A stretch of DNA of 64,000 bases from NCBI GenBank assembly GCA_032622095.1, contig CP136066.1:100213319-100277318 (forward strand), read 5' to 3'. The DNA comes from Siphonodentalium dalli (lineage: Eukaryota > Mollusca > Scaphopoda > Gadilida > Siphonodentaliidae). A program made the translations under genes and the position numbers. This document shows, one piece after another, positions 1 to 64,000 of the stretch. The notes beneath the pieces are model-generated. The model saw nothing but the letters and a program-made list of their open reading frames with translations, was not told where the DNA came from and did no database searches. Each line of letters opens with the position of its first letter. The first letter of the stretch is position 1.

Positions 1-411
1 GGATATGAGAGAAAAAACTAGATGCGTCACGACCCCAGAAAGAATTTTCAGGCGGGAGATAGCAACTAAATACCACGAACGATCTGTCTAACTTTGTGTG
101 TGAACAAAATACCCAAGACCCCCTCAAAGGACGTATCAATAACAGAGATGAGGAATTCATCAAGTAAATCACATTTAACCAACAACCTTCGGGGCGTTTT
201 TATGCACACGTGACCTATTATTACCGTACCACTGATAACCATAATCATCTGTTTCGATTGACTCGCCCGGTATCAAATGAGATTCATTGATGCATAAAAT
301 GTCACACCCAGAATGAGAAACAATTGTTGAACGTAGTTTATTGTTATTTGATGTCCATCCACAAACGTTGAGTTGGCCGATGGTAATTTGCCCCGATGGG
401 CCGGAAATGTC
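1..411 (-). pseudogene. Non-LTR retrotransposon ORF2, endonuclease start (partial, frameshifted)
   Basis: Read on the minus strand just downstream of ORF1, the translation begins with an apurinic-type endonuclease start: QLNVCGWTSNN, then CDILCINESHL, whose N and E fit the metal-binding start of the exonuclease-endonuclease-phosphatase fold. It continues with a YQWYGNNRSR-like stretch. Near base 180 the frame shifts, and the next segment (LVKCDLLDEF, then ISVIDTSFEGVLG) is in another frame. Near base 75 it shifts again into CYLPPENSFWGRDA, the usual next block of this domain. The rest of ORF2, including any reverse transcriptase, lies beyond the left edge. The frameshifts make the copy dead. 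The endonuclease assignment is fairly sure; the clade (CR1/L2-like versus L1/Tx1-like) is not resolved. Confidence 0.7.
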
Positions 412-1269
412 CTAGTCTCCTTCCGCTGTCTCCGTGGTTCCTCTTCTTCCATCGTCACGTTTCATGATGCGCCCGTTGGCAGTCACCCGATAGCCGTCTC
501 CGCCAGGAATCGGTTTCAGCAGTGTCCGCGCGTTGAGCTCCAAAATGCGCTCAGTTTGGCTTTTGCTTGATCGAATATTCACTGAACTGAACTGGGTATT
601 GTCCTTAAGTGCACTTTTACTGCGAAGTACGCGTTTCTTCTCGTCAATAGAGCGAACACTATATTTCACTACACCTGGTCTGTTCGACTGCCTGCTGACC
701 AATCTTTCAGCCGCTGTGACCTCGATATCTGAGCACGACTCACCGAGTAAAGAAACAATCGTCTTTGCCTTTGTCAAGATATCTGCGTCCGTGCTCGAGC
801 CATCGTCATACGGCAGATTTATCACGATTACCGTAAGCTCCAATTGATTGAGAGGATTAACGGGTGTCACTGCATAATTTGGGTCATCTACACGCGTGGT
901 CTGTTGCAAATGGTTGACCTCAATTGCCCTGACTCGATCAATGGTGGCTTTCAGCTCATCTGATAACTTAGTGCATTTCGCGTCCTGTCTACCACATTCT
1001 ATTTCTCTATCCTGCTTCATGGCTTTCATCTTAGTTTTGAAATTTTCAATCAAGTCCCTTTTCAGGTTATCGATCTTGCTCTCGAACATCCGTCGCATAG
1101 AAAGTTGGCCCTTTTCCAGGTCATGCATACCTTTAACGACTGCTTGCAATTCACCCACAACTGTTGCGTCTTTCTGTTCCGCCATTTTAGCTTGCTTGTC
1201 ACCTGGCTTCGGGGTATCCCCGTCCGAATTACGCGGTCTTTTCTCGGGTTCAGAACCTTTTGGCATCAT
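412..1269 (-). CDS. Non-LTR retrotransposon ORF1 protein (L1-like nucleic-acid chaperone)
   Basis: An intact frame of about 285 residues from the tandem methionines MMPKGSEP; an in-frame ATG at 1311 would add 14 residues but looks like leader. The N-terminal third is charged (KRPRNSDGDTPKPGDKQAK). A coiled-coil-like segment follows (residues ~35-120, heptad-rich around LEKGQLSMRRMFESK). Then comes an RRM-like block with LTVIVINLPYDD and, later, RPGVVKYSVRS, and a basic C-terminal domain (SSVNIRSSKSQTERI). This order (coiled coil, RRM, basic CTD) is that of ORF1p of L1-type and some CR1/L2-type LINEs, which binds element RNA and assists target-primed reverse transcription. It ends as the endonuclease frame begins. 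It is intact although ORF2 is broken. Assignment by domain order and motif likeness; no search was run. Confidence 0.72.
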   Translation of the reverse strand: MMPKGSEPEKRPRNSDGDTPKPGDKQAKMAEQKDATVVGELQAVVKGMHDLEKGQLSMRRMFESKIDNLKRDLIENFKTKMKAMKQDREIECGRQDAKCTKLSDELKATIDRVRAIEVNHLQQTTRVDDPNYAVTPVNPLNQLELTVIVINLPYDDGSSTDADILTKAKTIVSLLGESCSDIEVTAAERLVSRQSNRPGVVKYSVRSIDEKKRVLRSKSALKDNTQFSSVNIRSSKSQTERILELNARTLLKPIPGGDGYRVTANGRIMKRDDGRRGTTETAEGD

Positions 1270-1311
1270 GAATTTCACATCAAATCGAATAACTAAATGT
1301 TTAACACACAC

Positions 1312-1837
1312 TGTTCACATTAAAATCCTTAACTCATTCACGATATGTGGTGAAAAACATAGTTTATTCTCCTCGATGTTTCCTGATATATCAGGGATTA
1401 TTGTATATATATATATCATAGAAAGAACCACTCAATTTTATTTAACTATAATTGAATGGTCACCTAATGTATTTGTTAAAATTGATATCTATTTATAGTT
1501 GATATGCTCTAATGTTGTGAACTTTTATATGGACTTGGGCTGAAAGAAGACTGAAGTTTACGAGGTGTGGGCTGGTCAGTCCGGTCGCAATGCATAGACA
1601 GTTGACAAAAGTCGTAAATAATAAATATTTAGAAGCACTCGTTTTATTAATAGTTGTCCCAGACGACGTTTTTCGCACGTAATACATGTAGCTCGGCATG
1701 CCGCGTGGAACAGCCTTAAACACACACAACCACGAATATTCCCAATCCCTGATCCACTTCTACGAAACGAAATTAATTCCGGTAAAAAGGTGCAATATAA
1801 TTGTTACAATGGTCTGTGCTCCAGGTATTCACCCACT

Positions 1838-1840
<3 letters not shown>
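1312..1840. other. LINE 5' flank, no gene seen
   Basis: AT-rich, with a short TA run near 1404-1417. It should hold the 5' UTR and left end of the minus-strand LINE, but neither a target-site duplication nor the element boundary could be recognised. Confidence 0.4.

Positions 1841-1871
<31 letters not shown>
1841..1871. repeat. (TA)n microsatellite
   Basis: An uninterrupted TA run of about 30 bases, directly abutting the left end of the minisatellite. A second, shorter AT run closes the right end near 2867-2881, so the repeat block sits between two AT tracts. Confidence 0.95.
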
Positions 1872-1873
<2 letters not shown>

Positions 1874-2760
1874 TAGCCGATGGGCCCGACGTTGTCCGGG
1901 CTATTCAAAAACCAAATTTCAAATCGATAGCTCTACCCGTTTCCGAGATCTGGTCTGCGCATGCGCGAAGCTGGCGTCGCACGGGCTCGGCGACCCGACA
2001 AAATTCGTATCCGGGGCAAGATACATTCACATACCAAATTTCAAGTCGATAGCTCTACCCGTTTCCGAGATCTGGTCTGCGCATGCGTGAAGCTGGCGTC
2101 GCACGGGCTCGGCGACCCGACAAAATTCGTATCCGGGGCAAGATACATTCACATACCAAATTTCAAGTCGATAGCTCCACCCGTTTCCGAGATCTCGTCT
2201 GCGCAATTTCAAGTCGATAGCTCCATCCGTTTCCGAGATCTCGCCTGCGCATGCGCGAAGCTGGCGTCGCACGGGCTGCGCGCACGGGCTCGGCGACCCG
2301 ATAAAATTCGTATCCGGGGCAAGATACATTCACATAGCAAATTTCAAGTCGATAGCTCCACCCGTTTCCGAGATCTCGTCTGCGCAATTTCAAGTCGATA
2401 GCTCCATCCGTTTCCGAGATCTCGCCTGCGCATGCGCGGAGCTGGCGTCGCACGGGCTGCGCGCACGGGCTCGGCGACCCGATAAAATTCGTATCCGGGG
2501 CAAGATACATTCACATAACAAATTTCAAGTCGATAGCTCCACCCGTTTCCGAGATCTCGTCTGCGCATGCGCGAAACTGGCGTCGTACGGGCTCGGCGAC
2601 CCGATACAATTCGCATCCGGGGCAAGATACATTCACATAGCAAATGTCAAGTCGATAGCTCCACCCGTTTCCGAGATTTCGTCTGCGCATGCGCTGCACG
2701 GGTATCGCACGGGCTCGCCAATACGACAACGACGACCGCCTGGTCAAACTACACACACGT
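1872..2760. repeat. Minisatellite, ~122-bp unit with a 181-bp higher-order duplication
   Basis: The marker CCCGTTTCCGAGATC (once ATCCGTTTCC) starts near 1937, 2058, 2180, 2226, 2361, 2407, 2542 and 2664. Spacings are about 121, 122, 46, 135, 46, 135 and 122 bases. The basic unit is therefore ~122 bp, and a 46+135 bp block containing one truncated unit has been duplicated. Each full unit also carries TCAAGTCGATAGCTC, a GCGCATGCGC palindrome, GGCTCGGCGACCCGA and GGGGCAAGATACATTCACAT. Long frames on both strands through the block result from the repeat structure and are not genes. Confidence 0.93.
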
Positions 2761-2882
2761 ACCAAGTTTCGTCCCGATCGGTCGAGAATCGTAGATTTGT
2801 ATAAATGACAAACAAACAGACAAACAGACAGAGGTCTTCAAAATATATATGAGATATGAATCGCAATATATATATATATAGT
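2761..2882. repeat. Unique tail of the minisatellite element
   Basis: After the last unit comes a non-repeated tail (CGTCCCGATCGGTCGAGAAT, a CAAACAGACAAACAGACAG run) and an AT microsatellite. With the opening AT run this suggests a bounded mobile repeat about 1.04 kb long inserted in, or carrying, AT microsatellite sequence. No terminal inverted repeat was found. Confidence 0.5.
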
Positions 2883-4632
2883 CCAGGTAGTTTTAGCTGT
2901 CTGTGGTCGTCGATGCATTGTGGGATATCACCTGACATAGAATTATCCAATCAAGAGATTTGATCGCGCTCATAAATTGACCGGTGTTGGGTTTACATGC
3001 ACACATTGAATTGTTCAGCGATGGAAAATCAGAGCAACGTTACCCATTTATATGAACGCCTTGAGCTAAGAAATGTAATCGTAGTTGCCATATCAAGTAT
3101 TAGGTGCCCACAAACATAATTATCTTATTCGCGAGAAAGAGGTGACTGACGTTACCGTTATGGCATTGGAGTCGTGTTAAAATAATTTATTGCTAGGTTT
3201 TGTAACATGCCCAACACGTATGCATATGTATAAATGTAGCCCATCTCCCAACAATTTACACACACACGTTTAAGCAAGACGAAATAAATATAATGTACAT
3301 GTAATGCGAACCCTGGTGGTGATTCAGGATCCTGGTGATTGGTCATTCGTGATTACCCGTTTCGTTATCTCCTCCTATATAAATGTCACGCCATTCCGTG
3401 AATATTTATGAATGATTATCGTTTAAGTGAACCGTTTGGTATCTGAAGTTTATTTCGACTTTTTCACAATTTGTGAGATATTTGGTACACTTCCCTGTTT
3501 ATAAATATTTTTGTTTCTTTTATATAATGCATTGTTATAATGGGTATCAAATACACATTGAAAATTTTCTGATTATTTTATTGTGAAATCTGTTTTTTTT
3601 ACCAAAAGTCAAATAGGTTCCTACTTTCAGTCTCACGTTTGGACTGAATCGCTATCAAGTCGACTTTGTGTGCTTGACTGTAAATATCAACAGATATTGT
3701 ACATGCAGGAAGTTTGCACCAGTTAGTTTAGACAATTCCGTCTCAAAGGGATGCATATGACATTTCCAGTAAATTGCATCTCTTCGATAGAAGTTAAGTT
3801 TGACAACCCCTTTTTAATCAAGAAAAAGAGATGGAACGTGTTTTGAAGGGATATATAGGTTATCGATAATTGTCTCTTATGAAATGTGTATATGAAGATG
3901 TTATCATAGTGACTAGGTCACGTGTCATATACTTATCAAATTTTATAATTAGAATGTCTAAACCATGAGCCACGATCATATGAAATGTTAAGGTTTCAAC
4001 ACGTGGAAAACAAATAACCAGATATTACGGAATGAATTATCATTGCTGTAATTGTTGTTTTCCATATATGTATATAATGCACCCCCCCCCCCACAACCTC
4101 GGATCATGTGGTGAGAAAAGGGAGTTGTTTGTCTCAACACTTGCACTAACAGTTTAGTGCTGAAGTTCTTAATCTCGTGGATTATATAATGGGCACATTC
4201 ATAACCCCGCCATTCTTGTCGAAATTAAAATTTACAGGAACTTACTGTTAAACGCACTTATATATGGAGATAACTGTATATCGACAAAACACATGTATAC
4301 AACTATACATATAGCGTATATGCGACAATGGCGTGGCGCCACACTTTGTCCAGGGCGATTGCGATTCATATAATATGTCCGTTATCATGGTTGTGCTAAC
4401 TCGGACATTTCAACGCCAGTCCGAGTTCAGTTCCACGTTAATATTTGAACGATTAATACCTTTACGTGAAATTGTGTACATAACAAATTCACCGTGCACA
4501 CAAATGGGGTCCACGTACGATTGTACCTGTTGACTACCGGCCACAGTGAATGATTGTATGATTGTGGAGTAAGCGCTGGCATTAAGCCATTATCAATTAT
4601 AAACCACCTGGTTTGCAAAATGAACAGAGGAA
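2883..4632. other. AT-rich spacer, no gene seen
   Basis: No supported gene. There is a C homopolymer of 11 bases at 4082-4092 and a small perfect hairpin (AACTCGGAC ... GTCCGAGTT) at about 4399-4429. Otherwise nothing stands out. Confidence 0.6.
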
Positions 4633-5357
4633 GGTAAAGTGGCAACATTTAAATGGGGGATTTAGTTTTAATTTTCAAGACAGGATTACTCAATATTTAC
4701 AAATCATAGAATAATATTTGATTTTTGAGACAATGCAATTTTTTTTAGATTGGGTGGGATACGAACCCCGGCCCGACGGCGAGCGCGCCTTGCGACTCAA
4801 AGTCAGACGTCAATACCACACGGCCACCGAAGCAACCCCAAAAAGGAAGCTCGAATGGCCGCTGTATTCCGACGTCGCACTTAGACAAAATTGCATTGTC
4901 TCAAAAATCAAATTTGCTTCTAAAAATAGGCACCTGGTGTGTTGTATAGTCCCAAGCATGTTCTAAGAGCAATGCTCGCCATGTTTCGGAGGCACAACAT
5001 ATATAACATTGCTGTTGTGCCGTACCTCCTATATACACATAGAATAATACTTCATGTCTTGTTTTAGCATATATCTAGCGACAACGCAAAGCAGATTTTT
5101 CATTTTATGTTTTGTTTTGTGACATTTGATGGAAATATTATAAACAATGATACACAATGGTGACCTACTTTTTAATAATGTCCAATAATATCCAACCTGC
5201 GATGAAAATCAAAATTACGCTTCGCGTTATCACTAGAAAAGTCTTCAAACTTTCCAAAAAGGTATGATGTGGTCAATAGCGCTTTGTAAGGTTTGATCAG
5301 CATTTTCTCAAAAATTAACACTGAATTCCCCATCCAAATGTTGCCACTTTACCTCCC
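4633..5357. mobile_element. Inverted-repeat (MITE-like) element with a nested MITE
   Basis: An inverted pair frames the segment. The left arm (4633-4667) contains GGTAAAGTGGCAACATTT, and its reverse complement is at 5322-5357 with a few mismatches; weaker similarity extends outward on the left. No transposase frame lies between. A second, unrelated inverted-repeat element (4716-4913) lies inside, so this would be a nested pair. Boundaries are approximate and no target duplication was identified. Confidence 0.55.
4716..4913 (-). mobile_element. MITE carrying a tRNA-like (pol III promoter) core
   Basis: The terminal inverted repeats match over about 30 bases: ATTTGATTTTTGAGACAATG at the left, its reverse complement ending at 4913. 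On the minus strand the interior (about 4838 to 4748) resembles a tRNA. It has an A-box-like TGGCCGTGTGGT, an anticodon-arm-like GACTTTGAGTC, an extended variable region rich in CG, and a B-box-like GGTTCGTATCC. GGTTG and CAATC at the two ends could pair as an acceptor stem. It looks like a tRNA or SINE head captured between DNA-transposon ends, or a SINE whose flanks became inverted. It is not a working tRNA gene: the arms do not fold cleanly. Confidence 0.65.
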
Positions 5358-6816
5358 TCTTAAACATTTTGGTTGGTTGAATTACAATGTAAATAAGCAC
5401 ATCCTGTTTCGTTGGATATCCGGGCATTCGAGCATGAACACAATTTTTTTTAACTCGTCGGAAAGCTGGCTCGTGCGTTTATCCTGTCCACAAACTGTTT
5501 CCATACTCGAATCCCCGAATATCCTATTCCACAATGTATGTCTATTTCCTAATTGTATCCATAAATTCAAGATACTGATGCTCACACATTAGTCACCTCG
5601 ATTATGCATTTTATCTTCTGCAAATTAGGGATATAGTAACTAAAAACAATGTTAATTTGAGACTACATATACTTCACAGAAGACGAGGCCTAAGCAGAAT
5701 GAGGTCCCGTGGGATGAACATTGTGATGTTAGCTCACTCTATCACTAAATTCACACTCTGGTGACTTCACTCTGCAAATGTCAGACACTTCATTTTCAGA
5801 CTTGCTCGCTATTGTCTAAACACAGAGGAATACTAACGTTAGTAAGCAATGACAGGGAATATGCTTTGATTTGGACATACCCTCCCGATCTCTATATATC
5901 ACCGTATCTACGTCACTGATTGGCTATCGGCTGTAGCATTCTACCGGAATTGGGAGCCAGTACATTTGCCCGCGAAATTAAACTCGCCTCCGGGGACGCG
6001 CAGCAATCATATACCAAACAATGTTAGATGAATAACAATTTGCTTGATTCGTTCTGGTGATCACATATGTGGCCCTGCATTGATCATGTTAGTTTCACGT
6101 GATACAGCCTTCAGTGCACATGCTCCATCGCAACTTGTTGTATTCTCAGAACTGTTGATTCTACTACGCCTCTTATATTCGAGAACATGACTAACTCGAT
6201 TTGCGCCTGGTAAATTGTGACGTCCTAATACATGTATTGCCCCCAGCAGCACACCGACTGTAGGTCATATATAACTAATTCAATAGACATACGTTTATTT
6301 GAATTTGTGTAGGGAAACTAGCATTCGCATATTTAAGAAATCTGATTGCTGATTGGTGCATCATCTCTAAAGGAAAAAACTCCAAGCGGGGAAAGAAAAT
6401 CATACACTGCTGCAGATATGGGGATAATTTTTAGCACCAATAGACAGGAGAAGAGTCTGATAGTCTGAGTTGTGGAAGGGGACTGGACATTTTAGGCTGC
6501 TGGATATGTTGTGGCAATGCAAGGATTTAGTTTTGGTTTTGCTTTCAGTAAGTAGCTTATCTGGCGACAATTTGTATGAACAAGTAAATCATTTCTAAAC
6601 TGAAAGAGGAAGCATACTCTTAAAGTCAAATTTGATCCAATGCTATTCTGTATAGAAATGGGATATGTGTGACAACCACCAGGGAATATCACTGCAGCGT
6701 GAATGGTATATATGTGACTTTACCTGTTTCTCAGGGTATCAGATGTTCAAATGGCGCAAGCTTTCCAGTATTTCCTCAATGTTAAGGACATAACCTATAG
6801 ATATTGACAATGGCTG
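5358..6816. other. Spacer with one imperfect hairpin, no gene seen
   Basis: Arms of about 23 bases around GGATATCCGGGCATTCGAGC (5413-5437) and its approximate inverse (5503-5527) form an imperfect hairpin. The rest shows no gene, RNA or clear repeat. Confidence 0.5.
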
Positions 6817-7410
6817 GCTGCCGACACAGGTACCACAGTAGCGATGGCACATTACGTGTGAAAATTTATTATGATGGAGTTTGGTGACAATTGTCGTCAT
6901 AATTACTGTGACAAAGCTAACCATATTGCACAATGAGTGGACTGCACCAATTAACCCATTGCGTTTCACCAAGTTTGATCTCTACTCATTACGTTTTGCT
7001 ACATTGTATTCTCTGCGATACACATGTATATGTTCCACGATGGATCGTCCAGAATTGTGTTTGACCGTGGCAATCCCTCATTCACTCACATAGTATGCAC
7101 ATAGTACGTTTTATTGATATGATCTCAATGCATTGTTATCAACTTATACTAAGTGCATGCGTATTAAGACAGTTCTGCAATTGCGTTTCATACTTTGCGA
7201 CGTTTGCTTGTTGAGTAAAGATCAACAGCGACAAGACATTCAGGTAGATAAATCCTTGAGATATCGACCGCGACGCTGGTAGAGCTAGATAGACGCATTG
7301 TGCGCATATGCAGAGGGCGACATGGCTAGCTATTGCATTGTAATTATGACGACCAATTGTCACCAAACTCCATCATAATAAAATGCTACTGTGGTACGTG
7401 TGTCCGCAGC
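6817..7410. mobile_element. MITE with ~75-90 bp terminal inverted repeats
   Basis: The left arm (6817-6907) and right arm (7340-7410) are inverted copies. Termini read GCTGCCGACACAGGTACCAC and, from the other end, GCTGCGGACACACGTACCAC. The inner part of each arm contains TTATTATGATGGAGTTTGGT. The left arm carries about 15 extra bases. The ~430 bp interior has no transposase. No target duplication could be assigned. Confidence 0.75.
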
Positions 7411-8475
7411 TAATATTCCGAACACAGGCGCGATAGTACCCAAATATCTGAGCACTCATACATGCATTCTGGTATTGGTTTTGTACTTACGACATTTCCA
7501 CATTCTTAATGCATGTTCATGTTATGTGTTTTAACCTTTTCTTTACTAAATGGATGCTCTATGTTAGAAATGTATATATTGGAATGATATTTATCATTCG
7601 GCTGGAGGGATGTTCATGAATTCTAAGCTGATGGCAAACAGACTAGAAGACAATAGAAAAACAGGATTTATATTGATTGGTATGAAACGTTAAAAATATA
7701 AGTTAAACAAACCGCCAAATTTCGCGCTGCAGACATTTGGTAAAGAAATGGTTGTTGATTTGCTTGCGTTCCATAGAGTATATATGGTTGCAAGTAGGTC
7801 TGACATTTTGGATGGAACTGTTATACATACTCGATGGAATGCAACGAAATCAACACCCATTACTCGTATTATCACTCAACCGAGTCCGCTGGCAGATCAA
7901 AAGAGCCAGCACCCATTTCAATGCTATTTCTCGTAGTTGTTTGGAAGTTGCGTCTACACAAAACTGGTCAGTAGGGGTTCGCGGGCGACGTCATGTGACG
8001 TAATTTCTACAAACCAACGCCCTGCATTTATGTTCCACAGAGCGAATGCATGTAGGATGTAAATATTGTTTATGGACGAGAAACCTCGATGATTGAATTT
8101 CTATACAAATAAGGATCAAACTTTATTCTTTAGGAGTAGCTTCTCACGCTTTATTTTGTCCAGTCTAAAGTCGTTCCACGCCGGGCGCGAGCGAGCGATT
8201 ATAACGGCCGTTTTCTAACGTCCGTAGCAGTTCAAAGCGCGCGATTTTTATGTTCACACCACAAGCGACCGACTCGCTGACCACGAGGCGATTATAGCAG
8301 TGATTTTATGCTTCGTTGAATTATCGCTTTGTTGCAAACCAGCGAGATAATTAGACGGCTCTCAAATAGGGTGTTTATACGACCGTATTTTTTTCTATTT
8401 GATGACGGCACACTGATTTGTCGCCGCGATAATGGAGGACTTTAGCGAGAGGCTAATAATCGAAGTACAACGCCA
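7411..8475. other. Spacer, no gene seen
   Basis: AT-rich sequence with a CG-rich island at about 8170-8300 (GGGCGCGAGCGAGCGATTAT and similar). No coding frame or repeat structure could be supported. Confidence 0.5.
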
Positions 8476-8585
8476 TGTGTGTCTGTATGGCACATGTGTG
8501 TGTGTCTGTATGAATGTGTGTGCCTGTATGACTGTATGTATGTATGTATGCCATGTGTGTATGTATGACTGTATGTCTCTATGAC
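8476..8585. repeat. TG/TATG microsatellite
   Basis: About 110 bases of interleaved TGTG, TGTATG and CTGTATGA units with short interruptions. Confidence 0.9.
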
Positions 8586-10164
8586 CAAATAATTAAACCA
8601 TTTATTTTTGTGATGTTTCGTGACTGAAATTCCACCTGAGATTACTATATTCAGTTTATTCCTTGTGTAGTGAAATCTGATATTCAATATTGACATTATT
8701 GTATTGTTATTATGTCTGTAATACTTTATCATTATAAGTACTTGCAAAAGTTATTATTAATATTTATACTATAAAGTTAAAATATACTTCAAATACTTCA
8801 CAATAGTTCATAACTATTTTCAGTATTTATTAGTAATATAATGCATAAATTAACTCAAATTCTATTCTTTAAATAATTTCAAAGTTATTAAAGTTCTAGT
8901 CAAATATTCAACCCTTCGGGAACCTCTTTGGTTAATTTTCACACTTTCAAGTTTTCAATATTCAAGTCGTAATTATATAAAAACTACAATTCACTCACCA
9001 TTGTCAATCTGCCGTTTTATGCACCATATCGTATTACATCGGTTTAACTATATATCATTCCATCCTATTTCCTCATTTCCATGTTTTAGGACATTTATTC
9101 AATCAAAAGTATTCGCGCAATTTTGCCTTTCGTCAAACTTGCGGGTGACGTCATCTCATGCATATTAATTAGCTGCGCCTTTGGTTTCTAATATGTCACC
9201 TGTTTTCTTAGTTACGGCAACGAAGTACACAACATCTGTAGCGCGTGAACGCTCCACAAATGTGGTATACTTCCGTTGGTACTCCACATTGTGGTGTACG
9301 GGTTAAAAGCGCCTGCCCAACCGTCAAAAGAGGTTCCACAAATTATAACTAGATTAAAACTGAGCAACGGAAACACACAGAGAAATCACAGAGAAGTTGC
9401 ACAGCAAACAATAAGCGCCGCCCATTTATATTGGATGAAGGTAACTTAATGCAACTTCAGCCCAACTCAGCCGTAACGGGCTAGCAAAGAAATGTGACTT
9501 TTGATGGGACTTTTCGGAGTTTGTTGACATTTTCGCCGCGGTTGCTACCGCCTATTTTCGAGTCATGTCGTTCACTTCCATATTTATGGAATATGTTTAA
9601 TTAAAGTGGAATTCATAGTTTAATCATATATTAAACTCTTCCGAAGTTATAAATGAAGATTTAAGTGGTTGATAAAAGGCATTTTATTGCGGGAATCAAG
9701 TCAGTCGGAATCATTATTCATTCTGCACCACATCATCACCTACCTGTGTGATTTGAGTTGACATAATTTATCAGAATAAATATATAATCAATTACTCAAA
9801 TTGTGTGGACTATATTTACCATAACCTGAGATTACTTTGAGAATTACAACATGCAGTTTGTCTTCTCTAGCACGGAGTTACATCGACTAGCAGCATCATA
9901 ATTCATATACATTATTTATACAATATTATAAATAGTAGCTTTGAGTCATTTTGGCTAGCATTCATAAATATAGATTATTTATATCATACACATGATATGG
10001 CATAGCAATCTGACAGCATTCAAAGATATTTAGTCATATAGACTAGCGTTTAATGGGCATTGTCCATAAGCACACCGGAAGCATTATATCATTTATGTTA
10101 AAGTATTCCGATTATATGCGGCAATAAGGCGAAACTTAGTCAAGCCTACCCCTGCAGCGTTACA
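8586..10164. other. Spacer probably including the 5' LTR of the gypsy element
   Basis: AT-rich, with no gene. The stretch just before the primer-binding-like site ends CCCCTGCAGCGTTACA, a plausible LTR 3' end (CA) at 10164. The 3' copy is absent, so the LTR start cannot be placed. An AATAAA-type signal occurs near 9775. Confidence 0.4.
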
Positions 10165-10167
10165 AAT

Positions 10168-10180
10168 TTGGTGGCAGCGG
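10168..10180 (+). promoter_or_regulatory. Candidate primer-binding site
   Basis: TTGGTGGCAGCGG lies three bases after a plausible LTR end (TTACA). The TGG start fits a tRNA CCA 3' end, but I could not match it to a particular tRNA. Confidence 0.45.
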
Positions 10181-10284
10181 TTTCCTGAACGACCTACACA
10201 TATATTAGCATTTACGGTGCAGCAATTACAAGGAAGCGAAATAGGGGCGATAAAGCGAGTCAGGTTGTTACGCGACAGTCAAGC

Positions 10285-11970
10285 ATGGACACCGATGCAG
10301 ATGATGAAAGTAAATGTGATGAGATAAAGCCAGCTCGAGAGGAATCCCAGAGCATGGAACAGTTCAAACATGAGATGGTGACTGTAATGGATAAAAAGCT
10401 GGAGGCTTTGCTAACACAGATGCAATGCTTGATTCGGGGTAATAAGAATACTAGCAATACTGAAGAGATGAATAACAGAGATGAGCATGTTAGCACAGGA
10501 AGCAGAGTAGCCGAAACAGAGGCGAACGATAATGCAGCAGAGGTTGCGAGAAAAATTTGAATCATGGTGAAGATAATTATAGCACGGAAGCTCCACATGT
10601 TGGTAATGGCTATATACAACAAAGAGATAGGCAAACAGACGATACCGGTACACAGATGCGATATTCCGAACCAGCAGGATATTCCGAACCAGCATGGCAC
10701 AGCATGCATACACACAAGCAACACCTTTTTTGGTAGGGGAGGTGGAGGTGACCAAACCTATGCTCAACACAGTTATCATAACGGCCGAAGCAATTTTAGT
10801 CAAAATGAGAGACAAAATGGTGAGCCGAGACAATATAACCAGCCATGGGACATGAGAGATCAGCGAATGGGACAAGGCTATGCGTCATATGAGGATAATA
10901 ATCCATCGGCTCTTCCACAGATGCCACAGGCATTTCAGAGTACATCACAACAAGAGCATGACACATACCGGGGTGCCAGTCAAATGCATAACTTGCCATC
11001 AACATGTATGAATAATGGCCAAGAGCGTAATCAAGCTAGACCAGATATGTACGATGGACGATCAAATTGGTCAGATTATTTAGCACATTTCAATCTGGTG
11101 GCCAGACTAAATAGGTGGTCATAAGACACGATGCAGCTACAATTGGGTGTACATCTGAGAGGGTCAGCTAGAAGTGTTCTCGCTGAACTTAGGCCAGATC
11201 AGATTAGTGACTATAACGAGCTTATAAGAGCGTTAACCGCACGGTTTGAGCCGAAAAATCAGACAGAAATGTACAGAGCACATTTGGAAGGTAGAGTCAA
11301 GCGAGAAAAAGAAACACTTCCCGAATTAGCACAGGAGATAAAGAGATTGGTACGGATGTCATACCCAACAGCACCCCTCGATGTTAGAGATAGTTTGGCG
11401 TGCATAGCATTTAAAGATGCTCTTCGTGATCGAGATCTGAAATGGGCTATATGTCAAAGTGGCACAGAAAATGTAGAGGAAGCATTGAGTATAGCACTGA
11501 AGTACGAAGCATTTCAGACCAACGAATCAAGACAATATCCTTCCTCTAGGAACCGGGTTAGGATGCAGCGAGAATTTGCAGAGGACATTGCAGAAATGAC
11601 AAATGAAGATATGCATCGCAATGATAAGCTCAGACAAGTGATAACAGATACAGTGGAAACTGTGTTAAGGCGACACCAGAGGCCTAAGAAGCATTGTAAT
11701 TACTGCCAGAAAGACAATCATACCGAAGATAAATGCTTTAAAAGGCAGAAAGATCAAATGTACAGGTCAGGCCAAATGAACCGAGAACACCACTCAGGTG
11801 ATAATTACCGCCAAATGAGACGGCAGCAATACTCGGGCGATAATCATAGCCAAATGGACAGACAGCACAATGATATTGAAAATCAAAGCCAAATTACCCG
11901 ACAGCATGATTCAGTTGATGAGCACCGAGATAAAGCAGCTAGACAGCCGGGAATGAATCCGGGAAACTAA
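10285..11970 (+). pseudogene. Ty3/gypsy gag
   Basis: One reading frame from an ATG at 10285, broken by in-frame stops near 10558 (TGA) and 11122 (TAA). The N-terminal part is Gln/Asn-rich. The Retrotrans_gag-like core includes YDGRSNWSDYLAHFNLVARL before the second stop, then LRGSARSVLAEL and the block around LTARFEPKNQTEMYRAHLEG. A CCHC zinc knuckle (CNYCQKDNHTEDKC, at 11695-11736) would bind element RNA. After it comes a degenerate internal repeat (RQ-Y/H-SGDNHSQM-like units). The capsid and nucleocapsid roles follow from the family. The stops show that the copy is inactive. Confidence 0.8.
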
Positions 11971-12051
11971 GCTGTGCTGTTCCTGTGGGTCAAGGGGCAA
12001 CAAAGACATTGGATGACGTTGAAATTGATGATGATTTAAACAGACCCGAGC

Positions 12052-12978
12052 TTGTCTATGAATTTAAAGACAAACACCGATGGCCTACTTTTGGGCGTTA
12101 GTCTTTTTGGCCGAAAAATGAACTGGTTGATTGACAGCGGCGCTACTATATCAGTATTACACTCTCGTGTGTATTACGAAATCCCAGAGAATGCAAGACC
12201 ACCATTAGAGGGTGGATGCGGAAAATTAAAAATGGCAGATGGTGAAAATGTCACTCCATTAGGGGCTGCTAAATTTCCTATTGTGATTGGAGAAATATGC
12301 TGCTAATGTTCTATGATTATTGCAGATTTAGACACGCCTGCCATACTGGGTTACAATTTTTTGTACCAAAATGGATGCAATATTAATTTTGCTGATAAGA
12401 CGCCTACTGTTAAAAATCATGTTTTCAAATGCCAGTTAGAAAGCCAGCAAGATTCAACATTTATGTTGACGCTCCAAGAAAATGTGGTTATTCCGCCTCT
12501 AGTAGAAATGATCGTATCTACAAATATTGAGGGTGAGAAACCTTATGTACGGACAGCGATGGTGATGTCTCAAGGCGATCGACTGCAGCAGGAGGGCCTG
12601 TTATTAGCATCAAGCATATTTGATCCAGGACAGACATGCGTGCCATTCAGATTGATAAATCTGAACAGCCAATCAAAAGTGTTGTACAAGAACACACATA
12701 TGACAGTGTGTGAGCCAGTGAAAAGAGAATTCATCACACATTTGAATATATCAGCGAAACCGGAAGATGAGCATATACATGTAGCCGAATGCAATGAATC
12801 CGAGGCAGCATATATTAACCATATCACAGAAAGTGATGAGCTAGAGAAACCGATAGAGTTGCCGGAGCACATGCAAATTTTGATAGACCAGTGTGGCGAT
12901 AATCTGTCAGCCGAACAGATCAAAGATGTGAAGAAACTAATCATGAAACATGAGTCAGTGTTTGCCAAAACAAGCTAG
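12052..12978 (+). pseudogene. Ty3/gypsy aspartic protease and linker
   Basis: The catalytic motif is visible as WLIDSGATISVLH (DSGAT at 12133-12147), and the second conserved block as PAILGYNFLYQNG. A TAA at 12304 splits the two, so the domain cannot be made whole. The downstream linker to about 12970 is the usual spacer before reverse transcriptase and ends QSVFAKTS at a TAG. It lies in the same frame as gag, which suggests an ancestral gag-protease continuity or readthrough. Confidence 0.75.
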
Positions 12979-12998
12979 ACATAGATCGGACGCAGTTA

Positions 12999-14640
12999 GT
13001 GGAACATAGCATTGATACCGGTGATGCCAAGCCTATCAAGCAAGCTCCACGTCGTATTCCATTTTCATTGGGACCACATGCAGATGATGAGATCAAACGC
13101 ATGCTAGCAGCCGATGTTATCGAGGAATCCAAGTCTAGTTGGGCAAGAAACCAGGGTCACATGACCAGCCGCCAGAAATACGCTTTTGTACTGATTTTCG
13201 CAAGGTCAATGAGGTCACAGTTCGTGACTCATATCCTATACCAGGACAGACGATAGTTTAGATGCTCTCAGAGGCTCGAAATGGTACAGCGGGCTTGACT
13301 TAATGGCCGGATACTGGCAGACACCTATGTCGGAAAAAAGATAAGCCTAAGACATCCTTCGTGACCTCTAGTTTGACCTCTGGAAACTCTCAGTATCAAT
13401 TCAAAGTTATGCCTTTCGGTCTCTGCAATGCCGGAGCCTCATTTGAAAGACTGATGGAAACTGTCTTAGCTGGTTTACAGTGGCAAATTTGTGTGCTATA
13501 TATAGATGACATTTTGGTTTATCAAGGACATTTGAAGGCCAATGTCAAAGACTTGATCAGGTATTGACAAGGGTCAATGATGCTGGACTCAAACTATCAC
13601 CGAAGAAGTGTCACCTCTTCAAGCAAAAGTGTGCATTCTTGGGACATCTAGTCTCAGAGAAAGGAGTAGAGCCAGATCCGGGAAAGGTCAAGGCCATCCA
13701 TCATGTGCCCCACCCCGGTCAGTCAAAGACATCAGGAGCTTTTTAGGAACATGCTCCAATTATAGAAAATTCATACGTAACTTCGCACAAATAGCCAGGC
13801 CGTTACACAAGCTCACCGAGAAAAACGAAAAATTTGCATGGAATTCCGAATGTGATGAAGCATTTCAGAAGCTGAAAATGGCATTGATGAACGAACCTGT
13901 CTTGAAGTACCCTGATTTTTCAAGGTCATTTATACTCGATTCTGATGCGAGCAATGGAAGCATCGGCGCGGTACTTTCGCAAGAGTACGAAGATGGCGAG
14001 CATGCCGTGGCCTATTATAGCAGAGCATTATCAAAGCCAGAGCGATCTTACTGCATAACGAGAAAAGAGTTGTTGGCTATAGTGGATGGCGTGAAATTTT
14101 TTCACCCATACCTATTTAATGTGAAATTTTTAGTAAGAACCGACCATGGCGTCTTAAATTGGCTATGGAAATTTAAAAATCCTGAAGGTCAGGTAGCAAG
14201 GTGGATCAGTGTTCTCGACACATATGATTTTAACATTCAGCATCGCGCAGTGCGATTGCATACAAATGCTGATGGGCTATCCAGGGGGACTCCAGAAAAT
14301 TGCGAACATTGCTGGAAAGCTCTGAAACGCGATGAGGCTAAACAAGATTGCGAATGTGATGGGGTCAATGCTGACCAAGTGAATAGGGTCACACGTCAAA
14401 CTGACAGCAGTGGCGAAGCTGAGATGCAAAGTTGGCTTATAACAAAGACCAAACAGGAGATGTCAGATGAACAAAGGAAGGATAAAGAAATATCCGTAAT
14501 AATCGAGTGGAAGGAAAAAGATAGCCACAAACCGAGATGGGAGCATATATCGCAAATGTCGAGCAAAATCAAAACATATTGGGCTCAATGGGAGAGGTCA
14601 TGTGTGTATCCTAATAACAATATGCTACGTTTTTGGAAGA
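12999..14640 (+). pseudogene. Ty3/gypsy reverse transcriptase and RNase H
   Basis: RT motifs in order: KQAPRRIPFSLGPHADDEI at the start; a frameshifted region where the DLMAGYWQ-type block can be seen; MPFGLCNAGASFERLMETVL; and the catalytic YIDDILVY (aspartates at 13505-13510). LSPKKCHLFK and FLGHLVSEKGVEPDP follow. RNase H is in one clean frame from about 13740: FILDSDASNGSIGAVLSQ, TRKELLAIVDGVKFFHPYL and NADGLSR. The frame shifts at least four times between 13000 and 13750. After about 14440 similarity to the usual linker weakens, and it stops near 14640, before any integrase zinc finger. Confidence 0.85.
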
Positions 14641-14650
14641 ACTTGATACC

Positions 14651-14848
14651 CTATTTCCAAGATGGCAGCCAAAATGGCAACCGGAAATCGAGAAATGAAC
14701 TAATTTCAACACATTCGCCAAAAAGATATATCACCATCTCACTCTTACATTTCACTTCCATTTCATCATAGCTGACAACGACCTTAATCCCCCAAACTAC
14801 TGACCCACATTCCATACGAAACGGACAACCTCTATACTCTTCCAACCT
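14651..14848. other. Junction between two retrotransposons
   Basis: About 200 bases that belong recognisably neither to gypsy pol nor to the Bel/Pao LTR. No feature seen. Confidence 0.4.
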
Positions 14849-14996
14849 TGTTGGGAACTATATGCGCGACCAACTTCATTATTGTTTCTATCGCCCAATG
14901 GAGATGCTGTTGTGAAAACCACTTTTTATATTCGATTCAAAATATCGTGGAAAAAGAAGCGATCGTTAGAGTGATAACTATACTAACACCTGTATT
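14849..14996 (+). repeat. Left LTR (5' part) of the Bel/Pao element
   Basis: Aligns with 17141-17270 by eye, sharing blocks such as TTGGGAACTATAT, TGCTGTTGTGA, TTTTATATTCGATT and GATCGTT. Similarity fades beyond this point, so the true LTR end may be further right. Confidence 0.65.
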
Positions 14997-15265
14997 TATT
15001 ACACTCGAACCGGTATCATAGCAAAACCAAAAAGAATACCAAACGCACAATGAAGGGCAAGCAGAAAATCTCAATCACAAAATGTAATCTGCCATAGACG
15101 CGAAAAATGTGCTTGGAGGTACCGTCGTATTGGCAAATCTAAGTAAGCCACGTCCCTCGAACAGATCGACAGCGAAATCATAAATCACATTAAATACGAC
15201 GACGATTAACTGGACAGCGTGATCACAGAAGGGGTGATTATCTCAGCGATACAAACAAGAGACGT

Positions 15266-16075
15266 TTGGAAGCTGAAAATGCACTGTCTATGGAGAACAG
15301 ATATTCCTCTAAACACGAACATGAGAAGAACGATGCCTGTGCGATGGTTGCACTCCTAAAATATCGATATTCATTTTCAATGGACAAATTATGGAGTAGC
15401 CAAAGTTTTGGGAAATGTTTCATGCGCAATACAAGTACATGGCAGTACATGGCAGAAATATTCAGAAGTTCACTTATTTAAGAAGCTTCCTAGTTGGCGA
15501 TGCAATGTGTCAAATTGTGGGTTACCCCTGACAGATTCAAATTGTGCGAACGCTTACGAACTGCTCCAAACACGATATGGACAAATGACAAAATCAGAAG
15601 GCACACATAATTATTTTGATAGGTTTGGATAGACCGAAGGCAGATGCTATACATTTACTTGTTGATTGAAGAGGTGAACATATTGCAATCTTCTGTTTCA
15701 TTATCATGGACATCATTCAGAAACTCATTGAGGGTATGATCACATCAACACATATACCTGTAAATTCTGTTGTTGTGGTTGAGCTATCGTCAAAAATAAC
15801 ATCACAATGATACATTTACTGCTCTGGACACAATTTCTCGTATCATTGCGCAAGATATAAAACCAGAGCATCTATACTTGATTATGCGATTAAATCTAAT
15901 TTGTGTTTCAACTGCCTTGGGTGAACTACATAATTTTCAGTGTAGATTATCCAAACGTTGCCTCTTGTTTGAGCGTAAGTATCATCATACAAATATGTGC
16001 GAAGAAAATAATTCCTCACCAGTTCATAGTGATCTTGACAGAAAACTGTCAATTTTTCCTCAGCATAATTCACAA
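15266..16075 (+). pseudogene. Bel/Pao gag fragments
   Basis: Pieces in several frames match the family. Around 15495-15590: GLPLTDSNCANAYELLQTRY, the conserved block of the Pao gag (DUF1759-type) region. At about 15890-16010: a zinc-knuckle region with FQCRLSKRCLLFERKYHH, the usual 'QCRLSKRC' context of Bel/Pao gag. Frameshifts and stops separate the blocks, and part of the middle (about 15640-15870) is hardly recognisable. This identifies the superfamily despite the missing pol. Confidence 0.65.
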
Positions 16076-16269
16076 CAGCAGAACACGGTAGTGAATTCGG
16101 GCAGTCTTATATGTATTATAGTTCATAATGTTGTTATTATAGCAACAGTTTCAAGCCACTAATCAATGCCACAGAATAACCCATACATGTGTTTTTTTTG
16201 GAAAACAGCAGTTGATAATGAGGGATAAACGTGACACAAGAGCAAATGCCCAAATTTGTTTTGACTGCC

Positions 16270-16710
16270 ATTTTTATCTCAGGCTCTGGCGTCGGAGCTC
16301 AACCTCCAAATTGTCAAACATGAGAAATTGGATGTATCCACATTTGGTGCTCACAACTGTAAGTTGTAACAGTTGGATATAGTTCGAGTTATTGTTGTAC
16401 GTCCAGATGGATGAACGATTCCATTCGAGGCTCTTGTTGTGCTCACAATCAACCAGCCACTGGCAATACAATTATCACGAGTAACTACACAGGAATTGAA
16501 GTTATTGACTTTGGCCCATCCGTTAATTATTCCATGTGATAACTTGGAGGTGTCTCTACTAATAGGATGCGACAGTTACTATGTGTTTGTTAACGGGGAG
16601 ATTGTCACACCCAAATGGCACCAGTTGTCATTAGTTCCAAGCGTGTATACCTATTGTGTGGTCCATCGACCAGGAGCCATGATTCTAATGTTTCAACGAT
16701 TCACACTCTG
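16270..16710 (+). pseudogene. Bel/Pao aspartic protease region fragment
   Basis: The frame from about 16510 reads LTLAHPLIIPCDNLEVSLLI, then GCDSYYVFVNGEIV. This matches the DUF1758-like protease block of Bel/Pao pol, where LLIG(A/C)D-Y-..-GEIV is conserved. The upstream part (STFGAHNCKL and the following bases) is in a different frame with stops. RT, expected next, is absent. Confidence 0.6.
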
Positions 16711-17140
16711 ACAAAACAAGTCAATTGTGCTATCTACTAATGCGATGCAGATGAGTATGAAGCGAATTCTGAATTGCTTGATCCTCACGGTGAGATGTAC
16801 TCAACCGTTAAGTGTCAAATAACCAGACTTATGCAATAATGTTATTCACAATTTGGTATCACAAACATAATTACTCAAAGGGTATACGATGATAGTTGAA
16901 TCAACAACGAACAAGCAACCAATGGTGATAATGATCATGATCTCTTGACGCTATCAACCAGTTGTTAAGTGGATGTACCATGGCATAGCTCAAATCCCAC
17001 CTACTTATTTTAATAGCAAGTCAATGCATGCACATCTTGTAGCATGAAAGGGAGTGCAACAATTAAAACACTTGATAACTAGAATACATATGTATGTGAT
17101 ATGAGTGGTAGTTGTGCCACATTATGGTGGCGTTGGAGTA
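16711..17140. other. Remainder of the Bel/Pao interior
   Basis: No RT, RNase H or integrase motif could be seen in any frame. It ends with the candidate polypurine tract just before 17141. Confidence 0.45.
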
Positions 17141-17270
17141 TGTTGGGAACTATATTAGCGACCATCAGTATTATTGTGTTTTATCTCCCAATGCAGTTGC
17201 TGTTGTGATAAACCACTGTTTTTATATTCGATTAAATATTTCATGGATCGATCGTTCGACTAACCTGTAT
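17141..17270 (+). repeat. Right LTR (5' part) of the Bel/Pao element
   Basis: Starts TGTTGGGAACTATATT and parallels the left copy over about 130 bases, with many substitutions. That degree of divergence implies an old insertion. Confidence 0.65.
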
Positions 17271-19136
17271 GACTAAACAAACCCTACAAACCTACTCCCA
17301 CATAAATAAAACCATTCCATATGAAACTACTTTATTTTGAGACTACTATCAAACGGCCCACCCTATGAGTATACTCGCGATAAATTGTTTTAAAAAACCC
17401 ATAAAGCTGATGTCCATATTTATTTGAAACAACTTGAAGTGTCTGTAATCACATAACATGATGGGCCTGGTCACAAGTTAACCGAAACGACTCCCAAAGC
17501 TTAAATTTTGTTGTCCCTTTCATATCATCAATCCCCATGTATATAATTGATATACAATAAAATATGTTTAAATCAAATCAATATTAGCACTTGTTTTGTA
17601 TTTCTAAATAGCGACTCGTATGGAATACGTACTGTTTACTCCGATGTTTACACATGTATCGTATACATATTAAGTTCTTGCAGTTATGATTCGGAGGTAG
17701 ATTGTGGCTTACGTTCTTATAATTCATATTAACTGAGCAATTTGATCAAAGAAATCTGTAATCTTTTTATTTTATTTTTCGGAACATTAACAATATTCGG
17801 AATGCCTAACTGCCACAACGAGTCCATGTGGGAGTCAGGTATCCCCAAAATGCCCGTGAATACACGGATTAAATGGACATGGCTCGCTCATTGTAACATC
17901 AAACTGCATACACAACCTGAGAGGAGGAAGGATATAGTAAGATATCTGCGAGAACTATTTCTGACCTCATCCGGCCTTATAGCATGAGGTGATTATCATG
18001 ATCCAGTCTGTGTAAAATACTGACTCCCAATTGCGACGTATCTGTCGCCCGGAACCGCAAAGGGATTATTCAAAAGGTAGAATTGCATGTTACAGAATGA
18101 GGCACCAGACCACCATGGAATTGTAATATAAAACATCAATAATATCTAACAATAAAATGAATTGACAACAGTTCCCGGTGTATTGTCGTTACTATGGTAA
18201 CAAATTCGTCTATGTCACTGGAAATCCATTTCATATGACATATGATATGTTTGACCAAATTATCGAATTTAATAAGAGATGCAAGCGGGTCTCAAACAAA
18301 GAACATTACCTCGACGCATGCTTTTGCAATTTTGAATGTATATTTGACAATTGTGAGACGGAATTATTCGTTATAGTTCATATTGCTGTATTCGGGTAAG
18401 CAGGAGACAACAAGCTGCATTATACAAGACTCGTTCAGTGTGTAATAGACCCTTTCAATTGATCAATTATACTGACAAGGCAATCTATTTTCATACTCCC
18501 TTTTATCTCATGTTAAATATTGTTGGCATTGATGACATCGGCGAGTCGAGTAGAAATCTATGTCGTAGCAGCATAATTATGTTATCAATAGAGTATAAAT
18601 TACTCCGGTAGAAACATGTACTTGTGGGACTTAAGGTCTATAACAATGGGAATTTGCAAATGGTCGATTTAATCAATTTGCTGTATCCCCATTATATACG
18701 CAAGCAACTAACCATATCATCAGATTTGTATTTCTAATATATCTTGTTTTTTTTAAACTAACAACATAATTATAGATATTGGTCACTGACTAGAATATTC
18801 CATAAATTCTGCATTCAATAGAGCGTTGAGGACAAGCAACCACTCAATAATAACCGTCAAATGACAACCGTCACGATCCTCGACTTAGGACAGACTATAG
18901 GTTAGAAAGGGAAATGTGTTATGTGAATCAACACATATTTACTTATACAACACACTTACGAATCTTAATCAAAGTGCGACAGTCTCTGACGTAATAGTAA
19001 AATAATAGAACTCTTAGTTTTCACACTTATAATTAAATTACTTTCAGCAGAAAGGATATACATGCAAGTATATTATAGCAAATGCGAATCTCGTACTGTC
19101 GCCCATATGCCACCAGTATTTATAGACCTTACTCAT
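17271..19136. other. Spacer, no gene seen
   Basis: AT-rich. Short frames near 17742-17987 and 18178-18399 have no recognisable motifs or splice context. No repeat structure found. Confidence 0.5.
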
Positions 19137-19343
19137 ATTTAATTTCGCGTAGTACTATTTTCCCTCAGTTTAGAATTCGCGCACTTTAAATTCGCGCACC
19201 TAGTTGCGCGAATTAAAAACTGACAAAAATATTTCATTAATATTTCCGTGATATTTTCGTATATTAAACACCATCGCGGCGGATTAACATCCTGTAGACA
19301 ATAAACTAGTAACTACATACATCATCATTTTGTGGCGACCTGG

Positions 19344-19890
19344 AATATTATAAAGTTATTATACAGTATGTGTTTTTCTTGTACGAGTCCAGGTTGTGGT
19401 GGAATGTCATATTGGCCGAGACAATATGACTTTTCACCACAACCTGTACGAGTACAAGAAAAACTCATACTGTACACAACATTGTATAATGACATTTTTA
19501 TAATCCATATATATGTTTATTGGGAAAATATATTTATTTGGGAATAAAACTTTAGTGGTTATTTTTGGTATTTGTCGGCACTTAATTATCTTTAAAAGCA
19601 TGTATTTGATCATCAGAAAGCATGAGTTGGAACAGTATATAAACACGGAAAGGAAAAAAAACTAAATGCGGAAGTGAAATGTCTGCTAAATCCACCAGTG
19701 TTGCGCGCGCATCACAATTTCATTTCACAATAGTTAATTCGTGACGTCACAGATACCCGATACAAAAGTCATATTGCACACTTGTGAGTCCGATATGACA
19801 TTCGAGAGTCCAATAGGACTTTTTCCCGGATTATCACGTGGCGGCTTTTGTCCAATCAGAAAGAGTGTTAGTTACGGGATGAATAATAAT
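19344..19890. mobile_element. Hairpin-headed insertion within MITE family A
   Basis: The segment is absent from copy 2 of the MITE, so it is an insertion. It starts with a long hairpin (19361-19475) and contains a second small palindrome near 19767-19800 (GTCATAT ... ATATGAC) and a TGACGTCA-type motif near 19742. This resembles the foldback elements at 31-36 kb, but the termini are not clearly the same. Confidence 0.6.
19361..19475. repeat. Long hairpin with a CGAG marker in both arms
   Basis: Arms of about 53 bases around a short loop (GCCGAGA). They are complementary apart from a few sites. One site is CGAG at 19384-19387 facing CGAG at 19449-19452, both on the plus strand, giving a tandem G-A mismatch in a hairpin. 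Confidence 0.85.
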
Positions 19891-20187
19891 AGTATTTCTT
19901 ATACAAGTTCAACAATGTCTATGTTACCATGATTTGTCGCTTGGTGTTGTGAGCAATGGTATTGATAGCGGTTGGCCGAATGTAAATATATACATACATG
20001 TAGAGATGTAATTGTCTCTTCAACCGTTCATAATTTATGTAAACTCAGCAACATAGCCCTCCTGTATTACCTATGGACTGTGGTTTAGATTAAACTTGGG
20101 AGTCGTACTATTTTTCGCTCAGTTTTAAATTCGCGCGCCGATAGGTGCGCGAGAAACAGTACTGCGCGAATTTAAATGCGAGTAAAT

Positions 20188-22700
20188 TATATACAAATGA
20201 ACAACTGTAACTCACACACAGTAATGCAGAGGAAAATGGTTAGAATACCACAAAAAAAGTTCGCAGCAAATATGCATATAGTAATATTCAAAATCAGTGG
20301 CCATGGCATATTTTATCGCCTGACATGAGGAGGGGGTAAGTTTTTAGCCACTTTTCAGTTAGTAGTACAGATTACTAATTTACCTATCACAGTTCTATAG
20401 CAAATGTCCATAGAAACTGTTAGTGTTGATAGCAAAAACATTTAGCAATAATTCGATAATTCGCGTGATAATGGTACGAATTCCGCGCTCATCTTTCTGA
20501 AAATAGTTCTTACTTTCCAAGATAACATCAATACATTTCATTCTTTGACAACCAAACATGGCTTGGTTATTTCATTAGTTTATTCTGGTAACGAAAATAG
20601 TCTAGTGGGTTCAGCGGAAAGGACTTTCTAGAACGTGTCGTCCATTTATCAAATTAGGTCAAATATCGCCTTTAAAACACAAAAACTGATTTTAAAGAAC
20701 CATGCCACAATAAAAAGTCGCACACCCGTGAGATTTGTCCCGAAAACTCGTACTGGCCGATATTTGTTCTCAGTAAAACGAATTGTACTTGATTTCTGTT
20801 GAATTCTTCTGAATGGAATTTTCTTTGCATAGTCAAGAAGTTTGTGTTGGTGTAATACAGTGTTTGTATTGTGTAGTATGCATGTTATAAGTTCGAATTG
20901 TTTCGTGAAATAAAATAAAGCATATCTTGCCGCTTCTACGACGATATAAATCTCCAGTGGTGCGATAGAGTTCACTCCGTTTCATATTGTGAACAAAGCC
21001 AGCCCCAATACTCACTACACCTGCGTATCAACCTGGAAGCCTTTCTCTGCTTGTTAATTATAATTTATATCGTCCACGTATGATTCGATCAAGACAAGCA
21101 TTTAATCTCAGTCAGTCTATGACAGTAGTTACCCACTCCAACAGCACGCATAAAAGTTATAACACATTGTAAGAGTATAGCCCATAGATGAGATATTATT
21201 TGTTAATAAAACCCAGTCCGATTGTTCTATGTTATTTTATAGGAAGTTTTCAAAAGTTGATATCTGAAAAGCTATAGAATCTGTAGAATGTTCATATCTA
21301 TTGAATGACTCCAACCTACCCACATGCACCGATACCTACATAGATCTGAAAGGAACTAGTTCACTTCTGAATTATCTCAACTCCTCTTACGGGCAAGGAT
21401 ATTTGCATGTAATTATGTTTCTTGTCGAGTTTGCGTTCCTGCGTATGATGCAAAAGGACCAATCAGCAGGCAATATTACATTAATATAGTTACCGTTCTT
21501 CAGCTGGAATTAAAAATGTGTTAACACAAGTGCTGGATGTTATACTGGGGTGGGGAAAGGTAAATCGTGAATGTGTGTTCATTAATGCGTCAATGTTAAC
21601 TCCGGATGTTTTGTGTCATTCAGAAATGACCACTTCAGTTTTCTATGCGCAAATTGGGAACTATACATAATATTGATAATTCCCAGCCAAATAAATGCTA
21701 AACGAATATGTTCGGTTGAATCGACGATAAGTTTTTGGGCAATGTCGTAATGAAACGCCACGGCTCTTGCGTATTCCGTAACATCTGGACAAAAACTCGA
21801 TTAATTTATGTTGCGACAATAAATAATGGCGAACATGTGCATTACACATGCTTGTTTGGTTTTTATTCTAAGAGATATTAGCACAGAATGATTTTTCGAT
21901 AATTGTTAAATCATATACTCCTCATGAAAACATGAAATATGAGATACACAAATAAAATCAGCCACTTCCAATCGTAAGAAATTTGGTTTCTGATTCGCTG
22001 GTTGGTGTCGACTACAAAAATACCCACGAACCTTTCTATCTACAAAAAAAAGAAGCTTGAAATATGGTCTCAACTCACGGATTATAACACCGACAGAGAT
22101 GTCCTTCAGCATGTATTTGAACCATAAATGTGAGTCAACTTGCATACTTGCCTTGATGGGTGATTGAAGTGCTATGTAGGTGAGTCTTTAAAGCATACGA
22201 ATGCTGATAAATAAATTCATAAATGGCCATTAAATAAACAAACAAAGGCTACATCTACAACTCGTCCCAAGTTTATAGCGAACTTCACAAAATGAGTCCA
22301 GACCTAATCTACTGGACGAGTTCTGTAAATTTCGTTATGAACTGCAGACGAGTAGTAGATTATATTTATTACTTGATCCAAAACCTCCATAAAGCGTTCT
22401 TAAATAAAACAAAATGGGATGTGAAACTAACAGCGGCTTCTGTAAGGCATATGATGACGTTTCACATACAATGCGTTGTTTGCCCGCGTAAACAAATAGT
22501 CCCTGGATAAATAAGTCTCGTTAACGTATTTAATGGCGTAAATTTAATGAAATAATTTTTCAAACTATATCAATATCAGTCACATACATCGATTCCACTT
22601 CATTCCTCGTCCCCGATTCTGAATCACGTTTGCGCAACAATAATACATTTGAGTACACCTGGCACCATTTCATGTTATGCAACGACCGTTGGATATCATT
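20188..22700. other. Spacer, no gene seen
   Basis: AT-rich, with no recognisable coding exon, RNA or repeat. Short frames such as 20649-20975 (minus) look random. Confidence 0.5.
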
Positions 22701-23195
22701 ATTATAGAATGGGTTTAATGAATGTTATAAGGGTCGGATCATTTAATAAACAAACATAATAATCTTTGGCTCCCATCTGGTTGCCGGTCAAAAGATCCAT
22801 ATTAAGATTGTTAACGATCGGATCAGGGATGTAGTCTGTAGGTTGTGCCAAAGGATTTAGTGGTGCAAAGATCCGCACCATTGTCTTATGGGTCAAACCG
22901 TATGCATCTGGAGGAGGAGGAGACGCAGCCAAGTATATGAAAATTAATGCATAATTATAGATAAATGATAAACTAAAGCTATCCCGACAAGGACAGAAAT
23001 CATCGCGGGTGGATTGGTAAATATACCTCGCTCCGTATACCCACAAGATCTTGCGATGCAAAGGGCTAGACAACTCGTCATCGAACCAAACGGCTCCAGC
23101 ATGTGAAATGTCTCGTCCCAACACAAATAGACATCAACACATATGGCCGAATACGATGTATTATTTCAACAAACATGGCGACATGCATAATTATA
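22701..23195 (-). other. Probable 3' UTR and downstream flank of TMEM151
   Basis: Lies directly after the TMEM151 stop on the minus strand. ATTAAA-type hexamers (plus-strand TTTAAT) occur at about 22742-22747 and 22714-22719 and could serve as weak polyadenylation signals. The open frame 22702-23124 on this strand has no family likeness and is best taken as untranslated. Confidence 0.4.
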
Positions 23196-24941
23196 TTATA
23201 ACGATGTCTCAACTATGTGGTAACTCCTGTCACTTGTCCCACAATCGCTATCGCTGTTGTGATTGTCAGTGTGATTATCATTGGACGCATCAATGTCCTC
23301 AGTGCGCGTGTTTCCCACCTCAACAGGCGAGTGCGTCCCAAGAACGTCGGCGTACGTTGGAGGCAATATGCTAGATTCGTCAGCCAGCAGTCTCACGTTT
23401 TCTGAGTTGCAATTGTTTGTTGTTCTGATGAAAGGAATGTTGTGAAGACTCACGCTGCAATTACGCCGAAATCCGTCGCTAGAGAAAATGGAAGACTGAG
23501 GCCGTGACGCCGGTGTCACGTCTCGAGGTATGGTCACTTTAGGTAACCTATTTGGTAACAATGAGCTGTTATTGTGATTCAAACTAACTTGATATCTATC
23601 TTGATTTTCAGGCGTTATCATAAGGCGAACACTGGGCGAAAACGTCCCGCGTAAACTTGTTAGCGATTGGCCCATCTTCTTTTTTCGCTCTTCGTCTTTT
23701 GCAATGCTGTCACCATCGCTGTTGTTCAGCGAAGTCGATGTCGGTCTTCTTTGTATCGTCACCATCGACGGTGCGCCGCTTCGCATTCGAATAAAGCTGT
23801 TTGATTGTCGATTGCCAAAGAATCCATTTATATAACCACTACTCATAGATTGAGCAATACTGCCGTATGTCTGACTGCGAGAGAATGGTCGAGATATCAC
23901 TCGATTTCCTCCCCGAGCGTTACCCGGAGGAACGATGGGTTCCATGAGCAGTGCTTCGGAGTAGCTAGGCACCATTGTGTTGTTGTTAACAACACTGTAC
24001 TCAATATCCGTACTATCCATGGTATTCACCCGCACCATTTGACTTTGATTGAGCGAGTTCTCAAGATAATTGGTACCAAATATCTTGTGAACGTGGAATC
24101 GAACATAAGCTGTTTTATATTCAACTATCACACGTAAAGGCCAGGATAACATAAATAATGAGGCTATCCAAAATATCACATGAGAAACATACCACGGTAG
24201 ATTGTCAGGGTCCGCAAACGCCACCATGTATTCTTTGAAATTAACATTCAACAAATCCATACCCTCCCGGGCTTCCATATAATCATCTCTACTCTCATTC
24301 TGTTGAAAGAATCGCGCTCTTTGGTCTTCGAAGTCATACTCAGAGTCCATGCTGGCAAAAGAAAATCCCTTACTAAATTTGATTTTGGTCGCGGGGTAAT
24401 TTTCTAGTCCAGCGAGTTTCTTAGAAACATCCTTGTATCCCGCGGAAATGAAATCGAACGCTGACCCCGTCGTGTGGGAGTTAACTCTCTCATAATACAC
24501 TTGAGTCGTAGTAAACGCATCGCCATTCCGATAACGCGTCACTTGTCTCGTACGACGCACGTAATGATAGCAAACGGCTTTCCACCATATTACCGGAACT
24601 GACTCCTTCATTTGCTTAACACGATCATATACCGTGCGCATATCCACTTTATACTGCAGCTCTACTCGAGTGTGACAGTGCCAGCACTCAACAAGGTAGA
24701 CCAAGTATAGCATGATTACGAAGGCCACCGGGATGTATATGAAACCGTCATTGCATGGGCTGTTTCTGTCAAAGTGAGTCGAATGAAAGTCATAGGGTCC
24801 GCGGTTTCCGCTGGACGTGGCGGATATGCGACACCAAGCGATGGCCGTTAGGCATCCATATATGAGCAGCGACAGAATCAGACATTTCCAATGGAGATCC
24901 TTCCTGAGCGATCCGCAGAGACTAAGCTTGATAGGTTTCTG
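23196..24941 (-). CDS. TMEM151: TMEM151 family membrane protein, main coding exon
   Basis: With the 8-codon first exon this gives a protein of about 589 residues, close to human TMEM151B in length. The conserved core is strong: LSLCGSLRKDLHWKC; TM1 ~28-45; TM2 ~75-92 (IPVAFVIMLYLVYLVECWHC); WWKAVCYHYVRRTRQVTRYR; GDAFTTTQVYYERVN; YMEAREGMDLLNVNF; VAFADPDNLPWY; TM3 ~259-280 (FMLSWPLRVIVEYKTAY). The C-terminal ~300 residues are Ser/Asn-rich and probably disordered, with PSYSEALLMEP (as in vertebrate members) and a PPTY WW-ligand motif near the end. The splice acceptor is TTTATTTTCAG just before CAGAAACC at 24941, phase 0. The family is conserved in animals; its molecular function is poorly known. 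It is the only clear host gene here. Confidence 0.95.
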   Translation of the reverse strand, partial: QKPIKLSLCGSLRKDLHWKCLILSLLIYGCLTAIAWCRISATSSGNRGPYDFHSTHFDRNSPCNDGFIYIPVAFVIMLYLVYLVECWHCHTRVELQYKVDMRTVYDRVKQMKESVPVIWWKAVCYHYVRRTRQVTRYRNGDAFTTTQVYYERVNSHTTGSAFDFISAGYKDVSKKLAGLENYPATKIKFSKGFSFASMDSEYDFEDQRARFFQQNESRDDYMEAREGMDLLNVNFKEYMVAFADPDNLPWYVSHVIFWIASLFMLSWPLRVIVEYKTAYVRFHVHKIFGTNYLENSLNQSQMVRVNTMDSTDIEYSVVNNNTMVPSYSEALLMEPIVPPGNARGGNRVISRPFSRSQTYGSIAQSMSSGYINGFFGNRQSNSFIRMRSGAPSMVTIQRRPTSTSLNNSDGDSIAKDEERKKKMGQSLTSLRGTFSPSVRLMITPENQDRYQVSLNHNNSSLLPNRLPKVTIPRDVTPASRPQSSIFSSDGFRRNCSVSLHNIPFIRTTNNCNSENVRLLADESSILPPTYADVLGTHSPVEVGNTRTEDIDASNDNHTDNHNSDSDCGTSDRSYHIVETSL

Positions 24942-25567
24942 CTGAAAATAAAGGACACGAAAGTATAGTATTCGTAAACAGTTTGAGATAAGCAAAACAC
25001 TCAAAACCGTGGGGGTGGCGTGATAAACGCTGATATAGATGTAGATGTAAATAGAGCTTCGGTATCACTAATGTAGCGGGTTTTTTGTTGGTCGCGTAAA
25101 TAGATTTTTCAGAATAGCCACTTGGTTTTGTGTACTAGCACGCCCCCTTATACCAATTCCATAGAGGATACGGGATGTACTAACGTAAATTGTGACATTC
25201 TTCTGATGTCGTTTCACTGGAAACCCTCCAGTAGATAATAGATCATTCCAATATATATTTGTATAACTGGGTGGGAGAATCCATTAGTAAAGAAAGAGTT
25301 AAGTGGTCTGCAAATACCCCCACGGTGCCCAATTAAAACATGGGAAGGACGGAACAAAAAATTAAAAATAAACAAAAAAGGATAACTCTAGAACTGAACA
25401 TGCACATAACGTCATGATGGCGAATCTCTATACCAAAACTAATTCACATCCGACAACCCATGTCTGATATATATACCCGGGCGGACGAACAGACGGACAA
25501 CGTCAATCCAGTATATTTCCATTTCTTCGATAAGTGGGAGTATAATTAAGTATGTTTAACTGAATAC
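24942..25567 (-). other. TMEM151: TMEM151 intron
   Basis: On the minus strand it starts GTATTC right after GAG at 25568 and ends TTTATTTTCAG at 24942, so GT-AG with a pyrimidine-rich end. It is 626 bases, phase 0. Splicing joins a residue pair (E then Q-K-P-I) that matches the E-Q-(R/K)-P-(V/I) context of other TMEM151 proteins. Contains no repeats that I recognise. Confidence 0.85.
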
Positions 25568-25591
25568 CTCGTCCGTCGGATCATTCTGCAT
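25568..25591 (-). CDS. TMEM151: TMEM151 first coding exon (8 codons)
   Basis: Too short for gene finders: ATG CAG AAT GAT CCG ACG GAC GAG, encoding MQNDPTDE, then a GT donor. Start chosen because an in-frame TAA lies about 60 bases upstream with no other in-frame ATG between, and because the join reproduces the family N-terminus. Two ATGs in the leader open short upstream frames, and a third overlaps the start in another frame, so translation may be modulated. Confidence 0.85.
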
Positions 25592-25830
25592 AGTTGTATT
25601 CGTACGCCGCGAGCGCGCATCCGCCGAGTGGGTGACGAGGCCACGGATAGTGCCACATTAGTATTCCTGAAAAGTCGTGACCCGATCGTCAGTTTACGTC
25701 AATCATCGGCAGTTATCTCTGCTCGGATATTATCGGTGCACTCTCTGAGATGACGCAGTACCACCAGATTGCATTATCCTCGGCAATATCAATTTTGACG
25801 TAATATACGGATGCATCTGGATTTCGTATC
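25592..25830 (-). other. TMEM151: TMEM151 5' UTR portion of exon
   Basis: A strong acceptor (TGTATTTTTATTTGCAG, minus strand) ends at 25831. This suggests that the start-codon exon spans 25568-25830 and that a further non-coding exon lies upstream (higher coordinates), not identified. The leader holds short uORFs, and its part next to the ATG is CG-rich (GCGGATGCGCGCTCGCGG). Confidence 0.6.
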
Positions 25831-26454
25831 CTGCAAATAAAAATACAGATAGTTAGTAACCCCTCATAGCTTGTTGCTCAATGCCATTGTTTTCGAATGT
25901 CAGTGTGCGGTATAAAGTGGCGTAGTTAGATGGACTATGTGGAGACTGTGTGTGCTGTCCACCATGAAAATTCAAACTTACCCCCTCCAGTCCGTTAACC
26001 AGACCAAACTCACATGTTCGCGAAATACCATATATATATCCCTCCTTTTGGGCTGGGTTTTGTATCTTGTACCTCAAACTTTCCAACTGATGGAAATCTC
26101 CAACTTGACACACTCCACATATAAAGTTGGAACATTTACAACTGATGGCTATTCCAGACCAAAATTTTGACCAAACGTAGACAAATATAAGCTGTTCTAT
26201 AACGTATAAAAACTAAATATTCGAAGCCACTAATTACTTATTGGAAAATCAAACAATGAGAATAATTTCAACCTATCTGTGCATGGTGTAAATTTCAAAC
26301 TAATATTGCTTCAGGCATGGTAGTTCTAACTGTTGACAAGTTTGACAAAATGAGCATAAACGCTGTGCAGGCAGACATTTACCTGCGCGGAAAGATATTA
26401 ATTTGACTGAAGCCAATGAAGTGTATTGCAGGTATCATTTAGTCGTTTGTTCTC
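25831..26454. other. Upstream intron or flank of TMEM151, no gene seen
   Basis: Frames on both strands at 25853-26170 have no recognisable motif. It may be intron if a distal non-coding exon exists. Confidence 0.4.
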
Positions 26455-26640
26455 GCTACCTGACTATTATTTACAAGTCTCTCTAAATTTTGGCCGATTT
26501 CAATAAACGTGTAGATCTGGCGCCGTGAAATCACATGGCTGTTCATCTCCTTAGCAATATCGCTGTAACACACGTTACAAGTTTCAAGTACGCGCGGCTG
26601 ACACTGCCTGGCTACTGTTTCATTAAATTGAACAAATTAG
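26455..26640. repeat. Dispersed repeat shared with 59565-59755
   Basis: Shares TTTGGCCGAT, AAACGTGTAG, TGGCGCCGT and AAATCACA, in order and at similar spacing, with 59565-59755, plus a GTTACAAGTT block further on. Not assigned to a known family. Confidence 0.6.
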
Positions 26641-26942
26641 TGATTTGAGCAGACTATACCTCATAACCATGAGGTAACTGAGGAAAACTAGATATCCCTG
26701 GTAGCTCAAAAATTTAACTTAATAGGGTAAATACTAAATATGAAATGAACAAATTATACGAGCTCCGAGCAAAATTAAAATTAAAAGTACAAGAACGCAC
26801 AACGAAGGAATTTCGAATCAAAGAACATCGAGTGATGTAATTACCATTGATTGTTTTGTTGATTATTCCGACGAATTTGTCATATCGATATGCTATTAAC
26901 CGGGACTAAGAATCTGTGCATCATACTCGACCTTTTAATATA
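26641..26942. other. Spacer up to the Tc1 insertion
   Basis: AT-rich with no feature. It ends at the TA target dinucleotide. Confidence 0.5.
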
Positions 26943-28450
26943 CTACTCACATTTTGCTAAGGATCACCCATATATTTTGTAATATTTTATATAATATAGC
27001 AATATTGAACATAAATCGTCCTTTTAATAGTTGATTATTATATCTGCCTCTTATTTAATGGGTGTAGCAAATGTTCAGTGGCGTATATTTGCTAAATGGG
27101 GATATGGAATCAGACTACCCCCATTTTGATGAATTTCAATAATTACAAACAAGCAACTAAAATGTATTGAATACAATTTTATTCACCAAAAAACAATGTC
27201 AGTACTTGGTGTGACCTCCGCGGGCATCCAGAACAGCTTGGCAACGCATCCGCATCACATGGACCATGTGGCGGAAGATGTCTTGAGGCAGGTTCCTCCA
27301 TTCCTCAACCAGTGCTTGGCCCAGCTGTTGTAGAGTTGTCGGTTGGACTGGTCGAGCTGTTATTGCAGTCTGCAGCCGGTCCCAAGCATGCTCTATGGGA
27401 TTGAGATCCGGTGATGCCGCTGGCCAGACCATTCACTCGATTCCTTCCTCCTGAAGGTATCGGTTTACCAGTATGGCACGGTGTGGTCTGGCGTTGTCGT
27501 ACGAAATCTTCGCCGACAGCACCCGCAAACGGCCGCACGATTGGGTTCCGAATTTCATCCCGGTAACGCTGTGCATTCAGTGTGCCGTTCTGGATGACAT
27601 ACAGGTCAGTGTTGCCGTCCGTAGTCATCCCACCCCACACCATAACCGAGCCGCCACCATAGCGGTCATGTTCCATCACTTTAGCATCCGTGAATCTCTC
27701 ATTTTGCCTCCTCCAAACCAAAACACGTCTGTCGAGGAAATCTAGACAGAACCTAGACTCATCTGTGAACAGCACGGTCGACCACTGCTGTACTGTCCAG
27801 TTCACATGTTCTGTGCTCCACTGTACTCGGCGTTGCCTGTGCCGTGGTCGCAAAATAACACGAACTGCGGCTCTCCTGGCACGTAAACCAGCAGCGTGAA
27901 GTCTATCGCACATGGTCTGCGTCGCAATTCTGATCCCAGCCGCATTTTGGAGGTTCTTGGCGTTCCGTTGTGATCCGCTGACGACCCCCACCGTGTCTTC
28001 TGTTTGCACTACCATGTGTGTTGTAGCGATTCCACCCCCTGGAGACAACGCTCTGGCTGACACCTAGGTCTGCAGCAACCTGCCTCTGTGATCTTCCAGA
28101 TTGGAGCATCCCCACCCCTCTGCCCAATTCTTGCGCGCTTAAATGACGCCGACGAACCATAGTAAACGTTGGTGAACTCTTACAATCGATGTCCAAGTCG
28201 ATTTGGCAAGAGACATGCGTGTAGAACACTGATTTGTACACGGACGGATTTTGAACCAAATCACGAAAAACATGGTGACCAACTTCTTTGCTGAACAGAT
28301 CTCACCACGGTAAATTACACACCGTCGCAACAATAACACTGAACAATTGATCACTCGTCTCCATTACAGTAAGATACGGAAGGTGGGAATTTCATATTAG
28401 TATAGAAATATGACCATTATATGGGTGATCCTTAGCAAAATGTGAGTAGT
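26943..28450 (-). mobile_element. Tc1-like DNA transposon, full length but dead
   Basis: The terminal inverted repeats are nearly identical over about 32 bases. The left begins CTACTCACATTTTGCTAAGG, and the right is its reverse complement ending at 28450. TA dinucleotides at both outer edges (26941-26942, 28451-28452) are the expected Tc1/mariner target duplication. The length of about 1508 bp and the single central transposase gene are typical. The well-kept repeats and broken gene imply a fairly recent non-autonomous or decaying copy. Confidence 0.92.
27199..28160 (-). pseudogene. Tc1-like transposase (DDE_3), frameshifted
   Basis: Start chosen at MVRRRHLSAQELGRGV (28160), since the upstream residues are terminal-repeat leader. 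A helix-turn-helix domain reads SGRSQRQVAADLGVSQSVV and is followed by the basic HGGGRQR linker. The frame is then lost near 27960-28060, with a probable deletion of about 20 codons, and resumes at LQNAAGIRIATQTMCDRLH. The first catalytic aspartate is in VLFTDESRF; the second (DNARPHRA, about 27470-27500) is only in a shifted frame; the third-residue region is SPDLNPIEHAWDRL in a third segment. So all catalytic blocks exist, but at least two frameshifts separate them. It would have cut and pasted the element at TA sites. Confidence 0.9.
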
Positions 28451-28639
28451 ATAAATGACGATGTATAATGAAGACCTTTTCAATTTACTTTTTTACAGTT
28501 CACCTCGCCTTGAAGGATGTTGTCATGGCAATCGATGTGTATTGTCGTCGGACAAAATAAATTTGTTTATTGAACGTTGTGAAACCTGCTGCATTTTAAT
28601 GTATTTAGAAAAATAAACCAACGGGTGAAAATAAACAAA
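28451..28639. repeat. Fragment resembling the body of foldback element 2
   Basis: Pieces such as GATGTGTATTGTCGTCGGAC, TTTGTTTATTGAACGTTGTG and CTGCATTTTAATGTATTT parallel the right part of 32790-32930 in the same order. A foldback element remnant may sit immediately left of duplication copy A. Confidence 0.4.
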
Positions 28640-30569
28640 ATATGAGCATGTTTATAATCGGCGCCAAATGTGTCAGTAATGCTGTGTAATCATAGCATGC
28701 AGAAAATGAACATTTCAGTAAAATATATCAACCTGATAATCATGTGAGTAACATGCTGTTTTGTGTGAGGCGATGAGCGAGTCGTGCATTATTACTTCGA
28801 ATTTACTATTCTTGACATTAGTGTCTCTTGGAACAAGCTAAATTCCCGTGGATCTGCGCGATAATTCAGTTTATCTTAATTGAGCAGGAATACATCAATA
28901 AAATCGTAAACGTAAAATCAATATGATGTGGTGTTACTACACCGACACCTGTTCCAACCCAATCAACCCGTCATAGACCGCGAAACCATGTTTACTTGTT
29001 AGGAAGCTAAATGAATAAATTTGAATGCAAGTTGGGATATTGTAGACTATTCTCTAATTTCTCTGCATGGTTGGTATGGGAATCACCACGACGTCAGCTG
29101 ACGCCCACACATAACACCGCATATACAGTACCAGTCAGAAGAAGTGGTATATTGAGGCGCGCCTTTATTGCGATATTGAGCGCGCTTAATTTCGAAAAAG
29201 GCGCGATTATAGGGCAATACCAAAAATCTGTCGCTCTTATTGTTTCGATATTGAGCGCAAAATATTGCGATAATAAGCGGGCAAAATTTCATTCAGACCC
29301 GATAGTTTTATATTTATATTAGATATATACTGTGCATAGAGTGTACATATAGCATTTACAACTATAATTATATAGAAATCTAAAACATTGTCTCTACTTA
29401 TGCAATAAAAAATATAATTTTGAGCGCAAGATAAAGCAATATTAAGCGCGAAATATTGCGATATTAAGCGCAAAATATTGCAAAAATATCGCAAGCGGCG
29501 CGCTTTAAGCGTTTCCACTTGCAATATTATTGCGATATTGGGCGCGAAAATAGCGCGTTTAATATACCACTTTTTTGACTGGTACAGGTACTATATTATA
29601 CTGGTATATATAAATCAAGTCTGCTCAACGGATCATCCCGTGATTCTATCCCATGGGGAGCCCCGCACAGATACAAGGATGTGTTCCTTTGCTTCCGTCG
29701 CCTTATAACGATAACCCGACCATCCAGCCACCACGAACGGAAACTCCAAACAACCAGAACGGCATTCAGTCGTCAGTGACAGCAATATAAGTTATTGTGT
29801 TGGATTAGCGGTAACATGGTGTGACATTGACTGCTTGGGGTTTATGTTCAACCGAGTTGTGAAGCGCCTTGGTTGTACATATCATATCGGCTCCAAGCCG
29901 TTACTATCACTCCATACAATACCGTCAATCAACCACAATAACGTATACGTTCTGTCGATAGTCCTGGCCATTCACAACAATTTGACATTTATTCCGATGA
30001 ATGATCAGCAGAAATGTCAAAATCTCATATCGCTCTCTCCATAACGTTCTTCAACGTAAATGACGTTATGAAAAAAGCAGGCCAGCGATAAACGATGAAA
30101 CAGTTGTCTTGGTTTCCCTTATGTTGACAGCTCTATGGACGTATATGCATGGGGTATGTTGCGAGGCTCTCTGACCAATCAAAGACGCTGTTTCTTTTCG
30201 GAGGCCGAACATATAGAGGTTTATTATTATACATGTACATTGTATGTCGAGTTTGTTTGTGTGTTTATTTGTTTCTGCTTTGATTGTGATTGTTTTCTGT
30301 TTCAGAAAACACGAAATAGTATTATCGGGTTTCAAATAATCATACATGTATGCTCCTTGATTTGGGTCTGCATTTGTTCTTACTTTTGCTCACCGCCATG
30401 AAAGATCACTAAATTTCTGCCAAAGGTTTTGACAAATCATCTTTCTATACATGTAGCAGGTTGATAAATAGTTATTACTATATAATAATAATTAGCCCAT
30501 CTGACAATGACTCTGGAGAAAGCTGGAAACAATCCACCAACTACTAGCATTTTGGATCGCGAGAGTACA
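28640..30569 (+). repeat. Tandem duplication, copy A
   Basis: Direct repeat of 30590-32500 along its whole length, with long shared blocks (ATCATAGCATGCAGAAAATG, AGGAAGCTAAATGAAT, CGACCATCCAGCCACCACGA, GACTCTGGAGAAAGCTGGAA). It differs by its own insertion at 29128-29585 and some indels. No conserved reading frame was found; a pyrimidine-rich stretch followed by CAG (near 30303) recurs in both copies but is not convincing as an exon edge. Confidence 0.9.
29128..29585. mobile_element. MITE with GCGATATTGAGCGC-type subterminal repeats
   Basis: Terminal inverted repeats start GTACCAGTCAGAAGAAGTGG at the left and, from the other end, GTACCAGTCAAAAAAGTGG. The element is absent from the matching point of copy B, which confirms insertion. 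Its interior holds many copies, in both orientations, of variants of GCGATATTGAGCGC, probable subterminal protein-binding repeats. No coding capacity. Confidence 0.82.
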
Positions 30570-30589
30570 TGCTTGTAAACGTTGGCAAT

Positions 30590-32500
30590 ATGACCACGTT
30601 TATAATCGGCACCAATGTGTCAGTAATCTTGTGTAATCATAGCATGCAGAAAATGAACATTTCAGTAAAATATGTCCACCTGATAATCACGTGATGAACA
30701 TGTTGTTTTGTGTGAGGCGATTAGCGAGTCGTGCAGTATTACTTCGAATTTCCAATTCTTGATATTAGTGTCCCTTGGAACAAGCGTAATTCCAGTGGAT
30801 CTGCGCGATAATTCAGTTTATCGTCATTGAGCAGGACTACGGCAATACACATGTACATACATTCAATATGATGTTAATACACCGACACCCGTTCCAACTG
30901 ACTGATCAACCCGTCACAGACCGCGAAACCAGATTTACTTGTTAGGAAGCTAAATGAATGAATTTGAATGAATCACGACGCCAGCTAACGCCCGCACATA
31001 ACACCACATATATATATATATACTATATGATACTGGTATATCTAAATCAAGTCTGATCAACGGATTATGCCGTGATACTGTCCCATGGGGATCCCCACGC
31101 AGATACAGGGATGTGTTCATTTGCTTCCTCGTCTTATAACGATAACCCGACCATCCAGCCACCACGAACGGAAACTCCGAACACCCAGAACGGCATTAAG
31201 TCGTCAGGGATAACAATATATAGATAGAACCGCATGAGTGTCTGGATTTTGACGAAATTATCGCACGAGATTTGTTGGTGGAGCGATACCTCGAGTGCGG
31301 GACGCAGTCCCGCGCGAGAGGTATCGCGTTCCGCCAACAAGTCGAGTGCGATAATTCGTCAAAATCCAGACACTCGTGCGGTTCTATTTTGATTACATAT
31401 CTCCGTATCATAGTAAGTTGACTCACAATCGTACATCTCCGATAGAGAAAATGTGAATTTAATTGAGTTTTAACGGCATTTTAGGGGTAACGCAACAATC
31501 AGACAGGGAGCCCGTCTATCCGCGAGTGACATTGACCCATCTTTAATGATGCGTTTGAAATTAAATTCTGTGCCTCGACAAACATATTCTTGAAATGAAA
31601 CTACTTGAATGAATCATCTCATCGATTGATCGCTTATTGTTTCTTTATTGTCGTGATTGAAAAAGTTAAAATAGTAACGACGAGAACCAGTCTAACAACA
31701 CTGAATGAAATAGTTCCGTCGACAGATTGCACTAGTGCGATTCTGAGAATTATCACACGCCTGGAAACTCGTGCGATCATGCGATTTACGTTGATAGGTA
31801 TGTAATAAAAGTTATTGTGGTGGATTATCGGTAACATGGGATCACATTGATCGCTTGGGGTTTATGTTCAACGTGGAGCGCCTAGGCTGTCCATATAGGC
31901 GCCAAGTCGTTAATATCACACCATATAATACCGTCAATCCATCACAATAACGTAAACGTTCTGCCGATAGTCCTGGTCATTCACCGCAATTTGACATTTA
32001 TTCCGATGAATGTTCAGCAGAAAACGTCAAAATCTCATATGAAAAAAGCAGGCCAGTATAAGAGACTTTTTAACGGTTGTCTTGGTTTCCGTTATGCATG
32101 TTGACGGCTCTGTGGACGTATATATACATGGGGTATGTGGTGAGCCTCTCTAAACAATCAAAGACGGTGTTTCTTATCGGTTTATTATTATACATGTATG
32201 TCGAGTTTGTTTGTGTATATATTTATTTCTGCTTTGATTGTGATATTTTTCTGTTTCAGAAAACACGAAATACTATTACCGGGATCCAAATAATCATACA
32301 TGTATGTTCCTTATTTTGGGTCTGTATGTTTATTTAACTTTTGCTCACCGCCATGAAAGCGTTTGACATATCTTCTTTCTATATCTGTAGCAGGTTGATA
32401 AATGGTGATTACTATAATAATAATTAGCCCATCTGAAAATGACTCTGGAGAAAGCTGGAAACAATCCACCATCTACTAGCATTTTTATCCTGATAGTACA
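30590..32500 (+). repeat. Tandem duplication, copy B
   Basis: Second copy of the 28640-30569 segment, period about 1.95 kb. It lacks the 29128 MITE but carries foldback element 1 (31221-31809), so both insertions postdate the duplication or were lost reciprocally. Foldback element 2 begins immediately at its right end. Confidence 0.9.
31221..31809. mobile_element. Foldback element 1 (hairpin head plus body)
   Basis: Boundaries come from the empty site in copy A (AGCAATATA joined to AGTTATTGTG at about 29789). It starts TAGATAGAACCGCATGAGTG. A hairpin of ~80-base arms (31224-31387) is followed by a ~420-base body bounded by TTTTGATTACATATC and its approximate inverse TATGTAATAAAA. No protein is encoded and no target-site duplication is evident. 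CGAG markers face each other at 31266/31343 and 31292/31315. Confidence 0.8.
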
Positions 32501-32908
32501 TAGATAGAACGACACAAGTGTGTGAACTGGTTAACGTTATTGTACGAGTTTGTTGTGACGTGATGGTAAAACGAGAACCGGAGGTTCGAGTTTTACCTCG
32601 CGGCACGACAAACGAGTGCAATAACGTTAACGTGTTCACACAACTGTGTTGTTCTATGTTTATTGCACACTCTGAAGATTGCAGCTTGTAACATACTAAC
32701 GTTTAGGTCGATATTGTTGTATTTAATTGAACAAACATGTGCTTAATGTATACTATAGACATTTTCTGCTCAAGTTGACGTCGCCAGTGACGTTGTTGAC
32801 GTAATAGGTTTGTATTGTTCAAGAGCAATACACATTTTTTATTGATCGTTTCAATTCTGCTGTATTTTGCTGTTTCTCGCGCAAATAAGCCATTGGGTGT
32901 GCAATAAA
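32501..32908. mobile_element. Foldback element 2
   Basis: Starts TAGATAGAACGACACAAGTG with a ~72-base-arm hairpin (to about 32657). The body is bounded by TTTATTGCACAC and its inverse GTGTGCAATAAA, total about 408 bp. CGAG markers face each other at 32545/32613 and 32572/32587. The body contains TGACGT-type motifs. Same architecture as elements 1 and 3, while the sequence between the markers differs. Confidence 0.78.
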
Positions 32909-34419
32909 TTATTGTAAACGATGGCAATGGCTATACACGGACGGTCGTGTGAAGTATATTCCGGTCGTTATACATCATGGATTGAGCGCCTGACGTTAAC
33001 GTCACGTGACTCCTCGCACATATGATAGACAACACAAGGCATGAAACAGGCTCCGCTAGCAAATTTGATACAACCTACGCTGTAATTTGACATTGCATGT
33101 ACGCCAAGCTATGTGTAACACATACAAACTGACGTGTTATCATTGGCATAATTATACAGAATTATTATATAATTATCTAGAACTATCTAAGTCATTCAAC
33201 AACGCCCTTATGGAGTTGATAAGTTATATTCTGAGGATTGTGGCCAAAGTCAATGTCCTGCATCCGCTAATTCCGCAAAACACGACCTGAAACTGCTATA
33301 TACAGAATTAATTGATAATTAAAGTTACACAATTCGTATCATCAGATTCCAACAATAACAACAACAACAACAACAACAACAGAATCGATTAGTTACCAAA
33401 AACAATGCTAACCACTGTCAATTCTAGTGTAAAATTTCCGAAACGTGTTATATATAAACATTAAGTTGAACACATTTTTTTCAACTAGAGTATGCCGGTC
33501 GGCTCGTTGAATATTTGCTAGGCCGCCAAATGTTCCAGGTGGTGAAACATAACCGATTTAAAAATCGATATCTGCTAACTCTGAGCTTCAATGGGTGGGT
33601 TCCTCGGTTGGGATGAGATATTTGTGACCCCCGAAGCCAAAACATAGTAATGTAGGGGCGTTAATGCGGATTATGTAACTTTAAGCACGTTATCTCTTCT
33701 AGAAAACCAATAAAGGTTGCTGAACTTGTTGTTAATGCAATATCGATCCCAGAATGTGACGAAGCTACGAAAAACTCGACCTCGCATCTCTCCGAAGCGT
33801 TTCCTGTATAATATAATTTTATATAACAGATAACCTTGAACACTAAATATCATAAATTGGCCCTATATAGCTATACGGACTCAGACATCTCCTCACGCAT
33901 GCGCAGTGGTAAAGAAGTCAACATCTCCCGCTAATTTGATGGTGATAGCTTTCTCGTGTCTTGTACGCGTCATTCCCCGAGGCGAACACTTTACAATGGA
34001 ATTTTTGAATCAACAAGACAGACACGCAACGAAGAACATCGCGCAGTAACAATGTCCTGCAGGCATCGCGCGGTCACGAGCAAACGAAACTCTCACTGTC
34101 CGTCATTGTATCTGCATGGTTTACACTGAAACTGCATATAAAATTGCTGTGCACCAGTACAATTAACACCACAATGGAACGTGTACAATGTATGTGAGTA
34201 GCGCTCTTGGATAACTTTTTGTTCGTTCCATGTAGCAGTAGTCCTAAGCCTTATTTTATGTTAATTTGGATTACTTCTCAGTTATCTCGCATTGAAATTG
34301 CGTCAAAACTTGTGTCTTGTTCATTAAAAATAATCCATTGTAAATAGAATCGATGTCCATTATAATTTTTCAGAAAATAAACTTGCATCCGAGGCTTATT
34401 CTCACAACAAACTCCGATG
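32909..34419. other. Spacer, no gene seen
   Basis: AT-rich; a CAA microsatellite sits at 33351-33382. No supported gene. Confidence 0.5.
33351..33382. repeat. (CAA)n microsatellite
   Basis: About ten ACA/CAA triplets with one early interruption. Confidence 0.95.
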
Positions 34420-34810
34420 ACATTTTAACGGAATGATAAGCAAATTGTCGTTTAAATGGGCATTGTACACTAAATTCAGCCATTTATTGGACAAACTACT
34501 TTTATACTCAACAGAATATATGCAACAAATGAATGGATTTGAGTAATGGGTCAGTTCAAAATACACATAGGAGCTCTGTGGACAATGCAAACAACATGCT
34601 AATTATAATGAAAATAATTTTATGACTACAGTCATAAAATCAATGATAATTCATAGAGCACATGAGTTTATTTTTTGCACTAATCCAATGCTTAAATTCA
34701 TTCATTTGTTGCATATATTCTGTTGAGTATAAAAGGAGATGGTCGCATGATGACCGGATTTGGTGTACAGTCCCCATTTAAAGCTAATACAGACCTACAT
34801 GTGAGAAGTG
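34420..34810. mobile_element. MITE-like element with long inverted repeats
   Basis: The inner arms are nearly perfect over ~55 bases (34499-34552 and 34683-34739, containing CTCAACAGAATATATGCAAC). Weaker similarity extends outward for about 70 bases on each side (AAATGGG, TGTACAC blocks). The centre has a small perfect palindrome, ATTTTATGACT / AGTCATAAAAT (near 34617-34640). No coding capacity. Confidence 0.75.
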
Positions 34811-36124
34811 TGAAAGAAGAAAAGAGTTACCGTATATTCTAAAACATTGGGCGATTGGGGGGGGGACTAATAGCACATTGTGCCAACATTTTTTATATCA
34901 AGATAAGCAGTGTTAACACGAACTGCATGGCTGCTTATCGTCAGCGAACAATGTCAGAATCACGAGAAGGGTAACGTCACTGGAATTAGTGTTCGTTATA
35001 TTCGATGTCGGTTTTCACCCGTAGTTACGATTACGGTTTCGAATTTTAAACAAAACTCACAAATTCATCATATGGTGAATATGTTCGCGAACATTTTTCA
35101 GCTCCTCAATTTGGTAGGTGACTTTGAGATGTTATTCTTAAATTGTGATCGCATGTGGCCTTTGTCTTCATATATTAGTGACAATCAAATTATTCTTCGT
35201 CTTGAAACACAATATTCTTACGAAATACCAAGCGCTAAGTGTGACGACGAATCACTGTTTACAGTATGCCACCATCTGTCGCCAGCTGCAATGAAGCTAT
35301 CAACTAACAAATACAATAACGAACTGAACGCCGTGCTTCTGAAAAACTATTTGGCACAGGTAAATCAGGCACATCACCATCTCTGAACGCTAAGAGTACA
35401 GAAGACAGATGTGCATAAAATGGTGAATGCTGTAATTAATCATCTAAAATGTCTCTGAAAGTGAAACAGAGACATAAATGATAGCATTGACTGACTGTGT
35501 GCATCTGTTATGTCGCGCGTTATAAACCGCGTGGAGATCATTGCCAATAAAGTTTGTTTTACATGCCGGACATGTTCTGTTCTGTCCTGCAAGGAGGACC
35601 CACCCAATCTCCTGTTTCTATTGGAAGATGGTGTTTTCTTGTTCGGAATTTGAAAAACAGGATAGTTTCTGGTGTGCCTAATTTTTGAAATTATGTTTCC
35701 TCTCTGAAGTAGGTTTTTATTTCCCGGTAAAACTTATATTTAGTGGACGAATGTATAGTAACTATAGCCAGTCCTGAATATATAAGTCTTGCAATTGTTA
35801 TAGTTAAACTAAATATTTTTGAGGATTCCACATGGTGCTTATCACACACTCCATTGAAGCCAAGTTCATTCAATGGTCTTCAATAGGTTAGATGTATAAT
35901 TTGTCCTTGTTGTTCGGTTGTCTATCACCAGTGTTGAACTTGGTACAGTAGAACAAATCATATATTTCCACTTATCAATGGCACCCCATAGTTCAGTATC
36001 TGGAGTTTAGCTTTTACAGCGATGGAGATCATTTTAAGTTCCCCATAAATCATAGCGGTTTTTTCAATCAAAGAATATATTCAGAAACCATAGTTCAAGG
36101 CGCTCGATGATGGCGTTAGTAAAT
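34811..36124. other. Spacer with one unassigned open frame
   Basis: Contains a G homopolymer near 34857-34865 and an open frame at 34910-35386 (plus, 158 codons). The frame shows no family likeness, signal peptide or splice context. It is mildly unusual for its length in AT-rich DNA but not supportable as a gene. Confidence 0.4.
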
Positions 36125-36534
36125 GCACAGAACGACACGATGTGTAAATGGATTTGTCAATACGGCACGAGTGCTGTCGCGTCAGGATAGCACGAGAGGC
36201 GCTTGCGCCTCGAGTTCTATCCTTCCGCGACAGCACGAGTGCCGTATCGACAAACCCATTTACACATCGTGTCGTTCTGTGTTTATTACACGCTTCGCGC
36301 CCTAGAATCCGTGCATTAAAAATACAGGATTAGAAGGTTTATTTAGGCTCGTACAGGGCGTGTTTGTCATGTGTGATGATTCTTTTATTTAAATAGTTCC
36401 AGTTTCGTGGTTGAGGCGAACGTCATTTACGTCATTTTACGTCAACGAGATGCGTATGGAACGTACGTTGCATACGGATTTGTGAATATGGAACGGCAAT
36501 AACACTGTACTTCTAGGAACAAGCGTGTAATAAA
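36125..36534. mobile_element. Foldback element 3
   Basis: Begins CACAGAACGACACGATGTGT with a ~77-base-arm hairpin (36125-36280). The body is bounded by TTTATTACACGCTT and its inverse AAGCGTGTAATAAA (ending 36534), total about 410 bp. CGAG markers face each other at 36168/36236 and 36193/36211. The body contains repeated CGTCATTTACGTCA-like motifs, as in element 2. Confidence 0.8.
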
Positions 36535-37469
36535 ACCCCATACGTTTGCTCCATATAGAATGGTAGGATCGACTTTTTTTCTCGTACAATTCTATCAGGC
36601 ACAAATTGAATGTACGCATTTTTGTAATAATAGAGAACACTAAGTCTTGTTGTTATATCTAACTGACCCTGACTGACCAATCATGTTTGGGTTTTCACTA
36701 TCTCTATGAGAGCAATACCTAAATCAACAAGACCATAGCATATCAATCGAAGAACTTTATTAACATTGCTCGCTTGTTTGTCCACTGGTCCAGACCCGGT
36801 GCCGTCCAAACAAACCGGAACATAGAATATCGATGCGATTGGTCGATCGCAGTTATCGTTGCTGGTGTACATTGTTGCCTTTGGTTATCGCATTCAACAA
36901 TAATAGATTGGTTTACATTGTCTGATGTTATTCGATTTTCCTATAGATGGCGCCGCATTGGGAGTCACTCAAACCAAAATTGTTTGGAGATAGTCCGTTT
37001 GTGGTCTGTTAAGATACCTAATAGCTAGTTGTGCGGCTCAGGTACGCGTCATGGTTTATTTGCATCTTCGGTCACACGGGCGACTTGTCGCGGCAAATTG
37101 TCAGGTGGAAACGCTCCACAACTATAACTAACTTCATTTGCTACACTCTCATATGGTGATGGTCATTTCTTACTCGAGGGTGGTATGATATGTATATCTG
37201 TGTTACATTATTTATATTTGCCAATTGTAATATCCAACCACATGACCCATGGCGTGATGAATGTAGAGGGCACTTTTAATAAAATTGATAATTAAAGGTA
37301 GAAACGTTGTCGTCTACATTAACGAAACCAAAGAATGAACAACGGTCATACGGGTGCTACACGTGGAGTCAATACAACAGTAAAATGTAAGCGTGGAGAT
37401 ATAGCGCTAGATGACACGCATCGTGATGACAGTAAAGCAATGAAAACATCGAGAAACAGCGATACGGAA
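36535..37469. other. Spacer, no gene seen
   Basis: No coding exon or repeat structure supported. Confidence 0.5.
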
Positions 37470-37745
37470 TTCAGATTCAACGTGGCAACATAGCCGACCG
37501 TGACTCGAACTTGAAGTCGAATTAATAACATTTGTTCAAGAAACGACAGATATGAAATAGATTTCAAAATGGTGAAATAACATCCTTAATACCTCATCAT
37601 AACGAGCTTTCACTATACTATGAGGGAAAACACTCTTACAGATAAAAGTTAATGCTGGCCATTTGGGTATAGAAATGTGCAAAAACTTGCACGAACAGTG
37701 ATTGCTTGGCCAAAAATAAATCAAGATATCACTGATTATTAGTAT
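37470..37745 (+). pseudogene. Gypsy-type integrase zinc-finger scrap
   Basis: In shifted frames the plus strand shows HNELSLYYEGK, then AGHLGIEMCKNL and AWPKINQDITDY. This is the linker plus HHCC zinc-binding region of a Ty3/gypsy integrase (the H-x-GHLGI-E-C-K block). Frameshifts and stops are frequent and neither flank continues the element. A short, old fragment not obviously from either of the two larger gypsy copies here. Confidence 0.55.
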
Positions 37746-38711
37746 ACACTGTGATACATCATTTAAGAATCATCGAACCATTGGTTAGTATAACCTCATT
37801 TACTTTACTGTTATGGCATGAACAATATTTAAAATTTCACTGTATTCATGTACCAAGAACTTCTGTTAAATAGATATTTTTCAAAAGTGCAGTTCAAATA
37901 TCAATGATATCATATCTCAAGGTCATGAGAGAAGACTTAATTATTCTTTTTTGTGAAATTTAGTGATTATATTCATTTAGAAAGGCAACTACCCATAAAC
38001 AATGTTCTATACTTAAGAATGTTCATGTCATGCCTGTTGATCAGTGAACAATTGGGCCGAGATGTGTTCTTGGTCATATGATCATAGCCAAGTTAAAGCT
38101 GACCACCATATATCTTAACGCTGTAGCCTACGTTCAGTTGATTGCTCCCTGCTTGAGTGGACCACACAGTTTATCAACATTTGTTTTCATTTGGGCTGGA
38201 ATATTTGTGACTACTTTATTGTGCATTATAATGTACGGAAGTATGATGCTATATTATGCAATTAAAAATAACTCAACGGTATCATACAAATGAAGACTCG
38301 TGGAGCCAAGACAATAAGCTATTTGTTGATTGGAGTGTTGTGAGAAATTATTAATTATTCAAGCAGTTCTTTGTACCGAAAGGAAGAAAAAAAGAGAAAA
38401 CAACAGTTTCAACCTCTCAAATGTATTAAAGTCCTTGTCTTCTTTTTTCGTCTTTAATAATTGCTCAGATTATATATACAATGAAGACGATGATTTGCGA
38501 AATTCACGATTTTTCTCCAGTTAAACCCGGAGAAATTCTTTCTTGAATATTGATTGCCATTTTTGGCTGCATTTAAGCAAAACGTGCGTCTCCTCCTTAA
38601 AGTCCAGTCGCATATAAATCTTTCAAGCTGAAAGGGCTCACCAAAATCACAACGAACAACTGAGAATCGCCGAGAGAGTATTACACCATTCCTATCTATT
38701 TTATAACATTA
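37746..38711. other. Spacer with a hydrophobic open frame
   Basis: An open frame at 38078-38293 (plus) encodes a hydrophobic segment (FVFIWAGIFVTTLLCIIMYG) that could span a membrane. There is no family match or splice evidence, so it is not called a gene. Confidence 0.35.
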
Positions 38712-39115
38712 TTAAGGGGAGGACAATGTTTGAATGGGGATTTCCATGCAAATCTGCGGGGCAAAAGTTATAGAGTTACACATACTTCTGAGTGTGACTT
38801 GATGGGCATTGAAAACAATAGGTATCTATCTGACGGGTCCGCTTGGAACTTGTTCCATTATAATGTTGGTATATTTATTTTTGAATTTTATATTGATTTT
38901 TCAAATGAAGATCAAGTGATGTAATTCCAGAATTAAAAAAAAAGAAGATATATTGATTGCAAAATTTTATAATTTACCAAGCGGACCCGCCAGATGAATA
39001 GCTGTTGGTTTCAATACCACATCAAGTCACAATCAGAACTGTAACTCTGTAACTTTTGATCCGGAGATTTGCAAGGAAATACCCATTAAAAATTATTCAC
39101 TTGACCTCCCCCTTA
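38712..39115. mobile_element. MITE with ~130-bp inverted arms
   Basis: The arms 38712-38857 and 38977-39115 are inverted copies, sharing TTGCAAATCT/ATGCAAATCT, AGAGTTACA, TGTGACTTGATG and GGGTCCGCTTGG. Ends read TTAAGGGGAGG and, from the other side, CTAAGGGGGAGG. A TTAA target of piggyBac type is possible at the left, but the right end is mutated. No transposase. Confidence 0.8.
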
Positions 39116-39468
39116 GCTAAATATATGTACATAGCCCGTCTGTGTTACACTAAATCCTGTTTGATGATTGGTCAACTGCCAATTTGGTCACCAGGTTAAC
39201 ATCCCAATAATGTGAAGAGTGTATCACGAACAGGAAGTTACAGATTGTTGACCTAATCTGAACTAATCACCAAACGCGGTCAGCACAATAATTGGGCGTG
39301 CCGAAGTCCAGCCGAATTGCATCTCAAGCCAGTTATTTATATCGATCACGGGATTACATCATCAAAAAGCTATATAAATATAAAAAATGAATGCAGTGGA
39401 TGTGTGTGTTATTGTGGGATACGGAGCTGTTGTCGTTGGCTGCAAATTTAGTGTTAACCGCAAAGCCA
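39116..39468. other. Spacer, no gene seen
   Basis: Nothing recognisable between two inverted-repeat elements. Confidence 0.5.
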
Positions 39469-39838
39469 ACACGCACACGATTGGATAGCGAAATATACTT
39501 AATCGGGGTTCACGATTAGATAGCGATTGCTATTAAAATGAAATAACAAGTAGCACGCGAGGTTAAGATTGAGGCAAGGATTATTGACGAAATAAAGGAA
39601 ATGCTTGAAGAAGTGCTTTTAAATCAGTTGTGGTGTTTTTTTTCAAACAAATCTCCGTTATTTCGTCAAAATACGTTGTATATAGAGTTATCACCCTTTC
39701 GATTAACTCATGATACTAATTTCGAAATGTAAACATAACCTCGCATGCATGTCACCTGTTACTCCGGTTGCATAGCAATCGCTATCTAATCGTGAACATC
39801 GCTCAAGTATATTTTTCTCTATCTAATCGTGTGCGTGT
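39469..39838. mobile_element. MITE with ~62-bp terminal inverted repeats
   Basis: Ends ACACGCACACGATTGGATAG and the inverse ATCTAATCGTGTGCGTGT. The inner TIR block GTTCACGATTAGATAGCGAT is perfectly kept on both sides. About 370 bp, no coding capacity. A CA on each flank might be a 2-bp target duplication, but this is weak. Confidence 0.85.
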
Positions 39839-40225
39839 CAGATGAGCGTATACATGTATATAGTGATTGATTTATATATCTTAACAATATACTCAAGTAG
39901 GAACACGTAACTGCAGCCAGTATAACACAGTAGAAATAATGTATTCTTTATATTAGTTATTTTTGTTGAACTGGGTGATATACATGTACTAAAAGCAAAA
40001 AAGTCTCAAAATAAGCAATATTGCAGAAATCAAGTGTGGAATGCCTTATAGCAATGCAAAGCAATATATTGCAGCGACTAAGCGTTCCTACCCGAAATTA
40101 TTATATTTATTTTACTTGCGAATCTGCTTATAATTGCTTCCGGAATTTCAAGTTGCTATGTGGCAGTTACTTCACAAATGGACAAACCTCCCATTGAAAC
40201 ATTTAATTCTGATTTATTATATGTA
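39839..40225. other. Spacer, no gene seen
   Basis: No gene or repeat recognised. Confidence 0.5.
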
Positions 40226-41021
40226 CACTCTTATAACTAATGTGTAGAAACGATTACACATCAAATGTGTAAACCCGGTTAATACACATAGCAATGTGTA
40301 TTTTTACATACACATACATTGACCAAGTGCCGTTCTACACATAATGTGTATATTTTGTTACACACAATTGTGTAAAAACGTAGAGCATGCGCACTGAGGT
40401 GCCTTCAGTTTCATAGTCTGCTACGTGACGGCCATATTGTTTGAGTATATTTTTGGAATACAATCTACAGCGATCGTAGACAAGGATGTAAGTTCAGAAT
40501 TCCAATTTGTGGGTTTAGTATTAATAGTATATGAGGATTTATTTGTTAAAACTTTCATCGTGATTACTGCCCTTAGACTCTTGTTATGATTGTTGTAATA
40601 ATACTAATATTATGCAATCACGCCTCGACCCTGGTTTGTTCATTCAAAGCAAAAACTCACAGTACAGAACAAAATACTACATACCACTATGCGCCATGAA
40701 AGTTTTAACATATAAATCTGCATATATCTTTAATACTATACCCACAGGTCGGACTACTGAACTTGCATTTCTTGTCTACGAACTGTGTGTGTAAGAACCT
40801 ACACAAAATGTGTAAGGGATATGTGTTCATTTTATACACACAGTTGTGTATAAATGTGTAAAAAATTACCCATTTATGTGTAAAAATTGTTACACAATTT
40901 GTGTACGAAGATGAAACTACACATATACTACACAAATATGTTTAAGATCAAAATTGAATAATGATTGTGTAGCAGGACTACACATTTTGTGTATAAAACC
41001 TACACATTAGTCATAAGAGTG
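40226..41021. mobile_element. TA-target MITE packed with TGTGTA subterminal repeats
   Basis: TA dinucleotides (40224-40225, 41022-41023) flank inverted ends CACTCTTATAACTAATGTGT and the inverse ACACATTAGTCATAAGAGTG. The outer ~170 and ~230 bases contain many ACACAT/TGTGTA words in both orientations, often as small palindromes such as ACACATAATGTGT. The interior (about 40390-40520) instead has promoter-like words: GCATGCGCA, GCCATATTG and a donor-like GATGTAAGTT. No transposase. The TA target suggests Tc1/mariner mobilisation. Confidence 0.85.
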
Positions 41022-41777
41022 TATTGTCTTCCAGAGCACAACACAAACCACAATAGGAAACAAGACAAATGTTGAAATGTGTCATTACATTTTACCCCCA
41101 ATAAACAAATACTAAAAAGAGATAATATACTACCAATTGCCAATGGTCCCAAACATTCATAATGTAGTGACATTCTTTAAATACAAATTACCTCTCAGCC
41201 AAGAAACAACCTGAAGTCTGATCATCTCTGGAAGGCACTACACATTATATCTCTCAAAATTTATCTCCATATTAGTACGTTTTCACCGTCATCTTGAGCG
41301 CATGTGTGTTATTATATTATGTTGGGAGAGGGTCATCATAACTTCAAAAAATTGTGCCCCAATCCCTTTTGTATATAATACCAATAAAATATGTTTCAAG
41401 TAAACTAAAACACTAAGCAATATGTGGTGTATACTGCGCATGGTCTATGTGAAATACGCATACCCTGGTTAAGATTCTTATTACATTATTGCGGTCAGAG
41501 ACTGTTATTTATGTCTTCCAAACACGCTACTTTTGATTGAGAGCTTTCCCTCGATGATTCGTCGCGAATATCAATGAGTTCTTAAGTAAAGATCGGAAAC
41601 ATAATTGGAACTAGAACGAATTGCAAATCACCCATAAGTCAGCTCTATATCCCGATGATCGTTAGTTCATATCTATCCCGAACCTCGTTACGTCATATTA
41701 TCTCTGAGTGACCACTTTTCCTTTAACCCTTTAAATTCAAATTTACCAAATATTCGTTGACGGATATTTCCCTTATA
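41022..41777. other. Spacer, no gene seen
   Basis: No gene or repeat recognised. Confidence 0.5.
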
Positions 41778-42324
41778 CCTTACTCGTATTTAAAATCGCG
41801 CAGTACCATTTTTTGAATTCGCGCACTTTAAATTCGCGCACCTAGATGCGCGAATTCAAAACTGAGAAAAATATTTCTGTGATATTTTCGTATATGTTGG
41901 ATGCTGATGACAGTTTCGGTTCTTAGTCATTGCTGGAGATAGTATATGTGTAAATTAAACACCATCGCAGCGGATTTGCATTGTGCAGACAATAAACTAG
42001 TGACCACATATATCATAAATTTGTGGCGACCTGGTCTATAAGTATTTCTTAAACAAGCATTTCAGTACTGTCTATGTCACCATGATTTGTCGCTTGAATT
42101 GCGAGAAATTGTCTTGATAGCGGTTAATCGAAAGTAAGTATATGCATACATGTATAGGCGTAATTGTCTATTCAACCGTTCATAATATATGTAAACTCAG
42201 CAACATAGCACTCTTGTATTTCCTATAGATGAACTGTGGTTTAGATTAAACTTGGCAGTCGTGCTATTTTTCGTTCAGTTTTCGCGCGAAAAATAGTACT
42301 GCGCGAACTTAAATACGAGTAAGG
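41778..42324. mobile_element. MITE family A, copy 2 (uninterrupted)
   Basis: TA dinucleotides at 41776-41777 and 42325-42326 bound inverted ends CCTTACTCGTATTTAAAATC and the inverse ACTTAAATACGAGTAAGG. The interior matches copy 1 at 19137-20187 without its insertion. About 547 bp. Subterminal AATTCGCGCA words recur in both orientations. Confidence 0.9.
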
Positions 42325-43019
42325 TATGAAGTGTTCAGATAATAAGTTCAACAAGCGTCCATATGTCGTCTTGACTTGTTATGTGAACATTTCCCACCAA
42401 AGAATATGAATCCCTGTACTTGTATTATCTTTTCGGATTTCTATATATACAGTCTGCTTGTATTGCACAAACAACCCTCCAAATGAGTAATTAGACAATT
42501 TCAATGTATTCTTTCCTAACTGAATGAGATAATCCATTTCGTATACAGAAAGGGTTAGGAATTAGCAAACTGATTTGACTCCAAATTTCCTATTATTTCC
42601 TAATTTAATAGCCCCCTATACCGAGGACCACTGATACCTTAAGAAAGAACGGCACCCAAAACAATACAGTATGAATAAATTGAGAAACATATGTATAGTA
42701 TAAAGAACGTTTTTCATTATTTATAACTATTTGGCAACGAATATTAGTATACTCGCTCTTTGTGATACAGAAAAAAACTCCGAAAGGGGTGCTCCACGTC
42801 TTCGCCAAAAAACCTGGTGAAGTTTTCAGCGAAAATTTTCAGTTTGAAGTTAAAATAGTATCACATGTATAACCAATCGCCGGCGACTTATAGTTAACAC
42901 TATTGCCTATATGGGAAATAAGTAGTTGTTTGTACCCTATAGAAGGAAGCAGGTTACTAGCAACGTAGATCCAGTATCGTTGTGTGTGCACGATTAACCA
43001 CTCTCTCTCTCTCTGTAGT
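42325..43019. other. Spacer, no gene seen
   Basis: No gene recognised; a short CT run ends it near 43003-43016. Confidence 0.5.
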
Positions 43020-43195
43020 CTGATGTTAGTTTCTGCACCGGGAAAATTGCTGTATGTTCGATATTCTGACGGAATACATCTTAGGGCATCACAGAATATC
43101 AATAGGTGCAGGCATCTTGCACAATGTTTTCAAATGGCGTTGATAAATGATTTGAGACGAAAGTCGGAGTATGGCCGTGCATAATGGAGATAACG
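43020..43195 (+). repeat. Dispersed direct repeat, copy 1
   Basis: Diverged match to 44995-45170 in the same orientation, sharing the order of ATTCGAT/GTTCGAT, TACATCTTA, ACAGAAT-TCAAT, TTGATAA and GTGCATAATGG-AGATAACG. Family unknown. Confidence 0.6.
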
Positions 43196-44994
43196 GATAG
43201 GAATCTAGTCGAAGAAAGAGTATTTTTTTATGTTTTTGTTGCGATTGGAGATTTGGAAACATGAACGCATCTATGATGTTCCATTTATGTAATACACTTC
43301 CCCTGTAATTTGTAAAATACCAGAAAGAGAAACTTCGAGAAGATCATTTATGCGTTTTCGATTAATAAAGCAATATTACGTTGGGGAATCACGTGATTTC
43401 GAGGTTGGTGAGTACCACGCATTAAAAATGTACACACGCACAAACATAATATATGAGGAACTGATACAAACATAGCATTTAAACTATTACAAGCATATGC
43501 TAGGTTATTTTTAAGACAAGTTGATACCATATATGTTCGGAAATACTCAGTGGTTTTCTATAACATTGTAACCAAAGTTGCATATCGGAGGTTCGTGGAA
43601 TACACACCTCCGTACATTTTGGACAATCATTCGACTGACAACTTTGGTCAGAATGTTAGAGCAAACAATTATGAGGTTGGACATAAATGAGGTATCAGCT
43701 TGTTTAAAAGATAGTACAACAACAGCTCGTAGTTGCTAAAATTCTATGTAATATATCATTATCCTAGTTTATTACCCTTTTCCTCAGGTCTGGTCGCGTT
43801 TGCGATCGCCTCGGCCATTTTGAATTTGTGATACTCATATACTCGAAACCACGTGATTCTCCACCGTGAATAGATCTCGAGAACATCGTTCGGTATAACA
43901 GAGCATGAAATATTGGTAAATTAGATTGTGTATATGTATCATTGTTGTAATTTGATATATGGAACCAGTTCTAATTCAAAGTACACTCTCGAACAAGCAA
44001 CGGGTTACAGAGTCTAAATGATTTCAGTATCATTAACATTACCGGCGCTTTTAATAGCTACTCCTAACGGTTTCGTTTGTTTGTATATTTGTATAATATT
44101 AACAAGCGTGTGACAATAGTGATAATAAAAAATTGTGTGAGTGAGTAGATAGGCGCGAAGCGCCCGGGATGGTCGAAAAGATCGAGTGATCTTCTCCTTC
44201 ACCCCAGTGATAATAAACAAACAAAACTGATATTATATAGGAGCGACATGGCCCAGATGGGTCGTCTTCCTGTCGCCCCTACGTGTACAAACATGAAGTG
44301 GCAACTAATGAAGTGAAATAATAATGGAAAGGATAGAATGTAGTTCATAATAGACAAATAAGGTATCCAAACCACTTATGGGATGTATATACATATGTAT
44401 TGGTTGTATTCATTTATTCGTTTATCGAGAATAACAAAACCGGTGTTAACTGTTGACATTCTGGGAAATACTTAATTCTATTCTCATTGCTAGGTATTAT
44501 TGGTCAATACTGGACTCTTCATAGACGCGTTTAGAGTTTAAATAGAGAGTGTTGCAATCTCTATTTCTGTAAAAAAAACTTTGTGAAATTATCAAAGTGA
44601 GAGAATTTTTATTGCGCTATTTTTTAGCCATTGGGCGACTCGATACGTCGTGTCTACATGGATTCCGACAATCGCTTTGTCGTTAAATGTTGCATGTGAT
44701 TGGCTGACACTGACGTTATGCTTAGTGAATGTTATGGAATTCCCCGCTATTTCATTTAGACGCTGTAGCTCGTAGGTTGACCGAAAGTCGAATTTTAATT
44801 AGATCTGTCAGGAACCATGAACAATTCTTTAAGTTTCCATTCATGTAATTCCTTCCCATGAAACGCTGGAATTTAATAAATACCTCAAACTGAGACTTTG
44901 AGAAAACAACAGTACTTGCACCAACACCGCAGCGCCGTATGCAGCAAGAGCTACCAATATAGCAAATTAGCAGGGCCACTTTACATAGTTTGTT
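43196..44994. other. Spacer, no gene seen
   Basis: No gene supported. A CG-rich patch followed by AATAAACAAACAAAAC near 44150-44225 may be the 3' end of a retroposon, but has no partner in the window. Confidence 0.45.
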
Positions 44995-45170
44995 TTCTGT
45001 GCGTAGGAAATTGCCATATATTCGATTAATAGTGCAACAGAGTACATCTTATAGGTTTACAGAATGTCAATGAGTAAAAAAATGCCTGCACAATCTTCTC
45101 AATGGGCATTGATAATGATTGAACCGGAAGTGCGAGTTATCGCGGTGCATAATGGGAGATAACGAATCTG
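44995..45170 (+). repeat. Dispersed direct repeat, copy 2
   Basis: Counterpart of 43020-43195, about 2 kb downstream in the same orientation and diverged by substitutions and small indels. Confidence 0.6.
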
Positions 45171-45499
45171 CATATAGCCGGCGAGAGAGCAATTTAGAGG
45201 GGGTGTCACGGGAGCACGAATCTGCGCAGAATTCAGTTCGGTGTAATAGTAATTTAGAGTCGAGCACCCGGGGACTTGTGAAGCGCGCCCTGCCTCATAT
45301 ATTATGTAACGGCGGATAACTCAGACATTATGATTTATTGGTCACTCGCACAAAAAGAGCAGAATCTCCAGAGACAGGACCTAAAATCGATTTGTCGAGA
45401 GCAGAGAAACACCAAAGGAAAAGAAATAAATGAGTTGGGGAAGTTAAACATGCATCTTGTGATATAGCTGAAGAGGTCACTATCATAAAAAGTGCGACT
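45171..45499. other. Spacer, no gene seen
   Basis: No feature recognised. The short frame overlapping 45119-45319 follows the repeat and has no family likeness. Confidence 0.45.
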
Positions 45500-46030
45500 G
45501 GGTGCATATTTACATGCACACAGAATGTGGTGAACGGCACACAACCTTATCTTAATTAAAATGGGAATGGCTAGCAGGGTTCCAGAATGCTGCAAAGGGC
45601 ACAAAACCTTCTCTTAGTTAACATAGGGAATTGACTGCCAGACAGTGGCGACGGGTATACCGCTTTCTCTTATCAGTGTGAATGGGTATACCGCATTCTC
45701 CTTCTCTTTAAATTATTACTGGACTTACAGGCTTTCAGAAACTCGCGACGGGTACCCATCGTGCTGTTATAAAAGGAATGAGTTACACGGGCTTTCTGAA
45801 AGTGGCGAATGGTAAACGGCATTCTACTACCAGTCTGGCTACAAGGCTTTCAGAAAGTGATGAATGGTACATAATTTCCTGTTACTAGTAATTAAATTGG
45901 GACAGGGTACACAGGCTTTCCGAAAGTGCCGAATGGTACACGGAACTCAGGCTGTCGGAATGTGGCGAATGCTACACACCGTTCTCTTGAGTTACAAGTG
46001 TATGGTAATGGGTACAACAGGGGGCAGGTG
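45500..46030. repeat. Degenerate tandem repeat (CAGGCTTTC-GAAAGTGGCGAATGGTACAC)
   Basis: Variants of GGCTTTC(A/C/T)GAAAGT followed by GCGAATGGTACAC occur near 45728, 45788, 45842, 45911 and 45948, with weaker forms near 45515, 45577 and 45640. Spacing is irregular (about 37-90 bases). An old tandem array without coding capacity. Confidence 0.75.
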
Positions 46031-46299
46031 TCCCCCTGTCACAACGTATACCTTTCCCCAATATGACGCCCAGCACCCGGGTTAGCACATGAATAGGGTT
46101 GTGTTCTCCATTTTCATTTGTACGAAAGAACCGTGGTAGCTAGCAATAGTTTAATGTTAACGTTGACGTTTCTGTGCACATGACTATTTACATTATTACT
46201 TACGTCAGCAAATAACCAAGTAACACCACATATACTTGACAAACTAAATTAACATCGCTAAGTAGGTAGGTAGAAGAGACATGCGAACTTTGCCACACT
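46031..46299. other. Spacer, no gene seen
   Basis: Nothing recognisable. Confidence 0.45.
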
Positions 46300-46424
46300 T
46301 TGCATTGGCTACCAACAGTGGCGAATCTAACACAATCCTCCACCACTAAAACTGGCAATGTCGTGATATGACCTTTGATGCCGAAAGCGACATTAACCCA
46401 TGCAGTCAATCAATAAATCAATTC
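46300..46424 (+). mobile_element. SINE 3' fragment (CAAT-tailed family)
   Basis: Shares TCCTCCACCACTAAAACTGG and CAATGTCGTGATATG with the SINE at 48836-49146, then GCGACATTAACCC and a CAATCAATAAATCAA tail. The head is missing or too decayed to see, so it is 5'-truncated, as expected for target-primed insertion. Confidence 0.85.
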
Positions 46425-46929
46425 GCAGTAATGTTCCCGGTAAGCTAAGAATATTAATAGTCTTTGCATTATGTATACCATTAAATCTGACTACGCCATG
46501 ATATGGCGATAAATCACAACAAACCAAGCTAAACAAATCCAGTGTAAAATGCTTCACAAACGGAGACCCGAGTTTGCCAACAGTAAATAATCGCAAACAT
46601 CGATCGTTGTCGACAGTTGTAATCAAGGAAATGGACAGGCACTATCTGAGTGTGGTTTCCTTGAGTTATGGAACATTGAACTTTCGCTTGAATGTTTGCA
46701 ACTGATTTATCAGCAAGATGTACTTATTATAGAAGGTATAACCGAACGGGCGTGCATATATATATGTTCCAGTATAAGTGTTAAGCTGCGTGTGATTGAT
46801 TGTAGTTTGGCACATGCTTCTTTAGACCCATTTCAAGATTACATAAAGCTGGTTAATACATTGACAGTTCATACTGATATAACACTGCTAGATTATTATA
46901 TGATATCACAACATATCCTTTCGCAAATA
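46425..46929. other. Spacer, no gene seen
   Basis: An 80-codon frame at 46696-46938 shows no motifs. Confidence 0.45.
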
Positions 46930-47240
46930 CACACATAATCGACCTATAATGTGAAATAGGTACATAATGTGATTATTTTATTCTGAAATAAGCAAATAAT
47001 GGACGCATAACAATTATTTCGTTTTATGGCGCGGGCAACCGTGAAACGCGTGTTAAATATCGTACACCTGTCGTGAGTTGGATTCTTTGTGTCACTCTCA
47101 GCGCGTGATCTGCATAGAATCGGCTCATTATGACTAAAATGCTCTCATTTTTAGCACATTATCGACTCAAAATGAGGCGACTCTGAGCACATAATCTACC
47201 TGAAACAAGTTATATTATAAGCAGATAATGTGCGGGTTTT
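46930..47240. mobile_element. Possible MITE with CACATAATC-type ends
   Basis: The left end CACATAATCGACCTATAAT and inverted right end CACATTATCTGCTTATAAT agree at most positions. Several more (G/A)CACATAAT words lie near both ends in both orientations. Similarity is modest, so this is tentative. Confidence 0.4.
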
Positions 47241-48835
47241 CGAGAAAGCAGGCTGGATTTCACCCTAGCATATGCGACAATGAGAGCCACACGATCAACT
47301 TAGTGGATCATGGGGCTAATTGTACACTAATAGTATTATAACTTTCTAATAGAAACCATCGGTGTCATTTTAGAGATATACAATCAGCTAAATGTGTTAT
47401 ATATTTTTCCGGTTGTATGTTGAATCATCTGGTGGTATTACCGGCCATGAGTCGCATCGAGTGGTGCCAAAGCGACACAATGAATGTTCCAACATGGTCT
47501 ACATTTCAATAAGATCGTTCCTTTTGTTTGAAACAAAGTATTGTGGTCAATTGCTTCGCCGCTGTTATATTCTTGAAATCACATGGTTTCATTGTAGCAA
47601 CAGAATGAGCTAGCTATCAGTGTGACCTTTGAAAGATTATCGTCCATATAGACCGTCGGATATCTCAGTAAGATACATTATAACAAAAAGCTAATTTTGG
47701 AAACAATCGTCTTTTAACAGTTGAGGAGCAACAACTGAATAACCAGAATGGATGTTTGGGGTTATCTTGTGTTGTCAAACTCGGGTCACCGTTTATGAAA
47801 CCTTTCTTATTGAATCATTTGATATATAGAATATTGGCACCAAACTGGGGCCACATCATGTGCAAAAAAATATTATCTGGGTGTTGAAATGAGACCATTT
47901 AACTGAATCGATTAATAAATATGAGGAGCAATACCCGAATAACAAGAATGAGTGCGGCCACTCCAGCCACTTCACTGGGGACAAATAAATACGTGAACGG
48001 TTAAATTTGTCACATTTTACCGAATGGTAGTTCAGTTTGGACTCATGTTTGGCGAGCTTGTTGCACACATATTATGGTTCTTTTTCAGCAGATGTAAGGA
48101 GGTCACATTACAATGATGCCAGTATTGTCCTTGTTCCTTTTCAGAGAACAACTTCACAGATACACTGACAATTCCCTAACATGTTCCATAAAACTCATGT
48201 CAGCAGGCTAATATATATAGTGTGTGAGATGCATTTTCATGTATTTCAAAACAATACAAACTTGTCGCATTGAAAAGTTTCTGAGAGCAGTGTCGATGCG
48301 GCAGTGAATCCGAAGTTGGCTCGAACCCTTGTGGCAACTGCTACGTCGTAACCTGGATATACGACTCAATAGTGTTGTCGTTTAGAAAACATATAACTAA
48401 ATAAAAGGCGCTGCCTCTCCTGTTCACGATATTCATCAGACATGCTTTTATCCCTTGTAAACACCGCAAATATTGTTATGTGAGATCACATTATCGAAGT
48501 GTCCTCCTCTTCATCGGTCAATAAAGTCAGCCAGACGCAATAGTTCACTCAGTTTATAATTCCCTCAATGGCGACGATACAATGAGTCTACAAACGAATA
48601 TAACTACTTGTGAAGAATTCCAAAAATTCATCATCCACACACAACGATTTTAGTTGCTTAATTATAAATCGGTAAGCAGCATCTTAGAGCATCATACCTA
48701 ACGTGTAATAAAACGAAGAATCCGTCCCATTCCACTCCCTCCATCATCTCCCCTCCATCTTTGTCTTCTTTTCTTAAATTCTCCTCTTATTCTTAATACC
48801 CAAAAAATCCCAGGACCCATGTAATATCCGAATTA
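47241..48835. other. Spacer with a dispersed repeat
   Basis: The block 47747-47820 (GATGGATGTTTGGGGTTATC and CCGTTTATGAAACC) recurs at 50606-50680. A smaller internal echo, GAGGAGCAA-CTGAATAAC, appears at about 47722 and 47922. No gene seen. Confidence 0.5.
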
Positions 48836-49146
48836 TCTATCCACTCAATCGGTTAGGGGTACCACTCCAAGCCGTTTCGCCCTCCAGCGCTGGCGATACG
48901 GGTTCAAATCCACATGTTTCCATCGTGAACTTTGTAACTCGAAATCGTTATCTGGTGGAGTTGCCAGTTACTCGCCGATGGTCGGTGGATTGCCGCACAT
49001 GGTTGACGAGTTTATCAGCCATTGAAATCACTGTTAGATTAGTCGCAAGTGTGCGGATTTCCTCCACCACTAAAACTGGCAATGTCGTGATATGGCCTCA
49101 GTGGCTAAAGCGACAATAAACCCCAATCAATCAATCAATCAATCAA
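48836..49146 (+). mobile_element. tRNA-derived SINE, full length
   Basis: The head has an A-box-like CACTCAATCGGTTAGG and a B box GGTTCAAATCC (48901-48911). A ~200-base body follows, then the shared 3' domain (TCCTCCACCACTAAAACTGG, AATGTCGTGATATGG, TAAAGCGACAATAAACCCC) and a (CAAT)n tail. Transcribed by RNA polymerase III and moved by a partner LINE in life, as known for SINEs. Two relatives lie at 46300-46424 and 61884-62165. Confidence 0.9.
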
Positions 49147-51607
49147 CCGGTCCCGATACTAACGTAAAATCCCAGGATGATTTATAAAAATATTATACAG
49201 GGGCCCCTGATGATACATGGGGAGAACGACACACGAAAAGCCATGTGCTTGCTGTCGTTCTCCCTTTCTACCAGATATATCACGTATTACCATATCCATT
49301 ATACCAGTTCCTTATTGGTGGACAAATAAACAATGCTTAAAACAATAATGTCAGCCAGTACTAGTGCTAACGTGGGCATATACCAACGTAGTGCCTCTCT
49401 CAACAGTTGAGACTGCATGTTCTGAATATTGGCACATTTTAGGGGTAGTTGCTATTAAATTACTACGAATTATTAGGTATAGCTGTCAGCGAATATAATG
49501 TAATGTTTTATTTCCAGCCGTTACAATTGAATATACAGTATGTGATATTCCATTCATTGTTGGGTGTCAATATTATGAGTATAAAACATAGTCTAATTCT
49601 TTCCGTCTGAGTCTTTTGTTGTCCGTACTGCTAGTGTCGGTAGTGAAGTCGTCAGTTTTTACGCTGATGCCAGATAATCTGTTTGTATGTTTGTTGATTT
49701 ACGATATTCTGGAAAACATCATATGCTGCATCGGGGAGAAATATGTGCATTGCAGTAATACAACAACACAGTATTCCCAAACAGGACTGATATATAACCT
49801 GGATATAGCTTGACTCGTATGCCATGTACTTAATGGAATAATTCTTGGTCCAGATCCATGCATTATCTAGTTGATGGCGAGACCAGAGACTTGTCTTTCA
49901 TACTGTTATTTTGAACCATGTACTTTGTAACCGTCAAACTTACAACTTGGTCGAAAAAAGAAACTGCTCAGTTTCGAAACCGTATAACAGATATACACCA
50001 GTAACACTACGTGAATATTGCACAACATTTATATGTAACTGTGTTCCGATTATTGCGATATGAGAATCTCGCAACATGTTGCTACCGCGTATCTATTTAC
50101 CTTTATTCCTAGTCATTCTGAGACCAATATGAAAGAATGCATTTTCGAGTGATACATAAATGTAGTTACTATATGGATATCACACTGGTATTTGTGCATT
50201 TGCGATACCATTTGCTATGTTCGTTTGAAAGCAGCAATTGTTTCTATTAGAACGTTCTAATACTATTATTGTACATGTACCATTGTGACTATGAGCCAGT
50301 CAATCAGACTCAGTCGAGTGACCCTTTTTCCGCGTGGGCTGGGGTTAATTCATACGATCATTTAGCAATGATATATCAGTTTGAACTGTCCATTTAGTAT
50401 CCAGCTCTATGTGCCAAACTGCTATCAATCACGCACAGCTAAACAATCATAAATGAAAATAACTATAAAAATGTACAAGCCTCTTTTATTTCATCTTGCT
50501 GACCAATCAGTTGCCAACATTTAAGCTAAAGTTAAGGTTCCACAACGAAACACAGTCAATCAAGGTATGTCCATGTTCATGGTCTGGTTACCGCTGTCGT
50601 CAAAGATGGATGTTTAGGGTTATCTACCGTAAGTTGTCAAACACGGTTCTCCGTTTATGAAACCTTTTACATTGGATTTGTTTGGCTTTGTCTGATGCAA
50701 TTTATCGTCTTTTTGTCGAAAGCCATATCATGGCGTTGGTAGATTTAGTGACAGAGGAAAGACTATGAATATAGTTAGCTTGCCGGGAACTGGGAAAACA
50801 TACCACTTCATGTTCAAAGCACCGAACACAAGATATACGAATCGGATTCCGATAGAAAGTCGCGTTCATATGGGATTGTGGTAGCTTCGACACTGCTGAC
50901 CGCTAACGACCCAATGCTGCTCTATGTATCTTCCTACTGAGATATCGGGACCAAGAAATCTCTTGACGAAGTATGACAAAGTGGAACGTCTCGGCCAACG
51001 CCGTGCAAAGTTTTTTATTTGTTAAAAAGGCATAAAGCTCTAGTTTGGTTCATGTGTTATATCTTCAACTCGTTATGTTGTGATATATAGAGGATAAGAA
51101 ATGAGAGAAACACGAATTACATATTCTATTTATCATATGACACCTATAAATTGATTATGATGTCCAAAACGCACACAAATCACTAAATAGCTATATGACA
51201 TCGGCAGCAAAAGGTTAATGTGACGTCACTTCATTGCACCGGAAGCCCAATTACACCTGGTGAACTAGCAGAAATAATATGCAAGCGAAGATATAGTGCG
51301 CTATTCTGTTCTCAGTTTGTGACATTATATCGTATGTTTATTAGATAAATACGAATTACATATTCTATTTATCGTATAACAATGTCCAAAACTATATATT
51401 TCAAGATTATAATTGCGAGAATTTCGGCATCGCGTTGATTGACGCGCACGAATTTGACCTGCATTTAGTTAGAGATGCGGCTCAGCCCAGGCTGCCATTC
51501 AGCCAATCAGAACACACTTTTTGTCAACAAACCAATCAAATTATCGGAAGGTGATATGAACTAGTAGTTCATATGAAATTGATTTATGACATACTTTCCA
51601 ACGTAAA
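49147..51607. other. Spacer with small repeats, no gene seen
   Basis: A small hairpin (GGGAGAACGACA ... TGTCGTTCTCCC, about 49219-49264) echoes the AGAACGACA end of the foldback elements. The 50606-50680 block repeats 47747-47820. ACGAATTACATATTCTATTT occurs at about 51114 and 51350. No gene supported. Confidence 0.5.
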
Positions 51608-51724
51608 TAATGATTGAGTCATATGATAAAAGATTTTATGAAACTCGTTTGATAAATTTGATTCACAACTCTTCTACGACACGTTGTGAATCAAATTTAT
51701 CAAAATCGTTTCATAAAATCTTAT
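51608..51724. repeat. Long hairpin with a G-A marker on the minus strand
   Basis: Arms of about 45 bases (AGATTTTATGAAA, TTTGATAAATTTGATTCACA) fold around a short loop. The only cluster of internal mismatches is CTCG at 51644-51647 facing ATCG at 51705-51708. On the minus strand this is CGAG facing CGAT, again a tandem G-A pair. Confidence 0.8.
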
Positions 51725-52974
51725 ATCACAACAGAACTCGTTTGAGAACCTCTATATCTTATATCCTGATATTGAATCGAACATCCCGTGCCACGTGTTA
51801 CTGAGATTATCTATCATTATATATCTCATCGCGAACCCCGATTACATATTGTTTGATATATAATCCTTGGATTATTGGCTGATGTTATTATACCCAAGAT
51901 TTCGTTCTTGTGAATTGGAAGTTAATTTCTCCCTGCATTAACTCAGACAAGACCATAATGGCCATGGATTAATCTAATTAAGTACATAAACACCGTAATT
52001 ATACAAAAGAACAGTAACTGTGAGACTCAACACCGCTGGTGTATACAAGGGGCGATTACCGATATAATTTTGCAGATTTGTAAGTTTTATTTCATTGGAA
52101 ATTGGTTGCTATAGAGGCCGGCGTATGTAGATTGTGTCAGTCATGAATATTTACTCTGGCTACGCCAGTAGAGAATATATTGCAACAGTCCAACACTTAA
52201 ACACATTTTATGTTCCGATAGAACTTCTGACTGGGAACTTTACTTTGAAAAATTAACTAAGTTAACATATCTCTAAGCTAATAAATATACCCTTAAAATG
52301 TATTTACAATATATGATGATCCCAGCTCCAGATTGCATGATATAGGAAGCTGCCATATATGAGCCAATTTCTCTTTGTGTCGCTTACAATAATGAAATTC
52401 CCCCGGTAATCAAGTTAGTGTCTATCGCGAAATGGCTTACAAAAGGCGCGTACGTGATGTAATTTCGACTTGGGATCTTCGCCTATATTGTGAAACTAAA
52501 AATGTTACGTGCGTTCTTTTTCAATGTTAAAAAGTTCCCCTCAAAACTTAAAAAAGTTCCCAGGTTTTGAGCTGGTGGAATATGATATATACGGTGTTCG
52601 CCATAGTAGACATACATGGCATGATCGTATCTCGCAGGAGCACTATCTAAACATGGACGCTCTGATTTTCTGGTGAGTTGGAATTGTATGTAATTTCAAA
52701 ACGTTCTGAGTTATTTATCATATTGATTCTATTTTGCTGCTCTTGCAATTTGCGTTATCATGTGGATATTTCTATACGCAATATCCCACATTCGCAGGTG
52801 ATTTGTCATACCGCTGACTTTGCAATTTTCTCGCGCTGTCGCGTGGACATTGTGCGATATCCCCAAAAGCCTCGCCATGCAGTATTCATATTGTTGCCAT
52901 TGGCATTTCCATTATCGTCTAGCTGCTACGTGAATGACCCACAATGTAAGTCAATTAAAATATGATTGCGTTCT
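51725..52974. other. Spacer, no gene seen
   Basis: An open frame at 52678-52965 shows no family likeness. No gene supported. Confidence 0.45.
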
Positions 52975-53115
52975 TCTCGCGAGAAACATGCGACCAGAAC
53001 AGTGAATGGTATATAATAGTAGGGATGAATGATTTAATGCTGAAGCCACTGGGGAATACAGCGTATCAGATAATTCGAATCGTCGTCACAGAATAAACAA
53101 GAAAACCATAGTCAG
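52975..53115 (+). repeat. Dispersed repeat shared with 63385-63510
   Basis: Both copies contain GAGAAACATGC, GTGAATG/ATGAATG, ACAGC(G/A)TATCAGAT, ATTCGAA and GTCGCAGAATAA-like blocks in the same order. Confidence 0.6.
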
Positions 53116-53474
53116 AAATGGTAACGCCACCAAGATTATAGTATTACATATAAATAGAAATTATAAAAAATACATAAAATATTTTGATAACAATTGCGTT
53201 TAAACAAGTAATCCTTCAAATTATTACTAACAAAGCAAGTAAACGACTGTGGGGTCACTCAACAGATTATAAAGACTTGGACTTAGTATACTGTAAATAC
53301 TAAAATTTAAATGAAATAATTAAAAGATAAAATTTAGCAAGTAGTAAAAGTTAATTTTCTCATTTAATTATTTTTTTTTGGTTAAATAAAGCAATAATTT
53401 AAATGTAACACTTGGTTTTTAAAAAATGATTGACCGTGGCTCTTCCAATAATTGCGCGACTGACCTGGTCAATT
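53116..53474. other. Very AT-rich spacer, no gene seen
   Basis: Mostly A and T with short homopolymers; no gene or clear repeat. Confidence 0.5.
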
Positions 53475-53695
53475 GTTCTTAAGAAGTTGTTTTGAGAATT
53501 ACTATGGAGGGAAATAGTTATGGCTGTGGCTTCGCAAGTAATTAACTTGGTGACGTGATGTTAACAAATCTGAACTCCAGTAAACCAAGGACGCTCCATA
53601 CCAAATATAAGGTAAATTAATAATTCTTTAGAAGTTGTTTTAAGATTTACTATGGAGGGAAAGAATTGTGGTGCTGGCTTCGCAACTATTTGACC
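53475..53695 (+). repeat. Two-copy local direct repeat (~148-bp period)
   Basis: AGAAGTTGTTTTGAGAATTACTATGGAGGG-type segments start near 53475 and 53623 and continue to GGCTTCGCAA in both copies: about 65 similar bases each. Confidence 0.8.
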
Positions 53696-54107
53696 TCATT
53701 GTAACAAAATAACAAATATAAATATTAGTCACTCAGGCAATAGATGTATCTATTCTGTATATTAAGTTATTGGGTCTTACGTGTCTTGAGATATCAGAAT
53801 AGTTTTCGATGGACAGATCGCACAAGGGACCCACGCCAATCTTCTGTTGGGATTCCAATTGTTGGCTTATTAAATATGCACATATGCTTCAGATACAGTC
53901 GAGCGCGAAGCACGCTCCCGTAAGTCTGGTTTTGGATCCCAGTTTATGAAAATATCATTGAAATAATCGGTTTCCCCCAATAAACATCCATATATTCAAT
54001 ATACATGTTTTGGAGCAGAATTAGGCAGTCCATATTGGACGCCATCATGTAATTTATTTTGTTTTGTTTTAATTTTCACACATATTTATTAGTTATGTGG
54101 ATGGAGT
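53696..54107. other. Spacer, no gene seen
   Basis: No feature recognised. Confidence 0.5.
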
Positions 54108-54640
54108 TCTCATTAAACCTCACATCCTTATATTGGTTACAGTAATGCCCAAAGTAATTGACCACTTAACCACATCAGACTTATTGGTAATTTTTCAGGA
54201 TTTAAAATCCTGAAAAATTACAAATAATTCTGCTCTGGTTAAGTGGTCAGTTACTTTGAACATTACTGTATGAGGATTGAGTTATCATTAAACCTCACAT
54301 CCTTATATTGGTTACAGTAATGCCCAAAGTAATTGACCACTTAACCACAGCAGAATTATGGGTATTTTTTCAGCATTTCAAATCCTGATAAATTACCCAT
54401 TATTCTGCTGTGCTTAAGTGGTCAATTACTTTGAACATTACTGTATGAGGATTGAGTTATCATTAAACCTCAAATCCTTATTTTGGTTACAGTAATGCCC
54501 AAAGTAATTGACCACTTAACCACAGCATAATTATGGGTAATTTTTCAGGATTTAAAATCATGAAAAAATACCCATAATTTTGCTGTGGTTAAGTGATCAA
54601 TTACTTTGGACATTACTGTATGTAGATGGAGTTAAACCTC
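54108..54640. repeat. Three tandem ~175-bp units, each a long palindrome
   Basis: AAACCTCACATCCTTATATT-type unit starts occur at about 54115, 54290 and 54465, with a fourth partial at about 54634. Within each unit, CAGTAATGCCCAAAGTAATT and GACCACTTAACCACA are followed by the central AGGATTTAAAATCCT and then the reverse complement of the whole. Arms are about 65 bases. The CGAG marker of the other hairpins is absent. Confidence 0.93.
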
Positions 54641-54899
54641 ACAACAGTGTGTTGTGGATTTGGACCTTGACTTGGGACCTTTGGTTTTTAACGCAACAAA
54701 TGCGCGTACACCATATACACAAATTACTTATGTAACCAGAGTTTTTCTTGGATAAGATGAGTTTGAAGCCTGCTAACATTTCAAAATGTTGTCAGTTTTG
54801 TATTCTCTGCAGCGGAACTCGACGCATTGAAGCAAAAGTTACAAGAGATAAAATGTCTACGTAACGAGACTATAATACAAATGAAAAAATAAAGTCAGG
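54641..54899. other. Spacer, no gene seen
   Basis: No feature recognised. Confidence 0.5.
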
Positions 54900-55620
54900 G
54901 AGGGGTGGGCGATACAGGGAACTAAGGGTTGAACCGATATAAATGTATAGAGCGATAATGACCAATGTTGACATATTATGCATCTCAACTCTACTGAACA
55001 TTGCAACAAGGCTATTAAATAGGGGGTGTCAGAATCTTAGTCATCTCTATATAGTGCCAGAATGGTCATTTATGGACTTCTATAAGATGTTGGGTTGGTT
55101 ATATGGACTCGGAGAAAAAGGGGTTTGTACCGATGAACTGACATAAATTATTGGAGCGATGTTGCCAAGTAATGTATCGCGACTGTACTAAAGCAGCAAT
55201 GATATAAAATTGGGGGGGGGGGTCTGAAATTATCTCTATGTCTATAGATGGCACCAGGATTATATAGAAACGAATAGCAATTGATATACGTATACGGTAT
55301 ACTATAGTAATACCACAGACATATAAGTACAAGTATCACGCGATAAAATATTACGTAACGTGACTTTTCCGATGAAAGAAATAAATAAATTGGACCGGGA
55401 TTAGAGGCTGGGTTGGTTATATGTGGATAATTGGATATGGAATTCATACCGATGAAACGATACAAATTAGTGGAGCGATAAATACCAATGTTGACACTTA
55501 GTCAGGCTACGCGGGAGAAAATAGGGGTTGATACGATAGACCAAAATAAATTTGTCGGGTGATAATGACCAATGTTGATGTATAAAGTAACGCGACTGTA
55601 CTGTCGCACAATTATCAGGT
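54900..55620. repeat. Degenerate tandem repeat (GCGATAATGACCAATGTTGA)
   Basis: Variants of CCGAT..AA, GAGCGATAATGACCAATGTTGACA and GGGTTGGTTATATGG recur near 54938, 55088-55160, 55408-55500 and 55505-55600, with a longer period of about 320 bases between two of them. A G homopolymer lies at about 55212-55221. Not coding. Confidence 0.65.
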
Positions 55621-55949
55621 GTAATCGATCAAATATGGACTCTAGTGCCCAATATGGAACAGATCAGAAAATATTTGCAGGGCCCTAAAATTTATTTAAC
55701 ATGGCATTTGCCATTAAAATCGATTTATGTCGATAAAACTGTCATTTTTCAAAATTTTAAGCTGAGACTTGGTGTTTGTGCGTGGGATACATATATATAT
55801 TCCTAAAATGACAGAGTCCAGCGCGTAATTATGTTTTAGATGGAAGAAATTGAATTTGTTTTCGATAATAAATTTGCAGCGTGGAAGGGGCAACCCGGTC
55901 ATCGAGTGCGCTCAATTTGTAAACAAAGTTTTGTCAATAGTCGTTTTGG
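55621..55949. other. Spacer before gypsy element 2
   Basis: No RT motif is visible, so the second gypsy copy is 5'-truncated at about 55950. Confidence 0.5.
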
Positions 55950-56300
55950 TCAAACTATCCCTTTTTAGACCGGGACAGCAGATCCTAATAGTAGCATTCG
56001 CTTCTAGAACACTCAACGCTGCAGAACAAGATTACAACCAGATAGATAAAAAGGCTCTGGCCATAATTGTTGGGATTACGAAATTTCATGAGTATGTGTA
56101 TTTGCACCGTTTCACTATTATCAGTGATCACAAAACTTGGTTGTATTTGTTTAACACAAATCGTTGAATTCAAAATATGACCTCGACACGGCTGCAACGG
56201 TGGGCGTTAATGTTATCTGCATATAATTACAACGTTGAGTTCAGACGCAGTCAAGCAAATGCAAATACAGACGGTTTAAGTAGATTACCATGCATTGTTA
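55950..56300 (+). pseudogene. Gypsy 2 RNase H
   Basis: Motifs in order: VAFASRTLNAAEQDYNQIDK, KALAIIVGITKFHEYVYLHR, FTIISDHKTWLYLF, then, after a stop at about 56165, LQRWALMLSAYNYNVEFRRS and NTDGLSRLP. This is the C-terminal RNase H half of a K02A2.6-like gypsy polyprotein. The stop and the absence of RT show decay. Confidence 0.85.
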
Positions 56301-57060
56301 GTAAAAGCTCAGATAGTTTCTGTTCCAGAAGAAATTGTACATTTGTTTGAAGAGTTTGATAAGAATGGGACTATTCTTAAGACTGCAGATATTTATAATG
56401 GAACAGACCGGGACGTACTACTTAGGGAAGTGAAAGATATGATATTCAATGGCAACTGGCCTGATTGAAGTGTTGGGGATGATCTAATAACATTATATTG
56501 AGAATAAAAAATGAATTAACTGTAGAGGGAGGTTGTGTTTTGTGGGGTTCAAGGTTAATCATATCAAATTATAATTCACAAAGGGGGTCTGTTTTGAAAT
56601 TGTTGAATGATGCACATCCAGGTATATCGGCAATGAAGTATATTGCCAGGTCGTTTTGGTGGTGGCCAAATGTTGATGAACAAATAGAAAGTTATGTGAA
56701 ATCATGCACTGTTTGTCAGATTAGCCATAACCATAGGCCTGAAAGTCCTTTGCGTATGTGGAATTGGACCCAGAATCCACGGAGTAGAGTTCATACATAT
56801 TTTTGCAGGACATTTAGCAAGTCGCATGGTTAAGATTGTCATAGATGTTCATTCAAAGTAGATGGAGGTTTTGCCTATAAACTCAATCACAGATGAAAAT
56901 ACTATTGAAAATATCAGGAAGTTAGTTGCAGTCTGGGGTTTCCGGATTGTCTTGTTACATACAATGCTACTACGTTCACTTGTTTTGCATTCCAGACATT
57001 GTTTTAAAAAATGGAATTCAGCACAGTACCAGTGGTCTGTTTATAGTAGAGGCTCTAAGG
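56301..57060 (+). pseudogene. Gypsy 2 integrase, N-terminal part
   Basis: After a linker (IVHLFEEFDKNG), the frame from 56498 shows NELTVEGGCVLWGSR and the zinc-binding domain NDAHPGISAMKYIARSFWWW with the CTVC pair. Its first zinc histidine position reads Asn (LLNDAHPG rather than LLH-type). The core block has VHTYFCRTF where an Asp-containing motif is expected. The next block, DVHSK, runs into a TAG before MEVLPINSIT. The catalytic site is therefore damaged independently of the insertion that cuts the domain near 57050. Confidence 0.82.
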
Positions 57061-57078
57061 TCCCAAAAATGGCCAAAG

Positions 57079-57217
57079 TGTGCAAAATTGGATAAAAGCA
57101 TGAAACTTGGTATACACATAGTTGATGATATGGGGGTCAATATAAGAGCGAGACCCAAGCGCGAAAGTGACCTTGATGACCTTGAGGTCAAGGTCAAAGG
57201 TCAAATTTTCATTTTTT
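57079..57217 (+). repeat. Left terminal inverted repeat of the 5.5-kb element
   Basis: Ends with a cluster of AGGTCA-type hexamers: GACCTTGAGGTCAAGGTCAA then AGGTCAAA. A related cluster, CCTTGAGGTCAATGTCAAAG, recurs at 57526-57550. Confidence 0.8.
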
Positions 57218-59564
57218 AACTGGCGGTATAACATTTTTAAGACAACAAATTACTTATACATATCAAAATTACATTAATATGACTTCAAATAGGCCATATT
57301 AGTCACCTTTATAACAAAATCTACACAGATCTTGAGAACTTTTCATATTGAAGCTCAAAAAGTCAGTTGTTCATCCGAATAATTGCAAAAATTCCATGAA
57401 CAATGAATATAAAGTCCCAACTATTTAACATGCTCACTAAATGCCACCACATTCCACATCATTGTATTGCATATATATCTGCGTACATTACAAGAGTGAG
57501 ACCATGCATTAAATTCACCCAGATGACCTTGAGGTCAATGTCAAAGGTCAAAACTCATTTTTATAAAATTGTTAATGGTGTGGGCTGAGCCTGAATTATT
57601 CCTCGATATTGGTCCAAAAATATGTTACTTTTATAAAGTAACATTTTGCTCATTTTAGTCACCCAACGCATTGTACAATACATGTATTACCCAAATGTTT
57701 GACACATAAGCACTACATGCGGTGGAAAAAACTTGGCATGATCACATGGTAATCGATTCTCTGGTCAGGATTAAAGGACAGTAAAATCACATATCAGCAA
57801 TGTATAGACAGATTATATGTTGAATATGTTGAACTAACTAGAGACTAGCATCGTGATATAGCATACCCTTTGATTCACTAACTCCTCAGATATACCCTGT
57901 TGGTAAAATTTATTGGTTTTCTCTTGGAAAAAAGGAAGTTTAGTTTTGAAAGAAGTGTTCAAACAATGCTATAATGATATCTTTTTCGCAGACAATATGT
58001 CATTGCTTGTATAGAGTGTCAAAATGCTATGCCACTGAATCCTGAAGCAAGCCATGCAGGCTGGCTCTCTGGTGTTTACATCTCCGATTTGGTAGACAAT
58101 GTGTGAAATGGTCATCAGCTAGGGTGGCCAATATACTAGTATATCTATGTATCAATGGGCCACATAACATGTACAATGACTGGATATTCACATTAGTGGC
58201 AGGTTACCCGTATCTCATTATAGTGTCGTTATTCAGAAAGTTGTTGGTCAGATTGCCAGAACTGAACAGCGATGTCGGGGAACTGGATGTCTATAGTCTC
58301 CCCATATTATGTTATCCGGTACCTCAATAGTTCCCAAAGTAGTGGTATCTAGGAACTGGGTGCATGTCAATCGTGATGGTCGAAAGCAGGGGTCAAATAA
58401 CTGATTCCAGCATTAATTGGTCAGCTAAAGTACCCACCACATATAATAACACATATCCATTCAAACCATACATTTGTTTGGCATCGGATCGTCAGCACCT
58501 AGGATAGCCCATGTGTGGCATAGCGATACATAGGACTGATTAGTCAAAGTGACACAGTTTAGTGGTGACCAGATAACATACACCGGTATATGACTATTCC
58601 TCTAGTTTACCTGTGTCGTTGGATTTGAGAGGAATTTGCGATTCATCTGGGGCAGTGTATTCTACGTATCTATCCCGAAATTGGGACACCAGTGCTCTTG
58701 TCTCTATTGGTGTCTAGAATATCCATATCATTGTGGTGGTCAATTTCAAGAGAAGTCACTGTACTCTAACAGCTGTGAAAAGCGTGACCTACACGTATAT
58801 ATAGCAATGACAATATATTCTTATCCTGGGACTGGGCTACCCAAATACAAATTCCAGCAGTGGTCGGCCAAGTTAGCCATATCCAGAACATGCATGGCTG
58901 CCATTGGCTGGCCATAGAGTACTTCTGCAGTGGTGACCAGATTACCTATATCTCATATCCTGGAATTATGGTGCAGATCGAGTGCACCAATATCACCCAT
59001 GCACATCCTGAAACTAGGCAACTAGGTGCCAGTTTCCAGTGATGAAAGATTGCATGTATTCTGGAATCATGTGATCATTGTGCACATCTTCACTTATGAT
59101 CAAATTCCCCATGCACCGCTTGACCAGTGTACCCATCTATGAAGGTGGTCCGATATCTCACTCATGGGGACTGAACAATTCTTCAATTTTGAAATTTCAG
59201 GACTGTCTGGTAGTACCAACTCTTAAGTATGAAACTTTTTTAATTTTGATAATAAAACCAACACATTCTCTTCAGTATATTATGAAGAATATTAGCAAGG
59301 TATAGCCAATGTAACTTGTATTGCCATTGCCAAAAAAAGTACCTGATTCATGCCAACATTCCGCCTACATGTACACTTACATGGTCAAGCCATTTGGAAG
59401 TTTTGTGTCAAATGTGTAGCAGCAAAGTGGAATAATCCAATCTTGTGATAAGATTTTTCTATAGTGAGAAACCAACGCTATTCATGCAGTAGGAGAATAT
59501 AGGAGATTCAAATGTTTCCGTGTGTATTGATTGAAGTCAATTAAGCATATCGGCGGTTGCATTG
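57218..59564. other. Interior of the 5.5-kb element, no gene seen
   Basis: No transposase-like motif in any frame. A loose repeat, AGTGGTGACCAGAT, occurs at about 58560 and 58930. Otherwise unremarkable. Confidence 0.45.
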
Positions 59565-59755
59565 TGGACATGTCGCTTACCACCAGATTATGTTTACACA
59601 TTCTGCTACAAATTTGGCCGATATCTCAAAACGTGTAGCTTTGGCGCCGTAAATCACACGACTTCTCCTGCCAAGTGTGTATCCATAGCAAGTATACCAC
59701 GTAGCACATGTTACAAGTTAAACGAATGTTTGGCTGAACCTGGCCATTATCACCT
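59565..59755. repeat. Dispersed repeat shared with 26455-26640
   Basis: Contains AAATTTGGCCGATATCTCAA, AACGTGTAGC and TTTGGCGCCGTAAATCACAC, matching the TMEM151-upstream copy in order and spacing. Confidence 0.6.
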
Positions 59756-59898
59756 CCTTCAATGAAATCAGTAGAAATGGTAATTTATTTATCACAGAGA
59801 GGGGTACCATTCTAATGCCTTCTTTCTTCAAATTGGTATTTTGCCCCAAGGCTTACTGGCTGTGTTATTGGCACTCATGATTGAAAACATCTTCTTTT

Positions 59899-60098
59899 TT
59901 TCTCAAAGCACATTGATGACAGATCTTGAAACATGCTGTTGGGAGTTGAATATGATTTCGATAAATCGCCGACTTTACTTTATTCAGTTTAATTTTCAAA
60001 ACAGGTATACATTTTGACTACTCTTACCAACATATCCTAGGATATCCAAGAAATTCCTAGGATATCCTAGGAATAAAACCTTGGAATAGTTAGGAAAA
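59899..60098 (+). repeat. 200-bp perfect direct repeat, copy 1
   Basis: Compared base by base with 63801-64000 and found identical along all 200 bases. Its right half is the left end of the CCTAGG/CCTTGG satellite element. Confidence 0.97.
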
Positions 60099-61622
60099 TT
60101 CCTTGGAATTCCTAGGATATCCTAGGATCGGAGTTTCAAGTTCGGAAAACCTTGGAATACCTCAGCAAATTCAACCGAGCTCATCCAAGGATTTCCAAGC
60201 TTTAAAATATCTTAATCATAACGTTTCCGAGCTTTACCAAGGTTACCAACCAAGCTTTACCAAGGTGTCCAACCAAGCTTTACCAAGGTTGCAGCCTAGC
60301 TTTACCAAGGTTTCCAACATATCTTTACCAGGCTTTACCAAGTTTGCAGCCTAGCTTTACCAAGCTTTACTGAGGTTTCCAACCTAGCTTTACCAAGCTT
60401 TACCAAGGTTGCAGTCTAGCTTTACCAAGCTTTACCAAGGTTGCAGCACAGCTTTACCAAGCTTTGCCAAGCTTTAGCATACAACCTTGACCAATGTTGC
60501 AGCTAAGCTTTACCGAGCTTTAATAAGGTTGCAACCAAGCTTTACCAAGGTTGCAGCCTAGCTTTACCAAGCTTTACCAAGGTTGCAAGTGTTCTGCATT
60601 TAAAAGGTGAAAATCTCTAATGGCACTGAAAAGGCTTCAACTTTTGACAATATCATTATCCTTAATGATACAATCTCTTGAAATTTACAGTCTTGAACCA
60701 TGCCATATAATCATTCATGATATTATTCATGAAAAGTTCACTTTTCAATCATGATTTTTTAATTTAATTTAGATTGAGATAAATGGTACCTTATGAAGTT
60801 ATACCATGTACAATGCATATGATAATATTCACAGGTATATTTTTATGGATCTGATGTATTTGGAGAGTGATAAAACAGTTAAATTAGATAAATTAGCTAT
60901 GAATACATAATGATAGAGACAAGCCTTTGGAATGAAAAGGTAGATAGGGGTCCTTAAGGTCATTCTTGGAAATGGTAAAACAATTGTTAAAATAATATTA
61001 TAAATTAGGGCCACATAAGCAATAACTTACCTGAAAATTGTTGTGATAAAACATGGATTTAAACTCACTGCAACAGTTGATTCAAAATGTCTGCTACAGA
61101 CAACAGTGACGTCTGCATAGTCATGTGACTTGCGACTAAGCTTTACCAAGCTTTTCGAAGGATTTCCAAGCTTTTCCAAGGTTCCACTTCATGTGACAAC
61201 CTTGGTAAACCTTGGTAAAGTTAAGATCCAAGATTAACTTAGCTTTACCAAGGTTTGGTCAACACTGAGAGAAGGATTTCCGAGCTTTTCCAAGGTTTCA
61301 ATTTATGTGACAACCTTGGTAAAACTTGGTAAAATTTAGATCCAAGCTTTACTTAATAGCTTTACCAAGGTTTGGTCAACACTGAGTGTCTGAGTCAAGG
61401 ATTTCCGAGCTTTTCCAAGGCTTTACTTTATCTGACAACCTTGGTAAACCTTAGATCCAAGCTTTACTTAGCTTTACCAAGGTTCCAACCAAGGATTTCC
61501 AAACTTTGTTGAAGAGTACATTTTTTCATTCAAAAAGCTTGGTTCAAACCTTGGAAATCCTATGAATTCCTAGGATTCCCAAACTTCTTTAAAAAAGCTC
61601 GGATGTCTTTTCGCAAGGGTAG
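60019..61622. mobile_element. CCTTGG / CTTTACC satellite-filled element
   Basis: The left end has repeated CCTAGGATATCC, CCTTGGAAT and TTCCTAGGATATCC words. The middle is tandem AAGCTTTACCAAGGTTGCAG-type repeats (60200-60600). The right part has the inverted sense (AACCTTGGTAAACCTTGGTA) mixed with it (61135-61560) and ends TCCTATGAATTCCTAGGATT. Outer words GACTACTCTTACCAACATAT and, from the right end, ACTACCCTTGCGAAAAGACAT look like decayed inverted termini. A non-coding element built of a simple word family. Confidence 0.7.
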
Positions 61623-61883
61623 TACTACATGCAACAAGGGTATGGTCTGAACTGTATTAGCTTATGACAATACAATATTAATGGGATGAAAATAATAATT
61701 TTAAAAAATGGTGTATCTTCATTGATATGTGCCGTGTGCTGGTGAGACATGGGTTCCAATTCTGCTCATTGGATCTTTTATTCATCCTAATAAGGTATTT
61801 GATGGTGTTAAAATAATCAACACCAGCGAACACCATTCAGTTAGTGGTATGTAAGCGCATCATTCCAATTTAATAAACTGATA

Positions 61884-62165
61884 TTTGTTTGTTTGTTTTA
61901 TTGGGGTTAATGGTCGTTTTAGCTGCTATGTCACATCATGTCATATCAGGTCAGGTCTACAGGTGGAGGAGAGGCTGCGCAGAGGATATATCTCACTGAG
62001 AATAAATCACTGAACACAGGAAAGCAATTGACAAACTTTCCCAATTACATGTACATGAATCTGTGTGTGTGCCACTGATTCAAATCAGTTTCACCATCAC
62101 TAATTGGAATGGCTTATGTTTGTCTAATGCAACACATACCTTGCCAACTGAGCCACTTTGTGCCC
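61884..62165 (-). mobile_element. tRNA-derived SINE, minus strand
   Basis: On the minus strand the head has an A-box-like TGGCTCAGTTGG and a decayed B box around TGATTTGAATCA. The 3' domain has CTCCTCCACC, GATATGACATGATG and AGCTAAAACGACC, then ATTAACCCCAATAAAACAAA and a (CAAA)n tail. The tail domain is that of the 48836 SINE, while the head differs. Confidence 0.8.
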
Positions 62166-62437
62166 CCACTTATATTGGATATAATTATAATTGTTGCAAT
62201 ATGTTTGAATAAAACATCTAACCTGATACGCCTAAACCATCCCCTCTCCCTAGTGATAATTGACAACATGGCACAATTTTAAGTTCAAGGTCACCAAAAA
62301 CATTCCAACTCTCATATAAAGCCCCCATATATTACGATGTTAGTCATATTATGTCTACCCAGTGTGAAGTAATGAATAATATGCACAATGCATTATTTTT
62401 AGCTCCCTTGTGCACATTCCAGACAATCTACAGTGAA

Positions 62438-62574
62438 AATTCATGTTTTTGACCTTGCCCTTGACCTCAAGGTCATATGAGGGGGTCTGCCAATTTGGGT
62501 CTCGCTTCGAACTGAACCCCCATGGTCTACTCTATATGTGTACCAATTTTCATGCTTTTATCCAAATTTGCACA
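62438..62574 (-). repeat. Right terminal inverted repeat of the 5.5-kb element
   Basis: Inverse of 57079-57217 with scattered substitutions and indels. The AGGTCA cluster is kept (GACCTTGCCCTTGACCTCAA on the plus strand). Confidence 0.8.
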
Positions 62575-62577
62575 CCC

Positions 62578-63271
62578 CATCAGCTTACAGTCCCCACTAT
62601 TAAGCCTTCTTCAAAATGTTTGGCTGAGAGGGTTATTCAAACATTTAAAGGTTATAAAAAGTGTCACATGGTTCGATTCAAACTAACCTTTCTGGATTCC
62701 TTCTCAGATATCGTATTACCCCTCATGCTACAACTCGTATCAGTGTTGATGATGGGACGGAATCTAAAAACTGCTTTGAATTAACTCAAACCAGATTTAA
62801 GGGTTAATGTTAAAGTAGGCAAGCAAAACAACAGTACTACCACGATGGCAATTCCCAGGTAAATGATCCTGTATTTGAAAGAAATTACAGTTCTGGAAAT
62901 AAGTGGATCAGTTAACTGGTAGCAGAAAAGTAGAGTGTAAATACAGTGTGAATTCGTCAAATGAGAAAACTGTGAGGCGTCATGTGGATCAGATGAGAAT
63001 TATATATGGTGGTGAGTTGAGGGTCTGACATGTAGAAGAAACATTTGAACCAATGGTGTTTGGATGTTGTGAGACACCAATTGCACCTGTTGAGTCTATG
63101 GCAGCCATCGTTAGCAGAGAGGCTGTAACAATGACAATTCCTTCAATTGGAGGTCAAAATGGTCAAGGGCCACTTCAGACAAGAAAGGGAATTCGTTTAG
63201 GTCCAGCACTAGAATTTGTTCCTCGCAGGTCTGAACGTGAGCGAAAGGCTCCCCAAATTATGGGTTTGTGA
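62578..63271 (+). pseudogene. Gypsy 2 integrase, C-terminal part
   Basis: Resumes with QLTVPTIKPSSKCLAERVIQ, the block with the catalytic glutamate (LAE), exactly where the domain broke off at 57050. A shifted frame continues through the MMGRNLKTA block. Near 63053-63271 comes the polyprotein tail (PRRSERERKAPQIMGL, stop). Several frameshifts. Confidence 0.82.
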
Positions 63272-63800
63272 TATATACATATTTATGCAAGATTACCAAG
63301 AACACAATGGTTGAATAGAGAAGATCGTTTTGTCTGTAAATCTCGAATTATTACAGGTCCCACCCGAGTAGGGCGATTTCTTTGGTTTCCACGAGAAACA
63401 TGCAATCGGAGCCATGAATGCTAGTCAAGGGCAAGAACAGCGGGAAACAGCATATCAGATTATTCGAAGCGTCGCAGAATAATTAGATAGAGCAAGAAAA
63501 TCGTGAACTGGTTGGCGTTACAGCACCTTTCCTTTGTTAAAATCTATCAATTATTTTTGGTAGAGCACGACTGCACTTCCGCGGTCAGCGTATTTCTTAA
63601 AAATCTATTGCTGGACTGCTCTCAAAATGACAATACGATTAAAATCGGATTAAGCAATCGTGTGTTTCTCCGTCTAGAAGATTTGGCGACTTCTCTATAC
63701 TAGCGCGTGACATGAAGTTGATTGCAGTGGAAATCTCGGCATAAACGTATTTCATTGTTCGCGAATGATGATAAATATGTTATATGGTAAAGCTATATAG
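63272..63800. other. Flank after gypsy 2, possible 3' LTR region
   Basis: Includes 63385-63510, which matches 52975-53115. An LTR would be expected here, but no matching 5' copy exists in the window to prove it. Confidence 0.4.
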
Positions 63801-64000
63801 TTTCTCAAAGCACATTGATGACAGATCTTGAAACATGCTGTTGGGAGTTGAATATGATTTCGATAAATCGCCGACTTTACTTTATTCAGTTTAATTTTCA
63901 AAACAGGTATACATTTTGACTACTCTTACCAACATATCCTAGGATATCCAAGAAATTCCTAGGATATCCTAGGAATAAAACCTTGGAATAGTTAGGAAAA
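63801..64000 (+). repeat. 200-bp perfect direct repeat, copy 2 (runs off the right edge)
   Basis: Identical to 59899-60098 up to the last base of the window, so the full repeat is probably longer. The sequence just to the left of each copy differs, giving a sharp boundary at 63801/59899. Confidence 0.97.

Follow-up and report, generated by a model that had tools for sequence, protein, structure and literature searches.

Long hairpins in the molluscan DNA stretch analysed here (64,000 nucleotides, hereafter the window) carry the tetranucleotide CTCG on the same strand in both arms, where a simple inverted repeat would oppose CTCG to CGAG. Judged by their sequence, these hairpins probably belong to elements of a known kind, non-autonomous and Helitron2/Helentron-like; the same-strand CTCG marks in the long 3' hairpin appear to be new.

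In three elements, E1, E2 and E3, CGAG is read on the plus strand in both arms at 31266/31343 and 31292/31315, at 32545/32613 and 32572/32587, and at 36168/36236 and 36193/36211, respectively. All six pairs reported by the first-pass annotation are thus present; each shows C-GA-G in the left arm and, once the right arm is reverse-complemented, C-TC-G there. Two further foldbacks of the window, E4 (19362-19474) and E5 (51624-51728), display the same arrangement. The same-strand pattern is therefore real and wider than initially described. Among 23 window hairpins, GA/TC far outnumbers every other 2x2 mismatch: it occurs 8 times, 7 times as CGAG/CTCG, any other type occurring at most twice. When the number of mismatches was kept and their positions were randomised (2000 trials), CGAG/CTCG loops arose with a mean of 0.0265 and a maximum of 1, as compared with 7 observed. 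Scanning of the whole window for loops whose flanks are each at least 7/8 complementary gave CGAG/CGAG in 5 of 20 loops, the next type being found three times. Since E1-E3 share common ancestry, their six sites correspond to two ancestral ones.

The first-pass annotation took these hairpins for independent foldback elements. End repeats and empty sites reveal instead that they are 3' ends of longer non-coding elements, mostly 360-590 bp, organized as 5' asymmetric terminal inverted repeat (ATIR), body, 3'-ATIR, long hairpin and end. E1 (31220..31808, 589 bp; sense strand minus; 30 loci), a putative non-autonomous Helitron2-like element, ends with a hairpin at 31224..31387 (minus strand). Its marker 1 (31266..31269, with 31343..31346 in the other arm) and marker 2 (31292..31295, with 31315..31318) read CGAG on plus and CTCG on sense. 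The degraded 5' repeat (31799..31808, minus strand; one mismatch in 12) has its mate next to the hairpin, at about 31388-31400, and an exact empty site is found in a duplicated copy at about 29784-29800. E2 (32500..32908, 409 bp, minus strand; 30 loci including the window copy) carries its four CGAG words in the hairpin at 32504..32657 (minus strand). This is adjoined by the 3' repeat (32659..32670, minus strand; TTTATTGCACAC on plus), which matches the 5' repeat (32897..32908, minus strand) in 12 of 12 positions. The empty site of E2 lies at about 30566-30575 in copy 1, with a few changed bases on the 5' side. E3 (36123..36534, 412 bp, minus strand; 30 loci including the window copy) has its hairpin with four CGAG words at 36126..36281 (minus strand), a 3' repeat at 36282..36295 (minus strand; TTTATTACACGCTT on plus) and a 5' repeat at 36521..36534 (minus strand), the two matching perfectly (14/14). 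The distance from 5' repeat to hairpin end is 409 in 20 of the 27 E3 loci where a 5' repeat was found.

E5 differs in sequence from E1-E3 and shares their layout: its 5' repeat TTTATCATATGAC lies at 51129..51141 and its 3' repeat with hairpin at 51618..51735, both on the plus strand. In the window copy, CTCG at 51644-51647 is opposed by ATCG at 51705-51708, one arm being mutated, and the CGAG face is on the minus strand. E4 (19362..19474, provisionally plus strand) contains one CGAG/CGAG site, 19384/19449. Its sole candidate end repeat (19341-19352 with 18791-18802, 11/12) is weak, AT-rich and itself nearly palindromic; it would place GA on the sense strand.

The 3' repeat immediately precedes the terminal hairpin in E1, E2, E3, E5, the E5 family and one F6 copy. 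With one mismatch allowed, the 5' repeat was found in 28/30 E1, 26/30 E2 and 27/30 E3 loci. Head-to-tail E2 tandems are 428 bp apart, with junction GTTCTATCTAT/TTATTGCAC shared by the two loci examined, and the junctions of L132 and L133 put the 5' repeat at the element end. No target duplication was detected at the empty sites of E1 and E2, and terminal direct repeats in E1 and E3 are no longer than in shuffled pairs; those of E2 are slightly longer (4.42 versus 4.11 shuffled, two copies reaching 11). Elements begin with TTTATT or TTATT and terminate with CTAT or GTAT. T precedes the element (position -1) in 25 of 28 E1 copies, a preference absent from E2 and E3. Taken together, we infer that these are non-autonomous Helitron2/Helentron-like elements of rolling-circle type, an assignment based on sequence features. 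Canonical Helitron1 (5'-TC, CTRR-3', insertion between A and T) is ruled out by the element ends, and a cut-and-paste foldback or MITE was rejected on account of asymmetric ends and no duplication detected in E1-E3.

According to the accessible part of the Helitron2 description (Bao and Jurka, PMC3627910), non-autonomous Helitron2 elements likewise possess asymmetric terminal inverted repeats of short length, with a terminal hairpin following immediately after the 3' repeat, and a 5' end starting with T. Two non-autonomous families treated there are also without target duplication, which is reported for three other Helitron2 families. In Helitron2 the 3' repeat is situated 20-30 bp from the end, whereas here it lies about 160 bp away because a hairpin of 154-164 nt (E1-E3) intervenes. 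Helitron2 further has a 5'-terminal hairpin involving the 5' repeat, whereas none was detected in E1, E2, E3 and E5: their 35-nt 5'-end stretches, that of E1 starting four bases and that of E3 one base inside the element end, show no folding advantage over shuffled sequence (z -0.8 to 1.4). Helentron, HINE and DINE-1 elements, as far as covered by the accessible parts of PMC4067079 and PMC7492417, share 11-15 bp sub-terminal inverted repeats, a 3' palindrome, lack of target duplication and abundance in invertebrates. Mite HINEs have a 3' palindrome of 5-10 bp, in contrast to the long hairpins described here. Helentrons and HINEs insert in TT or T-rich sites; most copies here show [ATG]TA[TC] after the 3' end. 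Helraiser and Helitron1 (PMC4778049, PMC5876387, in part) differ in that they lack inverted end repeats, begin with 5'-TC, finish with CTAG-3' and have a 19-bp palindrome. Same-strand marks are not mentioned in the accessible parts of the Helitron2 and Helraiser/Helitron1 descriptions.

Preservation of the marks was estimated from genomic copies. The host genome comprises 2.23 Gb. Sets of 30 loci each were used for E1, E2 and E3, the window copy included, together with 20 further copies of E5 plus its window copy; consensuses of these four families were built from 107 fetched and 4 window copies. As the copies were retrieved through their resemblance to marked queries, marked copies are favoured. 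Consensus arms contain 12 2x2 mismatches, 9 of which are CTCG/CTCG on sense (three in the E5 family), and no properly inverted CTCG or CGAG occurs in the consensus hairpins of E1, E2, E3 and E5. Consensus arms are almost perfectly complementary outside two or three evenly spaced same-strand CTCG sites, which are preserved in all four families. The four single mismatches of the window copy of E1 are gone from its consensus, the E3 consensus retains two G-T wobbles, and in that of E2 four single mismatches, one of them at the loop, persist together with two 2x2 mismatches of other types. The copy collection and mismatch tabulation suggested in the first-pass annotation thus yielded GA/TC at fixed markers: among 180 marker pairs in 90 E1-E3 loci, 170 are intact, 10 bear one substitution and none is properly inverted, the arrangement which that annotation had associated with chance.

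Its observation of kept markers within diverged sequence is borne out as well. Arms are 49-68% identical between E1, E2 and E3 (82-90% within an element), and marker 1, AC-GA-G/AC-TC-G, shows no variation across the alignment of the six arms; marker 2 occurs in each of these arms, though not within a single block of columns. Persistence of markers while the intervening sequence diverges points to selection, and the same conservation weakens two other readings proposed initially, a recombination core and modular assembly of arms. Such marks are found again in a second lineage, represented by E5 and F6, and in F8. Spacing is 25-28 for inner marks and 32 for the outer mark of E5 and, by manual count, for that of F6. 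Their core is mostly AC-TC-GT, often inside a longer local dyad (AAACTCGTTT, GCACTCGTGC, GTACGAGTAC).

The initial proposal of selection on a folded strand holds in that the markers are fixed, non-random and kept across diverged elements; it missed the orientation relative to the element, whose sense strand carries TC/TC. Same-strand CTCG corresponds to TC on sense in three lineages, where exact end repeats clearly fix orientation, and the table of oriented hairpins gives TC on sense for 7/7 CTCG-frame mismatches. Twelve of the tabulated GA/TC loops belong to hairpins without detected end repeat. Exceptions exist, those of E4, L075 and L099 being weak or ambiguous. E3 has one further same-strand site, 36182..36183 opposite 36224-36225, with GA on sense (minus strand), and it persists in the consensus of the E3 family. 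L075:665-817 has two GA/TC sites with different closing pairs (GA on sense if an AT-rich repeat match is real), and L057:2496-2810 has one, where GA likewise falls on the assigned sense strand. The 12-mer test places L099:1044-1243, which is related to E2 and bears a decayed mark, on the opposite strand, but the repeat flanks its hairpin on both sides. Properly inverted are the outer mark and the GA site of L026:1061-1268, the outermost mark of L035:835-1005 and a mark of L107:528-689, an F8 relative by eye.

We put at nearly even chances the reading that GA/TC marks are polarity marks which break the symmetry of a palindromic rolling-circle terminus in Helitron2/Helentron-like elements. These elements would move by a Helitron-type rolling-circle route, the long hairpin being the stop signal at which a RepHel transposase would terminate the displaced sense strand and join it. 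In Helraiser the 3' hairpin acts as transposition terminator (PMC4778049, in part), and junctions of Helraiser/canonical Helitron1 are cleaved on the top strand only (PMC5876387, in part). Since a perfect palindrome is identical on both strands, its cruciform or snap-back forms would hide sense and antisense from the enzyme. A self-opposed GA/TC dinucleotide would break this symmetry at small folding cost, the antisense arm obtaining G-A pairs and the sense arm T-C mismatches, and could make nicking or replication termination strand-specific. A possible analogy is offered by the left-end hairpin of the parvovirus MVM, whose long palindrome contains a GA mismatch, so that the nickase NS1 meets two unequal arms; the side with the GA doublet is a potent origin and that with the GAA triplet is considered inactive (PMC1185569, accessible part). 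The likeness is one of working and no kinship is claimed: MVM is a virus, and GA facing GAA creates asymmetry by length, unlike the self-opposed marks described here. The doublet sequence is reported to be unimportant in MVM, so the analogy leaves GA/TC between C and G unexplained. Extension to a general strand-polarity code is more tentative: regularly spaced, self-opposed GA/TC in C..G frames, constantly oriented to the element, might tell an HUH transposase sense from antisense across unrelated families, and maybe in other palindromic HUH replicons.

Constant polarity along the strand and regular spacing (25-28 and 32) would also be expected if the polar word ACTCGT/ACGAGT were a direct-repeat protein site, read in duplex DNA by RepHel or a host factor and facing the same way in both arms, with the folded mismatch as a by-product. 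Reps recognise iterons, which face one way, and the prevalent AC-TC-GT core within local dyads suits such a site. On the other hand, flanks vary (CCTCTCG, TTCTCG, AATCTCG), only C-TC-G being constant, and the present data equally fit a mark read in folded DNA; we regard the protein site as unlikely, though a serious alternative. Still less probable is selection for sheared tandem G-A pairs in an antisense strand folded as RNA or single-stranded DNA, for instance to shape or protect a transcript hairpin. At same-strand CTCG marks GA does lie on the antisense strand, and RNA parameters give GA, jointly with AG, the highest stability among the 12 self-opposed 2x2 loops closed by C-G and G-C pairs (-15.8 versus -13.7 kcal/mol for TC in a test construct). 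By DNA parameters, however, AA comes first and GA is on a par with AG, GG and TT, and the E3 site of opposite polarity does not fit. The stable sheared pairs invoked by the first-pass annotation may form in a folded strand, but the sense strand shows TC/TC and the DNA gain of GA/GA over TC/TC is only 0.4 kcal/mol.

Direct repeats around an inverted repeat have the look of a duplication, and palindromic inserts into the GA centre of C-GA-G palindromes would leave GA on both sides, explaining the same-strand rule without function. By inspection, outer arms of E4 and E5 devoid of their inner part would form a palindrome with GA or TC centre. Such fossil target-site duplications are nevertheless improbable with respect to the invariance of marker 1 in diverged arms, the recurrence of spacing between families and the constant orientation where exact end repeats fix it clearly; moreover, inner segments have no common end motif on inspection. 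Finally, GA/TC flips might accumulate by chance or mutation bias through escape from mismatch repair in the hairpin, as the few properly inverted marks among copies with same-strand relatives might suggest. This is strongly disfavoured and very improbable, given the simulated mean of 0.03 against 7 observed, the lack of inverted pairs in the 90 loci and the two substitutions needed for one flip.

These elements make two questions testable: by what means Helitron-type transposases recognise a hairpin and stop there, and in what way an enzyme might distinguish the strands of a near-perfect palindrome. Long palindromes that keep a two-base asymmetry at regular places represent a natural experiment, each family offering candidate copies in the hundreds to thousands. 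As the marks are short, easily altered and found in several families, the question is approachable with oligonucleotides. The marks may further serve as a signature for annotation of non-coding elements missed by finders built on Helitron1 ends (PMC5148889, accessible part).

All six same-strand CGAG pairs that the first-pass annotation had claimed for the window foldbacks E1, E2 and E3 are present. Reverse-complementing the right hairpin arm always gives C-TC-G where the left arm has C-GA-G, and the result is a GA/TC 2x2 mismatch, hereafter called a mark. Since E1, E2 and E3 are related, these six sites amount to two ancestral ones. The same pattern occurs in foldback E4 (19362-19474) and, on the other strand and with one arm mutated, in foldback E5 (51624-51728). 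Among 23 hairpins of the window, GA/TC is the sole type of 2x2 mismatch that occurs more than twice, with eight cases, seven of which are CGAG/CTCG. When the same mismatches were placed randomly (2000 trials), CGAG/CTCG arose 0.0265 times on average and once at most, and chance origin of the seven was rejected. Viral contigs yielded no match to the hairpin pattern and none to the CGAG dyad, and the 14 loci with paired dyads found there, all of which were examined, contained no hairpin. The hairpin-type pattern had three matches in the genome contigs collection; pairing between their arms extends over 30 nt at most, and for this reason they are regarded as chance matches.

The window represents 64 kb of the 2.23-Gb, nine-contig S. 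dalli genome. It further contains the TMEM151 coding region (23196-25004), a fragment carrying a Tc3-type transposase domain (27305-28063) and a retrotransposon RNase H domain accompanied by a gag-like domain just under the curated cut-off (11131-14771). Rfam scan of the window revealed no family reaching the gathering threshold. At 54138-54620 there is a tandem array of three 133-bp near-palindromes, which bear TACAGTAATG ends and follow one another at intervals of about 175 bp, and further long imperfect inverted repeats lie at 34451-34782, 38729-39091, 39469-39838 and 40467-40788; all of these are without CGAG mismatch sites.

In each of E1-E3, an inverted repeat has one of its members directly adjoining the hairpin and the other at the far end of the element. 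The two members match in 12/12 bases in E2 and 14/14 in E3, and with one mismatch in 12 in E1. Seven pairs of inverted mates starting with TTTAT are present in the window, and a strong hairpin lies beside exactly three of them, those of E2, E3 and E5. On the sense strand (minus in E1-E3, plus in E5) the order is 5'-repeat, body, 3'-repeat, hairpin, end. Empty sites are provided by an approximately 2-kb stretch that is duplicated in tandem (28639-30570 and 30587-32501), the copies being 77-90% identical in pieces. The first copy reads straight through at the place where the second holds E1; it is also uninterrupted at the place of E2, but with a few bases changed. That the hairpins are independent foldback elements is ruled out for E1-E3 and E5 by their end repeats, with the empty sites as additional evidence in the case of E1 and E2.

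A first look at the genome gave 1166 candidates for E1, 2424 for E2, 1950 for E3 and 362 for E5, 40 being scored per family. Thirty loci were extracted for each of E1, E2 and E3, the window's own copy included in each set. The 5' repeat, with one mismatch at most, is present in 28/30, 26/30 and 27/30 of them, respectively. From this repeat to the hairpin end, E3 measures 409 bp in 20/27 copies; the commonest lengths are 360 bp in E1 (11/28, the window copy being 589 bp) and 423 bp in E2 (12/26), with single copies of up to 1059 and 727 bp. The 3' side of insertions is mostly [ATG]TA[TC]. Direct repeats at the ends are no longer than in shuffled copies for E1 (4.44 versus 4.41) and E3 (3.65 versus 3.70), and slightly longer for E2 (4.42 versus 4.11, two copies having 11). 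At two loci on contig 3 (L132 and L133), E2 elements 428 bp apart stand head to tail, the 3' end GTTCTATCTAT abutting the 5' end TTATTGCAC. These loci resemble each other and may go back to a single tandem event that was later duplicated, perhaps by segmental duplication. The E5 family has a 14-bp repeat (TATATCACATGAAA / TTTCATGTGATATA) and the same layout in four copies aligned upstream.

The marks are preserved in family consensus sequences. In E1, only the loop, the two marks and two bulges, of one and two bases, interrupt an otherwise full pairing of the arms. E3 departs from pairing by two G-T wobbles, two marks, the loop and one same-strand site of opposite polarity (36182-36183 versus 36224-36225, GA on sense, GGAA/TGAC in frame G..A / T..C). 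The E5 consensus, built from 20 further copies and that of the window, departs at its three marks and the loop, at the outermost column and at one G-T wobble in the outer part. In E2, the two marks are accompanied by two fixed 2x2 mismatches of other types and by four single mismatches, of which one lies at the loop. Altogether, 9 of 12 consensus 2x2 mismatches are CTCG/CTCG on sense, and neither CTCG nor CGAG is properly inverted anywhere in the consensus arms of these four families. The expectation that the marks recur at fixed places in other copies was borne out: at the 90 E1-E3 loci, 170/180 mark pairs are intact, 10/180 carry one substitution and 0/180 are properly inverted. Retrieval by similarity to marked queries biases this sample toward marked copies, although flipping a mark pair would alter just two of about 155 bases. 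Inner marks are spaced by 25-28; for the outer mark the distance is 32 in E5 and, by count, also in F6, a marked hairpin outside E1-E5.

We examined about 3.1 kb of flanks at each of the 90 loci, skipping the central element; this sample represents the neighbourhood of E1-E3 copies rather than the genome at random. It contains 102 hairpins, with GA/TC in 23/139 2x2 loops overall and, among hairpins unlike E1-E5, in 12/109, the next type occurring 6 times. Outside E1-E5, CTCG/CTCG was found in four flank hairpins: two of type F6 (L035), F7 (L079) and F8 (L095). F7 has an end repeat with one mismatch, and the second F6 hairpin was oriented by its likeness to the first. Because the outer end of F6 resembles by eye that of E5, and that of F7 resembles E3, we count three oriented lineages (E1-E3 with F7, E5 with F6, and F8), besides E4. 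A one-sided exact 12-mer mate, a test that also picks up unrelated palindromes, orients 23/102 flank hairpins; their 30 loops include 8 TC/GA and 3 GA/TC, others numbering 3 at most. All seven CTCG-frame loops among them have TC on sense, and the three GA/TC loops are in other frames (L057, L075). The 76 flank hairpins with no detected mate contain 12 GA/TC loops.

Several observations speak against constant polarity, one being the additional same-strand site of E3, with its GA on sense. The only candidate end repeat of E4 (19341-19352 with 18791-18802; 11/12, AT-rich and nearly palindromic) would, if real, place GA on sense. The 12-mer test places L099:1044-1243, a relative of E2 whose mark is decayed, on the opposite strand, but here the repeat flanks the hairpin on both sides. 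In L075:665-817, two GA/TC sites in frames G..G and C..C have GA on sense, provided that an AT-rich repeat match is genuine. In three hairpins marks are properly inverted: the outer mark and also the GA site in L026:1061-1268, the outermost mark in L035:835-1005, and a mark in L107:528-689, an F8 relative by eye. E4 and L099 in particular lower our confidence in what we nevertheless consider the best explanation, and place it slightly short of even: that the marks give strand polarity to the 3' hairpin of rolling-circle elements.

Other readings have to be weighed against this one. Arms of E1, E2 and E3 are 82-90% identical within an element and 49-68% between elements. Marker 1 reverses this likeness, left arms matching left and right arms matching right across elements, and such agreement between arms so diverged speaks against marks being fossils of target duplications. 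Marker 2 is found in all six arms, outside any single alignment column block. As the likeness of the two arms breaks at exactly the marker bases, the sequences argue for selection on the mismatch itself. Selection for wobble pairs on one strand was rejected, since residual single mismatches favour the plus strand in E1 but the minus strand in E3; by inspection, several of them resemble CpG decay. Improbable in our estimation is selection for tandem G-A pairs in a folded antisense strand, be it RNA or single-stranded DNA. GA is favoured over TC by 2.1 kcal/mol with RNA parameters and by 0.4 with DNA parameters, so that the difference in DNA may be small. Sheared pairs in pyrimidine-GA-purine context have special stability in DNA. 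The chief rival takes the marks as directly repeated, polar binding sites in duplex DNA, and its sequence prediction is identical to that of strand-polarity marks.

In their end repeats, hairpin position and lack of target duplication, the S. dalli elements agree with non-autonomous Helitron2/Helentron elements; they differ in the published 5' hairpin and 3' distance. Because of these differences, and because the RepHel partner is putative, we call them Helitron2-like on sequence grounds and do not file them as Helitron2 members. Same-strand CGAG/CTCG marks in transposon hairpins are described neither in titles and abstract openings of the matches listed nor in passages of PMC7492417, PMC5148889, PMC4067079, PMC3627910, PMC4778049, PMC5876387 and PMC1185569.

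In the Helraiser transposon, the 3' hairpin is presented as transposition terminator (PMC4778049), and junction formation and cleavage in vitro are reported as restricted to the top strand (PMC5876387). A long perfect palindrome would adopt the same fold from either strand and thus lack strand information. A self-opposed GA/TC pair would be a minimal strand signal, giving GA/GA on one strand and TC/TC on the other. A working parallel, implying no kinship, is parvovirus MVM, where a GA-doublet mismatch in the terminal palindrome is reported to be able to determine which arm is the origin (PMC1185569). It is conceivable, if rather doubtful, that regularly spaced GA/TC marks in constant orientation form a strand-polarity code, which would tell sense from antisense to the HUH transposase.
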